A stretch of 64,000 nucleotides of DNA, from the NCBI RefSeq assembly GCF_029543125.1, contig NZ_JARQWW010000001.1, positions 620,001 to 684,000 of the forward strand. Reading direction: 5' to 3'. The notes under the pieces were generated by a model. It was not told the origin of the DNA and made no database searches. It worked only from the letters and a program-made list of their open reading frames with translations. A program made the position numbers and the translations under genes. Source of the DNA: Caulobacter segnis. Its GTDB lineage: Bacteria > Pseudomonadota > Alphaproteobacteria > Caulobacterales > Caulobacteraceae. This document shows, in pieces, positions 1 to 64,000 of this stretch. Position 1 is the first letter of the stretch. Each line of letters opens with the position of its first letter.

Positions 1-849
1 ACGGCCCTTGGAGTATGCATGCCGAAGCACCATTAGAGCACCCTTGAGATCTCCGAAGTTCGCCGTGACCTGCAAGGGAGTGGTTGCGCAAAAATCACCC
101 ATTATTCGACGAGATTTGTCTGAAAGCATATAGTCCGCCCAGGCGAGAATTTGCGGAGTACGGTTCGTCTTCGAGACGCCGGGAAGCGAAATATCGTAGT
201 GAGTACGATGGCCGGCCCCAATGATTATCTGGCAGTCCGCATTCCGATTGGCCTCAATAACCCACCCCCAATCAGTGCAGACCTCCGGTAGCTTATTGAA
301 GGGGATCAATACAGCTAGGCTCTTTGGGAACAACAACGATGATGATTGAATGAAATTATCGACTCTTCGCAAAGTCTTTCGAAGAAAGAGATATTCTTCC
401 GGTCTTCTAGTCAAAACTGGAACATTATTCGTTCTCGGGCGCAATGCTTGGCGTCCGTCGGGGTAGTGAATTGTTAGCCCCGTCGCTGCGATCCAACCAT
501 CGCTGTGGGTGGATGTAAACTTTTGAACATCGCGGATCTGCTCAATGCATTTCCTCGGATCCCAATAATCATCGTCGTCCAGCAGTGCAATAATTTTGGC
601 GCTCGCACTCTCCACGCCCATTTGTCGCGCCGGTCCTTGCCCTGGCGTCGCTCGCGCATCGATGACCCGCACACGCGGGTCGTCGAAGGACGGTAGAGTG
701 TCCGTATTGTTCACAACAGCGAGAACTTCAACCTGAACTTCTTCCTGCGCTAACGCAGATTCGACTGCGCGAAGAAGAGAGGCGCGGCCCGATGTTGGGA
801 TGACCACGCTGATATGGGGGTAGTCGGCGCAATTGGCGACGGGATTCAT
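1..849 (-). CDS. Glycosyltransferase family 2 (partial, C-terminus beyond window)
   Basis: Reading leftward from an ATG at 847-849, the frame stays open to the window edge (283 codons). It begins with a typical GT-A opening (ISVVIPTSGR) followed by a DDDDYWD stretch around residue 95, the acidic metal/nucleotide-sugar motif of GT2 enzymes. It would transfer a sugar onto a lipid-linked or surface glycan in the cytoplasm. It follows the acyltransferase by 12 bases on the same strand, so the two are probably co-transcribed with the flippase. Sugar specificity cannot be read from the sequence. The DNA is AT-richer than the genes to its right, as is common in O-antigen or exopolysaccharide loci. 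Confidence 0.85.
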   Translation of the reverse strand, partial: MNPVANCADYPHISVVIPTSGRASLLRAVESALAQEEVQVEVLAVVNNTDTLPSFDDPRVRVIDARATPGQGPARQMGVESASAKIIALLDDDDYWDPRKCIEQIRDVQKFTSTHSDGWIAATGLTIHYPDGRQALRPRTNNVPVLTRRPEEYLFLRKTLRRVDNFIQSSSLLFPKSLAVLIPFNKLPEVCTDWGWVIEANRNADCQIIIGAGHRTHYDISLPGVSKTNRTPQILAWADYMLSDKSRRIMGDFCATTPLQVTANFGDLKGALMVLRHAYSKGR

Positions 850-861
850 TATCTTGCGTTT

Positions 862-1260
862 CTAAATGAAAATGGGTGAAGGAGGGGCTCTGACAACGGC
901 ATTGGCGGGCACATCTCCCACGACAAACGCATTGGCGCCGACGACGGCATTGTCGCCGATCATCACGCCACCAACAATCGTCGCGTTGGCGTAGATGGTG
1001 ACGTTGTCGCCGATATTGGGATACTTTCCAGACCTGCTGCCGCCAATGGTCACGCCCTGATAGATGGTGACATTGCGCCCGATAACCGCTCCCATGCCAA
1101 CGACGATGCCGAGCGGATGATGCAGATTTGGCGGCCCAGAGAACATGGCTCCCGGAGAAACGTCGCAGGCAAAAAGAACCCGGAGTAACTTGCGCGCCAC
1201 GCGGCCTCTGAGGCCGCCACGCGAAGCCAGCATGAAGAGCTTTTGCGGCTTACTGGCCAT
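862..1260 (-). CDS. Hexapeptide-repeat acyltransferase (serine-acetyltransferase-like)
   Basis: A 132-residue protein whose middle and C-terminal parts are left-handed beta-helix hexapeptide repeats (IGRNVTIYQGVTIGG, IGDNVTIYANATIVGG, IGDNAVVGANAFVVGD). The HHPLGIVVG segment matches the CysE/WcaB-type active-site region with its catalytic histidine. In this context it most likely O- or N-acetylates a polysaccharide sugar rather than serine; that is inference from neighbours. It overlaps the flippase stop by 11 bases. It is shorter than true CysE, lacking the N-terminal helical domain. Confidence 0.85.
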   Translation of the reverse strand: MASKPQKLFMLASRGGLRGRVARKLLRVLFACDVSPGAMFSGPPNLHHPLGIVVGMGAVIGRNVTIYQGVTIGGSRSGKYPNIGDNVTIYANATIVGGVMIGDNAVVGANAFVVGDVPANAVVRAPPSPIFI

Positions 1261-2521
1261 TTCGCGCCCTCAGAGCTTGTAGGTCATATTTCCGGATGGC
1301 GACAATCGCCAGCGCGATTGTCGCACAGTAGGCCATAGTCCAAACCACGGAAATTAGGGTAACGGTCGACGACATACCAAGCGAAAACGTAGCCCCCGCA
1401 AGAACGCAAACAGTTATGCAGACGATCCTGAGGACCTGTAGACAAAACAATTCCCGTTGCATCCCCAGCATTGCCATGAGCGGGACCATAGGTACTGCAA
1501 CCAACTGAAGGCACATCGGGAGCGCCAATATCTGAATGTACTCGCCCGCAGGAGCCCAAAGTGCGCCAAAGACCCAAGGCGTGAGCGGAGGAGCGATAAT
1601 TGCTAAGGCCACGGCAGCGGCTACAGAGAACGATAACAGAAGAACAATCTGTCGGCGAAGGCCCGCCCAAAGCTTGCCGTTTCCGCTGCGAATGATCGCG
1701 GATGCATCTGCAACAATGATCTGGTTGATCCCCTGCCCTATCAGCCCTGTTGGAGCTCCCACAACTCTTTGGCTAAGACCAAGATAGCCAGCAGAAGCGG
1801 CCCCATAGAGTGGCGCCACTAACAACATGGGCATCTGCGACGCAAATGTACCTAACGCGTTAGCACCTGACCCTATCAAGGCTCTCAAGAAGCCCTTAGA
1901 CACTTCGACATGATTTGGATGCGGCTCGCAACTCTTAGTCGACTTCAACAGGATTTGGCTAATCGCTCTACCAACAACCATACCCAGACCAAGCGAAATG
2001 GCGCTCGGATGCAAAATAGTGAACACTGCCTGAGTTATGGCAACAAATGCACCACCGAAAATATTGCGTTGGATAAGCTTAGGTATGTCGCTCTTTCGAA
2101 TTAGAATCGAGTTCGCCACTGAATTTAGCGACATTGCGGCCGTCAAAAGAAATGTGGATGCGGCTAATTCTAATCCGCCCCCGCTCGAAATAAAAAACGA
2201 TATAGTTGCCGCAAATAATGCAAAAATCGATGTGCTAAGAAGAGCTCGTCGAACCAGCGTCGTGACTTCGAACTCGTTGTGGGCCACCGGGACAAAGACA
2301 TCAGTCTGAAAGATCGCGAATGGAAGCGCTATAAGCGCGATCGAAAGCGCAATCTGATAGTGGCCCATCTCCACAGGATCGAGCAGCCGCGTCAAAAGTG
2401 GAATGGTGGCAATCGGCATCACTTGGCCAAGTATCTGGCTCGCCAAAAGTTGAGCTCGAGTACCAAACCCCTCATGAATCGAGCGCCGCATCCTGGATAT
2501 CATTTTGCCGATATATCCCAA
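1250..2521 (-). CDS. Polysaccharide flippase (Wzx/MATE-like oligosaccharide transporter)
   Basis: A 423-residue integral membrane protein with about 12 hydrophobic segments spread over its length, starting ASQILGQVMPIATIPLLTRLL, the usual opening of Wzx-type lipopolysaccharide flippases. It would move undecaprenyl-linked repeat units across the inner membrane. The start at 2521 precedes the conserved opening by about 25 residues; M7 and M11 are alternatives. It overlaps the acyltransferase start, indicating one operon. The coding DNA is noticeably AT-richer than the conjugation genes to the right, suggesting horizontal acquisition of this part of the sugar locus. Confidence 0.88.
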   Translation of the reverse strand: MGYIGKMISRMRRSIHEGFGTRAQLLASQILGQVMPIATIPLLTRLLDPVEMGHYQIALSIALIALPFAIFQTDVFVPVAHNEFEVTTLVRRALLSTSIFALFAATISFFISSGGGLELAASTFLLTAAMSLNSVANSILIRKSDIPKLIQRNIFGGAFVAITQAVFTILHPSAISLGLGMVVGRAISQILLKSTKSCEPHPNHVEVSKGFLRALIGSGANALGTFASQMPMLLVAPLYGAASAGYLGLSQRVVGAPTGLIGQGINQIIVADASAIIRSGNGKLWAGLRRQIVLLLSFSVAAAVALAIIAPPLTPWVFGALWAPAGEYIQILALPMCLQLVAVPMVPLMAMLGMQRELFCLQVLRIVCITVCVLAGATFSLGMSSTVTLISVVWTMAYCATIALAIVAIRKYDLQALRARNGQ

Positions 2522-2790
2522 GCCTTCAAAACATCTCGGATGTGCTGATATTTGTTCTGACCATGGTACGCAATGTTGTCAGCGCGATGGGAAACATAAG
2601 TTGCTTATCGGGCCAGCGGATCGCTACATCAAGACACCACACAATTGGGCGAATGTAATGGACGCCAGAAGCCAGTGGAATCGCGCAGGCGGGCCCCGTG
2701 ATGAGACCGAGGCCACCCCTTTGCTTGCCGGCATTCTTATGTTTCCACGCGGCCGCTTACAGAGCACACCAGGATTTAAATATGTAGCGA

Positions 2791-3798
2791 TTACGCCAAG
2801 GCACCGGCACGGGTTACCCGCGCTGGATGAGCCTGCTGGTGCCAACGCCAAGCTGTTTCGACGATGTTCGGCAGTGTCGAGCGTACTGGATCAAAGCCCA
2901 GTTCGCTTCGCGCTCTTTCGATCGAAGCGACTAGTTCGGATGGATCCCCGGGACGCCGTTGGCCGCTTGGTGCCACAAAGCTTCGACCGGTTGTCGCTGA
3001 TATCGCCTTCAGCACCTCGGCCACCGAATGGCCATGACCACTCCCAAGGTTGAATATGCCGCTTTGCCTCCCCTGCTCGAGACGCTCTAACGCTGCAACG
3101 TGTGCATCAGCTAGATCACTCACGTGCACATAATCGCGGATTGCCGTCCCATCCCGCGTTTGAAAGTCATTTCCAAAAACTTGGAAGCTCTCGAGGTGTC
3201 CTTGCAGCGACATCATGGCGCGTGGAATGAGGTGGGTTTCGACTTCGCGTTGCTCTCCGATCTCCGCCTCGGAATCCGCACCGCAGGCATTAAAATAGCG
3301 AAGCGAGACGTACTTCAGTCCATATGACCGAGCGTAATCCGCTAACAAGCGCTCGCACATCAACTTGGTATGGCCGTAGGTGTTGATGGGGGCCGTCGGC
3401 GTATCTTCGTTGATCGCGCCCCCATCCGGCTGCCCGTAAACCGACGCCGTGCTGGAGAAGACGATCCGACTGCGGCCGGCGGAGCGAATCCCTTCAAGCA
3501 CACCGAGAAGCCCCCTCACATTGTTGTCGTAGTAAAGCGCCGGATTTTCCTGCGACTCCGCCACGGAAGAAAGCGCGGCGAAGTGCATGACTGCAACCGC
3601 GTCATACTCACGGATGGCCCGCTCCATCGAGATTGGATCGCGAGTGTCGGCCTCAATTAGGGGGCCCCATTTAACGAACTCCCGTCTTCCTATCGACAGG
3701 TTGTCGTAGGCGACTGGGCGCCATCCGGCTATCGCGAGGGCTTTGCAGGCGTGTGCGCCAATGTAGCCCGCGCCACCTGTAACGATGACTGATCGCAT
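2791..3798 (-). CDS. galE: UDP-glucose 4-epimerase
   Basis: The 335-residue extended SDR enzyme interconverts UDP-glucose and UDP-galactose using bound NAD. The N-terminal Rossmann motif is VTGGAGYIGAH, the catalytic serine lies in FSSTASVYG and the YxxxK pair in NTYGHTK. Length equals that of standard GalE. I place the start at the ATG at 3796-3798, just before MRSVIVTGG and behind a GGGGGTGG ribosome site; the open frame continues 17 codons upstream without family support. About 270 bases separate it from the flippase, in which I see no gene. Confidence 0.93.
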   Translation of the reverse strand: MRSVIVTGGAGYIGAHACKALAIAGWRPVAYDNLSIGRREFVKWGPLIEADTRDPISMERAIREYDAVAVMHFAALSSVAESQENPALYYDNNVRGLLGVLEGIRSAGRSRIVFSSTASVYGQPDGGAINEDTPTAPINTYGHTKLMCERLLADYARSYGLKYVSLRYFNACGADSEAEIGEQREVETHLIPRAMMSLQGHLESFQVFGNDFQTRDGTAIRDYVHVSDLADAHVAALERLEQGRQSGIFNLGSGHGHSVAEVLKAISATTGRSFVAPSGQRRPGDPSELVASIERARSELGFDPVRSTLPNIVETAWRWHQQAHPARVTRAGALA

Positions 3799-3938
3799 AA
3801 CCACCCCCAAGCCAGCCCTAACCAGCTTCTCGATGCCGCATCGCAGCAATATCTGAAACCGTCAACACCCAGCAGTTGTAAGAGTTTGAGATTGCTCGAT
3901 GTTGGTACTCAGACCGTGCCGGTTCGATCTCGTCCGCC

Positions 3939-5240
3939 TCAGGATCGGCCGATGCTCACGTAGTTGAAGCCGCGGGCTCTCATGTCGGCAGGGCGGTAGA
4001 TGTTGCGCAGATCGACAACCACCGGAGCATTCATTAGCAACTTGATGCGATCGAGATCGAGCGCCCGGAACTGGTCCCACTCTGTGATCATCACCAACAC
4101 GTCCGCGCCCTCGGCGACATCGAACGGGCCGTCCTTGAAATCGACGTCCTTGAGCATGTGCTTGGCCTCATGACCTTCCGGATCGAACGCCTGGACCTTG
4201 GCGCCCATGGCCTGCAGAGCCGGGATAATGTCCAGGCTGGGCGCATCGCGCATGTCGTCGGTGTTCGGCTTGAAGGTCAGTCCGAGTACGCCGATGGTCT
4301 TGCCGCTGACATCGCCGCCTAGAGCGGCGGCGACCTTCGCCGACATGGCCTTCTTGCGCGCATCGTTCACAGCGACCGTCGCCTCGATGAGCTTGGTCGG
4401 CGCACCAAAGTCCTGGGCCGTCTTGACCAGCGCGATGGTGTCCTTGGGGAAGCAGGAGCCTCCATAGCCGGGGCCTGCGTTGAGGAACTTCTTGCCGATG
4501 CGGCCGTCAAGGCCAATGCCGCGTGCGACCTGCTGAACGTCGGCGCCGACTTTCTCGCAAAGATCGGCCATCTCGTTGATGAAAGTGATCTTCATGGCGA
4601 GGAAGGCGTTGCCGGCGTACTTGATCAGTTCGCTGGTACGCCGCCCCGTGAACACGATCGGCGTCTCGTTGAGATAGAGCGGGCGATAGAGCTCACGCAT
4701 CACTGCTTGGGCGCGCTCGTCGTCGGTGCCGACGACCACACGGTCAGGACGCTTGAAATCCTCGATCGCCGCGCCTTCACGCAGGAACTCAGGGTTGGAG
4801 ACGACGGCGAATTCGGCGGCTGGGCGCACTTTCTTGATAATGGCCTCAACTTCGTCGCCTGTACCCACCGGCACGGTGGACTTGGTGACCACGACAGTGA
4901 AGCCGTCGATCAGGCCCGCGATTTCTTCAGCGGCGGCATAGACGTAAGAGAGGTCAGCATGACCATCTCCGCGACGGGTCGGCGTACCAACAGCGATGAA
5001 CACCGCATCGGCTTCCTTGATGGCCTGCGCGCCCTCGAGGGTGAATGACAGGCGGCCCTCGCGAACGTTGCGCGCCACCAGCTCGTCGAGACCCGGCTCG
5101 AAGATCGGGATTTCACCCGCCTCAAGGCGGCGGATCTTGGAGGGATCCTTGTCGATGCAGGTCACCACGTGACCGAAGTCGGCGAAACACGCCCCCGACA
5201 CCAGACCCACATAGCCAGTGCCGATCATCGCAACGCGCAT
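3939..5240 (-). CDS. ugd: UDP-glucose 6-dehydrogenase
   Basis: A 433-residue enzyme oxidising UDP-glucose to UDP-glucuronate with two NAD+. It starts MRVAMIGTGYVGLVSG (dinucleotide site), carries the catalytic cysteine in GPGYGGSCFPKDT, and has the second Rossmann-like domain with LGLTFKPNTDDMRDAPS. Length matches the UDP-glucose/GDP-mannose dehydrogenase family. With the neighbouring epimerase it would supply UDP-glucuronate and UDP-galacturonate for surface glycans. The intergenic gaps on either side are about 100-140 bases, so separate promoters are possible. Confidence 0.95.
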   Translation of the reverse strand: MRVAMIGTGYVGLVSGACFADFGHVVTCIDKDPSKIRRLEAGEIPIFEPGLDELVARNVREGRLSFTLEGAQAIKEADAVFIAVGTPTRRGDGHADLSYVYAAAEEIAGLIDGFTVVVTKSTVPVGTGDEVEAIIKKVRPAAEFAVVSNPEFLREGAAIEDFKRPDRVVVGTDDERAQAVMRELYRPLYLNETPIVFTGRRTSELIKYAGNAFLAMKITFINEMADLCEKVGADVQQVARGIGLDGRIGKKFLNAGPGYGGSCFPKDTIALVKTAQDFGAPTKLIEATVAVNDARKKAMSAKVAAALGGDVSGKTIGVLGLTFKPNTDDMRDAPSLDIIPALQAMGAKVQAFDPEGHEAKHMLKDVDFKDGPFDVAEGADVLVMITEWDQFRALDLDRIKLLMNAPVVVDLRNIYRPADMRARGFNYVSIGRS

Positions 5241-5346
5241 AGAAACACCCCTAAAGCCTCAGCAACCGACGCTCTCCTGCACCGCAGCATGGAGCGCCAA
5301 CTCATATCCCGCCCAAGGCGAACTCCGTTCGAATTCGCCTGAAAAT

Positions 5347-6312
5347 TCAGCCGTAGAAACTGCGATACCACTCCACGAAGCGGGGCAGCCCTTCTTCGAT
5401 CGGGATCGCAGGCGTGTAGCCGGTGATCTCTTTCAGTTTTGAGACATCGGCGAAGGTGCGCGGCACGTCGCCCGGCTGCATCGGCTTGTAAATCTTCACA
5501 GCCTCGCGACCGATGGCCTTCTCCAAGGTGGAGATCATGTCCATCAGCCCCTCAGGGCGGCCGCCGCCGATGTTGAGGATGCGGTTCTCGCCAGCAGGCG
5601 GAACGTGATCAAGTGCGGCCACGACACCCGTGACGATGTCGTCGACGTAGGTGAAGTCGCGGGACATCTCACCTTGACCGAAGACCTCGATCGGTTCGCC
5701 GGCGAGGATCTTCTGAGTAAATGAGAAGTATGCCATGTCCGGCCGCCCCATGGGGCCATAGACGGTGAAGAACCGCAGGCCCGTCTGCGACAAACCATAG
5801 AGCCGTCCGTAGGAATGGCTCATCAGCTCGCCGCTGCGCTTGGTGGCGGCATAGAGCGAGACCGGCTCCACGGCCGCGTCGCTTTCCTTGAAGCCCTCGC
5901 CGTCTTGAGGACGGTCCCCATAGACTGAGCTCGAAGAGGCGTAGACGAGATGCTCGACGCCATTGTGGCGACAAGCCTCCAGCACCGACAGGTGCCCCGC
6001 CAGGTTCGAGCGTTCGTAAGCGAAGGGGTTTTCGAGGCTGTAGCGGACACCTGCCTGAGCCGCGAGGTGGATGATGCGCTTGGCGCCGCTGGCCTTCACC
6101 AGAGCCGCGAAACCGCTGGCGTCGGCGATGTCCATGCGCGCCATGCGAAAGCGATCCTGGCCTTCCAGCTTGGTTGCGCGGGCGGCTTTCAGAGCCGGGT
6201 CGTAATAGGTGTTGAAATTGTCGACGCCGACGACCGTCTCACCACGATCCAACAGACGCTGCACGGTATTCATGCCGACGAAGCCGGCCGCGCCGGTGAC
6301 GATGACGGTCAC
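5347..6312 (-). CDS. NAD-dependent UDP-glucuronate 4-epimerase-like SDR
   Basis: An extended SDR epimerase of 321 residues. The motifs are VTGAAGFVGMN near the N-terminus, YASSSSVYG and the catalytic YAATK. The sequence GVDNFNTYYDPALK is typical of bacterial UDP-glucuronate 4-epimerases (LpsL/Cap1J type), which convert UDP-GlcA to UDP-GalA. I choose the GTG at 6310-6312, behind GGGGGA at about 6 bases; the ATG-initiated frame to 6369 adds 19 residues lacking family character. Directly downstream of Ugd's substrate supply, consistent with a uronic-acid branch. Confidence 0.88.
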   Translation of the reverse strand: MTVIVTGAAGFVGMNTVQRLLDRGETVVGVDNFNTYYDPALKAARATKLEGQDRFRMARMDIADASGFAALVKASGAKRIIHLAAQAGVRYSLENPFAYERSNLAGHLSVLEACRHNGVEHLVYASSSSVYGDRPQDGEGFKESDAAVEPVSLYAATKRSGELMSHSYGRLYGLSQTGLRFFTVYGPMGRPDMAYFSFTQKILAGEPIEVFGQGEMSRDFTYVDDIVTGVVAALDHVPPAGENRILNIGGGRPEGLMDMISTLEKAIGREAVKIYKPMQPGDVPRTFADVSKLKEITGYTPAIPIEEGLPRFVEWYRSFYG

Positions 6313-6543
6313 TCGATATCCCCCACATATCGCGCCTCGACGAACACACAACGAGACGAGCGCGCGCAAACTAATTCAACTCGGTGACGAAAATCCCGCC
6401 TAAATCGAACGCCGCCCCAAGATTCCTACCCATTGCGGGCGCGTTGGCGCTCCTTCCTGCCCGCAACAACCCCATCTGCTTGCAAGAAGGCATCGCGACT
6501 TTGTGCGAGAGGTGCGCGCAGGGTCCAACAAAACGGCCGTCGA
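6313..6543. other. Intergenic gap between sugar locus and conjugation operon
   Basis: About 230 bases with no convincing gene, tRNA or attachment-site repeat. It marks the left border of the conjugative block, but I cannot see a direct repeat that would define an integration end. Confidence 0.4.
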
Positions 6544-7551
6544 CTAGAGCTCCCGCTCCATATCAACGCCGCGATGGCGCTCGATGATTGATCGAGAGGC
6601 CTCCATCGTCCGAGCCTCCTCTACACGCCGCTCCCGCCGCGTCAGCACCGCCGGCATATCAGCCACGAACCCCCGCACCTGATCTGCGAGCGTTCGATCC
6701 TCGTCACCGCCAAGCCGTTCAAGGTCATCGGCGATCTGGAGGTATCGGTCGCGAACAGCCTGTTGTGTGAGGCGGATCCTTTGTTCCCATGGCCGCTTGG
6801 CGCAATCGTCCCCACGAACGATGGCGAAGGCCTCATTGATGTCCGCCTCGACGTACCGTGGTTCCGGGGCGAGCCCGTCCAAATGCTCACGCTCCATGAG
6901 ATGTACAGACGGTGCGAGAGGCTTTTCCACGACGCCCCGCGCCCATCTCGGGGCGTCCGTCGCCGCCACGCCGCGTTCCTTCAGATGCTCTGCAAATGCC
7001 CCCCTGAGGCGGTGCAGATCCGAAGGACCAAACTGGATGGAGGAGCCGTCATCCGCCTGTGCGCGAAGGCAGACGTGGAGGTGGGGGTGTGGGGCGTCGT
7101 CGTGTTGCGCCACCAAAAAAGCTGACCGGTCCAGGTGGGAATGGGCGAAATCCAGGCCGGCGTCGAACACCGCCTGGCGCGAAGAGCCGGCAGGCATGGA
7201 GAGCACCATGCTATAGGCGATCCGGCTTCGCCGTTCGAAAAAGTCGAACTTGTCGTCACGCCAGTCCTCGGCGCGCTGACGGATCTCATCCCTGCCGACG
7301 ACCTGCTCGTGATCACGGGCGTGCAGCACAAGCGTCCCGTCCCGCGAGATGTAATCCAGGTGCTTTTTCAGATCCTTGATGGTCGTAATGGCGCCGGTGA
7401 CGCGAAAGCCGGCCACTGGCGCTCCTGAAACCAGGTCGCGGATATGCGCGCGAAACCGTGGCGAGCGCAGCATGGCGGGTGTGAAGCGCGTCGGGCCGCG
7501 CAGCTGTCGCCAGAAATCTTCAAATCCGCGAGTGGCGGTCATGTCAGTCAT
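6544..7551 (-). CDS. Relaxase (conjugative nickase)
   Basis: A 335-residue relaxase that would nick the transfer origin and pilot the single strand into the type IV channel. It shows the histidine metal-binding signature HPHLHV, an upstream histidine/tyrosine stretch HLDYISRDG, and a Lys/Arg-rich C-terminal part ending in helical EARTMEASR. I set the start at the ATG at 7549-7551, whose first bases overlap the stop of the MobC-like gene (ATGACTGA); the longer frame to 7887 runs antisense-like through that gene. It is the last gene of the VirB operon. No helicase or primase domain is fused to it. Confidence 0.85.
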   Translation of the reverse strand: MTDMTATRGFEDFWRQLRGPTRFTPAMLRSPRFRAHIRDLVSGAPVAGFRVTGAITTIKDLKKHLDYISRDGTLVLHARDHEQVVGRDEIRQRAEDWRDDKFDFFERRSRIAYSMVLSMPAGSSRQAVFDAGLDFAHSHLDRSAFLVAQHDDAPHPHLHVCLRAQADDGSSIQFGPSDLHRLRGAFAEHLKERGVAATDAPRWARGVVEKPLAPSVHLMEREHLDGLAPEPRYVEADINEAFAIVRGDDCAKRPWEQRIRLTQQAVRDRYLQIADDLERLGGDEDRTLADQVRGFVADMPAVLTRRERRVEEARTMEASRSIIERHRGVDMEREL

Positions 7552-8059
7552 CGGCGCATGCCCAATAGAGGAGACTTCCCGCCATGGCTGATCGCAGCGC
7601 GATAAGCTGACTGCGGGCGTCGGCCCAAGCATCCAGAAGCAGGCGCACGTCCTCGGAGCGAGCCGAGCTTTGAACCTGCTGGGCGGTGGCTCGCAGCACG
7701 CATCCGATCCTGTGGAGTTCGTAGCGGACCGCTGCGTGAAGCCGCATTTCCTCAGAGGAAAACTGCGGACGCGCGTGCAATCTGCTGACCACAAGAGCCC
7801 TGATCCAGCCCGCTCGCTTGAACCCTGCGCCGGCGGCGAGCTTCTGCGCCGCCAGAGCGTCACGCTTCGACATGGGAACGTTGACAACCACCAGCTCGGA
7901 CATCCTCTGGGGTTTCTTGGGCGTGCGCAGCGACCGCATACGAGCCATCAGCAACAGCCTGCGAAACGCCTCGTCGGCGCCGCCGGCGTCGTCGACGGCC
8001 GCCGCCCAGACCTTCGCCAGCTCGGGCGGGAGCGAGAGTTCGAGCGTCAGTTCCGTCAT
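7544..8059 (-). CDS. MobC-like relaxosome accessory protein
   Basis: A 171-residue protein between the coupling protein and the relaxase. After an N-terminal extension it has VVVNVPMSKRDALAAQKLAAGAGF followed by a helical segment, resembling the ribbon-helix-helix style accessory proteins (MobC/TraJ) that bind oriT and help relaxase loading. The start overlaps the VirD4 stop by four bases (ATGA) and its own stop overlaps the relaxase start. Family assignment rests mainly on position and general shape. Confidence 0.6.
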   Translation of the reverse strand: MTELTLELSLPPELAKVWAAAVDDAGGADEAFRRLLLMARMRSLRTPKKPQRMSELVVVNVPMSKRDALAAQKLAAGAGFKRAGWIRALVVSRLHARPQFSSEEMRLHAAVRYELHRIGCVLRATAQQVQSSARSEDVRLLLDAWADARSQLIALRSAMAGSLLYWACADD

Positions 8060-9825
8060 GCCCCGCGCTCGGTCTCATAGCGCGCGCGCAGTTTTGCGAG
8101 CGTCCGCTCGTCGGCGCGCGCCGAAGTCGATCCCGAGGCCGCGGAAGACGACACGGATCGGGCGGCGGTGCGAAGCAAGCTTCGGGGCGCAACTTCGGGC
8201 GAGGGCCAAACGCGTTCCTTGAACGCGCGCAGAGCCTCGGCCTTGAGCCATCTTCCGGCGATGGGCGGCAGACCGCGCGCCAGTATGACAAGCCTGCCGC
8301 GCTCCATGCGCAAAAGCTCCTGGGGCATCATCAGATTGCGGCGCTGTCGACTGCGGCTCTCGCTACGTCGCCCGCCGGCCAGCCCCGCGGGCCGGCTTTG
8401 CGAGACAGCGACCTGATCATGCGTGCCCATCAGGTCCGACACCTGCCGCGCGTCACTCAGGGCGTTGGGCGCAAAATAAACCTGCAGGCCGCAGTTGCCG
8501 ATGATCTCCTCAGCGCCTTCGCCGTATATCTGGTGAAGCTGGCTGCGGTTCTGAACGACGCAAACGAGCCTCACGCCATATCCGCCGATCCAAGCGAATG
8601 AGCGCGCAATGGATGAGAGGCGGCCGAGGGCCGCGAATTCGTCCAGGAGCATGAGGAGCCGTCGATCCTCAGGCCGGGCGGTCGTACGGCCCAACTGGTC
8701 GAGGAGAAGCTCGACCAACAGACTGAAGATCGGCGCGGCGCGCGCCAGATCTCCGGGCGCCACGCACAGATAGAGGGTCGAGGGGACGGCCCGCAGGGAC
8801 TTCAGGTCAAAATCGCTCTGCGACGTCGCCGCGTCCACTCGGGCGTTGAACCAGGCCTGCAGGCGTGTGGTGACCGTCACCCGGATGCTGGAGAACGTGT
8901 TGGGCGAAGTTTCGCAAAAGCCCGTGAGCGCCAGAACGCACGCCTTGCTGAGCGGCTGTCCCTCACGGCTTCTGCTGGCGATCTGTTCGCTCAAGGTCTC
9001 GGCCACATCGGCTTGTGCAAATCGCGCGGCGATTTCGCCAAGAGTAAGCGCCTTGTCCGGTGTCTGCGCGACCAGCAGCGCCACGCCCATGAAGGCGTCA
9101 CGGGCGGCGCTGTTCCAAAAGCCCTCCGATCCGCCCGAGTCAGGAAAGAGGATGGTCGCCACGCGCTGGAGCACATCATAGGTCTGCTCTTCGTTCTTGC
9201 GATCGATGTGGCCCAGGGGATTGAATCTGGCCGTGCGGCCCTCGGCCGCGAACGGCTCGAACAGCCACACATCCTGACCCATGGCTTGGCGCCAGCCTGC
9301 CGTCGCCTCCCAGCACTCACGCTTGATGTCGAGGACCACGGCCGAGCCCCCAACAAAGCTTTGCAGCGTCGGGATGATGATCCCCGAGCTCTTGCCCGAT
9401 CCCGTGGGAGCGCAGATGAAGATGTGCTCGCGACCGTTCGAGCGCAGCAGCGCGCCGTCCTTTTGGCCGAGGATGACTCCGTCGGTGTCGCGCAGGCCGG
9501 CTCGCGCCACCTCGCCTGCGGTGGCGAACCGCGCGTCGCCGTGCAGCGGCTTGGGCTTTGGCCTCAAGATGGCGATCAGAATGCCGCCGAGCACGCCTGC
9601 CGCGACGCCGCCACCGATCAGCAGCCAGCGGCGCAGCTCGGGGTCGCCACGATAGTGCCAAAGCCAGGCCGGCAGACGCGCAAGCTGCATATCGGCGTTG
9701 AGGCGGCCAAGACCGGCCAGGGCGATGCAAAGCGCAAGGCCGGTGGCGGCGCCGAGCACCGTCGCGGCGGCAAGGGAAACCGCCGCGGCCCTAAGCGGCC
9801 AGGGCTGGCCGGCGAGCACCGCCAT
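8056..9825 (-). CDS. virD4: Type IV coupling protein VirD4/TraG
   Basis: A 589-residue inner-membrane ATPase that couples the relaxosome to the secretion channel. Two N-terminal membrane segments (about residues 10-35 and 65-90) are followed by Walker A APTGSGKSSG, Walker B in LLMLDEFAALG and the TraG/VirD4 stretch ARSFAWIGGYGVRLVCVVQ. Length is normal for the family. It overlaps the end of virB11 by 35 bases and the next gene by four. Confidence 0.95.
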   Translation of the reverse strand: MAVLAGQPWPLRAAAVSLAAATVLGAATGLALCIALAGLGRLNADMQLARLPAWLWHYRGDPELRRWLLIGGGVAAGVLGGILIAILRPKPKPLHGDARFATAGEVARAGLRDTDGVILGQKDGALLRSNGREHIFICAPTGSGKSSGIIIPTLQSFVGGSAVVLDIKRECWEATAGWRQAMGQDVWLFEPFAAEGRTARFNPLGHIDRKNEEQTYDVLQRVATILFPDSGGSEGFWNSAARDAFMGVALLVAQTPDKALTLGEIAARFAQADVAETLSEQIASRSREGQPLSKACVLALTGFCETSPNTFSSIRVTVTTRLQAWFNARVDAATSQSDFDLKSLRAVPSTLYLCVAPGDLARAAPIFSLLVELLLDQLGRTTARPEDRRLLMLLDEFAALGRLSSIARSFAWIGGYGVRLVCVVQNRSQLHQIYGEGAEEIIGNCGLQVYFAPNALSDARQVSDLMGTHDQVAVSQSRPAGLAGGRRSESRSRQRRNLMMPQELLRMERGRLVILARGLPPIAGRWLKAEALRAFKERVWPSPEVAPRSLLRTAARSVSSSAASGSTSARADERTLAKLRARYETERGA

Positions 9826-10775
9826 GACGCACCTCCGTCACCTCGAAGCGGCCATCGCGCCGCTCCATCTGAACCACGATGTCGATGAGCCCTTCGAAAA
9901 GCGCGCGGACGTCATCGCGCGGCAGATCGCGCCCGGCAGGGGTTTCCTTGACCAGCAAGGCCAGTTGGTCGAGGGCGAGATCGCAGCTGCCCGCATGGAT
10001 GGTCGCCAAGGATCCCGGATGGCCTGAGGCGACGTTTCTCAGGAGGTGGAAAGCCGAAGCGCCGTCACGCACCTCCCCGAGGAGGATGGTCCGGACGCAT
10101 GCGCAGAGCCGCCGCCAGAAGATCGCCCGGTCCGAGCTTGGCCATGCCCTGTCCTTCGCGCGCCCAGGTCAGATGCACGCAGTTGCGGTGATGCAGGTCG
10201 AGCTCGCGCGTGTCCTCGATGGTGACCAGCCGCTCGTGGTCGGGGATGTAGACGCAAAGGGCGCGGGCCAAGGTCGTTTTGCCGGAACCGGTGGCTCCGC
10301 TGATGAGGATGGTGCGCCGCGCCTCCACCGCCCGCATGAAGAAGCCGCCCCACTCGCCTTGTGTTCGCAAGGCATCCAGGCGTGCATCCACCCCTGCGGC
10401 GTGCTTGTCGACGCCGTTGAAGAGCCCGCCGTCGATCAAAGCGGATAAACGGGGCGTCACGCCCATGGGCCGGCGGATCGTCAGGGAGATGTTGCTGGCC
10501 GCCGGCGGCAGGACGATCTGGCATCGCGCCCCGTCCGGCAGGCTGGTGGAGCAGATGGGCGTGGCGGCGCTCACGTCCTGACCCGTATGGGCCGCAGCCG
10601 CCCGGGCCAGGGTCATCAACCAGCGCATCGTCAGGCGCCCATCGTCGATCCACCGCCAGCCGCGAGCGTCCTCGACACCGATCTCGCCGGGTTCATTGAC
10701 GACAATCTCGCGAACGGCCTCGTCAGCAAGATAGGGGGCCAGCGGCTCCAGGTGATGGGTGAGGACCGCGCTCAT
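9791..10775 (-). pseudogene. virB11: VirB11 ATPase, frameshifted
   Basis: Hexameric traffic ATPase at the base of the type IV channel. The 5' frame runs from ATG 10773-10775 through Walker A SGATGSGKTTLARAL and ends prematurely at 10065. The normal continuation, RPD(R)ILLGEVRDGASAFHLL and the TIHAG box, is in another frame from about 10087 to 9791. The total length, 985 bases, is two short of a whole frame, so a 2-base loss near 10087-10089 (after the RPD codons) restores a 328-residue protein. Either a real lesion or a sequencing indel. The start overlaps virB10's stop (ATGA). Confidence 0.85.
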
Positions 10776-11877
10776 CGGCCGCCGCCTTCGACGGACTGCA
10801 GACCGTAGACGTCGGAGAAGTCCAGGTCCTGAGCGACCATGATCGTCACCTGAGAGCCCTGGGGTTTGCGCAAGGTGGGCGCAATGTCGATCGACCGGTC
10901 CACGGCGATGCCGGCGGCCTGCGACGGCAGACGCGTCACATCGCGGCCTCCGCCATCGTCGAAGGCCGCCACCGCCGCGCCGTCGACCACGGACAGCAGG
11001 ACCGCCCCGCCGAACCGCCGCCAAAAGTGCCGGTCGATCTCCCCGTCAAAGCCTGCACGCCCCAAGGCGTCCGCAGCGGGCGAAGCCAACTGCACGGCGA
11101 CGCCGCCCGGGGTGACTACGCGCGTCCATAGGACGAACAGGCGCCCGTCTCCCGCCTTCAAGCCGCGGCGGTACTCACCAAGCACCCGAGCGCCCTTTTC
11201 CATGAGGACGACGGCGCCGTTGTCAGACCACACGTCGCGTCCCACCAGGCAGATGACCTGACCGGGCAAGGAGGAGTCCATGGCCGTCTGCAAAGTGCAG
11301 GGAACCGCGGCGCCCGCCGCCAGCAGGAGCTTGCGGTCGCCCATACGGCGCGCCTTGGTCCTCGTGATCGAGGACGCCTGGCGAAGTTGGCGATAGTCGT
11401 CATCGGGCTCGTCGTCGGCGCCGACGGCGATGAGCGCCTCCTCGGCCACACTGCGCGCGTGCTCGGCGCGAGCGCCGGTCGAGGCCGACCAAGCCAGGAC
11501 CGGCGCCGGGCGCTCGGGCCGCGCCGCCGGAGCTCGGGACGACGGCGGCTCCCCTGCCCCGGGATCCGCCACGAGGTCGCCGTCGTTCGCGCCTTCTTCG
11601 TCGTAAAGGGTGGGCGCGTCGGGCCCCGGGTTGTCGAGGGTCGGGACATCTCGGGCCGGCTCGAAGGATACGGTCTGGCGCGGCGGCGCGGTCTTGGCCG
11701 CTACGGCCGCATCGCGCCGCTTCCAGGGCGCCAGGATTAGCCGCAGACCACGGCCAGAGCCGTCACCGCGGCGGCCCGCCCCATCCGCGAGGCGCCGAGA
11801 TTTCCGGCGACGGGGCTGAGGGTGCGGTTGAGCGGGGCGTCGCTCTCTTGCGGCCTCGGCTCATCGGGCGCGCTCAT
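10772..11877 (-). pseudogene. virB10: VirB10 channel scaffold, frameshifted near N-terminus
   Basis: VirB10 spans inner and outer membranes and gates the channel. The N-terminal cytoplasmic and transmembrane start (MSAPDEP.., RAAAVTALAVVCG) reads from ATG 11875-11877 and stops at 11737. Immediately afterwards another frame continues ILAPWKRRDAAV and the proline-rich periplasmic linker, joining the VirB10/TrbI C-domain (VPCTLQTAMDSSLPGQV.., SQVTIMVAQDLDFS). The total of 1,106 bases is one short of a frame; one missing base in a GGC(C)TA context around 11738-11742 repairs it to 368 residues. A GTG at 11572 could start a truncated product without the membrane anchor. Confidence 0.85.
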
Positions 11878-12671
11878 GGCCGGCTCTCCTTGTCGATGCG
11901 TCGGACGCTCGTCGTCGCCGTGCCCGATGCCGCCCCGCCGGCTCGCGGGTCGTAAGCCTCGTTCCACAGACACAGCATCTGAGCGCCCTGGCGAAGGCGA
12001 AGCTGGGCATGAACCCCGTGAACCACGACGAACTCGCCGCGCACGTCGAAGGGGATCAGGCTTTCTTCGCCATCCGACGCGACCGCGAAGACGGCCGGAA
12101 CGGCCTGCCCGCCCGGAAACCGCATCACCGTGAAGCGGCCGTTGTCGCTGACCTCCGAGGGCTGCAGCGCCGCCGCGCCCTGGAGCGACCAGGCGAGGTT
12201 GCGTGGCCCCTCCACGGCCCCTCGATCGAGACGAAGCTGCTGCAGCCGGCGTCGCAGCGCCGCCTCCTTGGCGTCGATGAGGGCGGCCACCTTGGCCCGC
12301 TCGGCGGCGGGGTAGGAGAAGCGGACCATCCAGGGGCCCGGCGACTTGGCCACACGAAGCTCGAAAGCGTAGTTTCGCGTGGATCCGTCCGGCGCCCGCG
12401 AAGCGACGATGAGGTTGGTCGTCCTGGCGGCCAGGGGCTTCAGGAAAAGCAGACGCCCTTCCGGCGCCGCCTCCCAGGCGGCGCTGTCGCCCAGCGCCAC
12501 GTGCAGGATCTCCTCGCCTTCGGCCAATACGATCTGCACCGCGGTTGAGAACCGCCCTTCGATCCGAACGACCGCGTCGGGGTCATAGTCGACGGTTCGG
12601 ATGCGGGAGTCTGCGGCCTGCGCAGCGGCAGGCGCCAGAAGCGCCAGGCAGATCAGGATGATGTGCATCAT
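11874..12671 (-). CDS. virB9: VirB9/TrbG outer-membrane-complex protein
   Basis: A 265-residue secreted protein with a clear signal peptide (IILICLALLAPAAAQAA) and the TrbG/VirB9 pattern: RIRTVDYDPDAVVRIEG at the N-terminus, a mid linker, and a C-terminal beta domain with GRFTVMRFPGGQAVPAVFAV. It forms the outer-membrane core of the channel with VirB7 and VirB10. Start and stop overlap both neighbours by four bases, typical of this translationally coupled operon. Confidence 0.92.
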   Translation of the reverse strand: MMHIILICLALLAPAAAQAADSRIRTVDYDPDAVVRIEGRFSTAVQIVLAEGEEILHVALGDSAAWEAAPEGRLLFLKPLAARTTNLIVASRAPDGSTRNYAFELRVAKSPGPWMVRFSYPAAERAKVAALIDAKEAALRRRLQQLRLDRGAVEGPRNLAWSLQGAAALQPSEVSDNGRFTVMRFPGGQAVPAVFAVASDGEESLIPFDVRGEFVVVHGVHAQLRLRQGAQMLCLWNEAYDPRAGGAASGTATTSVRRIDKESRP

Positions 12672-13342
12672 CGACCGGCCTCCTGGTCTACGCGGTAGCT
12701 GACCACCTGGAACCCCAGCGGGTTCTTGAGGCGATCGCGCTCCTTCATGGGTCCGTCCGCCCAGGCGAAGGTGATGGTGGCGATCCAGTCGCCGTCTTCG
12801 ACCACGCCGCTGTGCTCGACACTGCGGGTGAAGCGCACCTGGCCCACGCTGGGTGAGAGGAAGGTCACCGAGCGCACCTCCACGACCGCTTGAGCGGCGG
12901 GGCCGAGGATCACCTGAGGGCTTTGCGGGTTGGTCGGGCGAAAGCGGTCGGCGAGCCTTTGCTGCTCGGCCGGGGCCGACAGGATCACGGCCTGATCGAA
13001 GTTGGCCTTTGCGGCGGCGGGCAGCCAGGTCTCTCGGGCCCGCACATAGGTGGAGAGGAAGTACTTCCCCACCGCCTCGTCGTAAGTGCGAGGCTCGGTG
13101 TCGGTAAGCGCGGTCATGACCTCCACCGCGCCGCTGGCGCGGTCGACACGCACCACGAAGGGCTCAACCGTCTTCAGGGGCGCCAGCATGGCGACCGCAA
13201 CACAAGCGGCGGTCGCCAGCACCCCCGCCCCTGCCGCCACGGCCCAGGCCAGGCGCCGCGACCTCAAGGCCGCCGAGAGACGATCGTCATCCCAGCTGGA
13301 GGCGTCCTTCAGATAGACCGCCATGTCGGTGGGCCTGTTCAT
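12668..13342 (-). CDS. virB8: VirB8/TrbF inner-membrane assembly protein
   Basis: A 224-residue bitopic protein with one membrane segment (about residues 32-54) and a periplasmic NTF2-like VirB8 domain (VEPFVVRVDRASGAVEVM, YFLSTYVRARETW). VirB8 nucleates assembly of the type IV complex. Length is standard. Overlaps virB9 by four bases and the VirB7-like gene by four. Confidence 0.92.
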   Translation of the reverse strand: MNRPTDMAVYLKDASSWDDDRLSAALRSRRLAWAVAAGAGVLATAACVAVAMLAPLKTVEPFVVRVDRASGAVEVMTALTDTEPRTYDEAVGKYFLSTYVRARETWLPAAAKANFDQAVILSAPAEQQRLADRFRPTNPQSPQVILGPAAQAVVEVRSVTFLSPSVGQVRFTRSVEHSGVVEDGDWIATITFAWADGPMKERDRLKNPLGFQVVSYRVDQEAGR

Positions 13343-13551
13343 CGGCCGCCTCCGCAGGGTTTGGCTTCGGCCTCGACGGGAGAGGCGATCGACGGCGGCG
13401 CTGCATCGCTCAGGACAGAACCGTAAGGGTTGGCCGTGCGGCGATGCTTGCCGTCGCAGACGGGCGGGCGACCACTATCGCCGACGGTGGCGCAGCTGCA
13501 GAGCGCGACCGAGGTGCTGAGGGCTACGAAGACGAGGGCGCGGCGGCTCAC
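13339..13551 (-). CDS. VirB7-like conjugation lipoprotein
   Basis: A 70-residue protein from a GTG at 13549-13551 that overlaps the VirB6 stop as GTGA. It has a short hydrophobic leader ending in a lipobox-like ALCSC, so it should be lipidated and exported, followed by a cysteine and a RTANPYGSVL segment. Position between virB6 and virB8 is where VirB7 sits; it would stabilise VirB9 at the outer membrane. Assignment is by size, lipobox and position. Confidence 0.7.
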   Translation of the reverse strand: MSRRALVFVALSTSVALCSCATVGDSGRPPVCDGKHRRTANPYGSVLSDAAPPSIASPVEAEAKPCGGGR

Positions 13552-14423
13552 TTTCGGCCCCCCTTGCGTCGTTGAGAGAAGACGATGTCGGACCGGCCGG
13601 CGTTCAGGAAGTCGGCGATCCCGAGGCTGGCGCCGCCCGCGATGCCCGCGGCCAGGGTCGGGGTCTGCAGGAAAAAGATCGAGCCGAGGAGAGACAGCGC
13701 TATGAACGCAAATCCAGCCGCCATGGCGTCTTGCGCCTGCAAGCTCTCCCATTGGTCGGCAACCATCGCCAGAACGAGTTGGAAGACGGCGAAGATCAAG
13801 GCGAACAGGACCAAGTAGTTCACTGCCTGGGAGAGCCAGCCGAAGAAGTAGCGGCGGGTCGCTTCGAAGAGAGACAAACCTATGAAGATCGGCCCCAAGG
13901 CGACGATGAGCGCCAAAGCGACCTTGGCGACGGTGACGATGCCGAACCCCAGGGCAGCCGCCAGCGCACCACAAATCCAGACCGCCGTGGCGATCAGCCA
14001 ATCCATGACGTCCCAGATTTCCGCATCTTCGGTGATGCGATCCGCGAGCCAAGCGGTCTGGCCGATGTACCGATCGAAGGCGCCCCCTGCATCCTGGAAA
14101 GCAGCGCCGCCGAGGGCCCGCGACAGAGCGTCCGGAAGTTGGTGGAAGAGGGGCTGCGTGACGTAGTCGCCATAGGCGGGCGTGGTCGCCAGCAAGTAGA
14201 TGATGGTGAGTTTGATGCTACGGACCGCGAAATCCATCAACGGCTCCTGGATGGCGCCCCTCAGGATCGCAAAGCCGTAGAGCAGCACGTAGAGCACAAG
14301 CGCCACCCTCATCGGGCCGGCCATCTCAGCGATCGCGTTTTGAACGGCGTCACCCAGAAAATTTTCCAGCCGGTTGTCGACCGTGCCGTAGGCCTGGCTG
14401 AAGACGGTGTAGGTAGTCTCCAT
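13548..14423 (-). CDS. virB6: VirB6/TrbL polytopic membrane protein
   Basis: A 291-residue protein with about six membrane segments, including the conserved central region VAKVALALIVALGPIFIGLSLF and FGWLSQAVNYLVLFAL. VirB6 forms part of the inner-membrane DNA path. It starts one base inside the upstream lipoprotein stop. Confidence 0.92.
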   Translation of the reverse strand: METTYTVFSQAYGTVDNRLENFLGDAVQNAIAEMAGPMRVALVLYVLLYGFAILRGAIQEPLMDFAVRSIKLTIIYLLATTPAYGDYVTQPLFHQLPDALSRALGGAAFQDAGGAFDRYIGQTAWLADRITEDAEIWDVMDWLIATAVWICGALAAALGFGIVTVAKVALALIVALGPIFIGLSLFEATRRYFFGWLSQAVNYLVLFALIFAVFQLVLAMVADQWESLQAQDAMAAGFAFIALSLLGSIFFLQTPTLAAGIAGGASLGIADFLNAGRSDIVFSQRRKGGRK

Positions 14424-14650
14424 CAGCGACCTCGCTCAAAGGTCCGCCGGGCCATCTCCATCCGAGCCCGTCTACGGATTTCACGTTCCGACGCATGCGC
14501 GTTGACGCATTCGTCGCCACGGTGGGCGCCCGCCTCACATGCCTCGAGTACGCGTCGGGCTTCTTCCGGGTGGGCGACGAAGTAACTCTCGCTGCGAGGC
14601 TCGGCCGAGCAGGCCGCCAGAAGAAGGCAGGCCCAGAGGCGGCGGATCAT
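14423..14650 (-). CDS. EexN-type entry-exclusion lipoprotein
   Basis: A 75-residue lipoprotein with signal peptide and lipobox (LLLAACS). The mature part has YFVAHPEEARRVLEACEAG and GDECVNAHAS, matching the HP-EA...C...G..C-NA pattern of EexN-like entry-exclusion proteins, which stop redundant conjugation into cells already carrying the element. Sits between virB5 and virB6, the usual place. Confidence 0.8.
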   Translation of the reverse strand: MIRRLWACLLLAACSAEPRSESYFVAHPEEARRVLEACEAGAHRGDECVNAHASEREIRRRARMEMARRTFERGR

Positions 14651-15348
14651 TGGAAAGTCCTTCTTGCAAGCTCCATACGGTCACGTCTCCGCTGGGCCGA
14701 CCGCTCTCTAGCTTCCTGCCGCTCCATCCGCTCCTCGGCCGCCTGAGCCAGGGCGAGCGCCTGAAGCTTCATCTGGTCGTTGAGGATCAGGGCTTGTTCA
14801 GCGGCGATGCGGGCCTGCAGATCAGCCACGGCGCGAGCGCTGTCGGCCTGGCCGACCGCCGCCTGCAGGGCGCGAAGGCCTGTCAGACGCTCCGAACTTG
14901 CGCGCACCGCCGCCTCCCCTACCGCCAGGTCACGCGCGGCCAGATCGCCTTGTCGAGCCAAAGGTGAGGCCTCCTCCCCGGCGGCGGGGGCGAGCTTGCG
15001 GCGCGCCTCTCGGATTTGCCGCGCCCGATCGCCGATGGCGCCGAGGGCTTCGAACCTGCCGCTTGCCGCCTGCTCCAGGGCGCTCACGTCCGGGAGGGCT
15101 TTGCGCAGCTCCGGCGCGGAGAGCTCCGGGGCGATGGCGTCGATAGCGGAGCGAAGATTGAGGCTGTCGTGCAGCCGCTTTCCTTCGGCCAATTGAGCCT
15201 TGAGGGTGTCGAGCTGCTCGATGGCGGCTCGCACCTCATCGATGATCTTGGCGTACGCGACGGGGTCATGGACGATGACCGCAGCCCGCGCGGGATGACT
15301 CATGGCCAGAACGGCGCAGGCGACGACGCCGCATAGAAGTCGTCTCAT
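14647..15348 (-). CDS. virB5: VirB5/TrbJ minor pilus protein
   Basis: About 233 residues, secreted (signal peptide LLCGVVACAVLAMSHPARA), then almost entirely helical and coiled-coil with many Ala, Glu and Arg, as in VirB5/TrbJ pilus-tip proteins. Start placed at ATG 15346-15348, which overlaps the VirB4 stop (ATGA); the open frame extends 13 codons further upstream inside virB4. Confidence 0.85.
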   Translation of the reverse strand: MRRLLCGVVACAVLAMSHPARAAVIVHDPVAYAKIIDEVRAAIEQLDTLKAQLAEGKRLHDSLNLRSAIDAIAPELSAPELRKALPDVSALEQAASGRFEALGAIGDRARQIREARRKLAPAAGEEASPLARQGDLAARDLAVGEAAVRASSERLTGLRALQAAVGQADSARAVADLQARIAAEQALILNDQMKLQALALAQAAEERMERQEARERSAQRRRDRMELARRTFQ

Positions 15349-17690
15349 GCCTTGTTCTCCGTGTGCTGGCGGAAGGCGGAGCGCCAAGCCGTGGGCGCAT
15401 CGCCCAGTTCGGCGCGAAGCCGGTCGAGGGCGGCGACGGCCGCAGCCCGTCCGCTGAGGACGGCCATGTGGTCGTCGAGGCCGCTCAGATCGAGTTCGGC
15501 TACGGCGGAGGCGCCGGCCTGGCGAATGAGGAAACCCCGGCCGCCCACGCCCAGCTCATCGCGGACCAGCTGAAACTCACGCTCCGACAGCCCGAACCCG
15601 TCACGATAGTCGAGCGCCGCGGCCTGACCGTTGGGCAGGAAGACGTGCGTGGCGCACTGCTCGAGGATGGTCCGCGCGATCGGCGAGGCCAGGACGTCGG
15701 AAGGCGACTGGGTGGAAAGAACGAGGACGGCGTTTTGCTTGCGCCAGGTCTTCAGGCCATCGCGGGCAAAGGCGCGAAACGCCTCATCGCCCAACGTCTT
15801 CCAGAACTCGTCGATGGAGACGATGAGGCGGCGGCCGTCGGCCAGGGCGCCGATGCGATGAAGCAGGTACATCATCACCGGGGCGCGCGCCTCGGCATCG
15901 TCCAGGATGGTGGTCATGTCGAAGCCGACCAGAGGCGGCGCCAGATCAAGGGCGTCGTCTTCGCCGTCGAGCGCCCATGCCAAGGCGCCGTCGTCGCACC
16001 AACGCTCCAGCCGCGCGCCGAGACCTTCGGCGTCCTGCTGACCCAGAAGGCCGCGCAGGGCCGACATCGATCGTGATCGTCGCGGCAGACGCAGCACGGC
16101 CGCCACCGCTTCATCGAGCAGGGCGATCTGCTGCGGCGTCGCCTGTTCGACGGGCCCCAGCGCCATGCGCAGCACCAAGGCGCGCAGGAAGCCGGCGTCC
16201 TTCTCCTCCAGAGCCTTGAGCGGAGCCAGGCCCGTCGCCTGGCCGGAACGAAGCGTGTGGTAGGCGCCGTCGCAGGCGCGCACGAAAATCTCGGCGCCGC
16301 GATCCTTGTCGATCAGGACTTGCCGCGGAGCGAACCGCTGCGCCTGGGCCAGTATGAAGTTCTGCAACACCGTCTTGCCGGAGCCGGAGGGGCCGCAGAT
16401 GAAGGTGTGGCCCAGGTCGTTGACGTGCATGCTGAAATCGAACCGGGTGCGCCCTCTCGTGCGCAGCGTGGTCAGAGGCTGCCCCCAATGCAGGCCTTCC
16501 GCTCGCCCCTCGGGATAGGCATGCAGCGGCGCCAGCCCTGCGAAGTTACGCGACGAGATCGCCGCCGGCCGCGTCCTGAGACGAAAGTTGCCCGGGAACT
16601 GCGCCCAGAACGCCGCCTCGAGCCCCACGTCTTCACGGGCGACAACGAGCCCGCCCCCGGCCAGCATGGCGCCGGCCATCGATAGGTCACGTGACAGGTC
16701 CGCCGGCGTATCGGCGAACACCATGACGCTGGCCTGATGCTCCCCCATGACGAACCGGCCGCTGGCCAGATCGTCCATGGCCTCGTCCAGTTGGTCGATC
16801 TGGGATGCAGCGCGGTCGGCGGCGCTGACCATCTGGTTTTGCCGACGCCCCAGCAGCGCCTCTCCGGCCGGCCGCGACAGAAAGGCGAAGGACTGGCTGA
16901 TCACGAGACGGAACGGCGCCGCCAAAAGCGCATCCCACGCCCCCGGCCAGGTGGTCGCCGGATAGGCCTTCAGGCCCAGCATGGCCGCATAGGTGCTGCT
17001 GCCGTGATGGCGGATCTCCACGGCCTCCCGGCCGAAGATCAGCCGCGCCGAGCCAAGCGCTTCGCCCAGATGACCGCGGACGATCGGCGCCGTGCGTTCG
17101 CGACCCTCCAGGAGGCTCGCCAGAACGGCCAGGAGCGCGCTTGCATGGCCGCCGCCGTGCGCGAGGACGCCGAGTCTTCTGGGCCGCCAGGGCTCGAGAA
17201 GACGCTGAAGATCGCGCATGACCGTCTCGAGTCGGCTCAAGCGGTGCTGCAGTTCATCGCCGATAGCGCCCGCGCGCCTGAACAGGCTGCCGAGCACAGG
17301 CGCCTTGAGGACGACGGCCAGGTAAAGGCGGTTGGAGAAGAGGCCGTCGCGAGCGAGCTTGGCCCGCCACGCCTCATCGAGCTCCCCGGCATAGGCGCTG
17401 GTGAAAGTGTCTCCCGCCGGCGCCGCAGACGGCAGGCGCACCAGATGCTGCCACAGCGCCAGGTCCTCGGCGCCGATGGTGCGCCATGCCGCCGACAGGG
17501 CGTCATGCAAGCGATCGACGGCGGCCGCATCTGCGGTCTCGAAGGATGCGCCCTCCAGTTCGACCATCGCCATGAGCGCGCCGCCGTCCAGGGCGATCAC
17601 CGTCTCGGTGGCGTGACGGGCGTAGGGCAACCGGCCGCGCACGGTCGTCTCGCGCTTGAGGACCGCTGGGGACGTAAGCCGCTCAAGCAC
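15345..17690 (-). CDS. virB4: VirB4/TrbE conjugation ATPase
   Basis: A 781-residue ATPase that energises pilus assembly and transfer. It has the N-terminal CagE/TrbE/VirB domain, Walker A ICGPSGSGKTVLQNF, Walker B LIVSIDEFWKTLG and the conserved VLVLSTQSPSD segment. Length matches the family. Overlaps virB3 by eight bases. Confidence 0.95.
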   Translation of the reverse strand: MLERLTSPAVLKRETTVRGRLPYARHATETVIALDGGALMAMVELEGASFETADAAAVDRLHDALSAAWRTIGAEDLALWQHLVRLPSAAPAGDTFTSAYAGELDEAWRAKLARDGLFSNRLYLAVVLKAPVLGSLFRRAGAIGDELQHRLSRLETVMRDLQRLLEPWRPRRLGVLAHGGGHASALLAVLASLLEGRERTAPIVRGHLGEALGSARLIFGREAVEIRHHGSSTYAAMLGLKAYPATTWPGAWDALLAAPFRLVISQSFAFLSRPAGEALLGRRQNQMVSAADRAASQIDQLDEAMDDLASGRFVMGEHQASVMVFADTPADLSRDLSMAGAMLAGGGLVVAREDVGLEAAFWAQFPGNFRLRTRPAAISSRNFAGLAPLHAYPEGRAEGLHWGQPLTTLRTRGRTRFDFSMHVNDLGHTFICGPSGSGKTVLQNFILAQAQRFAPRQVLIDKDRGAEIFVRACDGAYHTLRSGQATGLAPLKALEEKDAGFLRALVLRMALGPVEQATPQQIALLDEAVAAVLRLPRRSRSMSALRGLLGQQDAEGLGARLERWCDDGALAWALDGEDDALDLAPPLVGFDMTTILDDAEARAPVMMYLLHRIGALADGRRLIVSIDEFWKTLGDEAFRAFARDGLKTWRKQNAVLVLSTQSPSDVLASPIARTILEQCATHVFLPNGQAAALDYRDGFGLSEREFQLVRDELGVGGRGFLIRQAGASAVAELDLSGLDDHMAVLSGRAAAVAALDRLRAELGDAPTAWRSAFRQHTENKA

Positions 17691-18006
17691 GACCCACCTT
17701 GCGAAACGGCAGAGGGCTGAATGCTGCGCCGCCCCACAGTGTGGCGCAGCGGCTGCGGCCGCGCGTCTCGACCGAGAGCCACAAAAGGCGAAGCGCGTGA
17801 TGGTCGGTCCGGCAGACGCCCCGCAGAACGAAGTGCAGCGCGGGCGCGATCAGCAGATAGAGCAGGCTTCCGCCAGCCAGGAACGCCACCGATGAGACGA
17901 TCAGATTGACCCCCATGGCCTCCATGGGCACGCCGAGGACCAGCGCCGGACGGGTGCAGGCCAAAAAGAGTGTGTCCCGCGCAGGCTGTTGGCCGAGCGA
18001 CGCCAC
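17683..18006 (-). CDS. virB3: VirB3 inner-membrane protein
   Basis: A 107-residue protein from a GTG start with the VirB3 opening (FLACTRPALVLGVPMEA) and paired hydrophobic segments (residues 33-57). VirB3 associates with VirB4 in the inner-membrane complex. Two bases separate it from virB2. Confidence 0.9.
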   Translation of the reverse strand: MASLGQQPARDTLFLACTRPALVLGVPMEAMGVNLIVSSVAFLAGGSLLYLLIAPALHFVLRGVCRTDHHALRLLWLSVETRGRSRCATLWGGAAFSPLPFRKVGRA

Positions 18007-18008
18007 GG

Positions 18009-18299
18009 TCAGGCTCCGCCGACGATCATGTCGACGATGGTGCCGGCGCCGAAGATCACGATGATCCCGACGACCACCGTCCCGGCGCGACGAAGATCGA
18101 TCTGGCCGAACATCCAGGCGACGCCGGTGAGGATGACTGCCAGCACCGCCAGACCTCGGATGATGTCGGAATTCAAGAGGTCGATGATGTTTTGAATGAA
18201 GCCGCCGAGATCACCGCCGGCGGATTGCGCGAAGGCCGGGCCGGACAGCGAACTTAGGGCGAGGCAGACAATTGCCAGGTGACGATGTGATCGAACCAC
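18009..18299 (-). CDS. virB2: VirB2/TrbC major pilin
   Basis: A 96-residue prepilin with a signal peptide (ending GPAFAQ) and two hydrophobic helices separated by a short polar turn (FGQIDLRRAG), the cyclic-pilin pattern. I choose the GTG at 18297-18299 behind AGGAGG; the open frame extends upstream to 18437 but that part lacks pilin character. First gene of the conjugation operon. Confidence 0.88.
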   Translation of the reverse strand: MVRSHRHLAIVCLALSSLSGPAFAQSAGGDLGGFIQNIIDLLNSDIIRGLAVLAVILTGVAWMFGQIDLRRAGTVVVGIIVIFGAGTIVDMIVGGA

Positions 18300-18562
18300 G
18301 AACGACCTCCTCTTGATGAGGACATCGTCAATCGGATCAGTCGGGCGGCGCGAGCTTTGCCATGAATTTTGCCGCGATCTTCCGTCGACTTTCGGGAAAG
18401 TAGGGGAGGACCGCACGCCGTTGGTGCGGATCGGCACCGCAGGTGTTCAACAATGGACAACTGCGGGCCACAAGTTGACACGGACGGTGCAATCCATCGG
18501 ATCGCAAGCTGCTGCCGGTCGCCTAAGGGCGACTGCATGCGATCGATGCCGAACGGTCTCGC
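18300..18562. promoter_or_regulatory. Leader region upstream of the virB operon
   Basis: About 260 bases between the regulator gene and virB2 with no supported gene. It must hold the virB promoter. I see an AGGAGG ribosome site for virB2 and a short inverted repeat GGTGC/GCACC near 18424-18439, but cannot identify an oriT nick site or a specific promoter. Confidence 0.4.
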
Positions 18563-18769
18563 CTACTTTTCCAGGAGCTTGGGCAGAGAAACTCCCAGCG
18601 CATCAGCGATACGAGCCATCACAAGGAGGGAGGGATTGCGGCGCCCACGTTCGATGCCGCCGAGGTAGGTTAGGTCAATGCTGGAATCGACCGCCAACTG
18701 CTCTTGCGTCAGACCTTTGTCTTGGCGGAGCTGCCGTATGTTTCGGGCGAGAGTTGACTGCCAATCCAT
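18563..18769 (-). CDS. XRE-family controller-type regulator (copy 1)
   Basis: A 68-residue single-domain helix-turn-helix protein. The motif run NIRQLRQDKGLTQEQLA, IDLTYLGGIERGRRNPS is the hallmark of restriction-modification controller (C) proteins. I start at ATG 18767-18769; a GTG at 18784 is the alternative. A GGGACTATAATCCC operator lies 37 bases upstream, inside the end of the second regulator gene. It could regulate the virB operon, the methylation genes, or both. Confidence 0.85.
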   Translation of the reverse strand: MDWQSTLARNIRQLRQDKGLTQEQLAVDSSIDLTYLGGIERGRRNPSLLVMARIADALGVSLPKLLEK

Positions 18770-19041
18770 CCGCAGGATGGGCACCGAAAGGTCCGGGCCT
18801 CTCCAGGGACTATAATCCCTCCTGCGTCTAAACCGCGCTCATGGAAGAAGTCCGCCAACGTCGCGTCCAGGGCGGTAGCGAGACGAGCGAGCACCGCCAC
18901 TGAGGGGTTTCGCTTCCCTCTTTCAATCTTGCCCAAGTAGCCTTCATCGAGCCGCGCGCTGAACGCCAGCTCTTCTTGAGTCCACCCTCGCGAGACTCTT
19001 AGATCTCGAAGATTGCCGCCCACTACGGCCCGCCATTCCAT
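18709..19041 (-). CDS. XRE-family controller-type regulator (copy 2) with CxxC tail
   Basis: A 110-residue protein paralogous to copy 1 (NLRDLRVSRGWTQEELA, LDEGYLGKIERGKRNPS), with a C-terminal extension containing FRCPSCGWIG, half of a possible zinc knuckle. Its 3' end overlaps the start of copy 1 by about 60 bases and contains that gene's operator. Start placed at ATG 19039-19041; the open frame continues to 19074 through the operator itself. Likely autoregulated through the paired sites just upstream. Confidence 0.82.
   Translation of the reverse strand: MEWRAVVGGNLRDLRVSRGWTQEELAFSARLDEGYLGKIERGKRNPSVAVLARLATALDATLADFFHERGLDAGGIIVPGEARTFRCPSCGWIGSQLSPETYGSSAKTKV
18806..18819. promoter_or_regulatory. 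C-box-like operator GGGACTATAATCCC
   Basis: Near-perfect 14-bp palindrome located 37 bases before the copy-1 regulator start. The flanking bases (CCAG before, CCT.. TGCGTCT after) match those around the palindrome at 19077-19090, so the operator appears duplicated together with its gene. Confidence 0.65.
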
Positions 19042-19054
19042 TTTGGGATAGGGC

Positions 19055-19096
19055 GCAATAGGGACTATAGTCACCAGGGACTATAGTCCCTATTGC
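19055..19096. promoter_or_regulatory. Double operator in the regulator/sigma divergent promoter
   Basis: Perfect inverted repeat with 18-base arms, GCAATAGGGACTATAGTC at 19055-19072 and its complement at 19079-19096, separated by 6 bases. Each arm contains GACTATAGTC; the right site is the perfect palindrome GGGACTATAGTCCC (19077-19090). It lies between regulator copy 2 and the sigma gene and could control both. GACTnnnAGTC-type boxes are known targets of restriction-modification C proteins. Confidence 0.75.
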
Positions 19097-19112
19097 GTCT
19101 TGGGAGACGTTG

Positions 19113-19628
19113 ATGCGCTGGCCCCTTTCTCAACCGCAGCTACCGACTGCTTGGTCAGACTGCGAGCGCATATACCGAAGCCATTCTGCTTGGCTGGCCC
19201 GGTCACTTCGGCGCTCGTTGCCGCAAAACCAAATCGAAGAGGTGGTTCAGGAAACATTCGCGCGACTAGCTCAATATGAAGCTCTAGACGGCATTCGGAG
19301 CCCGAAGGCCTTCCTACTTCGCGTTGCGATAAACATCGCCGTGAAGCGCCACCAAAGGGAAACGCGCCTTGCAACGGAGCCTTTGAAGTCGACAGCGCTA
19401 GACCATCAGTATGGTCAGAGCGCCGATCAGATATCGCACCTCGCATACAAAGAGGTGATCCGAGCACTGCCCGCTACCTACCAAGAAACCTTCATCCTCA
19501 GCCGCGTGGTCGGGCTTACCTACGAAGAGATCGCCGTCCGGCTGGGCGTTTCGGTCAAAACCGTAGAATGGCGCATGAGCAAGGCCATCGCGCTTTGCAG
19601 CGCGCTCCTGAACGAAGGCGAGCCCTAA
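19113..19628 (+). CDS. FecI-like ECF sigma factor
   Basis: A 171-residue sigma-70 family protein with region 2 (QIEEVVQETFARLAQYE, SPKAFLLRVAINIA) and region 4 (LPATYQETFILSRVVGLTYEEIA, SVKTVEWRMSKAIALC). The region-4 sequence is characteristic of FecI-type iron/TonB-linked sigma factors. Start at ATG 19113 behind GGGAG; a TTG lies one codon before. No FecR is adjacent, but an orphan FecR with TonB receptor lies at 30.9-34.9 kb. It begins just right of the double operator, so the XRE regulators probably control it. Confidence 0.88.
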   Translation: MRWPLSQPQLPTAWSDCERIYRSHSAWLARSLRRSLPQNQIEEVVQETFARLAQYEALDGIRSPKAFLLRVAINIAVKRHQRETRLATEPLKSTALDHQYGQSADQISHLAYKEVIRALPATYQETFILSRVVGLTYEEIAVRLGVSVKTVEWRMSKAIALCSALLNEGEP

Positions 19629-19755
19629 GCCCGCCGCGGGGCTCGCAGCCGCTTGCCTGTCCTGACCTCGTATGGTCGAATCTGATAAGTGAACTCTTCG
19701 GCCCGATTGCGAGAAATCTCGCAGCCACGACGGTCTGCATGGAACAAGGAGCGGC

Positions 19756-20967
19756 ATGACCGCCTCAGATCGTGACCGTCCTGTAGTCGACCTCTTTTCC
19801 TGCGGCGGCGGCATGAGCGCGGGTTTCGCCGGTCGTCCGGGATGGCGTCTGGCCGGCGCGGTGGACCTGGAAGTCGCCAAGCCCTCCGGCAAGGAAGCCG
19901 GCGAGACCGGCTGCAATGCGATCTATGCGGCCAACCACAGCCTGCAGCCCCTGTCCGCCGACCTGAATCTGCTGTCGCCCGATGCTCTGATGTCGAAGTT
20001 CGAGATCACATCCGGCGAGGTCGGCTGCCTGATCTCCTGCGCGCCCTGCACCGACTTCTCCCGGGCCAATCCGGCGAACCACACCTCCGACAAGGACCGC
20101 AACACCTTGGTCGGCCGCTCGGGCGATTTCGTCGAGGCGATGATGCCCGACGTGTTTGTCATGGAGAACGCCCGCGAGCTATTGCGGGGCAATCATCCCC
20201 AGCATTGGAACGCCCTTAAGGCGCGGCTGGAGCGTCTGGGCTACGACGTGCGGGCGGACATCCACTTCCTCAGCCGCTTCGGACTGCCCCAGGTGCGCGA
20301 ACGCGCACTGATCGTGGCCTCGCGCGTCGGTCCCGCCCGCACTCTGGAGGATCTTTGGGAAGGCCGGGAGATCGACACGAGCGCCACCACCGTCCGCACC
20401 GCGCTGCAGCGGCTGGCTGAGTGGCAAGCAACGGCGCCAGATGATCCCACGGGCGCCGCCAGCCCCGGAGCCGGGGCGGCCGTGTCAGCCCGACTTCGGG
20501 CGACCCCTACGGACGGCGGCGGTTGGATTGATGTGGCTCGTCGCGAAGAGACGCGCCGATTGTTGACGCCCCAGTGCCTGCAGCGCTGGACCAGCGGCGA
20601 CTTCGGCTCGCACCCGGATGTCTACGGCCGCATGTGGTGGGATCGCCCCGCGCCGACCATCAAGCGCGAGTGCGCCCATGTGGGCAACGGCCGCTATGCG
20701 CACCCGACCGAGGATCGCCTGCTCACCGTACGGGAGATGGCCACCCTGCAGGGCTTCCCCTTCGACTACATCTTCCCGGTCAAATCGGTGGCCAACCGCT
20801 ACCGGGCGATCGGCGACGCCGTTCCACCGGTCATCGCCTGGCAGATCGCCGCCTGCGTCGATTGGATGATCAGCGGCCGCAAGCCGGCGGTCGAAGAATG
20901 GGTGATGCCCGACACGACCTTGAGGCTGGCGGACATCAAGTCCGTGTCGGCTCGACGCGCAGCCTGA
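19756..20967 (+). CDS. DNA (cytosine-5-)-methyltransferase
   Basis: A 403-residue C5 methyltransferase. Motif I is VVDLFSCGGGMSAGF; motif IV is SCAPCTDFS with catalytic Cys98, an unusual form of the common PPCQGFS; motif VI is FVMENA; motif VIII QVRERALIVASR; motif IX RPAPTIKRECA; motif X GDAVPPVIAWQIA. It would methylate cytosine in a short target, specificity set by the region around residues 220-280. It faces a convergent putative nuclease whose stop is 3 bases away and is followed by a vsr gene. Confidence 0.92.
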   Translation: MTASDRDRPVVDLFSCGGGMSAGFAGRPGWRLAGAVDLEVAKPSGKEAGETGCNAIYAANHSLQPLSADLNLLSPDALMSKFEITSGEVGCLISCAPCTDFSRANPANHTSDKDRNTLVGRSGDFVEAMMPDVFVMENARELLRGNHPQHWNALKARLERLGYDVRADIHFLSRFGLPQVRERALIVASRVGPARTLEDLWEGREIDTSATTVRTALQRLAEWQATAPDDPTGAASPGAGAAVSARLRATPTDGGGWIDVARREETRRLLTPQCLQRWTSGDFGSHPDVYGRMWWDRPAPTIKRECAHVGNGRYAHPTEDRLLTVREMATLQGFPFDYIFPVKSVANRYRAIGDAVPPVIAWQIAACVDWMISGRKPAVEEWVMPDTTLRLADIKSVSARRAA

Positions 20968-20970
20968 TCC

Positions 20971-22113
20971 CTAGAGGCCGCACCATTCGGCCACCGCGTC
21001 CTTGAACCTCGTCCAATGCTCGGGATGGCGCTCGCGGCCGCCGTCCCAGCCCCAGCAGTGGTGCAGGTTGAACACGTGCGTGAACCTGATCAGGTCGCGA
21101 TTGTTCATGGTCCGGCCCTGCTCCCCGCCGGCGAGGATCTCGGGATTGAGGATCGCCATCATCAAGAAGCGGTCCGTGCGAAGTTCGGTCTGAGTTTCAC
21201 GTGAGGCCAGCCCCATACGCTCATGCAGATTGTTCGGATCGGTCGCCGTCTTCACTTCACCCACGGCATGTTCGTGCAGTTGCTGACGCCGCTGCCGCTG
21301 ATCCTTGGCCACGGCGTTGTATCGCTGAAGAGCGTCCTTGGCGTTCAGGAAGGCTGCGCCGCCCAGGGGCTCAAAGATGTTGGCGTCCTTGCTGCCGGCG
21401 AACACCAAGGCCCGGCCGTTGGTGAGCAGAACGGCGCGCAGCGTGTGGGCGGCCTTGTTCTTCTCAAGCCAGGCGGCGACCTGCGCCGGAGACCGGACAT
21501 CCGACGGTGCTATGGCGCCTACGGTGTCGGCGATGGCGGTCGGGTTCAGTTCTTGAATGGCGTCGACGAAAGCGATGGCCGCTCCGGCCGCGCCGATCTG
21601 GCCGCTTAGGTTTTGTCCCGCGCCATGGATGGCGATGCTGCGTTGGTAGGTGATGAACGCGCTCGGATCGAAGCCGCCTTCCCGCATCTCATCCAGCCAG
21701 CCGTTCAGACGCGTCAACTCATCAGTGAGCTTTTGCGGCGTGCTGGCCCCTCGGCCGCGAAGGACCGGAAAGAGCACCCGCTGCTGCTTTTCAGAAAGGC
21801 CGGTCAGCCCCAGGAAGAGTTCGCGCAGCCGCATGGCCCCGGGGTCAGCGGCGACATCGAAGTGAAGGTACTTGCGCCCCGCCCTTGCGTCGGCGTCGAT
21901 CTGAGAGGGCTCAAGGCCGCTTTTGGAGAGCGCGTCCGCGTCGTCCCAATCGGGATCGAAGACCGCCTCCAGGGATGCAGCCTCCGCCATGGGCGAGCCG
22001 AGCGCCGCACGGATCCGGTCGAGCTTCACCTTGGCGAAGGCTTCTACGAAGCTCATCACTTCGTCCGGCGCCTGCGCGGCCTCCGGCAAATCTGCGCCGC
22101 CTTGTTCGGCCAT
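20971..22113 (-). CDS. Putative type II restriction endonuclease
   Basis: A 380-residue protein I do not recognise with certainty. Convergent with the methyltransferase and divergent from vsr, the classic position of a cognate endonuclease. Residues about 280-315 read HEHAVGEVKTATD followed by NLHERMGLASRETQTELRTD; the E-V-K triplet after a beta-strand-like stretch fits the second half of a PD-(D/E)XK nuclease core, and NLHER/TDRF look like conserved surface of Bpu10I-like or related enzymes, though I cannot confirm the family. No membrane segments or signal peptide. Confidence 0.6.
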   Translation of the reverse strand: MAEQGGADLPEAAQAPDEVMSFVEAFAKVKLDRIRAALGSPMAEAASLEAVFDPDWDDADALSKSGLEPSQIDADARAGRKYLHFDVAADPGAMRLRELFLGLTGLSEKQQRVLFPVLRGRGASTPQKLTDELTRLNGWLDEMREGGFDPSAFITYQRSIAIHGAGQNLSGQIGAAGAAIAFVDAIQELNPTAIADTVGAIAPSDVRSPAQVAAWLEKNKAAHTLRAVLLTNGRALVFAGSKDANIFEPLGGAAFLNAKDALQRYNAVAKDQRQRRQQLHEHAVGEVKTATDPNNLHERMGLASRETQTELRTDRFLMMAILNPEILAGGEQGRTMNNRDLIRFTHVFNLHHCWGWDGGRERHPEHWTRFKDAVAEWCGL

Positions 22114-22218
22114 CTCAACGCTCAGCTTGTTTTATCTGAGGTTGCAAATAGCAGGAGTCGATCAAGGTCGATAAGCTGATCGCGCGTCGCTTGCGCGTTG
22201 CGGTAAGCTCGGCGCTTC

Positions 22219-22671
22219 ATGGACGTTCACACCACAGAACAGCGCCGGTTCAACATGAGCCGGGTAAAGAGCCGCGACACGCGCCCCGAGCTCATCTTGC
22301 GCAAAGCTCTCCACGCCGCGGGCCTTCGCTACCGACTGCATGCCAAGCATCTTCCGGGGCGGCCGGACATCGTCTTTCCCGGCCGCAAGGCGGCGGTGTT
22401 CGTTCATGGCTGCTTTTGGCACGGACACGATTGCCCCAAGGCCAAACTTCCCGCCACACGCCCCGAGTTCTGGCGAGAGAAGATCACGGCCAATCAAGTG
22501 CGAGATGAAGAGACCCGCAAGCGGCTCCAAGCGCTCGGATGGCGCAGCCTGGAGATTTGGGAGTGCGAACTCCACGGCCGCAGGCGGCTGCCTTTAGAGG
22601 TTGTTGTGGAGCGGGTCACCGCGTTTCGAAACTGTACTTCTTCCACGGAAGCGACCCTGCGTGAGGGTTAG
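22219..22671 (+). CDS. vsr: Very short patch repair endonuclease Vsr
   Basis: A 150-residue nuclease that nicks at T:G mismatches created by deamination of 5-methylcytosine. It has MSRVKSRDTRPE, the catalytic aspartate in LPGRPDIVFPG (Asp50), and the zinc-binding HGCFWHGHDC. M13 is an alternative start. Its presence confirms that the nearby enzyme makes 5-methylcytosine. Confidence 0.95.
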   Translation: MDVHTTEQRRFNMSRVKSRDTRPELILRKALHAAGLRYRLHAKHLPGRPDIVFPGRKAAVFVHGCFWHGHDCPKAKLPATRPEFWREKITANQVRDEETRKRLQALGWRSLEIWECELHGRRRLPLEVVVERVTAFRNCTSSTEATLREG

Positions 22672-22752
22672 GGTACGCCGAGACGGTAGTCCGCCACGTG
22701 CCCGATCACCTCGTCGGATCGTTCTCGGCCAGCCAGGATAGATCGCCGCCGG

Positions 22753-24426
22753 CTATCGCAGCAGCTCCGGCTCCCATGTGTTGGTTCCGGACCCGCAGCG
22801 GCGCGAGCCATGCAGCCCGAGCACAATGCCACGCGCAGCGTCCGGAATTGAGGGACGGATCTCAACCTTTCCGATGCGAGCGTTTTCGCCGGGCACAACC
22901 TTTTCAAACTTCAAAATGACCCAGGCCTCCCGTCCCGCCCCCCCGGCAATCGCCGGTGTGCGCCCGATCGCAACCGTCGCAGGCCCGCCGAGGACGGATG
23001 CGTTTTCACCGTCAAAATGAGAGTAGCATCCAAGATTGGCGAACAGCGCATCTTGGCCGGTCGGCACCGCTCCCGCCCACTCCGCCTGATTTTCAAAACT
23101 CATCGCGGCGACATTGAACACAGTCGTGTTCGGATCATCCAAACTGGCCTTCGCAACGAACAAGCGGGACGCAGCCCTATTTCGCGTCGTAATCGTGGAA
23201 GACTTGAAGAAGGCGTTGATGTCCGTCGTCTCGTCGACTGATCCGAGAGGAATGTTGGTCAAGGTTGCGTTCATCTCCCGGGCCGTCGGTGCTCGCCCCG
23301 GCGGCGGAGGAGGCGGCGCGCCCGTCTCCAGAACCACACCCGCTGTGGTCAAACTGTTCTTGTTAGCCTGTATGCAGCTTACTTGGTCGTAGACGCCGCT
23401 CGCGAGCGGCGCCGAACGCTTGCGCCCCAAAGCCCACACCACGAGGGCGGCGTCGCCCTGGCTGAGGCCAGCCTTCTGCAATCCCGCGTACACCTCGGTG
23501 CAGGCCTTGTTCACGTCGACCGGAGCCGTCTTGACCAGCAAGTCGTCGTAGCTGGTGGCGGCCACGTGCTTGGCCAACTCATCCATCGTACGAGCCGGCG
23601 AAACCGGCTCATTATAGAAAGGATGACTGAGTATAGGCAGGTAGTTATTGCCGGTGACGATGTTTGATGCGGATGACGCTAGCGGATTGAAGTAGGTGGC
23701 CACACGATGAATGCGCGCCTTTACGAGTATGTCGTGAGAGCCTCCGAAGACATTCTTGGAAACCTTCCAATCGGGTTCTTTCTCTAAGACTCCCAAAGCC
23801 GGATTGATCGAAAGTTCAACGCCGACCTCCTGGCTGATGTTGTACCCGCCTCCTCCGAGCGTCCGCGAGATCAAAAGCCCCAGGCCGTCAGCAAACGGCG
23901 CCGTGACTTGGCTGATTTTCAACGCGGCTGCCGACGCCTCCGCCGTGGAATTCAGAAAGTCCTCGGTCGGCTTCGTCCGCTGATGAAAGAGCGGAGATAC
24001 GCGAAAGAACGTCGATGCGCTCGATTGCGTCGTGTAGAGGGGCGAGACGTACTGCGACCCACTTGCCTTCACGTTGCATTTTGTCTTGGAGATCAAAAGA
24101 ACCTTCGTTCTTTCGACGGTGATCGTGATGGGAGCCAGCTCAATTGTCTTGCCTCCCGGCAAGTCAATACGCGTGCCGACAAGCAGCTTTTGATCGGCGT
24201 TAAGAAGCTGCTCTATCGGCGTCCCGAAAGCTTTGCCGGTGGGACAGGCGGAAATCTCTTCTGTCGCGGCTCCGCCATAGGCCACCGATGCAATCAGTTG
24301 GACATAGCCGTCCATTGAGGCCTCTGCAGGCGGCGACTGGTTCGCCTGCCGTGCAAGTGCGCTGTCAGCGGCGCAGCAGATCAAGGCGCAAGCGCCAGCC
24401 GCCGCAAAAATCCGTTTACCGGCCAT
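22753..24426 (-). CDS. Secreted protein of unknown function
   Basis: A 557-residue protein from ATG 24424-24426 with a signal peptide (AAAGACALICCAADSALA). The mature chain is mixed alpha/beta with few cysteines and a short PPPPPP linker about residue 370 that divides it into two parts; the C-terminal part contains LGCYSHFDGENASVL and ends in a Cys-containing RRCGSGTNTWEPE. I do not recognise a family. It stands alone between vsr (convergent) and the NERD gene (divergent). A longer frame to 24492 exists but would disrupt the signal peptide. Confidence 0.7.
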   Translation of the reverse strand: MAGKRIFAAAGACALICCAADSALARQANQSPPAEASMDGYVQLIASVAYGGAATEEISACPTGKAFGTPIEQLLNADQKLLVGTRIDLPGGKTIELAPITITVERTKVLLISKTKCNVKASGSQYVSPLYTTQSSASTFFRVSPLFHQRTKPTEDFLNSTAEASAAALKISQVTAPFADGLGLLISRTLGGGGYNISQEVGVELSINPALGVLEKEPDWKVSKNVFGGSHDILVKARIHRVATYFNPLASSASNIVTGNNYLPILSHPFYNEPVSPARTMDELAKHVAATSYDDLLVKTAPVDVNKACTEVYAGLQKAGLSQGDAALVVWALGRKRSAPLASGVYDQVSCIQANKNSLTTAGVVLETGAPPPPPPGRAPTAREMNATLTNIPLGSVDETTDINAFFKSSTITTRNRAASRLFVAKASLDDPNTTVFNVAAMSFENQAEWAGAVPTGQDALFANLGCYSHFDGENASVLGGPATVAIGRTPAIAGGAGREAWVILKFEKVVPGENARIGKVEIRPSIPDAARGIVLGLHGSRRCGSGTNTWEPELLR

Positions 24427-24643
24427 TGAAATTTTCCCCGAACCCCGTTCGACGGTTAATCCCTCGTAAAGGTCAGTCAATAGAAAATACAATCTACGCG
24501 CGCTTTTTTACGGGTTGCCTTCTACGCGTCTTCTGAAATCGACTTCTCGAGCGGCGCCGCATCAACGCCGCGAGAGTCCGAGGCCCGTCATCGAGCCATT
24601 TTAACCCTTAAGCTTCACCAGTCATTCAGTTCGACTTCGGATT

Positions 24644-25717
24644 GTGGCCGGTATGGCCACAATGATCCCCTCCGCCCCCAAAGACTCCAAAAGCCCGGCA
24701 GAGGCGAAGGTGTGGAGGACGTTGGCGAAGCTTCCGGAAGACGTCTTCGTTTTCCACTCGCTCGATTGGATGGACGCCCCCCGTGGGCCGGCTCGCGAGG
24801 GGGAGATCGACTTCCTCATCATCGACCCCGCCTTCGGCGTGATGATCGTTGAGGTCAAAGGTGGTGAGATCGCTCACAGAAACGGGCAGTGGCTTCAGGG
24901 CCGAAAGGGCGAGCCGCCGACGATCGAAATCGATCCTTACCGGCAAGCCTCTGACAATGAGCACTATCTTCAGCGGTTGGTCAGCCGGAAGATTCCCGGG
25001 GGCTCGGGCATCATTTTCGGACATCTCGTCTGGTTTGCTGACGCCGACGTCTCCAACGTGGCGCTTCCGCCTTCCAACCCGCGAGAGATCACGCTGGACG
25101 GCAATGCTGTGGAACGCGCGCCCGAGGCGCTTCGTGAGGCATACGACTATTGGCGGGGCATGTGGCCGACCAAGCCGGCGCCCGGCCCCCGCCTCGCAGC
25201 CGACATCGTCGCGTATCTGAATCCGGACGTCGAACTGCCTTGTGTCGATCGCCCCGCTTCACCGCAAACGGATACGGTTGAGACACCGCCCACGCTGTCA
25301 GTCGTACCCACGCCCGCAGCAGCAGCATCGCCTCTACACCTGCGATTGATGCGACAGGCCGTAAGGACGCTGAGCGCAATCGTCCGCGACATTGTGCTTT
25401 TGCCGGTGCGCTTCGTCTTCGGCTTGGCGAGGCTGTTCGGCGCCCTGGCTTGGTGTCTGTGGGCTTGGTGCTGGGCCAAGTGCAAAGTCATCCTGGAACT
25501 CTGCATGGGAGTAGGCGTGCTGATTTTTGTCGGCGCGATGGTGTTGTTCTTCGCTTTCGACAAGCCTGGCGCCTTGGACTGGATCATCGGCGGCTTCGTC
25601 GGCAGCTTTGCGGCATTCGCCACCCACCATCTATTCGAACGGCTTGAGACCTATCTGACACCGATGCTCATCAAGTTGGGGCGTCAGCTCAACAGTGCGC
25701 TCCGGGTGCAATACTAG
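24644..25717 (+). CDS. NERD-domain protein with C-terminal membrane segments
   Basis: A 357-residue protein. Residues about 15-130 form a NERD (nuclease-related) domain: AEAKVWRTLAKLPED, GEIDFLIIDPAFGVMIVEVKGG, giving the E/D-x(n)-E-x-K core of PD-(D/E)XK nucleases. After a linker come hydrophobic stretches at about residues 245-275 and 280-325, so the domain would face the cytosol from the membrane. Starts possible at GTG 24644 or ATG 24653/24662. NERD proteins occur in defence islands, and this one adjoins the restriction-modification genes, but its role is not established. Confidence 0.8.
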   Translation: MAGMATMIPSAPKDSKSPAEAKVWRTLAKLPEDVFVFHSLDWMDAPRGPAREGEIDFLIIDPAFGVMIVEVKGGEIAHRNGQWLQGRKGEPPTIEIDPYRQASDNEHYLQRLVSRKIPGGSGIIFGHLVWFADADVSNVALPPSNPREITLDGNAVERAPEALREAYDYWRGMWPTKPAPGPRLAADIVAYLNPDVELPCVDRPASPQTDTVETPPTLSVVPTPAAAASPLHLRLMRQAVRTLSAIVRDIVLLPVRFVFGLARLFGALAWCLWAWCWAKCKVILELCMGVGVLIFVGAMVLFFAFDKPGALDWIIGGFVGSFAAFATHHLFERLETYLTPMLIKLGRQLNSALRVQY

Positions 25718-25797
25718 CGCGGCGCCCTGCTGCGCTAATGCCGCGCGAAAGCTCGTTGAAGGCTCTCTCGACCGGCCGCCCCATGGAGAGGCCTGCA

Positions 25798-25809
25798 CAC
25801 CTGCAGGTG
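25798..25809. promoter_or_regulatory. Palindrome CACCTGCAGGTG upstream of lasso precursor A1
   Basis: Perfect 12-bp palindrome ending 22 bases before the A1 start codon. It resembles the TGCACCT/AGGTGCA sites in front of the cluster's GntR gene (37444-37502). Possible operator for that regulator. Confidence 0.45.
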
Positions 25810-25830
25810 CTCAAGCCAATGGAGGCTGAC

Positions 25831-25941
25831 ATGACTATCGAACTCATCCGGCTCGGCCACGCTCGGAAACTGACCCAAGGCGCCGACACGCCCGGGCCGA
25901 TCGACGAAGACGGCCGTCCGGAATTCGTGCCGGTCGACTGA
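25831..25941 (+). CDS. Lasso peptide precursor A1
   Basis: A 36-residue precursor behind a GGAGG ribosome site 6 bases from ATG. Leader MTIELIRLGHARKLTQ (16 residues, Thr at position -2, as required by lasso proteases) and core GADTPGPIDEDGRPEFVPVD (20 residues). Gly1 would form an isopeptide bond to Asp9, giving a nine-residue ring; the tail carries Arg13-Pro14 and bulky Phe16, a plausible steric plug. Calculated monoisotopic neutral mass of the cyclised core is 2063.94. Immediately followed by a second precursor, then B and C genes. No similar peptide name can be assigned from sequence alone. Confidence 0.9.
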   Translation: MTIELIRLGHARKLTQGADTPGPIDEDGRPEFVPVD

Positions 25942-26083
25942 CGCCGGAGGCGACGTCGGCCTTGCGTCGGCGTCGCTGCCCGCCCGCCGCCTGAGAAGCC
26001 CTGCGGAAGCCAGTTGAAGACTTTCGAACCCGAGCGCCCGATCGATGCGCCGCAATCGGCGGCTTAACTTTGCGGAGGCTCTG

Positions 26084-26194
26084 ATGATCAATCCCGTTGT
26101 CATGATCGGCGACGCACGCCGGCTCACCCAAGGCGGCGCCGACCTAGGCCCCCTGGACGACGATCTGCGTCCCCAGTGGATGCCGAACGACTAA
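26084..26194 (+). CDS. Lasso peptide precursor A2
   Basis: Second 36-residue precursor, again behind GGAGG. Leader MINPVVMIGDARRLTQ (16 residues, Thr at -2) and core GGADLGPLDDDLRPQWMPND. Asp9 again fits a nine-residue ring with Gly1; Asp10 and Asp11 lie just outside. The core shares Gly1, Gly6-Pro7, Asp9, Asp11, Arg13-Pro14, Pro18 and Asp20 with A1; Trp16 replaces Phe16. Calculated monoisotopic neutral mass of the cyclised core is 2162.97. The 142-base gap after A1 holds only its ribosome site and a weak GACGCCG/CGGCGTC hairpin (25940-25974). Confidence 0.9.
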   Translation: MINPVVMIGDARRLTQGGADLGPLDDDLRPQWMPND

Positions 26195-26204
26195 GACCAA
26201 AACG

Positions 26205-26231
26205 ACGGCGCCGGCTTAAAGCCGGCGCCGT
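26205..26231 (+). promoter_or_regulatory. Hairpin between lasso precursors and processing genes
   Basis: Perfect 11-bp stem, ACGGCGCCGGC / GCCGGCGCCGT, with a TTAAA loop, 10 bases after the A2 stop and 13 bases before the B start. No T-run follows, so it may act as a partial terminator or as a 3' stabiliser of the precursor message, giving more precursor than enzyme. Similar A-B hairpins are known in proteobacterial lasso operons. Confidence 0.8.
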
Positions 26232-26244
26232 ACGGAGCTCTCCC

Positions 26245-26889
26245 ATGTCTCTCATGCTCGCCGCTGCGGCCGGTGTCCGGTTCGCCTTGGTCGACGATGA
26301 ACTGGTCTACCTCGATCTGCGCACGGATCAGTACGGCATGATCCAGGGCGTCGGCGACAAGGTCGTGCTGCACGCCTCCGACCTCATGACCGCGAGCGAC
26401 GAGCGCTTGGTCGAAGTTCTGTCGACGGCCGGACTTGTCTGCGACAAGGCTCCGACCAAGGTCTCTCCCCTCCGGATCGGCGCCGTCGATCTTCGTGATC
26501 AGACGGCTGACAGGTTGACCGCCGCCGACGCCCTGCGCTTCGCCGCGGTGCAGCTGGACGTGCTCACAAGTTTCCATCGGCGCCCGCTCGGCGCTCTGGT
26601 CGAACAGGTCGCGCGACGCAAACAGATCGGGATCATCGACAATGACGCCGCCTGCGCTGCCGCCCTGCGGTTCAGAGCGCTCCTGCCGCTGGCGCCGGTC
26701 GCGGGTCTTTGCCTGCAGCAATCCTTCATGCTCTTGGCCTGGCTGCATCGGCAGGGCTTAGGCGCCAGCTGGGTCTTCGGGGTGCGCACCTGGCCCTTCG
26801 AAGCCCACTGCTGGGTCCAGGCCGGACCGATCCTCCTTAACGACACCACCGAACGTGTCGCCACGTTCGAACCGATCTTGTGGGTCTGA
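26245..26889 (+). CDS. Lasso peptide maturation protease B (RRE + transglutaminase-like)
   Basis: A 214-residue protein that removes the leader. Residues 1-85 look like the PqqD-type leader-recognition domain (GVRFALVDDELVYLDLRTDQY); residues about 110-214 are the cysteine protease of the lasso B family, with catalytic Cys in VAGLCLQQSFMLLAWL, His in FEAHCWVQ and Asp in LLNDTTERV. Start at ATG 26245, after the hairpin; the frame is open upstream through A2's end. One base separates its stop from the C start. Confidence 0.92.
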   Translation: MSLMLAAAAGVRFALVDDELVYLDLRTDQYGMIQGVGDKVVLHASDLMTASDERLVEVLSTAGLVCDKAPTKVSPLRIGAVDLRDQTADRLTAADALRFAAVQLDVLTSFHRRPLGALVEQVARRKQIGIIDNDAACAAALRFRALLPLAPVAGLCLQQSFMLLAWLHRQGLGASWVFGVRTWPFEAHCWVQAGPILLNDTTERVATFEPILWV

Positions 26890-26890
26890 C

Positions 26891-28582
26891 ATGGGCGCAT
26901 TCATCTTTGTTCGGGCCGACGAGGGCGCAGGCGGCAAGCTGGATCTCGCCAAGGCCCTTCTCATCGAAGACGGATGGCGCGTCCGTCTTGAGGCCGACGG
27001 CGTCATGTTCGCCGTACAAGGTCCCGACGCGCCTTCGATCCGCAAATCGGCAGACGCAGACAGCTATCTCATCGGCGCGCTCTTTGATCGGCGCGGGCAG
27101 CCTGCCTTTGCGCCCTCGACAAACGGTCCACCACTCGAGCAGGCGGCCCGCCTCTGCAAAGACTACTGGGGACGGTACGCACTTCTGCTGTTTGACCGCA
27201 GCGGCGGAGTAGACGTGCTGACCGAACCGGGCGGCAGCATCAGTTGCGTCATGTGGCGCGTCGACGGCGCCTTTGTCGTCGCCTCTCGAATTCCGCAACG
27301 CCTCGGCCCGTTGACGCCGCAAGTGCGTCCGGACTGGCTAAGCGTGGCGCAGCGACTGGCGGACAGCTGGGCGGCCGATCCGCCGCCCCTGCTCACCGGC
27401 GTGACCCACAGCCGCGCAGGATCCTTGGTCAGCGCAGACGGGACCGAGACGCGGGTCTGGGACCCTTGCGCCTTCGCCGCCGACGCCGGCCGTGATCTTC
27501 AAGCCGACGGGCAAGCCGTCCGCGAGGCGCTGTCCATGGTGAGCGGCGCCTTTGCCCGCAGCAGCGCAAGGCCGGCCGTTCTCCTGTCCGGGGGCCTGGA
27601 TTCCTCCGTGGTCGCCGGCATGGCTGCTGAGCACTTTCAGCCGCAACTTCTGCACTTCACCTCCCCGTCCAAAGCCGCCGACGAGCTGCGTTTCGCGCAG
27701 GCTCAGGCGCAGCATCTGCAGTCCGACCTGGAGACGCTGGCGCGACCGGCCGCTCCCTTCTGCGCCCCCGGCGACGATGAGCTCGACACGTTCGAGCCGG
27801 ACCAGACGCTCTTTGCGCCCCAGTACCGCGACGCCCTATCGGTCTGGCGCCAGCGGCACGGCGTTGATGAGGTCTGGACCGGGCGCGGCGGCGACATGGT
27901 CTTCCTGCAGTCCGGCGTCTCGATCGCGCAGGATCTGATCCGACGGGACGGACCGGCGGCGCTGTTCGGCAAGGACCTCTACGCCTTCGCCATGGCCCGA
28001 CGCACGACGCTATGGACCCAGTGGCGGGCCGCCATGAGCGGCGAAGGGGTCGATAATTCGCCGCCGCATTATGACTGGGTCGCCTCACCCCGTCGGGCGC
28101 AAAAGACCTCAAGCGTGTTCACCGCCGCCAAGTCGGTGCATCTGCGCATGGTCGCCACAAGCCCGCGGTCCTTTGACCGATCCACCGCCCGCGATTTTGT
28201 AAGCTACCGACATCCGCTATTGGCCCAGCCGGTTCTGGAGGCCTGTCTGTCGGCGTCCCCGGTCAACCTTTGCAAAGGCGGGCGCGACCGGGCCTTGGCG
28301 CGCACGGCCTTCGCCGAGCAGTTGGCGCCGGCCGTACGGCGCCGCCGCTCCAAGGCCTCCTTAAGCCCCCATCAAGGCCGGCGTTTCCTGGCCGGCCTTG
28401 ATTTCATCCGCCCTTTTCTCCTCGACGGACTTTTGGCCGCCAAGGGCCTGATCGACCGCCCCCGCCTGGAGCATGCTCTGGCTCCCGCGACCCTGGCGTG
28501 GAGATGTGAGCAAGGCGCCCTGATCGACGCCTTGGCGCTGGAGGCCTGGGCTCGCTACTGGTCGGCGCGCGTTTCAAGATGA
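26891..28582 (+). CDS. Lasso cyclase C (asparagine-synthetase-like)
   Basis: A 563-residue ATP-dependent macrolactam synthetase that adenylates the Asp9 side chain and closes the ring onto Gly1. The PP-loop SGGLDSSVVAGMA is near residue 235, with downstream WTGRGGDMVF. The N-terminal domain resembles class II glutaminase but starts MGAF instead of MCG, so it lacks the glutamine-hydrolysing cysteine, as expected for lasso cyclases. Start ATG at 26891. Its end overlaps the convergent isopeptidase gene by 28 bases. Confidence 0.93.
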   Translation: MGAFIFVRADEGAGGKLDLAKALLIEDGWRVRLEADGVMFAVQGPDAPSIRKSADADSYLIGALFDRRGQPAFAPSTNGPPLEQAARLCKDYWGRYALLLFDRSGGVDVLTEPGGSISCVMWRVDGAFVVASRIPQRLGPLTPQVRPDWLSVAQRLADSWAADPPPLLTGVTHSRAGSLVSADGTETRVWDPCAFAADAGRDLQADGQAVREALSMVSGAFARSSARPAVLLSGGLDSSVVAGMAAEHFQPQLLHFTSPSKAADELRFAQAQAQHLQSDLETLARPAAPFCAPGDDELDTFEPDQTLFAPQYRDALSVWRQRHGVDEVWTGRGGDMVFLQSGVSIAQDLIRRDGPAALFGKDLYAFAMARRTTLWTQWRAAMSGEGVDNSPPHYDWVASPRRAQKTSSVFTAAKSVHLRMVATSPRSFDRSTARDFVSYRHPLLAQPVLEACLSASPVNLCKGGRDRALARTAFAEQLAPAVRRRRSKASLSPHQGRRFLAGLDFIRPFLLDGLLAAKGLIDRPRLEHALAPATLAWRCEQGALIDALALEAWARYWSARVSR

Positions 28583-30861
28583 AGGCTGCGTTCAAGAAAG
28601 GCGAAGGCCTCCTTGAACATCACCTCCAGATTTGCGGGGCTTTCGATCACGTGCCCCTCGCCCCAGAACCGCGCCAGCCGCACATCCTTTCCTTGCCGAC
28701 GCAGCGCCGCATAGAGGGCGATGGCTTGGTCCTCCGCCACATGGTCCAGGTCGCTGTGCAGCAGAAGCACCGGCGCCGAGACCTTGTCGGCGAAATAGAG
28801 CGGGCTGTTTCGGACATAGCGATCCTTCTGCGCCCAGGGTGGTCCTTTAAGATCGCCCTGCCCGCCCTCGGCCCAGTAGGCGGCGAAAGCGACCCCGTAG
28901 TTCAGATCATCCGATTGCTTGAGGGCAGGATGCTGCTGGCTCCAGACCGCCGTCAGATCGTAGAGCCCGTGTGCGGCGACAACCGCCTTGAACCTGTCGG
29001 TCTGTGTGGCGATGGCCAGGGCTCCGAAGCCGCCGAAGCTGTTGCCCCACAAGGCAAGCCGATCAGGATCGGCGTAGCCCTCTTTGATGACCCGGTCGAC
29101 CAAAGGAAGCACCTGGTCGGCCAGCCGCAGGCCGGGCTCTCCTTCGCGAGCAGGCATGGCGGGGGTGAGCACCGCATAGCCCTGCCCGGTCATGACCGCC
29201 ACATCGATGGACCAGCGCATCTGGTCGGGACGATAGACGGCGACCCGGTCTGCTCCCGGATAGGGCATGACGATCAGAGGATCACCGCCGGGTCGGGGAC
29301 GGGCCGGCCGATAGAGCAGGCTGACGAGTTCATCACCGCCTGCAGTGCGATGCCGAAGCTCAACCGCGCTCGGAACCTCGCGATCCGCCAGCCAAGGATT
29401 ATAGACCGACAGCGTCCGGGCCGCCTTGCCCGGTCCGCTGAGGACAAGCGCGGCGACGCCGTGACGGTCGTGCATCAGGGTGACGACCTGCCCGCCGGCT
29501 GCCGCCACGAGACGACCCTCGGGCTGAGGTGCGTAATCAAAGGTCCCTTGCGCCGAGACTGTGCCCCCCGGCGGCGTCGCACCGAACCGGCGCCGCGGGG
29601 CGCCGAGCTGAAGCAGCCGGGCCCGGGCGGCAAGCCGATGCGCGGTCTCAGACACCTCGACGGGACCTGAGGCGTCAAGCCGCCAAGGCGCATCTGCGCC
29701 GCCCGGATAGAGGGCAGGACCGGCGCCCGGCGCGCCTCGTCGCCAGGCCGGCGCCCCGCCTTGGCCGGAGCCGAAGACGTAAGGCGTCTCCCCCCGCCAT
29801 TGCGCGGCGACGGCGATGTTCTGATCCGTGGTGATCACGCGCTGCGCGTCGATGTCGTCGATGACGCGCAGACGCTCCTGAGAACGAGACCAGATGCGCA
29901 CCTGTCCCCATGCCCCGCCCGCGGGCCGCGCATGGAACATCAGCTGATCCCCGCTCGGCGACCAACTGATCAACTTGTTGCTGATGTCGCAGTCAGCACA
30001 GGGGGTCTGGGCCGCGCCGCTCTTAAGGTCGATCAGCATCAGATTGCGGCGGATGCCGGTCTCGCCGACCATGTCTCGGCTGTTCTTCAAGGATGCCGCG
30101 CCGGCGATGTAGGCGGCGGCCAGCACCGCGCCGTCGGGAGAGAGCTCCAGATCATAGAACCGCCCCGATGCGAGCGTCCTGACCGCTCCGTCACGTGCGT
30201 TCACCGACACGATGCGGCCCGGCGCAAAGCCGCACTCGCAACCCTCGTCACGGCTGTCGACCACCGTCATGCTCGCAAGACCCAAGGCCGCCCGTCGCTG
30301 CAGGTCGGAGGCCTTGGTCGCAGCGATGTTGTGCCGGTCGAGATCTCGATCAAAGTCGCTGCGTTGCTCGGCGACCACGAGGAGTTCGTCGTCGGAGCGC
30401 CACTGCATGTTGCGCGGCGACAGGCCGACGACCGCTCTGACCGCGGCCCACCGGACCGTGCGGTCCGCCAGGTTGACGACACCCACCTGCATGGCGCCGT
30501 TGTTAAATCGATAGACCGCAAGACGCGCGCCCGACGGAGACACAGGCCCCAGGCTGTAGCCATAGGGTCTGGACTGCGCGAAGAGAGGCTTGATCGCGCC
30601 GCCGCTCTTTAGGTCGGCGACGGATATGCGACCCGTGGTTCGCGCCTGCCCCCGTCCGTAATCAAAGCGCTGCGCCTGATCGCGTCCGAGACGATGCTCG
30701 ATGAAGAGATATCGGCCCGAAGGCTCAAAGCCCGCCTGGACGAACTCTTCCAGAGCCACGAGATCGCGAGGCGTCAGAGGGGCGGCGACAACCGGCTGGT
30801 GAATGAAGGCGCAGAAGAGGGCGCCGGCGGCCGCAGCCGCCTTTCGGAAAGCGGATCTCAT
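28555..30861 (-). CDS. Lasso peptide isopeptidase (S9 prolyl-oligopeptidase family)
   Basis: A 768-residue exported serine hydrolase (signal peptide ending QPVVAA). An N-terminal beta-propeller is followed by an alpha/beta-hydrolase domain with nucleophile GNSFGGFGA, Asp in HSDLDHVAEDQ and His in WGEGHVIE. In Caulobacterales lasso clusters, enzymes of this type (AtxE) open the isopeptide bond of the threaded peptide. Its location, convergent to the cyclase and next to the TonB receptor, supports that role; substrate is inferred. Confidence 0.88.
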   Translation of the reverse strand: MRSAFRKAAAAAGALFCAFIHQPVVAAPLTPRDLVALEEFVQAGFEPSGRYLFIEHRLGRDQAQRFDYGRGQARTTGRISVADLKSGGAIKPLFAQSRPYGYSLGPVSPSGARLAVYRFNNGAMQVGVVNLADRTVRWAAVRAVVGLSPRNMQWRSDDELLVVAEQRSDFDRDLDRHNIAATKASDLQRRAALGLASMTVVDSRDEGCECGFAPGRIVSVNARDGAVRTLASGRFYDLELSPDGAVLAAAYIAGAASLKNSRDMVGETGIRRNLMLIDLKSGAAQTPCADCDISNKLISWSPSGDQLMFHARPAGGAWGQVRIWSRSQERLRVIDDIDAQRVITTDQNIAVAAQWRGETPYVFGSGQGGAPAWRRGAPGAGPALYPGGADAPWRLDASGPVEVSETAHRLAARARLLQLGAPRRRFGATPPGGTVSAQGTFDYAPQPEGRLVAAAGGQVVTLMHDRHGVAALVLSGPGKAARTLSVYNPWLADREVPSAVELRHRTAGGDELVSLLYRPARPRPGGDPLIVMPYPGADRVAVYRPDQMRWSIDVAVMTGQGYAVLTPAMPAREGEPGLRLADQVLPLVDRVIKEGYADPDRLALWGNSFGGFGALAIATQTDRFKAVVAAHGLYDLTAVWSQQHPALKQSDDLNYGVAFAAYWAEGGQGDLKGPPWAQKDRYVRNSPLYFADKVSAPVLLLHSDLDHVAEDQAIALYAALRRQGKDVRLARFWGEGHVIESPANLEVMFKEAFAFLERSLHLETRADQ

Positions 30862-30867
30862 GGACGA

Positions 30868-33825
30868 TCACCAGCGCTTGGTGACTTGGACGGCCAGCAG
30901 CCGCCCGACCGGATCGGCGTTGGCCGCATCGTATCCGTAGCCTGCAGGAGCTTGATAGAAGGGCGGATCGACGTCGAAGAGGTTCTGCGCCGAGACGCTG
31001 ATGTCCAGCCCCTGCGCAAAGCCGGCCTCGGGCCGCCAGCCGAGATAGAGATCGGCTGTGGTCCAGGAATCCACGCTGCGTCCGGTCAGGCGGTCTCGAT
31101 AGCCGTCCACGTAATTGATCGTGGCGCGCGCCGTCCAGGAACGATAGCCCCAGGTCAGCGAGCCCCGCGCCCGCAGATCCAGCGGAAAGCCGCCGGTGTC
31201 GAGCAAGTCGACCGCCGGCGCATCGGCCGTGACGCCACGCCGATAGCGCGTCAGATAGACCCCGTCGGCCTCGGCGGTGAAGCGATGCTCGCCCTGTGAG
31301 AAGTCGTAACGCGCCCGCACGTCGACCCCACGGGTCTGCAGAACCCCGGCGTTCACATAGCGGCCGTCGACGATGGCGCGAAAGCTCGTCGCATCGCTCT
31401 GGCTTGAGTTGCTGAAGTTCGGCTGGGCCAAGAAGGCGCGGACGCGCTCCAGGTCGGCGGTGTTGGTCGACGGACTGATCCGGGTCACCAAGGTGGCGTA
31501 GATCGGATCATTGAGCACGCCGGAGATGTTTTCGGCAGCCGGCTGGCCGATGCGGCCGCGATAGCGAATGTCGAACCATCCCAGGCTGAGCGACAGGCCG
31601 TCCAGCCACTGCGGCTCATAGTCGAACCCGGCGGTGAACGAGCGCGAGGATTCAGGCTTCAGGTCGTCATTGCCGCCGTACATCACGATGACCGGAACAA
31701 GCTGTGCGCCTTCGTTGATGAGGCTCGCCGCATTGGTCCGAGCCTGACGGACCTCCGCCAAGGTCGGGGCCCGGAAGGAGGTTCCGTAGCTGGCGCGGAC
31801 CCGCAGGCCCGAGGCCGGCGACCAGACCGCGCCGAGCTTGGGGTCGGCCGTGGTTCCGGCGTCGTCATAGTCCTCAATCCGACCGGCCAGGGAGAGCTCC
31901 AGGCGCTCGATCCCGCGCACGGCGTTGTCGTCGCCGACGAGCGGAATTCGAAGCTCGCCGAAGATCGCGCCCACGCGACGATCAGCCGAAGGGCCGTAAG
32001 ATGCGGTCGGCGTGCGCAGGCTTCCGGAGGTGTAGAACTCACCGCTGCGGTCGTAGGTCTCGGTGCGAAGATGCGCGCCGAACGCCAGGCGCACGGGCCC
32101 TGCGGGAAGATCAAAGACCTCGCCGTCGACCAACAGGTTGGCCGAGGTCACCGCCGTCTCAAAGGTGATGAGCGAGCGGCCGGAGGCGACGAAGTCGAGA
32201 ACTGCGGCGCTGTTGGCCTTGCCCGCGCCGAACGGATTGAAGAACCCGTCGCGAGCGGCGGCATAGGCGGAGTCCGGATCATCGGGAATGTTGCCCAAGG
32301 CCTCGGACAAAGCCCTGGAGTGAATGGTGTTCTTGATCCGATGACGGCCGGTCTCCTCGCCGTAGGCCACATAGGCCTGACCGCGCCAGGTGCGGCCGAG
32401 ATCGGCTGAGACTGAAGCCGAAGCGGCCAGGGCTTCGGCCACGCCTTCGAAGCGCTGAGGTCCGATGTCATTGAGGAAGGAGTAGCTGATCGAATGGCTC
32501 GACGCGCCGTTGGGGGAAACGAAGAAGGGATTGGCCCGCGAGACGTTGATGGTCGTCGAATTGCCACCGGCGCGTCCTTCATAGTCGCGCCGCGAATAGC
32601 GCATGTCCGCTTCGAACTTGAGGCCGCCCCAAGATTGCGCCGCGGCGGCGAAGAGGCCGTGCCGGGTCTGGCCGGCGATGATGTCCTGCCCCGCAAAGCC
32701 GCTGAACAGGTTGGTCTCGCCGGCTGCGAAGTCCGCAGGCGATCGCGCATAGCCGCGTTCTGAAGGGCGGATGGCGTAGAGGACCCGGGCTCCGGAGACG
32801 ATGTTGCCCGGCGAGCTGAAATGGCGCCGCAGATCGGCGCCCCCGAAGGGGCGCAGATCCGCCGAAGCGGCGTAGTCCCGCTCGGCGGCCCGCAGGGCGT
32901 CCTTATGGCTGAACTCGTAGGAGACCACCGCATGCCCGCCGCTCCACGACGCCCCGGCCGTATGGGCGGCTGAGCCTTGGCCGAGGCCGCCCGGCGCGCC
33001 GCCGAACCGCAGGCGCGTCTCCTGTCTTTCGAAGGTCTTGCGAAGGATGATGTTGACCACCCCGCCGACGGCGTCGGAGCCGTATAGCGCCGAGGCCCCG
33101 TCCAGCAGCACGTCGACCCGCTCGATGGCCGCGGTCGGAATGGCGGAGACGTCGGCGAAGTCGCCCTTGGAGCCGGTGCCGGATATCCGCCGACCGTTGA
33201 CCAGAACCAGGGTGGCGTTGGCGCCCAGGCCCCTCAGGTTGAGGCCCGTGGACATGGTGGTGTTGGAGCCACTGTTGTCGGCGGCGGTCAGACTGCTGTC
33301 AGGGGTCGCCGTACCGCCGAAGTTCTGCGGCAGGGCCTGAAGGAAGTCTGCGACGGTGGCCTGCCCCGCCTTGTCGAGATCGTCCCGCCGGAAGATCAAA
33401 ACCGGCGAAGCGCCTTGATCGGCGCCCCGCAGCAGAGAGCCGGTGACCACCACCTCATCGAGCCTGACGGGTTCCTGCTGCTCAAGCGCCGCCGACGAAG
33501 ACGGCGTCTTGATCGGCGCCACCACGAAGACCCCCGGTCTCGGCTCGACTGCCTCCAGGCCGGTGCCGCCCAGCAGGCGCTGCAACGCTTCGGTCGCGCT
33601 CATCGCGCCTCGAACGCCCCCCGTCCTGCGGCCGGCGGCGACGCCGGAATCGACGACCACCTGCACGTCGAAGGTCTTGCCGAACGCCTCCAGCGCCGGG
33701 GCGAGCGGTCCGGGGGCGATGTTCACATCCGCTCGCGCGGCCTGAGCTTGGCCCGTCTGAGCCTGGGCCGCCGAGCAAGCGGCGACCGCCGCCGTCACCC
33801 CGAGAAACGCTGCTGCATAGTTCAT
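30868..33825 (-). CDS. TonB-dependent receptor with N-terminal signalling (STN) domain
   Basis: A 985-residue outer-membrane transducer. Signal peptide; STN domain about residues 35-105 (APALEAFGKTFDVQVVVDSG, ATEALQRLLGG); plug starting LDEVVVTGSLLRG; 22-strand barrel ending in VTKRW with the C-terminal aromatic. The STN domain talks to FecR across the periplasm. In this cluster it probably takes up the lasso peptide (or a complex of it) and signals its presence. Ribosome site GGAGGGG lies before ATG. Six bases precede the isopeptidase start. Confidence 0.93.
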   Translation of the reverse strand: MNYAAAFLGVTAAVAACSAAQAQTGQAQAARADVNIAPGPLAPALEAFGKTFDVQVVVDSGVAAGRRTGGVRGAMSATEALQRLLGGTGLEAVEPRPGVFVVAPIKTPSSSAALEQQEPVRLDEVVVTGSLLRGADQGASPVLIFRRDDLDKAGQATVADFLQALPQNFGGTATPDSSLTAADNSGSNTTMSTGLNLRGLGANATLVLVNGRRISGTGSKGDFADVSAIPTAAIERVDVLLDGASALYGSDAVGGVVNIILRKTFERQETRLRFGGAPGGLGQGSAAHTAGASWSGGHAVVSYEFSHKDALRAAERDYAASADLRPFGGADLRRHFSSPGNIVSGARVLYAIRPSERGYARSPADFAAGETNLFSGFAGQDIIAGQTRHGLFAAAAQSWGGLKFEADMRYSRRDYEGRAGGNSTTINVSRANPFFVSPNGASSHSISYSFLNDIGPQRFEGVAEALAASASVSADLGRTWRGQAYVAYGEETGRHRIKNTIHSRALSEALGNIPDDPDSAYAAARDGFFNPFGAGKANSAAVLDFVASGRSLITFETAVTSANLLVDGEVFDLPAGPVRLAFGAHLRTETYDRSGEFYTSGSLRTPTASYGPSADRRVGAIFGELRIPLVGDDNAVRGIERLELSLAGRIEDYDDAGTTADPKLGAVWSPASGLRVRASYGTSFRAPTLAEVRQARTNAASLINEGAQLVPVIVMYGGNDDLKPESSRSFTAGFDYEPQWLDGLSLSLGWFDIRYRGRIGQPAAENISGVLNDPIYATLVTRISPSTNTADLERVRAFLAQPNFSNSSQSDATSFRAIVDGRYVNAGVLQTRGVDVRARYDFSQGEHRFTAEADGVYLTRYRRGVTADAPAVDLLDTGGFPLDLRARGSLTWGYRSWTARATINYVDGYRDRLTGRSVDSWTTADLYLGWRPEAGFAQGLDISVSAQNLFDVDPPFYQAPAGYGYDAANADPVGRLLAVQVTKRW

Positions 33826-33930
33826 TTCAGTCCCCTCCTTTGTGCGACGGAACCGTCGCTTGAGAGGGGAGAGTTCGAATATGCGTCGACACCCTAACCG
33901 GCTTGTCGCAAAATTTTCAAAATCGGTTGG

Positions 33931-34902
33931 TCAGCCCCGCGGCCGCAGCCGGACGGTGCGTCCGTCAGCCTCAAGCTCCAAGCGGTAGAGGGTGGCGATG
34001 GCTGATGCGAATGCGGCGGTGTCCCCCGTCTTGAAGACGCCGCTCACCTTCACGTCTTCCAGCCCTTCATCGGCCAGCTCGACCTTCTGTTGCGAATAGC
34101 GGTTCACTTCGCCCACCGCGGCCTGCAGCGGCGTCTCCTTGAAGATCAGCTTGCCATCGCGCCAGCTGGTCTGAACCTGCATGTCGACCTTGCGCCGCAC
34201 CACCGCGCCGTCGGTCGCGGCCAGCTGATCGCCCGGCGCCAGGACCGGCGATTGCGCGCGGTCGCCGTGAAGGTTCTCAACCTTGACGGCGCCCTCCATC
34301 AGACTGACCTGAACTTGATCGCCGTCCTTGCGCACCTCAAAGCGCGTGCCCAGGGCCTCTACCCGCTCATTACCGGCCTCGACCACAAACGGCCGGGTTT
34401 TATCATGCGCCACGTCGAAGAAGGCCCGGCCCCGACTGAGGGTCACGCGTCGCCGGTCGCCTGCGAAGTCCACGACGATTTTGGTCGCCGTATCGAGCGT
34501 GACTTTGCTGCCGTCGGACAGGACGGCGATCCGGCTTTCACCGACCTTAGTGACCAGACGCGGCTGCCACGGCCGCCAAACACCCACCGAGAGGACGATC
34601 GCCGCGGCCAAGAGGCCGGCGCCGACCGCAGCGCGGCGGCGGCGGCGCGCCATGGCCGAAGGAGAGGTGGACGCCAGCACATCGGCGGCAAGACGCTGCA
34701 TGTCCGGGTCGTCGACCAAAGCGTCGCCGCTGCGCCAAAGACCGTCGATCTCGTCGTAGGCGCGACGATTGGCGGGATCTTGCCGCCACTTTCGAAAGGC
34801 CGCCACCCGCTCGACCGAGATGCTGCGGTTCTTCAGCTCGGCGAACCAAAGCGCCGCTTCGCTGCGCGATCTGGACGTATTGGCCTCAGGCACGTCTTGC
34901 AC
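33931..34902 (-). CDS. FecR-family anti-sigma/signal relay
   Basis: A 323-residue bitopic protein, GTG start. Cytoplasmic N-terminal domain with the FecR helix pattern (EAALWFAELKNRS, FRKWRQDPANRRAYDE), one membrane helix at about 92-110, periplasmic FecR domain (VGESRIAVLSDGSKVTLDT, GTRFEV) and STN-like C-terminus (FKETPLQAAVGEVNRYS). It should relay TonB-receptor occupancy to a FecI sigma factor, but no sigma gene is adjacent. Gap to the ABC gene is 90 bases. Confidence 0.92.
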   Translation of the reverse strand: MQDVPEANTSRSRSEAALWFAELKNRSISVERVAAFRKWRQDPANRRAYDEIDGLWRSGDALVDDPDMQRLAADVLASTSPSAMARRRRRAAVGAGLLAAAIVLSVGVWRPWQPRLVTKVGESRIAVLSDGSKVTLDTATKIVVDFAGDRRRVTLSRGRAFFDVAHDKTRPFVVEAGNERVEALGTRFEVRKDGDQVQVSLMEGAVKVENLHGDRAQSPVLAPGDQLAATDGAVVRRKVDMQVQTSWRDGKLIFKETPLQAAVGEVNRYSQQKVELADEGLEDVKVSGVFKTGDTAAFASAIATLYRLELEADGRTVRLRPRG

Positions 34903-34992
34903 CCTTCGTCGTCATCGACTGCACATTGCACTGATGCGCCGGCGCCCGCCGGACATCACCCTGCAACGCCGCCGTATCGACGGGCTGATATA

Positions 34993-36708
34993 TCATCGCC
35001 CCGACCCTTCGTCGCCAGAGGAAGTGGCGCCGCTCACGGCCCAGAAGCGCCTCGCGGCGCCGTGCCCGGCCAGCATTCGGCGGGCCGGGCCTTGGTCCGA
35101 AATCCTCCCCGCCCGCAGCAGGATGATCCGGTCGGCGGCCGAGGCCAGAGCTAATGAATGGGTCGCCATGATGATTGTCTCATGGCGCCGAAAACGCCTC
35201 ATCCAGGCGATCACCGCCGCTTCGGCGGCAGGGTTCAGGCCTGCGGTCGGCTCGTCGAGAACCCAAAAGCTGTGTTTGCGGCAGACCAGGCGAGCCAACA
35301 TGACGAGACGGCCCTGCCCTCCCGAAAGGTCGCCGCCCGACTTGCCCGTCGTGACCCCGAACTTCGCCGAAAGTTCCACCAGGGCCTCCATGCGACGATC
35401 ACAAAAAGACGGCGATGAGCCGAGCAGCATGTTGCGCCGCACGCCGATCCCGAACATGGCGTTGCGCTGAGGCAGGTACCCGCACCTCGCAATAAGATCG
35501 CGCGCATCGGTCGGACGTCCGTCCGTCAGAACGGCTCCCCCTGCAAGCCGAACCGATCCCGCCAGCACTCGGCACAAGGTCGATTTGCCCGAACCGCTCT
35601 CGCCGATCACGGCCACCCGCTCTCCCGGTGCGATCGCCAGATCAAGCCCTTCAAGACGGACGTTTCCGGCCTCATCTCTGACGACGCCGCCGATGATCGC
35701 CACAGCCGCCGGCTTGCGCGCCACGGGCGCGCATTGGCTTACAGGCCTTTGGGGAAAACCTTCGATATGCTGCAGATCGCTGAAGGCGTTTCGGACGTCG
35801 CGAAAGATGAAGCCGAATGCGCCCAGCGGCGCCAGGAGCTGCAGCACCGAGGCCTCGACGAGCACCATATCCCCGAGGGTCATTTTCCCGGCATGCACCT
35901 GGCGCACACAGTAGACGAGCGCAGCGGCGTGCGCGCACGCAGAAAGCAGCACCCACACTGCATTGAGCGATGAGGATCGGGTCTGAGCCCGGATCGCCCG
36001 GCCGGCGCGAACGGAGGAAAGCCGACCGATCCTCTGAATGGCCCAGCGTCTTGCTGAGACGCCTCGCACGGCGTCGGACTTATCGACGGCGTCGAAGAGA
36101 AACTGAGTAAATGCGGCGTCAGCGAGATTGAGGCGGCGGCGGGCGGCGACCGCCCTTTGCGTCACCACCACCGCAACGAAGCCGTAGAACCCCGCCACAA
36201 CCAGCATCAGCGCGCCCACCGCCGGATCAAGGACCCGCCAGATGATCACGCTGAGCATGACGCTCTCAATCATCAGCGGCGCCAAAGAGACGATCATGCT
36301 TTGGAAGATGAGCCCGACGGCCGCGCCGGCTCGCTCAATCGCTTTGATGACCCGGGGCGGAGCATCACCGACCGCCGCGTCGCCGTCTATCACGCGTGAA
36401 GCCGCCTCGCAGACCAAACACCGTCGAACAGCTTCAGCAAACGGTACGAGCGCCACCGATCGCACCATTCCCGCCAGACCCGCGCCGAGGCGTAAGGCCG
36501 GGTAGGCCGCACCCGCAGCCAGGAGCGGCGCAAGATCCGCCATCCTTCCCCCCGGACCTAAGGCGTCGACGAGCCGTTTGAGCTGAAGCGGCGCCGCTGA
36601 GGCCAGAACTGACGACGCCACAATCGCCGATGCGCCCAGCATGATCCGGGCTCGGTCTTTGATCGTCGCCGCACGCCATGCCGCAGCCGCAGCGCCGACG
36701 AGCATCAC
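34993..36708 (-). CDS. ABC exporter (permease-ATPase half-transporter), probable lasso peptide exporter
   Basis: A 571-residue type I ABC exporter half. About six membrane helices in residues 20-290, then an intact nucleotide-binding domain: Walker A GESGSGKST, signature LSGGQGRLV, Walker B FWVLDEPTAGLNP, and the H-loop ATHSLAL. In the lasso locus and overlapping the GntR gene by four bases, it is a good candidate for the D-type exporter/immunity pump; substrate is inferred. Most isopeptidase-type lasso clusters lack such a gene. Confidence 0.85.
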   Translation of the reverse strand: MMLVGAAAAAWRAATIKDRARIMLGASAIVASSVLASAAPLQLKRLVDALGPGGRMADLAPLLAAGAAYPALRLGAGLAGMVRSVALVPFAEAVRRCLVCEAASRVIDGDAAVGDAPPRVIKAIERAGAAVGLIFQSMIVSLAPLMIESVMLSVIIWRVLDPAVGALMLVVAGFYGFVAVVVTQRAVAARRRLNLADAAFTQFLFDAVDKSDAVRGVSARRWAIQRIGRLSSVRAGRAIRAQTRSSSLNAVWVLLSACAHAAALVYCVRQVHAGKMTLGDMVLVEASVLQLLAPLGAFGFIFRDVRNAFSDLQHIEGFPQRPVSQCAPVARKPAAVAIIGGVVRDEAGNVRLEGLDLAIAPGERVAVIGESGSGKSTLCRVLAGSVRLAGGAVLTDGRPTDARDLIARCGYLPQRNAMFGIGVRRNMLLGSSPSFCDRRMEALVELSAKFGVTTGKSGGDLSGGQGRLVMLARLVCRKHSFWVLDEPTAGLNPAAEAAVIAWMRRFRRHETIIMATHSLALASAADRIILLRAGRISDQGPARRMLAGHGAARRFWAVSGATSSGDEGSGR

Positions 36709-37340
36709 GGTGCGGCGCCGTCATTGTTGCGGCTCTCGCTCTTGATGGGTCCGGCCAAGGCGGCGCGTCGCTCGTGGAGATCGGCGATCGCGCGTTCAAG
36801 CTTGCGGGCGTCACCGGCCTGACAAAGGGCGTCGATCATCGCCAAATCGACCGCCGCGGTCTCCACGCATCGGTCTTCGGCCGTCGCTAAAAAGGCCAAC
36901 CGATCGGACAGGCGGTCGTAGAGATAGGTAAGGGCGTCGCTTCCGGCGCGACGGACAAGTTGCCGTAACTGAAACTCAAGCCGGTCCACGTTCGTAAGGT
37001 CGATGCGGGACTCTGACGGTAGGGAAAGAGCGGCGGGCCGCCCGTCATTAGGCGGCCAACGCGCAATCGCCAAACCCACGAGACGACCGCGAGTGCGGTA
37101 CAGATCGCTGATGTCTTCGGTGTCCGCCTGCGGCACGAAATAGCCGTCACCGGCTCGACCGTCGAGCAGGCCCTGGCCGGCCAGTTGCGCCAAGGCCTGG
37201 CGCACCGGCGTCGTGCTCAGGCGCAGCTCCTCCGCAAGTTCGGCGGCAGAGACACGTCCCCCCGACGGCAATGCTCCGCTGCGTACGCGACGGCGCACGG
37301 TCAGCAGCACACGCTCGAACTTTTCCTTGGCTTTTCCCAT
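36705..37340 (-). CDS. GntR-family transcriptional regulator
   Basis: A 211-residue regulator: N-terminal winged helix (RRRVRSGALPSGGRVSAAELAEELRLSTTPVRQALAQLAGQ is the GntR helix-turn-helix area, residues 13-55) and an all-helical FCD-like C-terminal domain. Start at ATG 37338-37340 with GGAG before it; the open frame continues to 37610 but runs through the repeated upstream sites. First gene of the exporter/receptor series and probably autoregulated. Confidence 0.87.
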   Translation of the reverse strand: MGKAKEKFERVLLTVRRRVRSGALPSGGRVSAAELAEELRLSTTPVRQALAQLAGQGLLDGRAGDGYFVPQADTEDISDLYRTRGRLVGLAIARWPPNDGRPAALSLPSESRIDLTNVDRLEFQLRQLVRRAGSDALTYLYDRLSDRLAFLATAEDRCVETAAVDLAMIDALCQAGDARKLERAIADLHERRAALAGPIKSESRNNDGAAP

Positions 37341-37443
37341 GGACGGCTCCTGCATCCATCGCGCGCCATACGGGGCCCGCATGCAAGTTCGAGCGCCTGG
37401 TTCCGGGGCATTCGCTGCCATGCGGAGAGCGTTCAGTGCGGAC

Positions 37444-37502
37444 TGCACCTCGCAGGTGCAAATTCGCACGACGAAGGTGCGGATGCGGATCTCTGAGGTG
37501 CA
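37444..37502. promoter_or_regulatory. Array of AGGTGCA sites upstream of the GntR gene
   Basis: Three AGGTGC[AG] copies on the plus strand at 37454, 37475 and 37496, spaced exactly 21 bases (two helical turns), and an inverted TGCACCT at 37444-37450 making TGCACCT-CGC-AGGTGCA. They lie about 105-160 bases before the GntR start. The rest of the 37341-37653 gap holds no gene that I can support; the promoters of the divergent GntR and XRE genes must be here. Confidence 0.6.
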
Positions 37503-37653
37503 GTTGTGCACGGCTGAAGAGAGGCGGTCGCCGCAACGTTCAGCAGTCAGACCTGCGCAAGCCCCTAAAGGATACGGCCGACTGTTTGCGAGTTGCGCGG
37601 GGCGCGGCACTCGCTAATGGATTCAATCGTGAGTAGAGGATTGTTTGTGAACG

Positions 37654-38166
37654 ATGGACGCAGAGGCGCTTATTGAATCCGCTCACAACAGAAGGTCTAA
37701 TCTTGCTCAAATCATTCGAACACTGAGGCTCGCCGCTAACCTCAGCGTGACGGAGACCGCCCGCCGGATGGGCGTGACGCGCCGCGTGTATCAAACGTTC
37801 GAAAAGGGCGACTCAGCCGTCGATATCGGCCTAGTTTACCGGTTCGGCGAGGCCGTCGGTGCCGACCCTGCCGGGATCATCGTTTCGTTACTTATCGGCG
37901 ATGCACGATTTGCTTACAGGGTCGCCGAAAACAAGGTGATGTTGATGGCCATCTTGGCCATCGAGGAGTGGAACCGAAAATTCGGTGACGACTTGGAGTT
38001 GGCAAATCCGAACGAGTTTTACTCCATCCTCTCCGTCGCCTTAGGCAAGATGATCGAGAACGCTCGGTCTCGAGAGACCGTCGGCGAGATGGTTCTCCAG
38101 CAGCGTTTTCCAAGATTGTCTTTTTCGCTCTTCAATCGGTTTCGCAAAGAAAGCCGCGAGCGTTAG
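37654..38166 (+). CDS. XRE-family helix-turn-helix regulator
   Basis: A 170-residue protein with an N-terminal helix-turn-helix (LAQIIRTLRLAANLSVTETARRMGVTRRVYQTFEKG is its core, residues 17-52) and a helical C-terminal half of unknown type that may bind a ligand or dimerise. It is divergent from the GntR gene across a 313-base regulatory gap. No effect on the lasso locus can be shown from sequence. The following 38167-38461 contains no convincing gene. Confidence 0.8.
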   Translation: MDAEALIESAHNRRSNLAQIIRTLRLAANLSVTETARRMGVTRRVYQTFEKGDSAVDIGLVYRFGEAVGADPAGIIVSLLIGDARFAYRVAENKVMLMAILAIEEWNRKFGDDLELANPNEFYSILSVALGKMIENARSRETVGEMVLQQRFPRLSFSLFNRFRKESRER

Positions 38167-38461
38167 GCGAACTCGGGCCGCCCGTATCTTCCCGAGGAAC
38201 GCCGTCGCCAAAGCGCAACGTTCAAAGACGAGACGAAGAAGCGGAGCGTTGGCTGGAGCAGAACATCGGCATGATGTTCGTCGCCAAGCCGGACCGCGAA
38301 GACGGTTGCGGGAAACGCGTCCCACACGTCGGTGACGCAGCGCGCCCTTCTCGCCCATTCGCGACGCGGCCCGCACTTGACCAGGCTGAGCAATCTCGCC
38401 GGCCGCCGTGCAGTTACTCGAAGGCGAGCGCTATGAGGAGGCTGCGTCAGGCCCCTGCGGC

Positions 38462-39187
38462 TCAGCGGCAGATGCGCCCCTCGCCAAGTTCGAGATGGAG
38501 ATGGTCGGCGTGAGCGAGGTTGTAATCAGGCGATAGCGTCGTCTGAAAGACCTGGCAGGCGCCGTCGCGAATCCGCCTCAGGAACCGACCTTCGGCGGCG
38601 GCGCCGTCGGACCAGTGCGCCTTCACACTGATCCGTCGCCCGTCACTGAGGCGTACGCCTGCGATATCCATCGCAGATGCGCGAGCGTGAGCGCTCGGTC
38701 GCGCGCCGGGTGTATTGTTGACCGGCCGGCACGCGTAGACGCCCAGATGGTCGATCTGGGTCACGCGCGCGCCGAAGATTTCAAGAGCGGCGGCGTCGAC
38801 GGCCTGGCGACGCCAAAGCGAGACCGCCGCCGCCAGCGGGCAAGTCATCATCGGCCGTGGCGGGGCGTAGCGGACCCCATCATTTTGCAGCGTGCCCGCT
38901 GCGATGACCCGGCAGGTCTCCGACTGGATCTGGTCGGCGACCGGTCGAAACGGCACCGCCGCCGCGGCCAACCATGCCTGGCATGAGGCGCTCTCCGACG
39001 TCGCGTAAGCCAGTCTGGCTCGCGAGGAGCCGTCGAGCGGCTCGGTGATTGCAATTGGACGACGGTCAAGACCGGGTCGAACGGTCGAGGTGCAGCCGCC
39101 GAGGGCCGCGATGATGAGCGCGGGCGCAATCACGGCCACGCGCAGGGCCGCCTTTTCCAATGGAAGAGCTGTCGGTCTTTCACGCAC
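38462..39187 (-). CDS. Extensin-like C-domain lipoprotein
   Basis: A 241-residue protein from a GTG at 39185-39187 behind GGAGG; a lipobox (LGGC) follows a hydrophobic leader. The mature part carries the bacterial extensin-like domain: ARLAYATSESASCQAW, MTCPLAAAVSLWRRQAV, a central DHLGVYACRPVNN, and C-terminal HADHLHLELGEGRICR, with paired cysteines and histidines typical of this cell-envelope family related to D,D-peptidase-like folds. The open frame extends to 39376 but would put the leader 80 residues inside. Confidence 0.82.
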   Translation of the reverse strand: MRERPTALPLEKAALRVAVIAPALIIAALGGCTSTVRPGLDRRPIAITEPLDGSSRARLAYATSESASCQAWLAAAAVPFRPVADQIQSETCRVIAAGTLQNDGVRYAPPRPMMTCPLAAAVSLWRRQAVDAAALEIFGARVTQIDHLGVYACRPVNNTPGARPSAHARASAMDIAGVRLSDGRRISVKAHWSDGAAAEGRFLRRIRDGACQVFQTTLSPDYNLAHADHLHLELGEGRICR

Positions 39188-39393
39188 TGCTGCTTGCCTC
39201 CATGCCAGCCAACGGCCGGCGAGATCTGTCGATCCCGAGACGGCGGGGCCTAAGGCTCCAGCCGTTCGCGAGCGGGCCGACCTATGGAAAACCCGATCAG
39301 CCATCTGCCTGACCCAACCAAAAGGAACCTTCACCATGTTCTTGCATTTGCCACTCCGGTTTCCGGCGAACGCCATTCTCGAAGGGGCTCTGA

Positions 39394-39621
39394 ATGGTTG
39401 AATATGAGTATCGCGGCTACGCGATCAGCCTCCAGCATGGGTGCCTGGCTCTGCTGGCCAGCGCCACCTGCCTGCGCACGGGCGCGCCGCTTCCTCGTCT
39501 GGTCACCGCGACATTTGCGGAAGGCGTCGAGGTGCTGATGCGCCGGATCAAGATTGCGGTGAACGAGGAGTTGAGAAGCAACCCGACCGGTGAGCGTCAG
39601 GCGCCGCCCAAAGCTGCCTGA
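39394..39621 (+). CDS. Small hypothetical protein
   Basis: A 75-residue frame, MVEYEYRGYAISLQHG at the start and a basic helical end. I do not recognise it. It stands divergent from the extensin gene and before the exonuclease gene; coding status is moderately supported by composition only. Confidence 0.45.
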   Translation: MVEYEYRGYAISLQHGCLALLASATCLRTGAPLPRLVTATFAEGVEVLMRRIKIAVNEELRSNPTGERQAPPKAA

Positions 39622-39732
39622 GGCTCCGGATCCGGGGATTCCTTCGCCGAACGGGCCTCTCGAAAGCCGGACGCCTGCATCCTATCTGAACGCCAAGAGG
39701 TCACACCGGACCTGAAGCAAAGCCTGGCCGTC

Positions 39733-40476
39733 TTGCGCCGCATCCGCACCATCGATCTGGAGACCGCCGGCAATGGCCCGCACGACGTGTGCGAGATCGG
39801 CTGGCAGGATGTCGAACAAGGAGGCGATGGCGTCTGGGTGGTCAGCGAAAGCAGAGGCTCGCTCCTGGTCAATCCCGGCCGCCCGATCTCGCCCGAGACG
39901 ATGGCGGTTCATCACATCCTGGACGAACACGTCGCCGCAGCTCCCTTCTGGAAGACGGTGGCGGGATCGGTGCTGCGGCCGCCAGGCGGCGTCCTGGCGC
40001 TCGCCGCCCACCGGGCCGCCTTCGAGCAGAAGTTCTGCAGGCCGCGGTTCACCGGCGCGGTCGACTGGATCTGCACTTGGAAATGCGCCCTGCGTGTCTG
40101 GCCGCATCTGCCGGGCTTCTCCAATCAGCGCCTGCGCTATGGGCGGATGCCGCGAGGTCTTGTCCATGAGCTGGGCCTGCCGGCGCATCGCGCCTTGCCC
40201 GACGCCTATGTCACCGCCCATCACCTGCGTGACTTGCTGAACGCCTCTTCGGTGGAGCAGTTGATCGCCTGGAGCCGTGAGCCGGGCCTGCTGCCCCGCG
40301 TCCCCTCCGGCCCTGATCGCGGCAAGGCCTTCTGCGACCTGCCGAACGACCGCCTGCTCATCCTTGCCCGGGACCGCGACTTGGATGTGCGGTTCTCAGC
40401 GCAAACCGAGCTTCACCGGCGTGGCGATCAAGCTGAGCCCCCGCAGGCGCCGCCGGCTCAGCAGACCCTTCTCTAG
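39733..40476 (+). CDS. DEDD-type 3'-5' exonuclease (DnaQ-like)
   Basis: A 247-residue protein with the exonuclease motifs TIDLETAG (Exo I, D and E), LAAHRAAFEQKF (Exo II area) and ALPDAYVTAHHL (Exo III, with H and D). It fits the RNase T/epsilon fold and would trim DNA or RNA 3' ends. The C-terminal third adds a segment with PNDRLLILARDRDLDVR. Start is uncertain: the frame opens at TTG 39733 with no clear ribosome site. Confidence 0.8.
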   Translation: MRRIRTIDLETAGNGPHDVCEIGWQDVEQGGDGVWVVSESRGSLLVNPGRPISPETMAVHHILDEHVAAAPFWKTVAGSVLRPPGGVLALAAHRAAFEQKFCRPRFTGAVDWICTWKCALRVWPHLPGFSNQRLRYGRMPRGLVHELGLPAHRALPDAYVTAHHLRDLLNASSVEQLIAWSREPGLLPRVPSGPDRGKAFCDLPNDRLLILARDRDLDVRFSAQTELHRRGDQAEPPQAPPAQQTLL

Positions 40477-40639
40477 GAGGTTGTTTACGCCGTTCGAATG
40501 AGCCGGAGCCCATCAGCTGCAATGCCCCATCGCAATGGGCCACGCCGCGAGGAACGATTTTCCTGCGTCGATCCTTTCGTCCGGAGCGCGGACCGACAAA
40601 GTCCTGCGTCGACCCCAGCTGTTGTGGTGCGCGACCCTC

Positions 40640-40900
40640 GTGACGGATGTGACGGATCTGGAGGATGAGGCCGACGCGCTGCTGTCGCGGATCATGATGA
40701 TCCGTGACGACCTTGATGCAGGTCGGCTGACCGCGTTTCAGGTGCAGGTCTACCGCGAGCTTGGGCGTCAGGTGGAGCGCGTCACGCGCGACATGGACGC
40801 CGCTGCAGACGCCGAGGCCGCAGACGCGCTCTGGCGTCAGGGCGCCGATCTCATCCATGCGTTCCTGGACGAGCACTTTCCGGACCCGACCTGCCACTGA
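40640..40900 (+). CDS. Small acidic helical protein, unknown
   Basis: An 86-residue helical frame from GTG 40640 (or 40649), LEDEADALLSRIMMIRDDLDAG and a C-terminal WRQGADLIHAFLDEHFPD. The frame is open upstream to 40535 but that part looks non-coding. A decayed copy of its 3' end lies at 49428-49530, showing the sequence has been duplicated in this region. Function unknown. Confidence 0.55.
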   Translation: MTDVTDLEDEADALLSRIMMIRDDLDAGRLTAFQVQVYRELGRQVERVTRDMDAAADAEAADALWRQGADLIHAFLDEHFPDPTCH

Positions 40901-40987
40901 GGCTGAAGGGCGAAGGGCTGGCGCCGTGCGCCATCACGCGCCTGCGGCGCGGTCATTCGAAGGCCGCTTTCGAGATCGCCGCCGTCG

Positions 40988-42427
40988 TCAGTTCATTTCA
41001 TCAAGGCCCAGGGCGGTCCAATCCACCGTCGCCGCAGCCAGATCGGCGCGAGCCGCCGCGATACGGGTCTGAGCTTCGATCAGTCGCACCGCGGCATCGG
41101 TGGCGGTCTCTTCACGCTGATTGACGAGGAAGAAATCGCTGGAGCCGAGCTGGAAGCGACGCCGCTCCGCCGCAGCCAGGCGGTCGGCCAGATCGCGCTC
41201 CTGCTCGGCTGTGGCGGCGAGCCGTTCGGCGGCGTTCAATGCGATCGAGACTCCTTCGACTTCGATCGTGATCTGATCGCGCAGCAATCGTGCGCGGGCC
41301 TCCAGAGCGTCGATCTCCGCGCGGGCCTCAGCAAGCTTGCCTTTGGCGGCGCGGTTTTGAAGCGGGACGGCGAACCGAAAGCCGATCGCCGCCTCCGCGG
41401 GTGTGCGGCTGGCGCCGCCGCGACCTTCGTCGCCCACGTCCTTGCCAAACTCCGCGCGCAGATCGAAGCGCGGCTTCAGGTTGTTCTCTGCGAGGGCGAG
41501 CTTTGCCGTGGACTGGTCGATCCGCTCCAGGAGGCTTTGCAGATCGGGCCGTTCCGATGCGTTGATGCGATGTGCGGGCGAAGCGTCCACGGCCAGCGCC
41601 GACAAAGCCCGGGGCAGGCTCGTCTCGTCGACAATCCTCGGCTGGCCCGCCGCGTCGCGGTAGTAGAGCGACAGGGCGTTGGAGGCGGTGCGAAAATCGC
41701 CTTCGGCGCGCACGACCAGGGCTTGGCGGCGAACCCGGTTTTGCTCGTTTTCGGTGATCAGGATGTCGGGCCTCGCCCCCAGCGCCACCTGACGCTCGAT
41801 GGCTCCGCGGCGGCTGTCGGCGAGCTCGACAAGCTCACGATAGGCCCGCAGCCTCCAGCCCGCCGCCACCCAGGTCTGATAAGCCTTTACGGCGCGCGTC
41901 TGGACGCCCACCGCCACGGCGAGCCGTTCAAATCGGGCGATGTCGATATCAGACGCCGCCAAGGTGCGCTGGGTGCGCCGCTCATCGATGAGCCGATCGC
42001 GCAACATCGAGTAGAGCACCCCGATCTTGGCCTCGCCCAGTTCGTTGGTGTAGACCTCGTCCTCATAGATCGGGAACGCGCCCCGCGAGACGCGGTAGGC
42101 GCCGTATGCGTAGCCGCCGTTCGTGGTGAAGGGCCGGGTGGCCCGCGCCTCCACCACGTCCCCGTCGTAGTAGCCGAGCATGCGCGATCGCCCCTCGACG
42201 CCAAAGACGGTGTCAAACGCGCCTTGCGCGCTCAAGGCGCGTCCCTGCGCCTGACGCTCACGCGCCAGCTGCTCGATGATCTGAGGAGAAGCGCGGGCCG
42301 AAGAGCGCAGGACCTCCGCCAGCGTCAACGGCTCTGCCGCCGCACTTACCGCCGCCGGCGCAAGGATCGGTTGTGCGCCCTGCGCTGGCGCCGCCAGCAG
42401 CAGGATCATGGCGAGTGTCGCGGTCAC
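40988..42427 (-). CDS. TolC-family outer-membrane efflux/secretion protein
   Basis: A 479-residue protein, GTG start overlapping the HlyD stop (GTGA), with a signal peptide (LAMILLLAAPAQGA). Two TolC repeats are visible: LTLAEVLRSSARASPQI at the start, long coiled-coil helices with ARAEIDALEARARLLRDQI and a second set ending AQTRIAAARADLAAAT. It would form the outer-membrane duct of a tripartite transporter with the two upstream genes. Confidence 0.88.
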   Translation of the reverse strand: MTATLAMILLLAAPAQGAQPILAPAAVSAAAEPLTLAEVLRSSARASPQIIEQLARERQAQGRALSAQGAFDTVFGVEGRSRMLGYYDGDVVEARATRPFTTNGGYAYGAYRVSRGAFPIYEDEVYTNELGEAKIGVLYSMLRDRLIDERRTQRTLAASDIDIARFERLAVAVGVQTRAVKAYQTWVAAGWRLRAYRELVELADSRRGAIERQVALGARPDILITENEQNRVRRQALVVRAEGDFRTASNALSLYYRDAAGQPRIVDETSLPRALSALAVDASPAHRINASERPDLQSLLERIDQSTAKLALAENNLKPRFDLRAEFGKDVGDEGRGGASRTPAEAAIGFRFAVPLQNRAAKGKLAEARAEIDALEARARLLRDQITIEVEGVSIALNAAERLAATAEQERDLADRLAAAERRRFQLGSSDFFLVNQREETATDAAVRLIEAQTRIAAARADLAAATVDWTALGLDEMN

Positions 42428-43494
42428 TTGGCTTGGGCCGAGGTGTTGGCCGCCGCCTTGTCGATCGCAACGGAGGTCGCGGTGGGCCCGCCGGGACCAA
42501 AGTCCAAGGGAAAGTCGTTCAGCTGGCGCCAGAGCTCGTAGCCGACCGTGACGGTGCGGCCCTGCACCCAACCTCGAACCTTGCCGCCCAGTCTGACGAA
42601 CCGCTGGTCGGGCCAGGGCGCCTTGGCCGGCGCCGGCTCCACCAGCACGCGAAAGAGGCCTGACGGGGAGGCTGTCGGATCGATGGCGCGCACCTGCCCG
42701 TCAAACAGCCCCTGAGCGATCACGGGCCAGCCGCTGAACTGGATCGCCGGCCAACCTTCGAATTCGAGACGGACCGGCCCGGACACCTGGACGAGCGGCA
42801 GGTCGCGGCCATCGATGTAGAGCTCCACGACCCGCTCGGTGCGCTCAGGAGCGACAACGGCAAGCACGGTTCCTGCAGACACCAGGCCGCCGCCGGCGGC
42901 GGCGTTGAGGTTCTGGATGCGGCCGGTGCGCGGCGCAGTCACAAGCTGCGCGGACTGGCGATTGAGCTGCACGTCGATGCGGTTGAGCTTGGCGCGCGAC
43001 TCCGCCAGCTTGGCCTCGGCGTCGGCGACCTTGATCTGAGCCTGCTCAAAATCCCTTCGCGCGGCCAGCCCTTCTGCAAGTAGCTGGCGTGTGCGCCCGA
43101 CATCGATGGAGGCGACCGAGCGCGCCTGTTGCACGGCGGCGATTTCGGCAAGCACCTGCTCGCGCTCCTGCGCCAGCCTGCTGAGGAGGTCGGGATCCAG
43201 ATCGACGATCTGCGCGATCGGATCGCCCGCCTCCACGTGCTGGCCGTCGCGGACGAACCAGCGCTCGACCCGCCCGCTGACCAGAGCCGACACTTCTTGG
43301 GCCCTGTCGCCGGGATCGGTCGTGGCGACCTGTCCGCGTCCTTGGGCGGTCTGCATCCAGGGCACGAAGAGCAGCACGGCGACAGACAGAGCGACACCGA
43401 CGATGATCATCCAGCCGATGGCCGCAAGCACTTTGGGCGGCTTCAGCTGCGACAGGGTCTTGAAGTGCGCCAGATGTTCAGGACGGTAGGGCAT
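42424..43494 (-). CDS. HlyD-family membrane fusion protein
   Basis: A 356-residue periplasmic adaptor. One N-terminal membrane helix (AIGWMIIVGVALSVAVLLFV), biotinyl-lipoyl halves (SALVSGRVERWFVRDGQHV, APRTGRIQNLNAAAGG) flanking a long coiled-coil, then a beta-barrel. It bridges an inner-membrane ABC protein to TolC. Start at ATG 43492-43494, 17 bases inside the ABC gene's end; upstream open frame to 43569 is that gene's shadow. Confidence 0.9.
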   Translation of the reverse strand: MPYRPEHLAHFKTLSQLKPPKVLAAIGWMIIVGVALSVAVLLFVPWMQTAQGRGQVATTDPGDRAQEVSALVSGRVERWFVRDGQHVEAGDPIAQIVDLDPDLLSRLAQEREQVLAEIAAVQQARSVASIDVGRTRQLLAEGLAARRDFEQAQIKVADAEAKLAESRAKLNRIDVQLNRQSAQLVTAPRTGRIQNLNAAAGGGLVSAGTVLAVVAPERTERVVELYIDGRDLPLVQVSGPVRLEFEGWPAIQFSGWPVIAQGLFDGQVRAIDPTASPSGLFRVLVEPAPAKAPWPDQRFVRLGGKVRGWVQGRTVTVGYELWRQLNDFPLDFGPGGPTATSVAIDKAAANTSAQAK

Positions 43495-45175
43495 TGTTCT
43501 CCCCCCTATCGGCCAGGTGACGTTGAAGGTCCGCAAGGCAGGAGAAGCGCCTTTGCTCGTCCAAGCCATAGTGGAGCCAGCCGTCGAGCGTCATGTCCTC
43601 GGGCCGACGCGTAAACAGCAGGACGGTCGTGCCGCGCGCTCTCAGCGCGGTCAGCACCGCCTCGAGCCGGCGAGGCGGCAAAAGATCGTAGACCTGGCCC
43701 AGCATCAGCAATTTGGGGGCGACGAGCATGGCGTTGGCCAGACGCAGAGCCATCATCGAGCTGAGGCTCAGGGGATGGCCCGTGGAGGCCAGCTGGGTGT
43801 CCAGGCCAAGCTGCAACTGCGCGATGCGCTCTTGCAGACCGACCATCTCCAGCGCCTCCATCATCTGTCCGGCCGTCACTTGCGACGAAGCCATGGTCAG
43901 GTACTGACGGATCGTCACCTCGGCGATGGACGGCCGGTCAAGAACCAGAACCTGCGAGCGAAGCAGGTACATGTCGAGGCCGCCCAGATCCGCGCCTCCG
44001 ATCGAGATGAGGCCGCGCTGAGGGTTGAGGTGTCGCTTCAGAACCAGCGCCAGCTTTCGCTCGGCGCCCGGCGTGGCCACGATGACAAGCTGCTCGCCGG
44101 CCTCTACGGAAAAATCGAAATGCGCATCGTCGAACATGACATTGCGCAATCTCAACGCCCCGTCCTTTGGAGCGCCCGCGCCCCTGGCCTGAGGCGCTTC
44201 CTGGGGAATGGAGAAGAGGAGCGAGATTTCTTCGGAGCTGGCCACCAGCTCGTAGAAGTTGTCCAGGTAGTAGCCCAGCTGCGCGATCCCGTAGAAGACG
44301 CTGGCCAGGATCAGTTCAGCGGCGACCAGCTGGCCGATCGACAGTTCGCGGCGCAGGATGAGGTCGCCCCCAAGCATCAGCAGGGCGGCGCTGGCGAAGG
44401 CGTAGAGCAGCAGGTAGCCGAGGGTCTGGGCGAAGCTGTAGCGAAAGTAGAGTTTGTGGGCTGCGACATAGTCGGCCGTCACCGCATCGGACTTGTCCAT
44501 GGCGAAGGCGAGGTGGCGGCTGGACTTGTAGAAGCCGTTCGAGCTGCCCACGCTCTCAAGCCATCGCGCGGCGTTGTGCTTGGCATGGCTGAGGGCCACC
44601 GCGCCGCTTATGGCCCCCCGGCGCCACGCCAGCCAGATTGCGATGACAATGGCGATGACCGTGACGTTAAACGCCAGGAAGAAGGGATGGTAGAAACTTG
44701 TGACCACCAGTCCCACCAGCCCCTGAAGCACAATCGTGAAAGCGCCGATGACCAGCGCCGGCACGGCCTTTTGAATGACCGAGACATCGAAATAGCGGTT
44801 GAACAGATCACTGCGGTTTGCGTCGCCGAAGAACGGGTTTTGAGCATGCACCGCCCGAATGGTGATCTCCGCGACGATGCGGGCAAAGACGCGACGCTCA
44901 AAAGCCGCCATCAGATGGACCCGAAGCGCGCTCAATCCGGCCACCAAAAGCAACAGCACGAGCAATACCGCTGACAAGGTCCAAAGCGGCGCCGGCAGCG
45001 CAATGTTGGCGACGCTGTTGATCAGCAGCTGAACCGAGATCGGGGTGGCCAGGGACAAAAGGCCGATCGCCAGGGTGTAGACCAACCCCAGGCGGACATA
45101 GGCGGCCTCCGGGCCGACAATTTCCGCAAGCCAGGCGACCGCTTCTTTAAATCCGATCCGATCGTTCGTCGCCAA
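43478..45175 (-). CDS. ABC-transporter-like protein with degenerate ATPase domain
   Basis: A 565-residue half-transporter with an ordinary type I exporter membrane domain (six helices, residues 20-310) but a nucleotide-binding domain that has lost its motifs: the Walker A position reads VATPGAERKLAL without GKS/T, the signature reads LSLSSMMAL instead of LSGGQ, and Walker B reads LLMLGQVYDL without the catalytic glutamate. The fold is retained. It either works as a non-hydrolysing partner of another ABC protein or has an altered mechanism. First gene of the trio with HlyD and TolC proteins. Confidence 0.85.
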   Translation of the reverse strand: MATNDRIGFKEAVAWLAEIVGPEAAYVRLGLVYTLAIGLLSLATPISVQLLINSVANIALPAPLWTLSAVLLVLLLLVAGLSALRVHLMAAFERRVFARIVAEITIRAVHAQNPFFGDANRSDLFNRYFDVSVIQKAVPALVIGAFTIVLQGLVGLVVTSFYHPFFLAFNVTVIAIVIAIWLAWRRGAISGAVALSHAKHNAARWLESVGSSNGFYKSSRHLAFAMDKSDAVTADYVAAHKLYFRYSFAQTLGYLLLYAFASAALLMLGGDLILRRELSIGQLVAAELILASVFYGIAQLGYYLDNFYELVASSEEISLLFSIPQEAPQARGAGAPKDGALRLRNVMFDDAHFDFSVEAGEQLVIVATPGAERKLALVLKRHLNPQRGLISIGGADLGGLDMYLLRSQVLVLDRPSIAEVTIRQYLTMASSQVTAGQMMEALEMVGLQERIAQLQLGLDTQLASTGHPLSLSSMMALRLANAMLVAPKLLMLGQVYDLLPPRRLEAVLTALRARGTTVLLFTRRPEDMTLDGWLHYGLDEQRRFSCLADLQRHLADRGENNALPS

Positions 45176-45791
45176 TTGCGCCTCGTCACAACATCAGGCG
45201 AAGCGCGGATCGCTTGTGCATGAAGCGCCACGCTCCGCGCGCAGAAGCGCGTTTGCGCACCGCCACGTCCGGCGGCGATACACCAAGACCTCGCCAAGCA
45301 TGAAAGGCCATTTCGTTACAAATTGTGTACGCCGCTCCACCGCCGATGGGCGCTCAGGCGCGCCTCTTGGGCGGCCTTGTGAAGGCGCGTCTGACTGCAG
45401 GATACGGAACTAGGCGAACACGCGCTTCAACGGGTGGGCGGCGCTCTTCGTCGGACTTCATCCGTGCCGAACATGTGCCCCCCTTTGAGCGCGTGAAGGT
45501 TGGCGCTGGATAGCTTCAGGCAAGGCCCCTATCGGCGCCCCCGACGCTGAGCCTTGGATGTCGGGACGCGCGGCGCAAGGCGCCTATGATTGCGCTGACG
45601 ACCTCCGAATGACGTAGCTGGAGCATCCCAACTACGACCATCACATCGAGGGCGCGGCAGGCGCAATTGATCACGCCGAGCGTTCAGCCGGATCACCGGC
45701 GGCGACGGGCCTCGCCTGTGTTTGCTCCACCGCAAAAAAGCTGTCCGATTTGTCATTTGAGGATATATGTTAGCGCTTATAGATTGGATCA
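45176..45791. other. 616-base gap containing a decayed gene copy
   Basis: No intact gene. It holds the promoter region of the secretion trio on the left, a degraded copy of the small gene at 50595 (45430-45536), and before the MarR gene an AT-rich stretch (GGATATATGTTAGCGC) likely to be its promoter. Confidence 0.55.
45430..45536 (+). pseudogene. Decayed copy of the 50595-50840 gene
   Basis: GGCGCTCTTCGTC.GACTTC, CGAACATGTGCCC and GCTTCAGG..AGG are shared in order with 50690-50790. In frame it reads GGRRSSSDFIRAEHVPPFE, against GGRRSSSDFIRPEHVPAFE in the intact gene; the following part is shortened by a deletion and a stop. Confidence 0.7.
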
Positions 45792-46274
45792 ATGATCCGA
45801 TCCCAACGCACGCCCGGCGTCCTCCTGCGGCGCCTGATCGAACACCTCGATGGCGCTGTCGAGCAGTCCTACAGGGACGCTGGGCTGGATTACCGTCCTC
45901 GGTTCACGCCCATCGTGCGCGCCTTGCTGAACGATGGGCCGGCCAGCCTGCGGGCCTTGTCTTTGCGGATCGGCGTCACCCACTCGGCCATGAGCCAGAC
46001 TGTCAGCCAGATGGTTGCGCGCGGTTGGGTGGCCCTTGAGCCCGGCCTCGACGGGCGCGAACGGATCGTGTCGCTGACCCCCTTCGCACAGGAGCGGTTG
46101 CCCCAGCTGGAGCGGTGTTGGAGCGCCACCGCAGCCGCCGCCGCCTCCCTGGACGCCGACATCGGCCAACCCCTCGCCGAAGTGCTGACCCGCGCGCTCG
46201 ACGCCCTTGAGCACCGCCCCTTTTCCGCTCGCCTCGCCGAAGCCATCGCCCCTCGATCTGGAGCTGACCAATGA
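45792..46274 (+). CDS. MarR-family transcriptional regulator
   Basis: A 160-residue winged-helix protein. The DNA-binding part includes LRALSLRIGVTHSAMSQTVSQM and the wing GLDGRERIVSLTP; flanking helices form the dimer. It overlaps the S41 peptidase gene by four bases (ATGA), so it probably regulates its own operon. Confidence 0.88.
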   Translation: MIRSQRTPGVLLRRLIEHLDGAVEQSYRDAGLDYRPRFTPIVRALLNDGPASLRALSLRIGVTHSAMSQTVSQMVARGWVALEPGLDGRERIVSLTPFAQERLPQLERCWSATAAAAASLDADIGQPLAEVLTRALDALEHRPFSARLAEAIAPRSGADQ

Positions 46275-47620
46275 TCAGTCTGCGTCTTGCCGCCTCAATC
46301 TGCATGCTGGGCAGCCTCGCCGGCACGGCTGCTTTGGCCCAGCAGGCGCAGCCCATAGCCGTGGCCCGGGCCTCTGTCGCGCCGCTGACGGCGGCCGAAC
46401 GCGCCGCCGCCGTCGCTGCTGTCATTACGGCGGTCGAGGCACGCTACGTCTTTCCTGACCGCATCGCGGCCATCCGCGGTCGGCTGAGCGACAGCCTCTC
46501 AAGCGGCCGCTACGATGTCACCGATCCGCAGGTTTTCGCCGAGCGGATGACCACGGACTTGCGGGAGTCCAGTCAGGACCGGCACATGTACCTGACCCAC
46601 AATCCCGGCGAGTACGCCGCGGCCGTCAGCTCCAAGGGCGACGTTTTCGACAATCCCGAGGTGAAGGCTCTCTGGGCGGCGGCGGAGAAGCGGGCCAATG
46701 GCGGCCTGTCCGAGATGCGCATTTTGCCCGGGAACGTCCGCTATCTGAGGATCACCCAGTTCCACTGGGTCACCGACCGGACGGGCCAGGCCTATGACGG
46801 CGCCATGAGGTTCCTGCGCGACGGCGATGCGGTGATCATCGACCTGAGGGGCAACGGCGGCGGCAATCATGCGGCGGTCCGCTATCTGCTCAGCCATTTC
46901 ATGAAGCCTGACACGCTGGACATCACATTCCTCCAGGCTGGCAAGGAACCGATCCAGTCGCGGACGCTGGACCACCTTCCGGCGGGCCGCCTGACCGACA
47001 AGCCGCTCTATGTCCTTACCGACGGCACGGTGGGCTCAGCAGCCGAGGCTTTCGCCTATGACGTTCAACAGTTCCGCGTAGGAACGGTCGTCGGCGCGAC
47101 CACCGGCGGGGCGGCCAACAACAACGAGTTTGCGCCCATCGCCCCCGGCTTCGTGCTCAGCATCTCGTCGGGCCGACCAGTCCATCCTGTCTCCGGCGGC
47201 AACTGGGAGCGGGTGGGCGTCATCCCCGACGTCGCCGTCGATCCGGCCATCGCCTTCGACACCGCCGCCGCCCTGGCCCTGAAGGCCCTACTCGACCGGG
47301 GCGAAGGCGCGCCCGACGATCGGGCCGCATGGGAATGGGCCCGTGCCGGCGCCGAGGCGCGCCTGAAGCCGGTGAGGGTTCCCCTCAAGCAATTGCGGCC
47401 GCTCGCCGGAACCTATGGCGGGCGCACCATCCTGTTCCGGAATGACCGGCTGATCTGGCGCCTCGCCAATGGTCAGGATTTCCCGCTCACACCCATGACC
47501 GCCGACGGCCTGTTCGCGGTCGAAGGAACCAACGACCGGATGCGGGCTCGGCTGGATGGAAAGGTGCTGGAGGTGCATCGCCTGGACGCCGCCGCCCCCT
47601 CCCGTTTCCCACGAGACTGA
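46271..47620 (+). CDS. Exported S41-family peptidase
   Basis: A 449-residue protein with signal peptide (LGSLAGTAALAQ). An N-terminal helical IRBP-like cap precedes the tail-specific protease core: DAVIIDLRGNGGGN and the nucleophile serine in GTVGSAAEAFAYD. No PDZ domain is evident. A C-terminal domain of about 90 residues (PLAGTYGGRTILFRND) resembles a lipocalin-like tail. Periplasmic; substrate unknown. Confidence 0.87.
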   Translation: MISLRLAASICMLGSLAGTAALAQQAQPIAVARASVAPLTAAERAAAVAAVITAVEARYVFPDRIAAIRGRLSDSLSSGRYDVTDPQVFAERMTTDLRESSQDRHMYLTHNPGEYAAAVSSKGDVFDNPEVKALWAAAEKRANGGLSEMRILPGNVRYLRITQFHWVTDRTGQAYDGAMRFLRDGDAVIIDLRGNGGGNHAAVRYLLSHFMKPDTLDITFLQAGKEPIQSRTLDHLPAGRLTDKPLYVLTDGTVGSAAEAFAYDVQQFRVGTVVGATTGGAANNNEFAPIAPGFVLSISSGRPVHPVSGGNWERVGVIPDVAVDPAIAFDTAAALALKALLDRGEGAPDDRAAWEWARAGAEARLKPVRVPLKQLRPLAGTYGGRTILFRNDRLIWRLANGQDFPLTPMTADGLFAVEGTNDRMRARLDGKVLEVHRLDAAAPSRFPRD

Positions 47621-47877
47621 AGGCCGCGCTCATTGTCGGGCGGTCCGCATCGCCGATGGGCGCGACATTCAGGTCCGCAATGACGATCCGGGTCTGTGGG
47701 CCGATCCGATCACCTCGAAGCTGCGCGCCCTCATCCCGCTCAAAACCTGCGTCCGGGCCTGATCGAAACAGGCGCGGGTGCGGGCAGCCTTTCCGCTTGC
47801 GGCGAATGACGAAACCAAAAGTTCCTTGCGCCGCTTAACACCGTTGCGCCGCGCTGGCGGCTGCGAGCGACAGGACT

Positions 47878-48981
47878 GTGGTGTTGAAACAGCAGGATGA
47901 CTGGCGCCTCACCGACGAGGTGCATCACGAAGCGGGGCGCGGAGATCCCTTCGCCGCGGCGATCCGCGGGACGCGGATGCCGATGGTGATCACCGATCCG
48001 CGTCTGGCGGACAATCCGATCGTCTTCGCCAACAAGTCCTTTCAGACCCTCACCGGATATGACCGGGAGGAGATCATCGGTCGCAATTGCCGCTTCCTGC
48101 AAGGTCCGGGCACCGATCACAACGCCGTTCGGGCGATCCGCGGCGCCGTGGACGCCGGAGAAGACATTCAGATCGACATCCTGAACTACCGCAAGGACGG
48201 CTCCACATTCTGGAACGCCTTGTTCCTCAGCCCGGTGCGGGGCCACGATGGCGAAATCCAGTTCTTCTTCGCCAGCCAGCTCGATGTGACGGATCGGATC
48301 GAGGCGCACCGCGAGATAGCCGACCAGAAGGCTGATGTTGATCGCCTCGTGGCCGAACGAACGGCCGAACTGGAGCTGGCGCTGGAGGCCAAGACGCTGC
48401 TGCTTCATGAGGTCGATCATCGTGTGAAGAACAACCTCACCATGATCGGCTCCTTGTTGCGACTGCAGGCCAGGACGCTTCCGGATCCGGACCTGAAAGC
48501 CACGCTGGAATCCATGTTGGAACGCGTAGACGCCCTGGCGACGGTGCACCGACGACTTTATCAGTCAGACGACATAACCCGGTTCGACATCGGCGCGCTG
48601 GTGGAGACCCTGGCTCTCGATCTGGTCGGCGCCGCTGGCCGAAAGGACATCGTGCTTGAGCTCGAAACCGCCTGCGTCATGGCGCCGTCGAGTCTCGCCT
48701 CGGCGCTGGGCCTCATCATCAACGAGCTCCTCACCAACGCCCTCAAACATGCGTTCTGCGACGGCCGTCCAGGACGTCTGCGGGTGGCTGTGACCGCTTC
48801 GGGCGGCCTTGGTCGGATCATCGTGGCCGATGACGGTCCGAACGCCCGAACGGACGGACAGCCCGGGCTCGGGCGCAGCCTCATCGGTCGCCTGTCGCGG
48901 CAGATCGGCGGCGAGACCCGCTGGACGGCGTCGGACAAAGGCATGACGGCGACGATTGATTTTCCGGTAGGTGGTTCATGA
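47878..48981 (+). CDS. LOV-domain sensor histidine kinase (HWE/HisKA_2 type)
   Basis: A 367-residue soluble kinase from GTG. Residues 25-140 are a PAS/LOV domain with the flavin-binding cysteine in GRNCRFLQG (Cys71), so it should sense blue light through FMN. The HisKA_2 region has HEVDHRVKNN with phospho-accepting His181, followed by an ATPase domain (IINELLTNALKHAF). It resembles Caulobacter LovK. Overlaps the response regulator by four bases. Confidence 0.93.
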   Translation: MVLKQQDDWRLTDEVHHEAGRGDPFAAAIRGTRMPMVITDPRLADNPIVFANKSFQTLTGYDREEIIGRNCRFLQGPGTDHNAVRAIRGAVDAGEDIQIDILNYRKDGSTFWNALFLSPVRGHDGEIQFFFASQLDVTDRIEAHREIADQKADVDRLVAERTAELELALEAKTLLLHEVDHRVKNNLTMIGSLLRLQARTLPDPDLKATLESMLERVDALATVHRRLYQSDDITRFDIGALVETLALDLVGAAGRKDIVLELETACVMAPSSLASALGLIINELLTNALKHAFCDGRPGRLRVAVTASGGLGRIIVADDGPNARTDGQPGLGRSLIGRLSRQIGGETRWTASDKGMTATIDFPVGGS

Positions 48982-49427
48982 CGCCTCCTCGGCCGCTCGG
49001 CGTGTTGATCGTCGAGGATGAAGCTTTGCTGGCTATGGATATCGAGGCCATGGTCGAAGATTGCGGCCATACGGTCGTCGCCGACGCGATGTCGCTGAGG
49101 GAGGTCACCGCCCTTGCCGACCGCCCGGCGCCGGATCTCGCCTTCGTCGACATCCAGTTGGCCGAAGGATCCAATGGCCTGGATGTCTGCGCCTGGATAC
49201 GCGAGCACTGGACCGGCACGGCCGTCGTCTTCGTTACAGCCAATCCCGCAATCTTGCCCGAGGACTTCGCCGGGGCCCACGGGGTCATCGCCAAGCCGTT
49301 TTCACGCCACGGTCTGGCGTCGGCCATGCGGTTCATCAGTGAAGGGATCACAGATCCGCCCCCCAAGAGCGGACAGCCGCCAAGCTTCACGCCCTCGCCA
49401 CAGATCGCTGAACTCTGGTCCGTATAG
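48978..49427 (+). CDS. Single-domain response regulator
   Basis: A 149-residue CheY-like receiver: VLIVEDEALLAMDIE acidic pocket, phospho-acceptor Asp58 in AFVDIQL, and the conserved Lys in VIAKPFS. No output domain; probably phosphorylated by the overlapping LOV kinase and acting by protein contact or as a phosphate sink. Confidence 0.92.
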   Translation: MTPPRPLGVLIVEDEALLAMDIEAMVEDCGHTVVADAMSLREVTALADRPAPDLAFVDIQLAEGSNGLDVCAWIREHWTGTAVVFVTANPAILPEDFAGAHGVIAKPFSRHGLASAMRFISEGITDPPPKSGQPPSFTPSPQIAELWSV

Positions 49428-49530
49428 TCCGCCGCCGACGCCGTCGCCGCCGATGCGCTGCGGCGTCAGGGCGCCGATCCGGGGTTCGCCTTTCCGGACG
49501 AGCACTTTCCCGGAGCCGACCTGCCGTTGA
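49428..49530 (+). pseudogene. Decayed copy of the 3' end of the 40640-40900 gene
   Basis: Shares GCGTCAGGGCGCCGATC, GACGAGCACTTTCC and GACCTGCC in the same order with 40820-40900. The frame reads AADALRRQGADPGF and DEHFP, against AADALWRQGADLIH and DEHFP in the intact gene. No start or N-terminal part remains. Confidence 0.7.
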
Positions 49531-49582
49531 GCAGCGCTGCGCCCGCGCCCCGACGGCTTCGTGCCGGCCCATGCGTCAAATG

Positions 49583-49597
49583 GAACATTCCATGAAC
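49583..49597. promoter_or_regulatory. Possible LexA (SOS) box
   Basis: GAAC-ATTCCAT-GAAC, i.e. GTTCN7GTTC on the other strand, the alphaproteobacterial LexA consensus. It ends 57 bases before the start of the Cys-rich three-gene operon. Confidence 0.55.
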
Positions 49598-49654
49598 AAA
49601 TGATTCGACTCTCCGGAGACTCCGGGCCTAGGAGTCGACCTCCAGGAGGTTTTC

Positions 49655-49966
49655 ATGTCCATCCGATCGACGCCCGCCCCACCCCGGCGGGCGAGCGAGC
49701 CCCGATGCCTGATGCAGGGCTTCGACCCGTCCCTAAGCTACGCCATGGGTGACGATCGGCACCTTCGCGCGCGTTGCCGCTGCAAACTGATGGTGGCCGT
49801 TCCGATCCAGCAATGGCTGGACCAGGGCCTTGTGGGTCATCGCCTGAGCAGCCTGGCCGATCGCCTGCGCTGTCAGTGCGGCGCGCGTTCGGTGAGCCTG
49901 GAGGTCTGGTCGGGGCCGGCCGATCCGCAGGCTTTGGCCTATGGCGGCATCTATGTCTTTCGGTGA
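49655..49966 (+). CDS. Small Cys-containing protein, unknown
   Basis: A 103-residue protein behind a strong AGGAGG site. It carries RCRCK near residue 43 and RCQCG near residue 74, spaced like the two halves of a zinc ribbon. Three bases precede the next gene. I do not recognise the family; a nucleic-acid or metal-binding role is only suggested by the cysteines. Confidence 0.65.
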   Translation: MSIRSTPAPPRRASEPRCLMQGFDPSLSYAMGDDRHLRARCRCKLMVAVPIQQWLDQGLVGHRLSSLADRLRCQCGARSVSLEVWSGPADPQALAYGGIYVFR

Positions 49967-49969
49967 CCC

Positions 49970-50581
49970 ATGGGTTCTTGGGAAGTGAACCCCAAGCCCG
50001 ATGACCTTTGGGGCGGCGCAAGGGCTGAGCGGCCCAGCGCACCGCCGCGCGGCTGGCTGATCGAGAACGACACCCTCGTGCGCGATGACAGCTTGGCCGG
50101 CTATCAGGCGCGCGGCCAGCAGGTTCGGGCCTCCTGCTATCAGCGAGACTGCAAGCGCAGCTGCTGGATAGACATCGACTTCATGGTCAGCCGCCGGATG
50201 GGCCGGCTGTCCATGGCCGAGTGCAAGCGCTTGCTCAAGTGCGGCGCCCTTGGCGGGTGCGGGCTCGACTTTCGTGAAGAGCCGCAGGCGGGGGTGACGC
50301 TTCGCACCCTTGCGGCGGCGGGCGAGAAGGTCCGGATCGCGTTTCGGTGCGCCGCCTGCGGCGTGGCCAAGGCGACGTCTCCCGCGGCGGCGATCGCACG
50401 CCTGAAGGCCGGCAAGCGCGGCGACGAGGACACCTTGCATACGGATCTGGGCGCCAAGCTCACCAAGCCCTGCAAATGCGGCAAGACCCGTTGGGAGGTT
50501 CAGGTCCGGTGGCCGGATCCCAACGCGCCCACCCATGGCGGCGAGGCGGCGCGCGCCTACGACAAACGCATCCGATCCTGA
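49970..50581 (+). CDS. Cys-rich putative zinc-binding protein
   Basis: A 203-residue protein with several cysteine pairs: CYQRDCKRSC, CKRLLKCGALGGC, FRCAACG and CKCG. The arrangement suggests two or three zinc sites, similar in style to the preceding gene product. Function not recognised. Co-directional and tightly packed with its neighbours. Confidence 0.65.
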   Translation: MGSWEVNPKPDDLWGGARAERPSAPPRGWLIENDTLVRDDSLAGYQARGQQVRASCYQRDCKRSCWIDIDFMVSRRMGRLSMAECKRLLKCGALGGCGLDFREEPQAGVTLRTLAAAGEKVRIAFRCAACGVAKATSPAAAIARLKAGKRGDEDTLHTDLGAKLTKPCKCGKTRWEVQVRWPDPNAPTHGGEAARAYDKRIRS

Positions 50582-50594
50582 GAGGGCAGAACTC

Positions 50595-50840
50595 ATGCCG
50601 ACGCAGCGCAAGATCGCCGAACTGACCAAGGTCTATGGCGCCGAAAAGCAGCTCCTCTTCTACACGATCCCTACCCTCACGGGCGGCGGACGGCGCTCTT
50701 CGTCCGACTTCATCCGTCCCGAACATGTGCCCGCCTTTGAGGGCGAGAGCGCCTGGTTCGAGCTGGAGAGCTTCAGGGAAGGACCCTGGCGGCAGTGGCG
50801 GGCGACGCGGCGCGTGGAGCCTCCCTATCGGCCCAGATAG
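50595..50840 (+). CDS. Small hypothetical protein
   Basis: An 81-residue protein starting MPTQRKIAELTKVYG; C-terminal half rich in Arg, Trp and acidic residues (FREGPWRQWRATRR). Thirteen bases after the Cys-rich gene, so probably the third gene of that operon. A broken copy lies at 45430-45536. Confidence 0.65.
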   Translation: MPTQRKIAELTKVYGAEKQLLFYTIPTLTGGGRRSSSDFIRPEHVPAFEGESAWFELESFREGPWRQWRATRRVEPPYRPR

Positions 50841-51261
50841 GCGATAGCGCCCACGCTTGGACCATTCCCCCTCCGCGGCAGAGCCTCCAAAGCGTTGCGT
50901 TGCAGGCTCTGGCGGGGCGTTCTGTGGCGGGGCGTCGCCGGCACGGCCCGGCGACAAGATTGCAGCGTCAGAATAGATAAAGAACACCGTTTGCTCATTT
51001 TGAGTAACAGCCCGACGTCGCCCCTTGTGCCCACAGGCTCTAGAGATTTTGCAGGCGATCATCGGCGTCCCGACCGGCCGAACGTCGACTTTTCGCCGGC
51101 GCGTTATTGCAAAGTGCAAGGGCGCCGCCCTATTGACCGGCAGGCTTGCTTTCGACCGTCACAATTAAGCTCTCGCAAAGGCGGCGCTTGTTGTTGCGGG
51201 CGATTCTTCACGACGCAGTGGGGGCCGGTCGTTCGCCGCCGCGACAACCAGGGACCCCCAG
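50841..51261. other. 421-base gap before the adhesin gene
   Basis: No gene seen. A hairpin GTCGCCGG/CCGGCGAC (50934-50955, 6-base loop) may terminate the small operon, and an AT-rich stretch around 50970-51005 could hold the promoter of the adhesin gene. Confidence 0.45.
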
Positions 51262-54200
51262 ATGGCCACCGACACCACCCCGCCGTCCGTCTTCGCTGTC
51301 ACCGTGCCCGAGAACGGCTCCTACAGGGCGGGCCAAACGCTGACCTTCGCCGTGACCTTCGATGAGGACATCATCGTCGTTGGCTCAGACGCCACGCTTG
51401 GCCTGAACATCGGCGGCGAGGCCAGGAATGCAGCTTACTCATACTCCGCCGGCCGGGTCGTCACCTTCACCTACACGGTTCAGGCAGGGGATACGGACGC
51501 CAACGGCATCTCGATCGGCGCGATCACTCTGGGCGCGGCGAGGATCCAGGATGCGGCGGGCAACGACGCTGCCCTGTCCTTGAGCGGGCGTGTGCCCTCC
51601 ACTGCGGCAATCCTCGTCGATACGACCGCCCCCGCCGCTGTGGGCGTCGCCGTGCCGGCGAACGGCGTCTACGTCGCCGGTCAATCCCTGGACTTCACCG
51701 TGGCGTTCGATGAGAACGTCACGGTCAACGGCGCCGACAGCACCCTGGGACTGACGATCGGCTCCGCAACGCGCAATGCGGCCTTCCATTCGAACTCGGG
51801 CAATACGGTCACCTACCGCTACACCCTGCAGGCAGGAGAAGTCGACACGGACGGCATTGTCGTCGGCTCCCTGGCGCTTGGCTCCTCGACCATCCGGGAC
51901 GCGGCCGGCAACAACGCTTCTCTTTTGCTTTCGAACGTGGGGGCGACGGGGAATGTTCGCGTCGACGCCAGCGTTCCCAGCGTCTCGGGCAACGTCAGCG
52001 TCCCGCCGGACAGCGTCTACGTGGCCGGCCAGACGCTTTTGTTCACGATCGCCTTTGACGAGAACCTGACAATCACGGGCACGACCAGCACGCTGGCCCT
52101 GACGATCGGCGGCGCCTTGCGCAGCGCCGCCTACGAAGAAAAGACCGCCAATTCGGTCACTTACGCCTATACAATCCAGGCCGGCGACCTGGACGCCGAC
52201 GGGATCACCATAAACGGGCTGGCGCTCAACGGCTCGACGATCCGGGACAGCGCGGGCAACAACGCCAATCTTTCCTTGACCGGCCACCTTCCCTCCATGA
52301 CCGGCGTGCGGGTGGACGCGGTCGCGCCAAGCGTTGCGATCACATCCAGCGCCGCCCAACTCAGACAGGGTCAAACGGCGACAATCACCTTCACCTTCAG
52401 CGAGACGCCCGTCGGGTTCTCGGCAGCGGACATCGTCGTCAGCGGTGGCGTCCTTGGCGGATTGTCCGGGAGCGGAAACGTCTACACCGCCACCTTCACC
52501 CCCACGGACGGGATCGATGGCGGCTCCGCGAGCATCACGATTGCGGCGAACAGCTTCACGGACGCCGCCGCAAACGGCAACAGCGCGGGCTTGTCCCCTT
52601 CGCTAAGCTTCGACACCCGGGCCCCGACCGCGCCGACCCTGGCCCTGGAGCCGGCCTCCGACACCGGCGCGTCCGTCTCGGACGGCGTTACGAACAACAC
52701 GCGTCCCACCCTGCGGGGACTTGCCGAGTCCGGCTCGACGGTCAGTCTTTATGACGGCCAGGGCAACGTCCTGGGGTCGACGACAGCCGTCAACGGCCAG
52801 TTCTCCGTCGCGCCCGTCCTGGCTCTGGCGCAGGGAGATCATACGATTACCGCTCACGCCGTGGACGGCGCGGGCAACGCTTCGGCCGTCAGCAACAGCG
52901 TCGACCTCACCATCGACACGACGGCTCCGACGGTCGCCATCACAAGCAATGTCTCTCAGCTGAAGGTCGGGGAGACGGCGGCCGTCACCTTCACCTTCAG
53001 CGAAGCGCCCGTTGGATTTTCCGCCGCGGACATCACCGTCATCGGCGGCACGCTGGGCGCGCTCAGTTCCGCCGGCGGCGACGGGCGGGTCTTTACGGCC
53101 GTGTTCACCCCCACCGCCGGGCAGAACGCCACAACGGCGAGCATCACGATCAGCGCCGCCTCCTACATGGACCTCGCCGGCAACAACGGCGGGAGCGGGA
53201 CCACGCCTGCGCTGACCTTCGACACTCTTGCGCCGGCGGCCCCGTCAAAGCCGAGCCTAACCTCCGTCAGCGACAGCGGAGCGCCCGACAACATCACCAA
53301 TATCGAGACGCCGACCTTCGTCGGCACGGCCGAAGCCGGAGCCTTGATCAAGCTCTTCGACACCGATGGCCTCACGCTTCTTGGCCAGGCGACGGCCAAC
53401 GGCCAGGGCGACTGGACGATCACGAGCTCAGCCTTGCAAGGCGGCCATACGGTCAAGGCCCAGGCGACCGATCTGGCGGGCAACACCTCGTCCCTGAGCG
53501 CGGGCCTTGCCCTGGTCGTCGATACGACGGCCCCGTCCGTCGCCATCACGTCCTCCAAGGCAGCCTTGGCGGTTGGAGAAACCGCTCTTTTGAGCTTCAC
53601 CTTCTCCGAGGCGGTCAGCGGCTTCACCATGGCCGATCTTGTGGCCACAGGCGGCACGCTCGGCACCTTGACCCCGACGGCCGACCCGAAGGTCTACAGC
53701 GTAGACTTCACTTACAACGGCTCGGCCGGACCGGGCGTGTCGATCGCCGCCGGCGCCTACACCGACGTCGCCGGCAACGCCAACCCGGCCGCCAGCCTGG
53801 CGTTGAGCGTGCTCCAACCTGCGCAGCCCGAGCCGCAACCGCCCCTGACCGCGCAGGAGATCCGCCAGACCTTCGCTTCGGCGGCGGGCTTTGCGCTCAA
53901 TTCCGACAAGGCGCTCGCCAGCAACATCACCCTGCCTGACGGCACGGTCGTGCCCAATCCGGCCTTCGAGACCGCCGTGCGCCTGGCGTCGCTTATCAGC
54001 CGGTTTGAGCTCGGCCTCATCAATCGCGACGCCCTGATCGACGGCGTGGTGGAACTGGCGGCCCCCACATCGGGGGTGGCGCTTTCGGCCTATCAGTTCT
54101 TCACCGGATCGACGCCGACGAAGGCCGGCATGGCCTGGCTGATCGACAGCCCCGCCAACGCAAACGACCTGACCGACCCCTATTACGCCCGCTTCAATGA

Positions 54201-54588
54201 GGTGAACCGCTTCATCAATTTTGCGGTCAATCTGGGGACCCGGGGCGAAGGCGCCGCCGCCTTCGAGGCGAAGTTCGGCGCGCTGGATTTCCAGGCGTCA
54301 GTGCGCCTGGCCTATGACATGATCATCGGCCTGGACACCGCTCGCGCTGCAGGCGTGAATGTGGACGCGGCGCTGGCCTGGATCGCCAGCCAGGAGGGCT
54401 ATTTCGACGCCTTCGCCGGCTCAGACCTCGGCGGCAAGGCGGCCATGATCGGCTACATCATGCAGGCCGGCTTCGAGGCCAAGGTGGGGCGCTACTACCA
54501 GGCATCCCACGGCTTCATTGAAGACAGCTTCGATGGATCGCCCGCCTACCAGGTCGACCTTGTGGGCGGTCAGCATTTGGGAACGTGA
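51262..54588 (+). CDS. Ig-like repeat surface protein with C-terminal RsaA-type LPS-anchor domain
   Basis: A 1,108-residue protein without signal peptide. Residues 1-355 are three ~115-residue repeats (each with VYVAGQ/FDE-type sequences); about 356-860 alternate two Ig-like modules, one with ITFTFSE..VGFSAADI (three copies) and one with TPT..GTAEAG/SLYDGQG (two copies). Residues about 870-1108 resemble the N-terminal domain of Caulobacter S-layer protein RsaA: AYQFFTG, NANDLTDPYY and NRFINFAVNL match in order. That domain in RsaA binds O-antigen LPS. The product is probably exported by a type I system and tethered to the cell surface. No RTX nonapeptides seen. Confidence 0.85.
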   Translation: MATDTTPPSVFAVTVPENGSYRAGQTLTFAVTFDEDIIVVGSDATLGLNIGGEARNAAYSYSAGRVVTFTYTVQAGDTDANGISIGAITLGAARIQDAAGNDAALSLSGRVPSTAAILVDTTAPAAVGVAVPANGVYVAGQSLDFTVAFDENVTVNGADSTLGLTIGSATRNAAFHSNSGNTVTYRYTLQAGEVDTDGIVVGSLALGSSTIRDAAGNNASLLLSNVGATGNVRVDASVPSVSGNVSVPPDSVYVAGQTLLFTIAFDENLTITGTTSTLALTIGGALRSAAYEEKTANSVTYAYTIQAGDLDADGITINGLALNGSTIRDSAGNNANLSLTGHLPSMTGVRVDAVAPSVAITSSAAQLRQGQTATITFTFSETPVGFSAADIVVSGGVLGGLSGSGNVYTATFTPTDGIDGGSASITIAANSFTDAAANGNSAGLSPSLSFDTRAPTAPTLALEPASDTGASVSDGVTNNTRPTLRGLAESGSTVSLYDGQGNVLGSTTAVNGQFSVAPVLALAQGDHTITAHAVDGAGNASAVSNSVDLTIDTTAPTVAITSNVSQLKVGETAAVTFTFSEAPVGFSAADITVIGGTLGALSSAGGDGRVFTAVFTPTAGQNATTASITISAASYMDLAGNNGGSGTTPALTFDTLAPAAPSKPSLTSVSDSGAPDNITNIETPTFVGTAEAGALIKLFDTDGLTLLGQATANGQGDWTITSSALQGGHTVKAQATDLAGNTSSLSAGLALVVDTTAPSVAITSSKAALAVGETALLSFTFSEAVSGFTMADLVATGGTLGTLTPTADPKVYSVDFTYNGSAGPGVSIAAGAYTDVAGNANPAASLALSVLQPAQPEPQPPLTAQEIRQTFASAAGFALNSDKALASNITLPDGTVVPNPAFETAVRLASLISRFELGLINRDALIDGVVELAAPTSGVALSAYQFFTGSTPTKAGMAWLIDSPANANDLTDPYYARFNEVNRFINFAVNLGTRGEGAAAFEAKFGALDFQASVRLAYDMIIGLDTARAAGVNVDAALAWIASQEGYFDAFAGSDLGGKAAMIGYIMQAGFEAKVGRYYQASHGFIEDSFDGSPAYQVDLVGGQHLGT

Positions 54589-54661
54589 TATCGCCGCCCC
54601 GCGCCGGGCCGCCAGGGAACCGGGAGGCTCCAGTCGGCTTCCCTTCCAAAAGGAGGACGCC

Positions 54662-54850
54662 ATGTCGGACGATAGAACCCGGGTCGGCGAGCCCGATCGC
54701 AGCTTCATCGCCATGGGCGAGGATCACGAAGTCCGCTACTGGAGCGGCAAATTCGGCGTCGATCGCGAGACGCTGCAGCGGGCGGTCGATCAGGTCGGCA
54801 ATAGCGCCGACGCCGTCGAGGAGTTCTTGCAGGGTCAGCGGGCGGGCTGA
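54662..54850 (+). CDS. DUF3606-family small protein
   Basis: A 62-residue protein behind AGGAGG. It matches the DUF3606 pattern (DRSFIAMGEDHEVRYWSGKFGV, then LQRAVDQVGNSADAV). Family function unknown; often near stress genes. Confidence 0.8.
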   Translation: MSDDRTRVGEPDRSFIAMGEDHEVRYWSGKFGVDRETLQRAVDQVGNSADAVEEFLQGQRAG

Positions 54851-54852
54851 CC

Positions 54853-55119
54853 ATGCCCCTGGAGCCCATCAAGATCACGCATCGCGGCCAGACCTGGAAC
54901 GGTCAGTGGTCCATGCGCGGCCGGGCGCTTCATATCGACAGCGCCTACGGCTCCCTCACCACCGACCCGCGTCGACGACGGCCCAAGCTTGTCGCCGCAG
55001 AAGCCCTCACCGAGCTGGTGGAGACCTGGCGCCGATCCACCGCTTCGCCTGTGCGGCCGACGACGGATCTGGCTGGGAGAAAATCGCGCAAGCAAGGTGG
55101 GCCGCCCGCAGGGGGATAA
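54853..55119 (+). CDS. Small hypothetical protein
   Basis: An 88-residue basic protein starting two bases after the DUF3606 stop, with ITHRGQTWNGQWSMRGRALH in its N-terminal half. Not recognised; probably co-transcribed with the preceding gene. Confidence 0.6.
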   Translation: MPLEPIKITHRGQTWNGQWSMRGRALHIDSAYGSLTTDPRRRRPKLVAAEALTELVETWRRSTASPVRPTTDLAGRKSRKQGGPPAGG

Positions 55120-55265
55120 GTTACGGACGGCCCAACAGCGCGGCTCAATGACACGCCGCATGGTAACGCTTGTTTTCAGCCGTGGTTCCATAACAAACGG
55201 CGCCTAAGACAACGCCGGCCGCGCCTCCTGTGGACCGGCCCCGCCGGGCCAAATACGCTGCTCGC

Positions 55266-55826
55266 ATGTGCAATGAGATCAAGCGCAAGAAGGACATCGG
55301 CCAGGTGATCGGGGAAGCCGGCACGCTTGGCCTGCCGCTGACCTGGGCCGAGGCCCATCACGCCACCAACCGCCATCCGGACGACTCCATCAGGATCACC
55401 GACCGCACCGAAATCATCCGGCCGGCCCCGGCTGGTGGTGAACTGCAGGTCCTGCCCTGGTCCTGGAAGGGCGCGCACGGCGCGCCTGTGTTCAACTTCC
55501 GCTCCGAAGGCCGCACTTTCGCCCGCGAGGCCCGCTGCCTCGTCCCGATCACCCACTTCTACGAGTTCGGCGAAGGCAAGCCGCCCAAGCCGAAGTTCGA
55601 GTTCTCGGCGGTGGGCGACGCCCCCTTCGGCATTGCGGGCATAGTCCGTGAGGGGGCCTTCACCTTGCTCACCTGCGAGCCTGGCGCGGATGTGGCGCCC
55701 TACCACAAGCGCCAGGTCGTTCTCCTCTTCGGGGATCAGATGGTCGACTGGCTGCATGGCGGCGCAGAAGCTGATCTGCTCTTGCCAACGCCTGCGGGCC
55801 GCCTTCAGGTCGAACGGGTGCGATGA
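55266..55826 (+). CDS. SOS-response-associated peptidase (SRAP, YedK/HMCES family)
   Basis: A 186-residue protein that crosslinks to abasic sites in single-stranded DNA through its N-terminal cysteine. Start at ATG 55266 gives MCNEIKRK, with the essential Cys2; the conserved glutamate is in HFYEFGEG and the histidine in APYHKRQVV. Earlier in-frame start at 55230 would bury Cys2 and is rejected. It is slightly shorter than the ~220-residue family average. Confidence 0.9.
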   Translation: MCNEIKRKKDIGQVIGEAGTLGLPLTWAEAHHATNRHPDDSIRITDRTEIIRPAPAGGELQVLPWSWKGAHGAPVFNFRSEGRTFAREARCLVPITHFYEFGEGKPPKPKFEFSAVGDAPFGIAGIVREGAFTLLTCEPGADVAPYHKRQVVLLFGDQMVDWLHGGAEADLLLPTPAGRLQVERVR

Positions 55827-55977
55827 AGCAGCATCTCGCAAAGTCCGCGATGTTGATCGTGGTGACGCTTGCCGACTTGCTTCGGCGGCCACCGGCTCCG
55901 AACGCCCGATGAGTGCTGACGCCGCGGCGTTCGGGTTCGACGCACGCCGCGATGGCGCCGCCTTCCAAGCCGCCGCT

Positions 55978-56022
55978 CAAGGGGGACGGCCCGCATAGGT
56001 CACCCATGCGGGCCTGCCCTTG
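55978..56022. terminator. Candidate terminator hairpin after the SDR gene
   Basis: Inner stem GGCCCGCAT/ATGCGGGCC (55988-55996, 56006-56014) and outer CAAGGG/CCCTTG (55978-55983, 56017-56022), directly after the SDR stop. No T-run. The rest of 55827-55977 shows no gene. Confidence 0.55.
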
Positions 56023-56024
56023 GG

Positions 56025-56765
56025 TCAGGTCATCTGACCGCCGTCGACATTGAGGATCGTGCCGGTGATGTGCCGGGCCGCGGGGCTCGCCAGGAAAACC
56101 ACGGCAGCGGCCACATCCGCCGGCTCGCCGAAGCGCCCGAGCGGCGACAGAGAGCGCTGGAAGTCAGCGGCCTCACCGTCGGCGGGATTCATCTCGGTGT
56201 TGGTCGAGCCGGGCTGCACGAGATTGACCGTGATGTCGCGCGGCCCAAGCTCACGGGCGAGGCCTCGGTTGAAGGACTGAAGCGCCGACTTGGTCATGTA
56301 GTAGACCGATCCGGGCTCGCCCACGATGCGGTCGGCGCCGGCCGATCCGATCGAGATGATGCGCCCGCCCGCCTTCAGGTGAGGGATGGCGGCCTGCGCG
56401 GCCAGGATGGGCCCGCGCACATTGACCGCGAACATCTCGTCGATTTCCCTGGCGCTGATGTCGGCGATCAGGTTGTAGTGAACGATGGCGGCGTTGTTCA
56501 CGAGGATGTCGAGGCCGCCCAGAGCGCCCACGGTCTCGTCGACCGACCTTTTGACGGCGGCGGGGTCGGCGCTGTCTGCCCGGATGGCCACAGCCTTGCG
56601 CCCTTTGGCCTCGATCGCCTTGACGACCCGGGCGGCGCGGTCGGCAGAGCCCGAATAGGTGATTGCGACATCTGCGCCCGCATCAGCCAGGGCGGTTGCG
56701 ATCGCAGCGCCGATGCCTCGCGATCCGCCGGTGACCAGGGCGCGTTTACCGTTCAGGTCGATCAT
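56025..56765 (-). CDS. SDR-family oxidoreductase
   Basis: A 246-residue short-chain dehydrogenase: cofactor motif VTGGSRGIGAA, NNAA, catalytic serine in IISIGSAGA and YYMTKSAL (YxxxK). NADP preference is likely from the ring of basic residues after the first strand. Start at ATG 56763-56765. Divergent from a TetR gene with two matching operators between, so probably its target. Confidence 0.9.
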   Translation of the reverse strand: MIDLNGKRALVTGGSRGIGAAIATALADAGADVAITYSGSADRAARVVKAIEAKGRKAVAIRADSADPAAVKRSVDETVGALGGLDILVNNAAIVHYNLIADISAREIDEMFAVNVRGPILAAQAAIPHLKAGGRIISIGSAGADRIVGEPGSVYYMTKSALQSFNRGLARELGPRDITVNLVQPGSTNTEMNPADGEAADFQRSLSPLGRFGEPADVAAAVVFLASPAARHITGTILNVDGGQMT

Positions 56766-56775
56766 GATTGCACCA

Positions 56776-56853
56776 TTTATGCAGTGATTGATGCACAATA
56801 GGTAGGGCGTTGATTTTCGGGGTCAATAGATTTATACAGCGTTCGATGCACAA
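56776..56853. promoter_or_regulatory. Two operator copies between SDR and TetR genes
   Basis: TTTATGCAGTGATTGATGCA(CAA) at 56776-56798 and TTTATACAGCGTTCGATGCA(CAA) at 56831-56853, direct repeats 55 bases apart. Each contains T[AG]CA-N8-TGCA. The second overlaps the TetR start codon, which fits autorepression. Confidence 0.7.
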
Positions 56854-57508
56854 AGATGATGCTGAGCAGTCCGGCGACCTGACCCTGAGGCGCTCTCGCG
56901 GGCGGCCAAGGGCGTTCGACCGTACAGCGGCGCTCGATGCGGCCACGACCCTGTTCTGGACTAACGGCTATGAAGCCACCTCCATTTCGGACCTGACCGA
57001 GGCCATGGGCATCGGCGCCAAGAGCCTCTATGCGGCCTTCGGATCGAAGGACGCGCTCTTCACCGAGGCGCTGCACCATTACGTGCGCAAGTATGGCGGT
57101 CTGGCCTGGGATCGCGCGCGTGAGGCGCCGACGGCGCGCGAAGCGGCGTCCGCCTTCCTCTATGACTCCGCCGCCGCCCTCTCGGGATCGGTCTGCGACA
57201 TGCCGCGCGGCTGCATGGCGACCATCGCTTCATTGGGCTGTGAAGGCCTTGCAGCGGTGGGCGAGTTCGCTGCGTCCATCGAGACCACGTTTCAGCGTCT
57301 TGAGGCGCGCCTGAAGAAGGGCGTCGACGACGGCGACCTGCCCCCGTCCGTCGACGTGGCGCAGCTGGCGCGGTTCGTGGAGACGGTGCAGAGCGGCATG
57401 TCGGTCAAGGCGCGCAACGGCGCGGACCGCGCCGAGCTTGAGGGCGTGGCCAAGGTCGCCATGGCCGGCTGGGATGGCATCGTCAGGGCCGCGAACGCCG
57501 AAGGCTGA
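56846..57508 (+). CDS. TetR-family regulator
   Basis: A 220-residue repressor. The helix-turn-helix is GRPRAFDRTAALDAA, TSISDLTEAMGIGAKSLYAAFGSK; the C-terminal part resembles the TetR_C group of YdeS/AcrR-like regulators with a CxMxRGCM sequence. Start at ATG 56846; upstream TTG at 56810 runs through the operator and is rejected. Confidence 0.9.
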   Translation: MHKDDAEQSGDLTLRRSRGRPRAFDRTAALDAATTLFWTNGYEATSISDLTEAMGIGAKSLYAAFGSKDALFTEALHHYVRKYGGLAWDRAREAPTAREAASAFLYDSAAALSGSVCDMPRGCMATIASLGCEGLAAVGEFAASIETTFQRLEARLKKGVDDGDLPPSVDVAQLARFVETVQSGMSVKARNGADRAELEGVAKVAMAGWDGIVRAANAEG

Positions 57509-57544
57509 CCGCCAGGGGCGCGTCTCGTCGCCTTCGAATGCCCG

Positions 57545-58276
57545 TCAGTCGACGACGGGCCTCAGCAGGTAGGTAAACACGGCGCGATCCTCTCCGGTCA
57601 TGCCCCGCATGTAGTGCGCAAGGCACTCCGGGTCACTCTCGACCGACCGCACGACGCCTGCGGCCGTCAGCCGGTCATCGATGGACTTCAGCCTGGCGGA
57701 CCAGGTCGCCGCGCCAAGGGGTTGGTCCACCATCCTGGCTTCGCGACCGCGGACGAACCTGACGGTGTATTCGACGCCGTAGCTGGGCCCCTCGTCGGAC
57801 GTGCGGTCCGTGCGACATCCGCCGACAATCTCGGTCGCCTGCTCCCAGGCCTGCCGCGCTTTCAGCGCGCCGCCGCTGAACCACTGCGCTTCGGTCGGGG
57901 TCGCCACACCAAAACGGCGCCCTCCGATCGCAAGCGCGGTCAACGCCTGCACGACCAGCACTACGACGCATCCAAGGACGACGAGGATGCGTCCGGCCGC
58001 AGTCAGGTTCGGCACGAGCCGGCGATAGCGAAGGCCAAACGCACCCGGCACAGTGAACATGGGCAGCGCAATCGCAATGGCCCCAAGAAGGCCTTCCCAG
58101 CCCTCCCTGCGCCACCAGACAATCATGCCCGAAACCCGCAGGGCCGCGGCCGTCTCGCGTCTGAGCGCAATGCCGTCCGTCCAGCGAACGATCAAGAAGG
58201 CCGTAAACGCCAGGACGAAGGCGAGAGCGATGCCGACAAACCGCCAAGCGATATGATCTTCGCGGTCGCTGATCAT
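57545..58276 (-). CDS. Membrane protein of unknown function
   Basis: A 243-residue protein with three hydrophobic segments (about residues 10-30, 62-78 and 94-114) and a soluble C-terminal half containing a few cysteines (GGCRTDRT, DPECLAHY). Not recognised. Confidence 0.65.
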   Translation of the reverse strand: MISDREDHIAWRFVGIALAFVLAFTAFLIVRWTDGIALRRETAAALRVSGMIVWWRREGWEGLLGAIAIALPMFTVPGAFGLRYRRLVPNLTAAGRILVVLGCVVVLVVQALTALAIGGRRFGVATPTEAQWFSGGALKARQAWEQATEIVGGCRTDRTSDEGPSYGVEYTVRFVRGREARMVDQPLGAATWSARLKSIDDRLTAAGVVRSVESDPECLAHYMRGMTGEDRAVFTYLLRPVVD

Positions 58277-58330
58277 CGATGGGCGCAGCGCCCCGCAGCC
58301 AAAGCCGCACCCGGCGGCCTCAACTGGCGC

Positions 58331-58909
58331 CTATCCGCCAAAGCTGCCGGCTCTCAGGCCAAAGCCGCCCCGGCTGCGGGCCGTCGAGCGCTGACCGTCC
58401 GCGTAGGCCCGCCGCTCTTCGGCGCTGGAGCCTCCAGCTCCGTAGCCGTAATAGCCGCCGCCCCCTCCTGATCCCCCGCCGCCCTGCTCCTCCTCTGTGC
58501 GCCGGGTCTCGCTGCGGTACCGGTAGACCGGCGTGCCGCCATAGCGGCCGTCGAGCATCTGGCCGATCACAAAGCCCGTAAGCAGGGGTGCAAAGTAGCT
58601 GCCGCCCGAAGCTTGGCGCTCCAGGCACTGCCTGTCGCCATGCACCTCCTCGCAGCTCTTCCTGTCCCAGTAGCGAGAGCCGTTCTCCAGGTCGGCGCGC
58701 ACCGCCTGCTCGTGCGCCTGCCTGCAGGCGGCCTCCTCGGCGCCTGGATCCACGAGGCATTGCTCAACCGTGGTGTAGCGGCGCGGCGCAGCCTCGGTCG
58801 TCTCCCATTCGGCGACGGCGCCGGGATTGACCCTGGGGCCGCATGCGGTGGCCATAAGACTGGCGCTGGCCATGACCGTCGTCAGGCGAAGAGTCGATGA
58901 GCGCTTCAT
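58331..58909 (-). CDS. DUF1190 (YgiB-like) lipoprotein
   Basis: A 192-residue protein with lipobox (MATAC), conserved cysteine pairs in the DUF1190 pattern (QCLVDP, ACRQAHEQAV, SCEEVHGDRQC) and a glycine/tyrosine-rich tail. Forms a conserved neighbourhood with DUF350 and glutathionylspermidine-synthase-like genes, as here. Function unknown; cell-envelope location inferred from the lipobox. Confidence 0.87.
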   Translation of the reverse strand: MKRSSTLRLTTVMASASLMATACGPRVNPGAVAEWETTEAAPRRYTTVEQCLVDPGAEEAACRQAHEQAVRADLENGSRYWDRKSCEEVHGDRQCLERQASGGSYFAPLLTGFVIGQMLDGRYGGTPVYRYRSETRRTEEEQGGGGSGGGGGYYGYGAGGSSAEERRAYADGQRSTARSRGGFGLRAGSFGG

Positions 58910-58915
58910 GAGGGC

Positions 58916-59329
58916 TCAGGCGCTCATGCAGGCGGCGTTGAGAAGGCCGACGGCCAGCGACAGGGTCGCAAGATAGATCGCCGCGGCGATCTGGCCGTCC
59001 TCGATACGCGCCTTCACGTCCGGCAGGAGCACCAGGCGCACAAGCGTGAAAACCAGAATCTGGACACCCCCCGAGACCAAGGCCCAGGCGCAGAACTCCA
59101 CCAGGCTGACCGTGTGGTTCAGGGCCGAGACCAGCGGCATGACATAGCCGAGGATGGCCCCCGCCAGAGCGATCGCGGCGGCGATGTTTCCCTGCCGGAT
59201 CAGGGCCCGCTCATTGTAGGGCGTGACCAGCTGATAGATGAACTTGAAGAGCCCGGTGAACAGCCCGGCCGCGGCGAAGGCCAGGGCGAAAGCAGCCACG
59301 CCCGTGGTGAACCCAGTCAGATCAAACAT
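58916..59329 (-). CDS. DUF350 (YjfL-like) membrane protein
   Basis: A 137-residue inner-membrane protein with four hydrophobic helices (residues 8-30, 47-70, 80-105, 115-135). Pattern TPYNERALIRQGNIAAAIALAG fits DUF350. Start at ATG 59327-59329; the upstream frame to 59407 overlaps the divergent promoter. Six bases before the DUF1190 gene. Confidence 0.87.
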   Translation of the reverse strand: MFDLTGFTTGVAAFALAFAAAGLFTGLFKFIYQLVTPYNERALIRQGNIAAAIALAGAILGYVMPLVSALNHTVSLVEFCAWALVSGGVQILVFTLVRLVLLPDVKARIEDGQIAAAIYLATLSLAVGLLNAACMSA

Positions 59330-59500
59330 AACGCCCCCGCGTCGACAACGTATGCGCCGACGCATTTTCCTTGTGGAACAAGGCAAGGCGACGCAGAACC
59401 TGCGCACAACTATAGGGTGCTTCGGGCGCAGCTCGTCAACGGTTCAGTGGAGCTGATGACGACCCGCAGAAGCGAGCATCCGGGACAGGAAGGGACCTGC

Positions 59501-60664
59501 ATGCGGCGCCTGCCGATCGAGGAGCGAGCCGACTGGCGATCCGCAGCCGAGGCCATCGGCTTTGTTTTCCATCACATGGACGGGCGCCGCTACTGGGATG
59601 AGCGGGCGTACTACGCCTTCACCCTCGAGCAGGTCGAGACCGACCTGGAGCCGGCGGCGCAGACGTTGCACGCCATGTGCCTCGAGCTCGTCGCCGAGGC
59701 CTGCGCCAGTGAGCGGCTCATGGAGCGTCTGGCCATTCCCCGGATGGCCTGGGATCTTGTCGCCGCGTCTTTTGGCGCCGATGAGCCCAGCCTCTACGGG
59801 CGGTTCGACTTCGCCTATGACGGAGCCGGCCCGCCCAAGCTCTACGAGTACAACGCCGACACGCCGACCTCTGTCTTCGAGGCCTCGGTCGTGCAGTGGC
59901 TCTGGCTCGAGGACCAGATCAGGGCTAGGCGCCTCCCGGCCCATGCCGACCAGTTCAACAGCCTCCATGAAAAGCTCGTCGCGCGCCTCGGCGGACTCGT
60001 GCCGCCCGCAAGCACCCTCACCTTCACCTGCGTCGAGGACGCCGTGGAGGATCGGCAGACCGTCCGCTACCTGGAGGACGCCGCCGCTCAGGCCGGACTT
60101 CGCACGAGGTTCACCGATATTGCGCGCATCGGCGTCGATGACCACGACCGCTTCGTGGACGCCGAAGACTATGTGATTCAGACGCTCTTCAAGCTCTATC
60201 CGTGGGAAGACCTGTTTAGGGAGCCGTACGCCTTCAACATCGCCGCCTCCGGTACCCGGTTCATCGAGCCGGCCTGGAAGGCGGTCTTGTCCAACAAGGC
60301 GATCCTGCCGCTCCTGTGGGAGCGCCACCCGGGTCATCCCAATCTGCTGCCGGCCTTCTTCGACGACGACCCGAAAGCTGCGAGCCTGGGCGTCTCGTTC
60401 GTCCGCAAGCCCTTCTTCTCACGTGAAGGCGCCAACATCGAGCTGGTGGAGGATGGCCGCGGCGAGGCGGTCCTCGATCAGGGCTACGGCGCCGAAGGGC
60501 ATGTCCGGCAGGCCCTTCATCCCTTGCCGCGCTTCGATGCAGGCTATCCGGTGATCGGAGCCTGGATGGTCGGCGATGAGGCCGCCGGCATCGGCGTGCG
60601 CGAGGACGATCTTCGCGTAACGCAGGACCGCTCACGCTTCGTGCCGCACGCCATTGTCGATTAA
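59501..60664 (+). CDS. Glutathionylspermidine-synthase-family ATP-grasp protein (YgiC/YjfC-like)
   Basis: A 387-residue protein of normal family length. ATP-grasp hallmarks include GRFDFAYDG, KLYEYNADTPTS, FKLYPWEDLF and KPFFSREGANIELV. Family members resemble the synthetase half of glutathionylspermidine synthase but lack proven activity. Divergent from the DUF350/DUF1190 pair, completing the YgiB/YjfL/YgiC-type set. Start at ATG 59501 behind AGGAAGGGA. The gap to 60949 has no gene that I can support. Confidence 0.9.
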   Translation: MRRLPIEERADWRSAAEAIGFVFHHMDGRRYWDERAYYAFTLEQVETDLEPAAQTLHAMCLELVAEACASERLMERLAIPRMAWDLVAASFGADEPSLYGRFDFAYDGAGPPKLYEYNADTPTSVFEASVVQWLWLEDQIRARRLPAHADQFNSLHEKLVARLGGLVPPASTLTFTCVEDAVEDRQTVRYLEDAAAQAGLRTRFTDIARIGVDDHDRFVDAEDYVIQTLFKLYPWEDLFREPYAFNIAASGTRFIEPAWKAVLSNKAILPLLWERHPGHPNLLPAFFDDDPKAASLGVSFVRKPFFSREGANIELVEDGRGEAVLDQGYGAEGHVRQALHPLPRFDAGYPVIGAWMVGDEAAGIGVREDDLRVTQDRSRFVPHAIVD

Positions 60665-60949
60665 GGCGCTCAACGCCCAACTCGAGCGTGGTTATGCGCT
60701 GGATTTGCGGGCGGCGCCTTGTGGCGTTCGCGCAACATTCGCCGTGCCGGTCCGGCAAGTCCGCGTCGCTGCCGCAAACGTCGAGGCGGACAGCGAAGAG
60801 CTCCACATCGATCCTTGGTGCGAACGGGGCTGGCCCAGCCGATAGCGGTCAGCCGTGGCATCTCTCCACGCTGATCGCCGCCCGATCGCGGAACCTGTGA
60901 GCTCTGCTCGGTTTAACTTGGCAGCATCCGCCCACGAGGAGACACGCCC

Positions 60950-61300
60950 ATGAAGATGCGAGGCTTCACGATCGCCGACGCCCTCATGGAGCGGTCTCCA
61001 GGACAGGACGGCGAAATCTTCGCCGGCAACCTAGTCGACGAAAAGGACGGCGGTCCGATCAGCATCGGCTATGGCCGCTACGGCCCCGATGAGACGCTCA
61101 CCGAAACCATGGCGGTCGATGATGTCATGATCGTGCTGGAGGGTGAGCTGACGGTCTCGACCGAGGCGACGGCCGTCACAGCCGGTCCCGGCGGCATCGT
61201 TCATATGCCCAAGGGCGAAACGGTGACCATACGATCGGGGCCGCAGGGCGCCCTGACCGCTTATGTGACCTACCCCCACTGGCGCACTGCCCGCGGCTGA
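60950..61300 (+). CDS. Cupin-domain protein
   Basis: A 116-residue single-domain cupin (EutQ-like): ISIGYGRYGPDETLTETM, DDVMIVLEGELTVST and GGIVHMPKGETVTIRS, the two conserved strand motifs. Metal-binding histidines are mostly replaced, so catalytic function is doubtful. Stand-alone gene. Confidence 0.8.
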   Translation: MKMRGFTIADALMERSPGQDGEIFAGNLVDEKDGGPISIGYGRYGPDETLTETMAVDDVMIVLEGELTVSTEATAVTAGPGGIVHMPKGETVTIRSGPQGALTAYVTYPHWRTARG

Positions 61301-61459
61301 CCTGCGCCGCCCCGGCGGCAGATGCGCTGCAGGCAAAAGCGTCCTTAGAGTTCGTCTATCCGCCCTTCCTGAGCGCCGAAGCCGTCAAAATTTCCGCAAG
61401 GACAGCGGGCAGGCTGTCAGCCCCCAGGAACCCGTCAAAGAAGCCCCGGAGCCGCTGAA

Positions 61460-62074
61460 ATGCGCAGCCAATTCGCCCCCATCAGGGTCGCTATGTCCTG
61501 CTGCGCCGCCGCGCTTGCGCTCTTAGTCGCCACATCGGCCCCCGCCGGCGGCGCCCCTGACCGCTGGGCGCCTTTCTTCGATATGGGCAGCGCTACAATC
61601 AGAACCGAACTGCCGAAAGGCAGGGTGACACGCCTGATGTCCGGCGCCGCCCGGTTCGAAGACGGGCGCTGGCTTCGTTGGCGTGAACAGTGGAGCGGGG
61701 GACGCATAAGCGGCCTCAGCCAGGTCCGCGTTGTGGACAGCTATGAGGCTCCCACCGAGCCGGCGCCTCAAGCTGCCCCTACGCCGGCTGGCCGGGGGAC
61801 GTGCGAGGCAAAAACGATGGGATGGAGTCCGCTCGTCCTGTGGAACTGCAGCAAGGTCGCACACAGCCTCCTGGGCGCCGTAACGCCCGCCGGCGACGCC
61901 GCAGTCCTCCTGGAGCTTGACCGTCGGTACGACGCGATCGTTTCACTGCCGATGATGCACACCGGCACAAGATGGGTGAAGCTTGTGGGATCGGACGCCA
62001 GCCAGGGCGAATTCTACATGTTGTCGCTGGGATGGCCCTATGAGGCCCAACGCCCCTATCTGCGCGGGCAGTAA
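61460..62074 (+). CDS. Secreted hypothetical protein
   Basis: A 204-residue protein with signal peptide (CCAAALALLVATSAPAGGA) and two cysteines (RGTCEAK, LWNCSK) probably forming a disulfide in the periplasm. Not recognised. Its stop lies 24 bases from the convergent hydrolase. Confidence 0.6.
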   Translation: MRSQFAPIRVAMSCCAAALALLVATSAPAGGAPDRWAPFFDMGSATIRTELPKGRVTRLMSGAARFEDGRWLRWREQWSGGRISGLSQVRVVDSYEAPTEPAPQAAPTPAGRGTCEAKTMGWSPLVLWNCSKVAHSLLGAVTPAGDAAVLLELDRRYDAIVSLPMMHTGTRWVKLVGSDASQGEFYMLSLGWPYEAQRPYLRGQ

Positions 62075-62098
62075 GCGGCCCGGGCAGGGCGTCGGAAC

Positions 62099-63253
62099 TC
62101 AACCCGGGGCGCAGCCTTCCGCGGCGACGGCGGCTTCCAAAGAAGCGGTGTCCAGGTCCAGGAAGTCGGCGTTCATCAGAACAACCAGGGTCATGTCCTT
62201 TTCCGGATAGCGGGCCATCCAGACGGAGAAGCCGTCGATGTCGCCGGTATGCCAAAGTCTCGCACCGAGCGGAGACGCCGAGCGGAACAGACCCATGGCG
62301 TAATCGGCCTGCAGACCTTCGCGCCAGGCTTGCGGCATGCCTTCGCGGGTCGTGCGGCCGTCGCTGAGACGTCCAGGCGAGGTCATCAGTTCGAGACTTT
62401 GACGGCTCACGATGCGGCCCTCGAAAAGCGCGCGTGACCAGGCCAGCAGGTCCGAGGCTGTGGCGCGCATCGACCCGGCCGCTCCCGGCACACTCGGATC
62501 GATCCAGTCGGCGTTACGAAGCTGCAAAGGCGAACGGCCTGCCCGACTGTAGCCGCGGACCCGCATGGGCACGATGTCTTCCATCCGATCCACGGCGCTT
62601 GCCGTCATGCCGGCTCGCTCGAGGATGCGCGTGTGCAGGAAGTCGCCATAGGACGCCCCCGTCACCTTCTCGATCAGCAGACCCAAGAGGACATAGTTGC
62701 TGTTGCTGTAGGTCCAGGCCTCACCCGGCCGAAACGTCTGAAGCGGTTTCAGCTCTGCTATGACCGCCGCCATCTGGTCGGGCGTGCGCCGCACGGACTT
62801 CGTCCCGTCCCTGGCGAGCGTCTCGGCATAGTCGGCGAGCCCGGCGGTCTGGATCAGGAGCTGACGCACAGTGATCTGCCCGGCGAAGCTCTGATCGGGA
62901 AGGTAGTCGGCGACAGGGCGGTCAAGGTCCACGCGCCCTGTCTCGGCCAGCGCCAGGACGGCCGCGGCGGTGAACTGCTTGGTCAAGGAAGCGATCTTGA
63001 AAACCGATTGCGGCTGCATGGGAGCCCGGGCTTCCAGGTCGGCGAGCCCAAAGGCTGTGATGACGGGCGTCCTGCCGGGCGCGTCCACCGCCACGACCAG
63101 TCCCGGCGCGCCCTTGGAAAGGGTCTTTTGGCCGAACGCGTCGACGGCGGCGCCAAGGCTCGTGCAGGCCGGGACCGAAGGATTGGCGTGCGCCGCCGGG
63201 GTGAGCGCCCACGCCCCGACCATAAGCGCGGCGATGAGTGACGAGCGAAGCAT
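62099..63253 (-). CDS. Exported serine hydrolase (class C beta-lactamase/D,D-peptidase-like)
   Basis: A 384-residue protein with signal peptide (LIAALMVGAWALTPAAHA). SxxK nucleophile in IASLTKQF, YxN in YSNSNYV and a C-terminal HTG motif in WHTGDIDGF, the PBP4*/class C hydrolase set. Substrate could be peptidoglycan fragments or esters. Start at ATG 63251-63253; a longer frame to 63832 lacks family character. Confidence 0.9.
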   Translation of the reverse strand: MLRSSLIAALMVGAWALTPAAHANPSVPACTSLGAAVDAFGQKTLSKGAPGLVVAVDAPGRTPVITAFGLADLEARAPMQPQSVFKIASLTKQFTAAAVLALAETGRVDLDRPVADYLPDQSFAGQITVRQLLIQTAGLADYAETLARDGTKSVRRTPDQMAAVIAELKPLQTFRPGEAWTYSNSNYVLLGLLIEKVTGASYGDFLHTRILERAGMTASAVDRMEDIVPMRVRGYSRAGRSPLQLRNADWIDPSVPGAAGSMRATASDLLAWSRALFEGRIVSRQSLELMTSPGRLSDGRTTREGMPQAWREGLQADYAMGLFRSASPLGARLWHTGDIDGFSVWMARYPEKDMTLVVLMNADFLDLDTASLEAAVAAEGCAPG

Positions 63254-63609
63254 GCAAAATCCTGAAAGTGCTTTCGGAGTCGAACTCCTATTGCTCTGCT
63301 GGCGCCGGCGCAAATGAACACCGCGCAACCTGCGCCTTCGATCCGCAGCGGCCGATCGAAGGTCAGACCGGCGGTCCTGGCGACCAGCAGAGGTGACGTC
63401 TGAGTTTCTGAGTTCCGGCGTCATTAAGCCGAGCTCCCTCGTCTGATGCTCGCTGCTGGGACAAACAATCTTAGGGCGCAGCGGACACACCGGGGGCTGG
63501 ACGTTGGCTTTGATGGAATTAGAAACGTAGCGCTTCTTCTCAGATCTCAAGCGCGAGGAGGGAGCAAATCCGCGCGTGACCCACCATAGTTCCGCACTTT
63601 GGACAGACG

Positions 63610-63872
63610 GTGACCGCAAGCGCGTTCGAAGCGTTTGGGAATTACCTGTACGGAATGCTGGGAATTCTAGGCGGGATAACTGAGGCTGAGCTTCACGCGG
63701 CTGCCGGTTGGACGCAGAGCGGAAACGACGGGTGGGACTTCTGGTACAAGGTGGCTCTGCTGAAGATAGATCACACGTCGCAGCAGGCATTGCCGCGGGC
63801 AAAGCGTTCCTGAATGGCAACCCGATGACCAATCAAGAGATCTTCACAATCATTCAGGCGGCGTGCTCGTGA
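63610..63872 (+). pseudogene. Small protein gene with an apparent frameshift
   Basis: From GTG 63610 the frame reads ..GNYLYGMLGILGGITEAELH, DGWDFWYKVALLKIDHTS and stops at 63813. Another frame continues AGIAAGKAFLNGNPMTNQE to a TGA at 63872. The total, 263 bases, is one short of 88 codons, so a single missing base near 63778-63785 joins them to an 87-residue protein. The stop overlaps the next gene as GTGA. Family not recognised. Confidence 0.6.
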
Positions 63873-64000
63873 TTATCCGCTTGAGCGCGCTTTGTTTCGC
63901 CGCCCTGCTGACAGCGGGCTGCTCTGAGGTGCAGGCGCAAAGCCTCTTCTGTGGCGCTCTTCCACCGGCGAACGCCGCCCCCAGCGCAGCCATTTTCGTC
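63869..64000 (+). CDS. Lipoprotein or secreted protein (partial, runs off window)
   Basis: From GTG 63869 (63863 is also possible) the frame is open to the window edge for 44 codons: hydrophobic leader LCFAALLTAGC with a lipobox, then SEVQAQSLFCGALPP. The product should be an outer-membrane or periplasmic lipoprotein; identity unknown. Confidence 0.6.
   Translation, partial: MIIRLSALCFAALLTAGCSEVQAQSLFCGALPPANAAPSAAIFV

What the first reader, a model, noticed from the sequence alone, without database searches (positions are those of the whole stretch)
25798..37502. Complete lasso-peptide locus with two precursors
A1, A2, hairpin, B and C on one strand and GntR, ABC exporter, FecR, TonB receptor, isopeptidase on the other form one convergent locus. 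The genes are recognised directly from motifs; the locus combination and both cores look new to me, though novelty needs a database check.
Basis: partly seen in the sequence, partly recalled or inferred. Interest (0 to 1): 0.88.

Follow-up and report, generated by a model that had tools for sequence, protein, structure and literature searches.

The report
Rewired lasso-peptide locus with own exporter
This is a complete-looking set of genes, in a Caulobacter-like bacterium, for making, exporting, sensing and breaking down two knotted "lasso" peptides; the kind is known, but here two regulators have changed places and a peptide-exporter gene has been added, which makes it an unusual variant.

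Summary
It is an isopeptidase-type lasso cluster of the caulosegnin kind (relative L048 encodes caulosegnins I-III exactly). The stated interval missed the main oddity. The sigma factor that belongs with FecR lies outside it, at 19110-19628: in 75 genomes of the genus, all 12 other hits at 1e-25 lie near lasso cyclase genes, and its sister in the tree is the sigma factor of locus L052. In L052 and the window FecI and GntR have exchanged places: FecI stands upstream of the precursor genes, GntR on the FecR side. Of 120 related loci only L052 shows this. The window adds an ABC exporter (0 of 120) and a 6-kb restriction-modification-like stretch between FecI and A1. A published review calls the gene order of isopeptidase clusters almost constant and names one with an ABC transporter, rubrinodin; so exporter plus isopeptidase has a precedent, while for the swap I found none. 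Both cores are unmatched in what I searched. A real, intact-looking new variant of a known kind; chemistry and regulation untested.

The parts
19110..19628 (+). FecI-type ECF sigma factor, displaced partner of the cluster's FecR
   Evidence: Sigma70_r2 and r4_2; all 12 non-self hits at 1e-25 in 75 genus genomes lie 2.7-8.3 kb from a lasso C gene; clade of two with the FecI of L052, SH-aLRT 95
19629..25790 (.). Restriction-modification-like stretch between FecI and A1 (C5-methylase 19756-20967 +, ORF 20971-22113 -, Vsr 22219-22671 +, ORF 22753-24492 -, NERD protein 24644-25717 +)
   Evidence: Pfam and PADLOC; ORF 20971-22113 matched in no other of 75 genus genomes at 1e-20; in L052 FecI is directly followed by A. 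That it is an insertion is inferred
25798..25809 (.). Palindrome CACCTGCAGGTG upstream of A1, candidate operator
   Evidence: Only two CACCT-N1-4-AGGTG sites in the window, the other upstream of GntR; 1 in 2.29 Mb of relatives
25831..25941 (+). Precursor A1, 36 aa, leader 16, core GADTPGPIDEDGRPEFVPVD, ring predicted Gly1-Asp9
26084..26194 (+). Precursor A2, 36 aa, leader 16, core GGADLGPLDDDLRPQWMPND, ring predicted Gly1-Asp9
26205..26231 (+). Hairpin between A2 and B
   Evidence: hairpins with arms of 11 or more near the start of B in 27 of 120 relatives against 13 of 1200 control stretches
26245..26889 (+). B: leader peptidase (214 aa); its N-terminal part is where an RRE is expected
   Evidence: NF033537, Transglut_core3; Cys156, His188, Asp200 invariant in 14 sequences
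26891..28582 (+). C: lasso cyclase, asparagine-synthetase-like (563 aa)
   Evidence: PF00733; SGGLDS motif among 49 columns invariant in 15 sequences
28555..30861 (-). S9-family peptidase, presumed lasso isopeptidase; N-terminus reads as a Sec signal (by eye)
   Evidence: Peptidase_S9; Ser608, Asp706, His737 invariant in 15; profile of 15 finds AtxE2 5txc at 2.5e-19
30868..33825 (-). TonB-dependent receptor/transducer with STN domain
   Evidence: PF00593, PF07715, PF07660
33931..34902 (-). FecR anti-sigma factor
   Evidence: PF04773, PF16220
34993..36708 (-). ABC exporter half-transporter (membrane part and ATPase in one chain)
   Evidence: PF00005 above cut-off, ABC_membrane just below it; Walker A, LSGGQ, Walker B, Q and H motifs present; best-scoring relatives 27-30% identical
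36705..37340 (-). GntR regulator, stop codon overlapping the start of the ABC gene (TGATG)
   Evidence: PF00392; sequence; start chosen by eye at the ATG at 37340
37444..37460 (.). Palindrome TGCACCT-N3-AGGTGCA upstream of GntR, candidate operator
37654..38166 (+). HTH (XRE-like) gene divergent from GntR
   Evidence: PF13560, PF01381; a homolog somewhere in 82 of 120 stretches, beside GntR in many of the first 40

Best explanation
This is an isopeptidase-type lasso-peptide cluster of the caulosegnin kind in a rearranged form. B cuts the 16-residue leaders from A1 and A2 and C closes Gly1 onto Asp9 around the tail, giving two lasso peptides (inferred from family). The ABC protein, whose start overlaps the GntR stop, exports them (inferred). 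The STN-bearing TonB receptor takes them, or a complex they form, back up, and the S9 isopeptidase opens the ring in the periplasm (inferred). Receptor occupancy passes through FecR to the FecI at 19110-19628 (inferred from the Fec paradigm). In canonical relatives FecI is next to receptor and isopeptidase genes and GntR next to the precursor. Here and in L052 they are exchanged (shown), so FecI is placed with biosynthesis and GntR with export, sensing and breakdown. Each half would then control the other, which could make production respond to peptide that has been exported and come back (inferred). A restriction-modification-like island later separated FecI from A1 (inferred).
For: Gene families and intact catalytic residues. 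Of 120 related stretches 120 have B, 112 the TonB receptor, 111 the S9 peptidase, 106 FecR, 104 all four. L048 carries precursors identical to caulosegnins I-III (sequences in Table 1 of PMC12427821, passages). FecI directly upstream of FecR in 97 of 106 FecR-bearing stretches. FecI on the biosynthetic side in 1 of 120 and GntR on the receptor side in 1 of 120, both L052. Window FecI hits only lasso-linked sigma factors in the genus, 12 of 12 at 1e-25, and forms a clade with that of L052. TonB, FecR and GntR of the window are also nearest to L052 by path. ABC gene in line with GntR and FecR on one strand, start overlapping the GntR stop; 0 of 120 relatives have an ABC hit.
Against: No chemistry or expression data. 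B and C trees do not place the window beside L052 but on a long branch with L158, L196 and L197, so the genes may have different histories. Support for TonB, FecR and GntR nearness to L052 is weak, and by plain identity the closest TonB is L058 and the closest GntR L146. By BLAST bits the FecI of L071 and L118 scores slightly above that of L052 (124 against 119), though L052 is more identical. The S9 peptidase scores 53 bits on the curated isopeptidase model (cut-off 400) and slightly more on a dipeptidyl-peptidase model. The best solved-structure matches of the ABC protein are Atm1-type exporters; McjD is not among the 60 of 404 rows shown; its structure model was poor (pLDDT 50). FecI now stands 6.2 kb from A1, so its link to biosynthesis may be broken.
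Confidence: 0.75

Rival explanations
1. An ordinary isopeptidase lasso cluster in which the ABC gene is a passenger with another substrate (for example an Atm1-like exporter), and the regulator exchange has no functional meaning.
For: ABC best hits are generic exporters at 27-30% with Atm1-type at the top of solved structures; 0 of 120 relatives have an ABC gene in the stretch.
Against: The gene sits between GntR and FecR, overlaps the GntR stop codon and keeps all ATPase motifs; rubrinodin's cluster has the same combination (PMC9266682, passages).
Confidence: 0.2
2. A decaying cluster: split by a restriction-modification-like insert, its sigma factor cut off, and drifting, so that no peptide is made.
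For: Window branches are among the longest (C rank 1 of 121, B 4 of 121, S9 peptidase 4 of 108); FecI is 6.2 kb from A1; no close relative of C in the genomes searched.
Against: The reading frames are open and catalytic residues are kept; ribosome sites, hairpin and paired palindromes are present.
Confidence: 0.1
3. The FecI at 19110-19628 is an unrelated sigma factor of the neighbouring mobile region, and this cluster simply lost its FecI.
For: It stands among XRE and restriction-modification genes and has lower GC (0.574).
Against: 12 of 12 non-self hits at 1e-25 in 75 genus genomes lie next to lasso C genes although each genome gave 2 to 46 first-look candidates; sister to the L052 FecI.
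Confidence: 0.07

Closest known systems
Caulosegnin I-III cluster of Caulobacter segnis (found here as L048; identity of the cores read in PMC12427821 Table 1)
   Same: Genes A, B, C against S9 peptidase, TonB receptor, FecR; several precursors; short leaders ending in LTQ or LTR
   Different: GntR stands on the precursor side and no ABC hit is found; the window's cores had 8 (A1) and 9 (A2) identical residues at most in the eight best-scoring alignments to 78 precursors
Rubrinodin cluster (Xiu et al. 2022; known to me only through passages of PMC9266682)
   Same: ABC transporter plus isopeptidase plus TonB receptor plus FecI/FecR
   Different: Gene order and sequences not available to me; no statement seen that FecI and GntR are exchanged
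Astexin/benenodin clusters with AtxE2-type isopeptidase
   Same: Same logic: lasso peptide, TonB receptor, sigma/anti-sigma, isopeptidase (PMC9266682 passages; plasmid records)
   Different: The window's S9 peptidase is a distant relative: AtxE2 is found by the 15-sequence profile but not by the window protein alone at 0.001
Microcin J25 cluster with exporter McjD (from PMC11006600 and PMC13352647 passages)
   Same: Dedicated ABC exporter beside A, B, C
   Different: Its four-gene cluster as described there has no isopeptidase or receptor operon; the ABC proteins were not shown to be close relatives

Membership tests
Lasso-peptide biosynthetic cluster | Precursor with Thr at -2, Gly1 and Asp/Glu at 7-9 | tested here: met
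   Both precursors, Asp9; the motif itself is recalled knowledge
Lasso-peptide biosynthetic cluster | B peptidase with Cys-His-Asp | tested here: met
   NF033537 above cut-off; Cys156, His188, Asp200 invariant in 14
Lasso-peptide biosynthetic cluster | RRE at the N-terminus of B | tested here: inconclusive
   Sequence aligns with relatives but no RRE model matched
Lasso-peptide biosynthetic cluster | AsnB-like cyclase with ATP motif | tested here: met
   PF00733; SGGLDS invariant in 15. The curated lasso cyclase model NF033535 gives 33 bits against a cut-off of 525, the macrolactam cyclase model NF033561 93 against 300
Lasso-peptide biosynthetic cluster | Threaded product | not testable with these tools
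   Needs mass spectrometry and NMR
Isopeptidase-type cluster | S9 peptidase convergent with C, TonB receptor next to it | tested here: met
Isopeptidase-type cluster | Peptidase in the curated AtxE2 family (NF033523) | tested here: inconclusive
   All 15 aligned members match the model; the window scores 53 bits against a cut-off of 400, in the catalytic domain
Isopeptidase-type cluster | GntR before the precursor, sigma/anti-sigma pair behind the receptor (published order, PMC9266682) | tested here: not met
   FecI and GntR exchanged
Isopeptidase-type cluster | No ABC transporter gene (published rule, one exception) | tested here: not met
   ABC gene at 34993-36708
Lasso exporter (McjD type) | Fused membrane and ATPase half-transporter | tested here: inconclusive
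   ABC_tran above cut-off, ABC_membrane just below it; motifs present
Lasso exporter (McjD type) | Closer to lasso exporters than to others | not tested
   No set of lasso exporters was gathered; model too poor for a fold search

The most novel reading that the evidence does not exclude
The swap-type cluster is a cell-to-cell signalling circuit. The lasso peptide is exported by its own ABC protein, sensed by the STN-TonB receptor and FecR, and the FecI it releases drives the operon that makes it, while GntR, made with receptor and isopeptidase, shuts it off. Exchange of the two regulators would have turned a scavenging loop into an autoinducing one.
Probability: 0.15. Interest if true: 0.75.

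Novelty: new variant of a known kind. Interest (0 to 1): 0.5.

Why it matters
What isopeptidase-type lasso peptides do is unknown: PMC9266682 (passages) calls their function enigmatic and their gene order almost constant. A natural rearrangement that keeps every part but exchanges the two regulators and adds an exporter is an experiment done by evolution. It lets one ask which regulator controls which half, and whether export is needed. With L052 as a swap-type relative without an ABC hit, the two changes can be studied apart.

Tried and rejected
Chance for the precursors: rejected, since the same leader-core pattern stands at the same place in relatives.

Close relatives of the window's C or ABC: none found. 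C best 34-37% in the family and 34-35% in the genus; no confirmed hit in a genome-contig scan (six short peptide patterns only); 3 of 289 genomes drawn from the class at 1e-15, one of them the window's own. ABC: best-scoring relatives 27-30% in family, class and genome contigs. The Janthinobacterium record L101 carries a generic exporter and no hit to the other window genes.

Empty site for the mobile region: tried through the extensin-like gene at 38462-39376; I judged it uninformative from the hit list and fetched no neighbourhoods. The longest exact repeat between 1-8000 and 37301-51000 is 15 bp. No exact repeat of 9 bp or more joins the two ends of the restriction-modification-like stretch (19501-19760 against 25691-25840).

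Operator shared by both promoters of L052: no shared 5-bp palindrome arm found. Structure of the ABC protein: model too poor to search (pLDDT 50). The rubrinodin paper is not among the five papers; three other key papers (astexin, AtxE2 structure, benenodin) are not held.

A mistake corrected: the window's C was translated from 26892, out of frame, which gave a false branch of 2.85; one search repeats it from 26891. The other genes used right frames.
Full report
What was checked. The window lies in a 4.08-Mb genome (G000:C3:620001-684000). I call the organism Caulobacter-like because its genus group holds G182, whose cluster encodes the caulosegnins, and because the window has an RsaA domain; no call names it. 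Start codons were settled from the sequence: A1 25831-25941, A2 26084-26194, B 26245-26889, C 26891-28582. Each precursor has 36 residues, a 16-residue leader ending in LTQ, and a 20-residue core with Gly1 and Asp9. The calculated lasso masses are 2063.944 and 2162.969 Da.

Is it intact? Residues taken as catalytic are kept: Cys156-His188-Asp200 in B (14 sequences), SGGLDS in C (15 sequences), Ser608-Asp706-His737 in the peptidase (15 sequences), and the ATPase motifs in the ABC protein. The hairpin before B is strong and has counterparts: arms of 11 bp or more near the start of B in 27 of 120 relatives against 13 of 1200 control stretches from the same loci. C and peptidase genes overlap at their ends by 28 bp, TonB and peptidase are 6 bp apart, ABC and FecR 90 bp, and the GntR stop overlaps the ABC start (TGATG).

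Comparison set. I took 120 stretches around C homologs: 118 from the same family (of the matches printed, not all of those printed) and 2 from another family. Some are cut by contig ends. All 120 have B, 112 the TonB receptor, 111 the S9 peptidase, 106 FecR, 104 all four. None has an ABC hit at 1e-5, with the window's ABC and an Atm1-type exporter as queries. So exporter plus isopeptidase is seen in the window and in 0 of 120 relatives. In the literature, PMC9266682 (passages) says that all isopeptidase clusters lack an ABC gene except rubrinodin. Of 26 plasmid records with a C match I opened five; one has no annotation, and the other four list no ABC transporter gene (these gene tables are incomplete).

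The exchanged regulators. In canonical loci FecI stands directly upstream of FecR (97 of 106 FecR-bearing stretches; 3 of the 9 exceptions end within 100 bases of FecR). GntR stands on the side of A-B-C (110 of 111 stretches with a GntR hit: 89 only on the strand of A-B-C, 13 only on the other strand, 8 both). In the window GntR leads the FecR side and FecI is missing there. A FecI-like gene stands at 19110-19628, on the strand of A-B-C and upstream of it. In 75 genomes of the genus, with 2 to 46 first-look candidates each, it has 12 non-self hits at 1e-25, all 12 within 2.7-8.3 kb of a lasso C gene. Its best match in the genus is in L052 (genome G158). There the order is FecI-A-B-C on one strand and GntR-FecR-TonB-peptidase on the other, with FecI directly before A. 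Of 120 stretches L052 is the only one with FecI on the biosynthetic side and the only one with GntR on the receptor side; 20 show no FecI and 9 no GntR hit, so they do not count either way. L071 and L118 have FecI turned round but still on the receptor side; by BLAST bits their FecI scores slightly above that of L052 (124 against 119), at lower identity. In the tree of 75 of 101 FecI sequences the window and L052 form a clade of two with SH-aLRT 95. TonB, FecR and GntR of the window are also nearest to L052 by path, without strong support. B and C are not: they sit on long branches with L158, L196 and L197. The divergent GntR/HTH pair seems to have moved as one: the window has the HTH gene at 37654-38166, and I read a similar HTH gene upstream of GntR in L052 by eye; the tblastn did not list one in L052.

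What separates FecI from A1. In the window 6.2 kb lie between them: a C5 methylase, an ORF of unknown kind, Vsr, a second unknown ORF and a NERD protein. The first unknown ORF has no match at 1e-20 in the other 74 genus genomes. I read this as a restriction-modification-like island that entered a swap-type cluster. No repeat marks its ends, so insertion rests on the comparison with L052.

Regulatory sites. The window holds exactly two CACCT-N1-4-AGGTG palindromes, one ending 21 bp before the A1 start and one upstream of GntR; the same pattern occurs once in 2.29 Mb of relatives. The spacers differ (2 and 3 bp) and the motif was chosen after seeing both regions, so this is a lead. With one mismatch allowed, three sites of each form are found in the window where shuffles give 1.2-1.3. 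In 31 of 120 relatives a different palindrome stands upstream of GntR, CGCAA-N5-TTGCG: 37 sites, all with a spacer of 5 although 3 to 7 were allowed. Another 31 matches of the N3-7 pattern lie elsewhere in the 2.29 Mb. It is absent from the window.

Mechanism. Shown: gene content, order, kept residues, exchange of FecI and GntR, added ABC gene. Established for the families (from PMC9266682 passages or general knowledge): B and C make the lasso, isopeptidases linearise threaded lasso peptides, FecR and FecI relay receptor signals. Inferred: the ABC protein exports these peptides; the receptor takes them back; the peptidase acts in the periplasm (its N-terminus reads as a Sec signal, by eye, no predictor run); the exchange couples sigma-factor supply to biosynthesis and GntR supply to export, sensing and breakdown.

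Known or new. The class is known and the closest characterised relative is the caulosegnin cluster: L048 encodes the three caulosegnin cores exactly (against the table in PMC12427821). The eight best-scoring of 78 precursors found in 57 of the 120 loci share at most 8 (A1) and 9 (A2) residues with the window's cores, and neither core appears in the paper library (one search by sequence). For the exchange of FecI and GntR I found nothing in print: the searches were (open-access library, listings only), with passages read in PMC9266682, PMC7549694, PMC11006600, PMC12427821, PMC13352647 and PMC10926693. Key subscription papers are not held. The review seen states the other order as almost constant. 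Hence a new variant of a known kind, with a published precedent for one of its two oddities.

Noticed in passing
6544-18437: A trb-type conjugation module lies upstream of the locus: relaxase, TraG-like coupling protein, TrbI, CagX, VirB8, TrbL and T4SS families by Pfam up to 15387, a TrbE-like protein and a small membrane protein beyond it by eye. On the conjugative plasmid Lpl of Novosphingobium sp. PP1Y a lasso cluster stands directly next to trb genes, so transfer together is plausible.
   Followed up: partly
31 of 120 related loci, for example L035, L037, L053, L069, upstream of GntR: Palindrome CGCAA-N5-TTGCG, in several loci twice about 22 bp apart, a candidate operator of the lasso GntR or HTH regulator.
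   Followed up: partly
L071, L118: FecI stands near FecR but on the opposite strand, a further rearrangement.
   Followed up: no
43478-45175: The ORF beside OEP and HlyD genes matches only the membrane part of an ABC transporter (below the Pfam cut-off), with no ATPase domain found; possible frameshift or truncation.
   Followed up: no
51262-54588: Large protein of bacterial Ig-like repeats with an RsaA (S-layer) N-terminal domain match at its C-terminal end, residues 936-1102 of 1108.
   Followed up: no
L045: The isopeptidase frame is only 427 aa and the receptor side looks rearranged.
   Followed up: no
20971-22113 and 22753-24492: Two proteins without any Pfam match; the first, next to a C5 methylase and convergent with it, may be its restriction enzyme.
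   Followed up: partly
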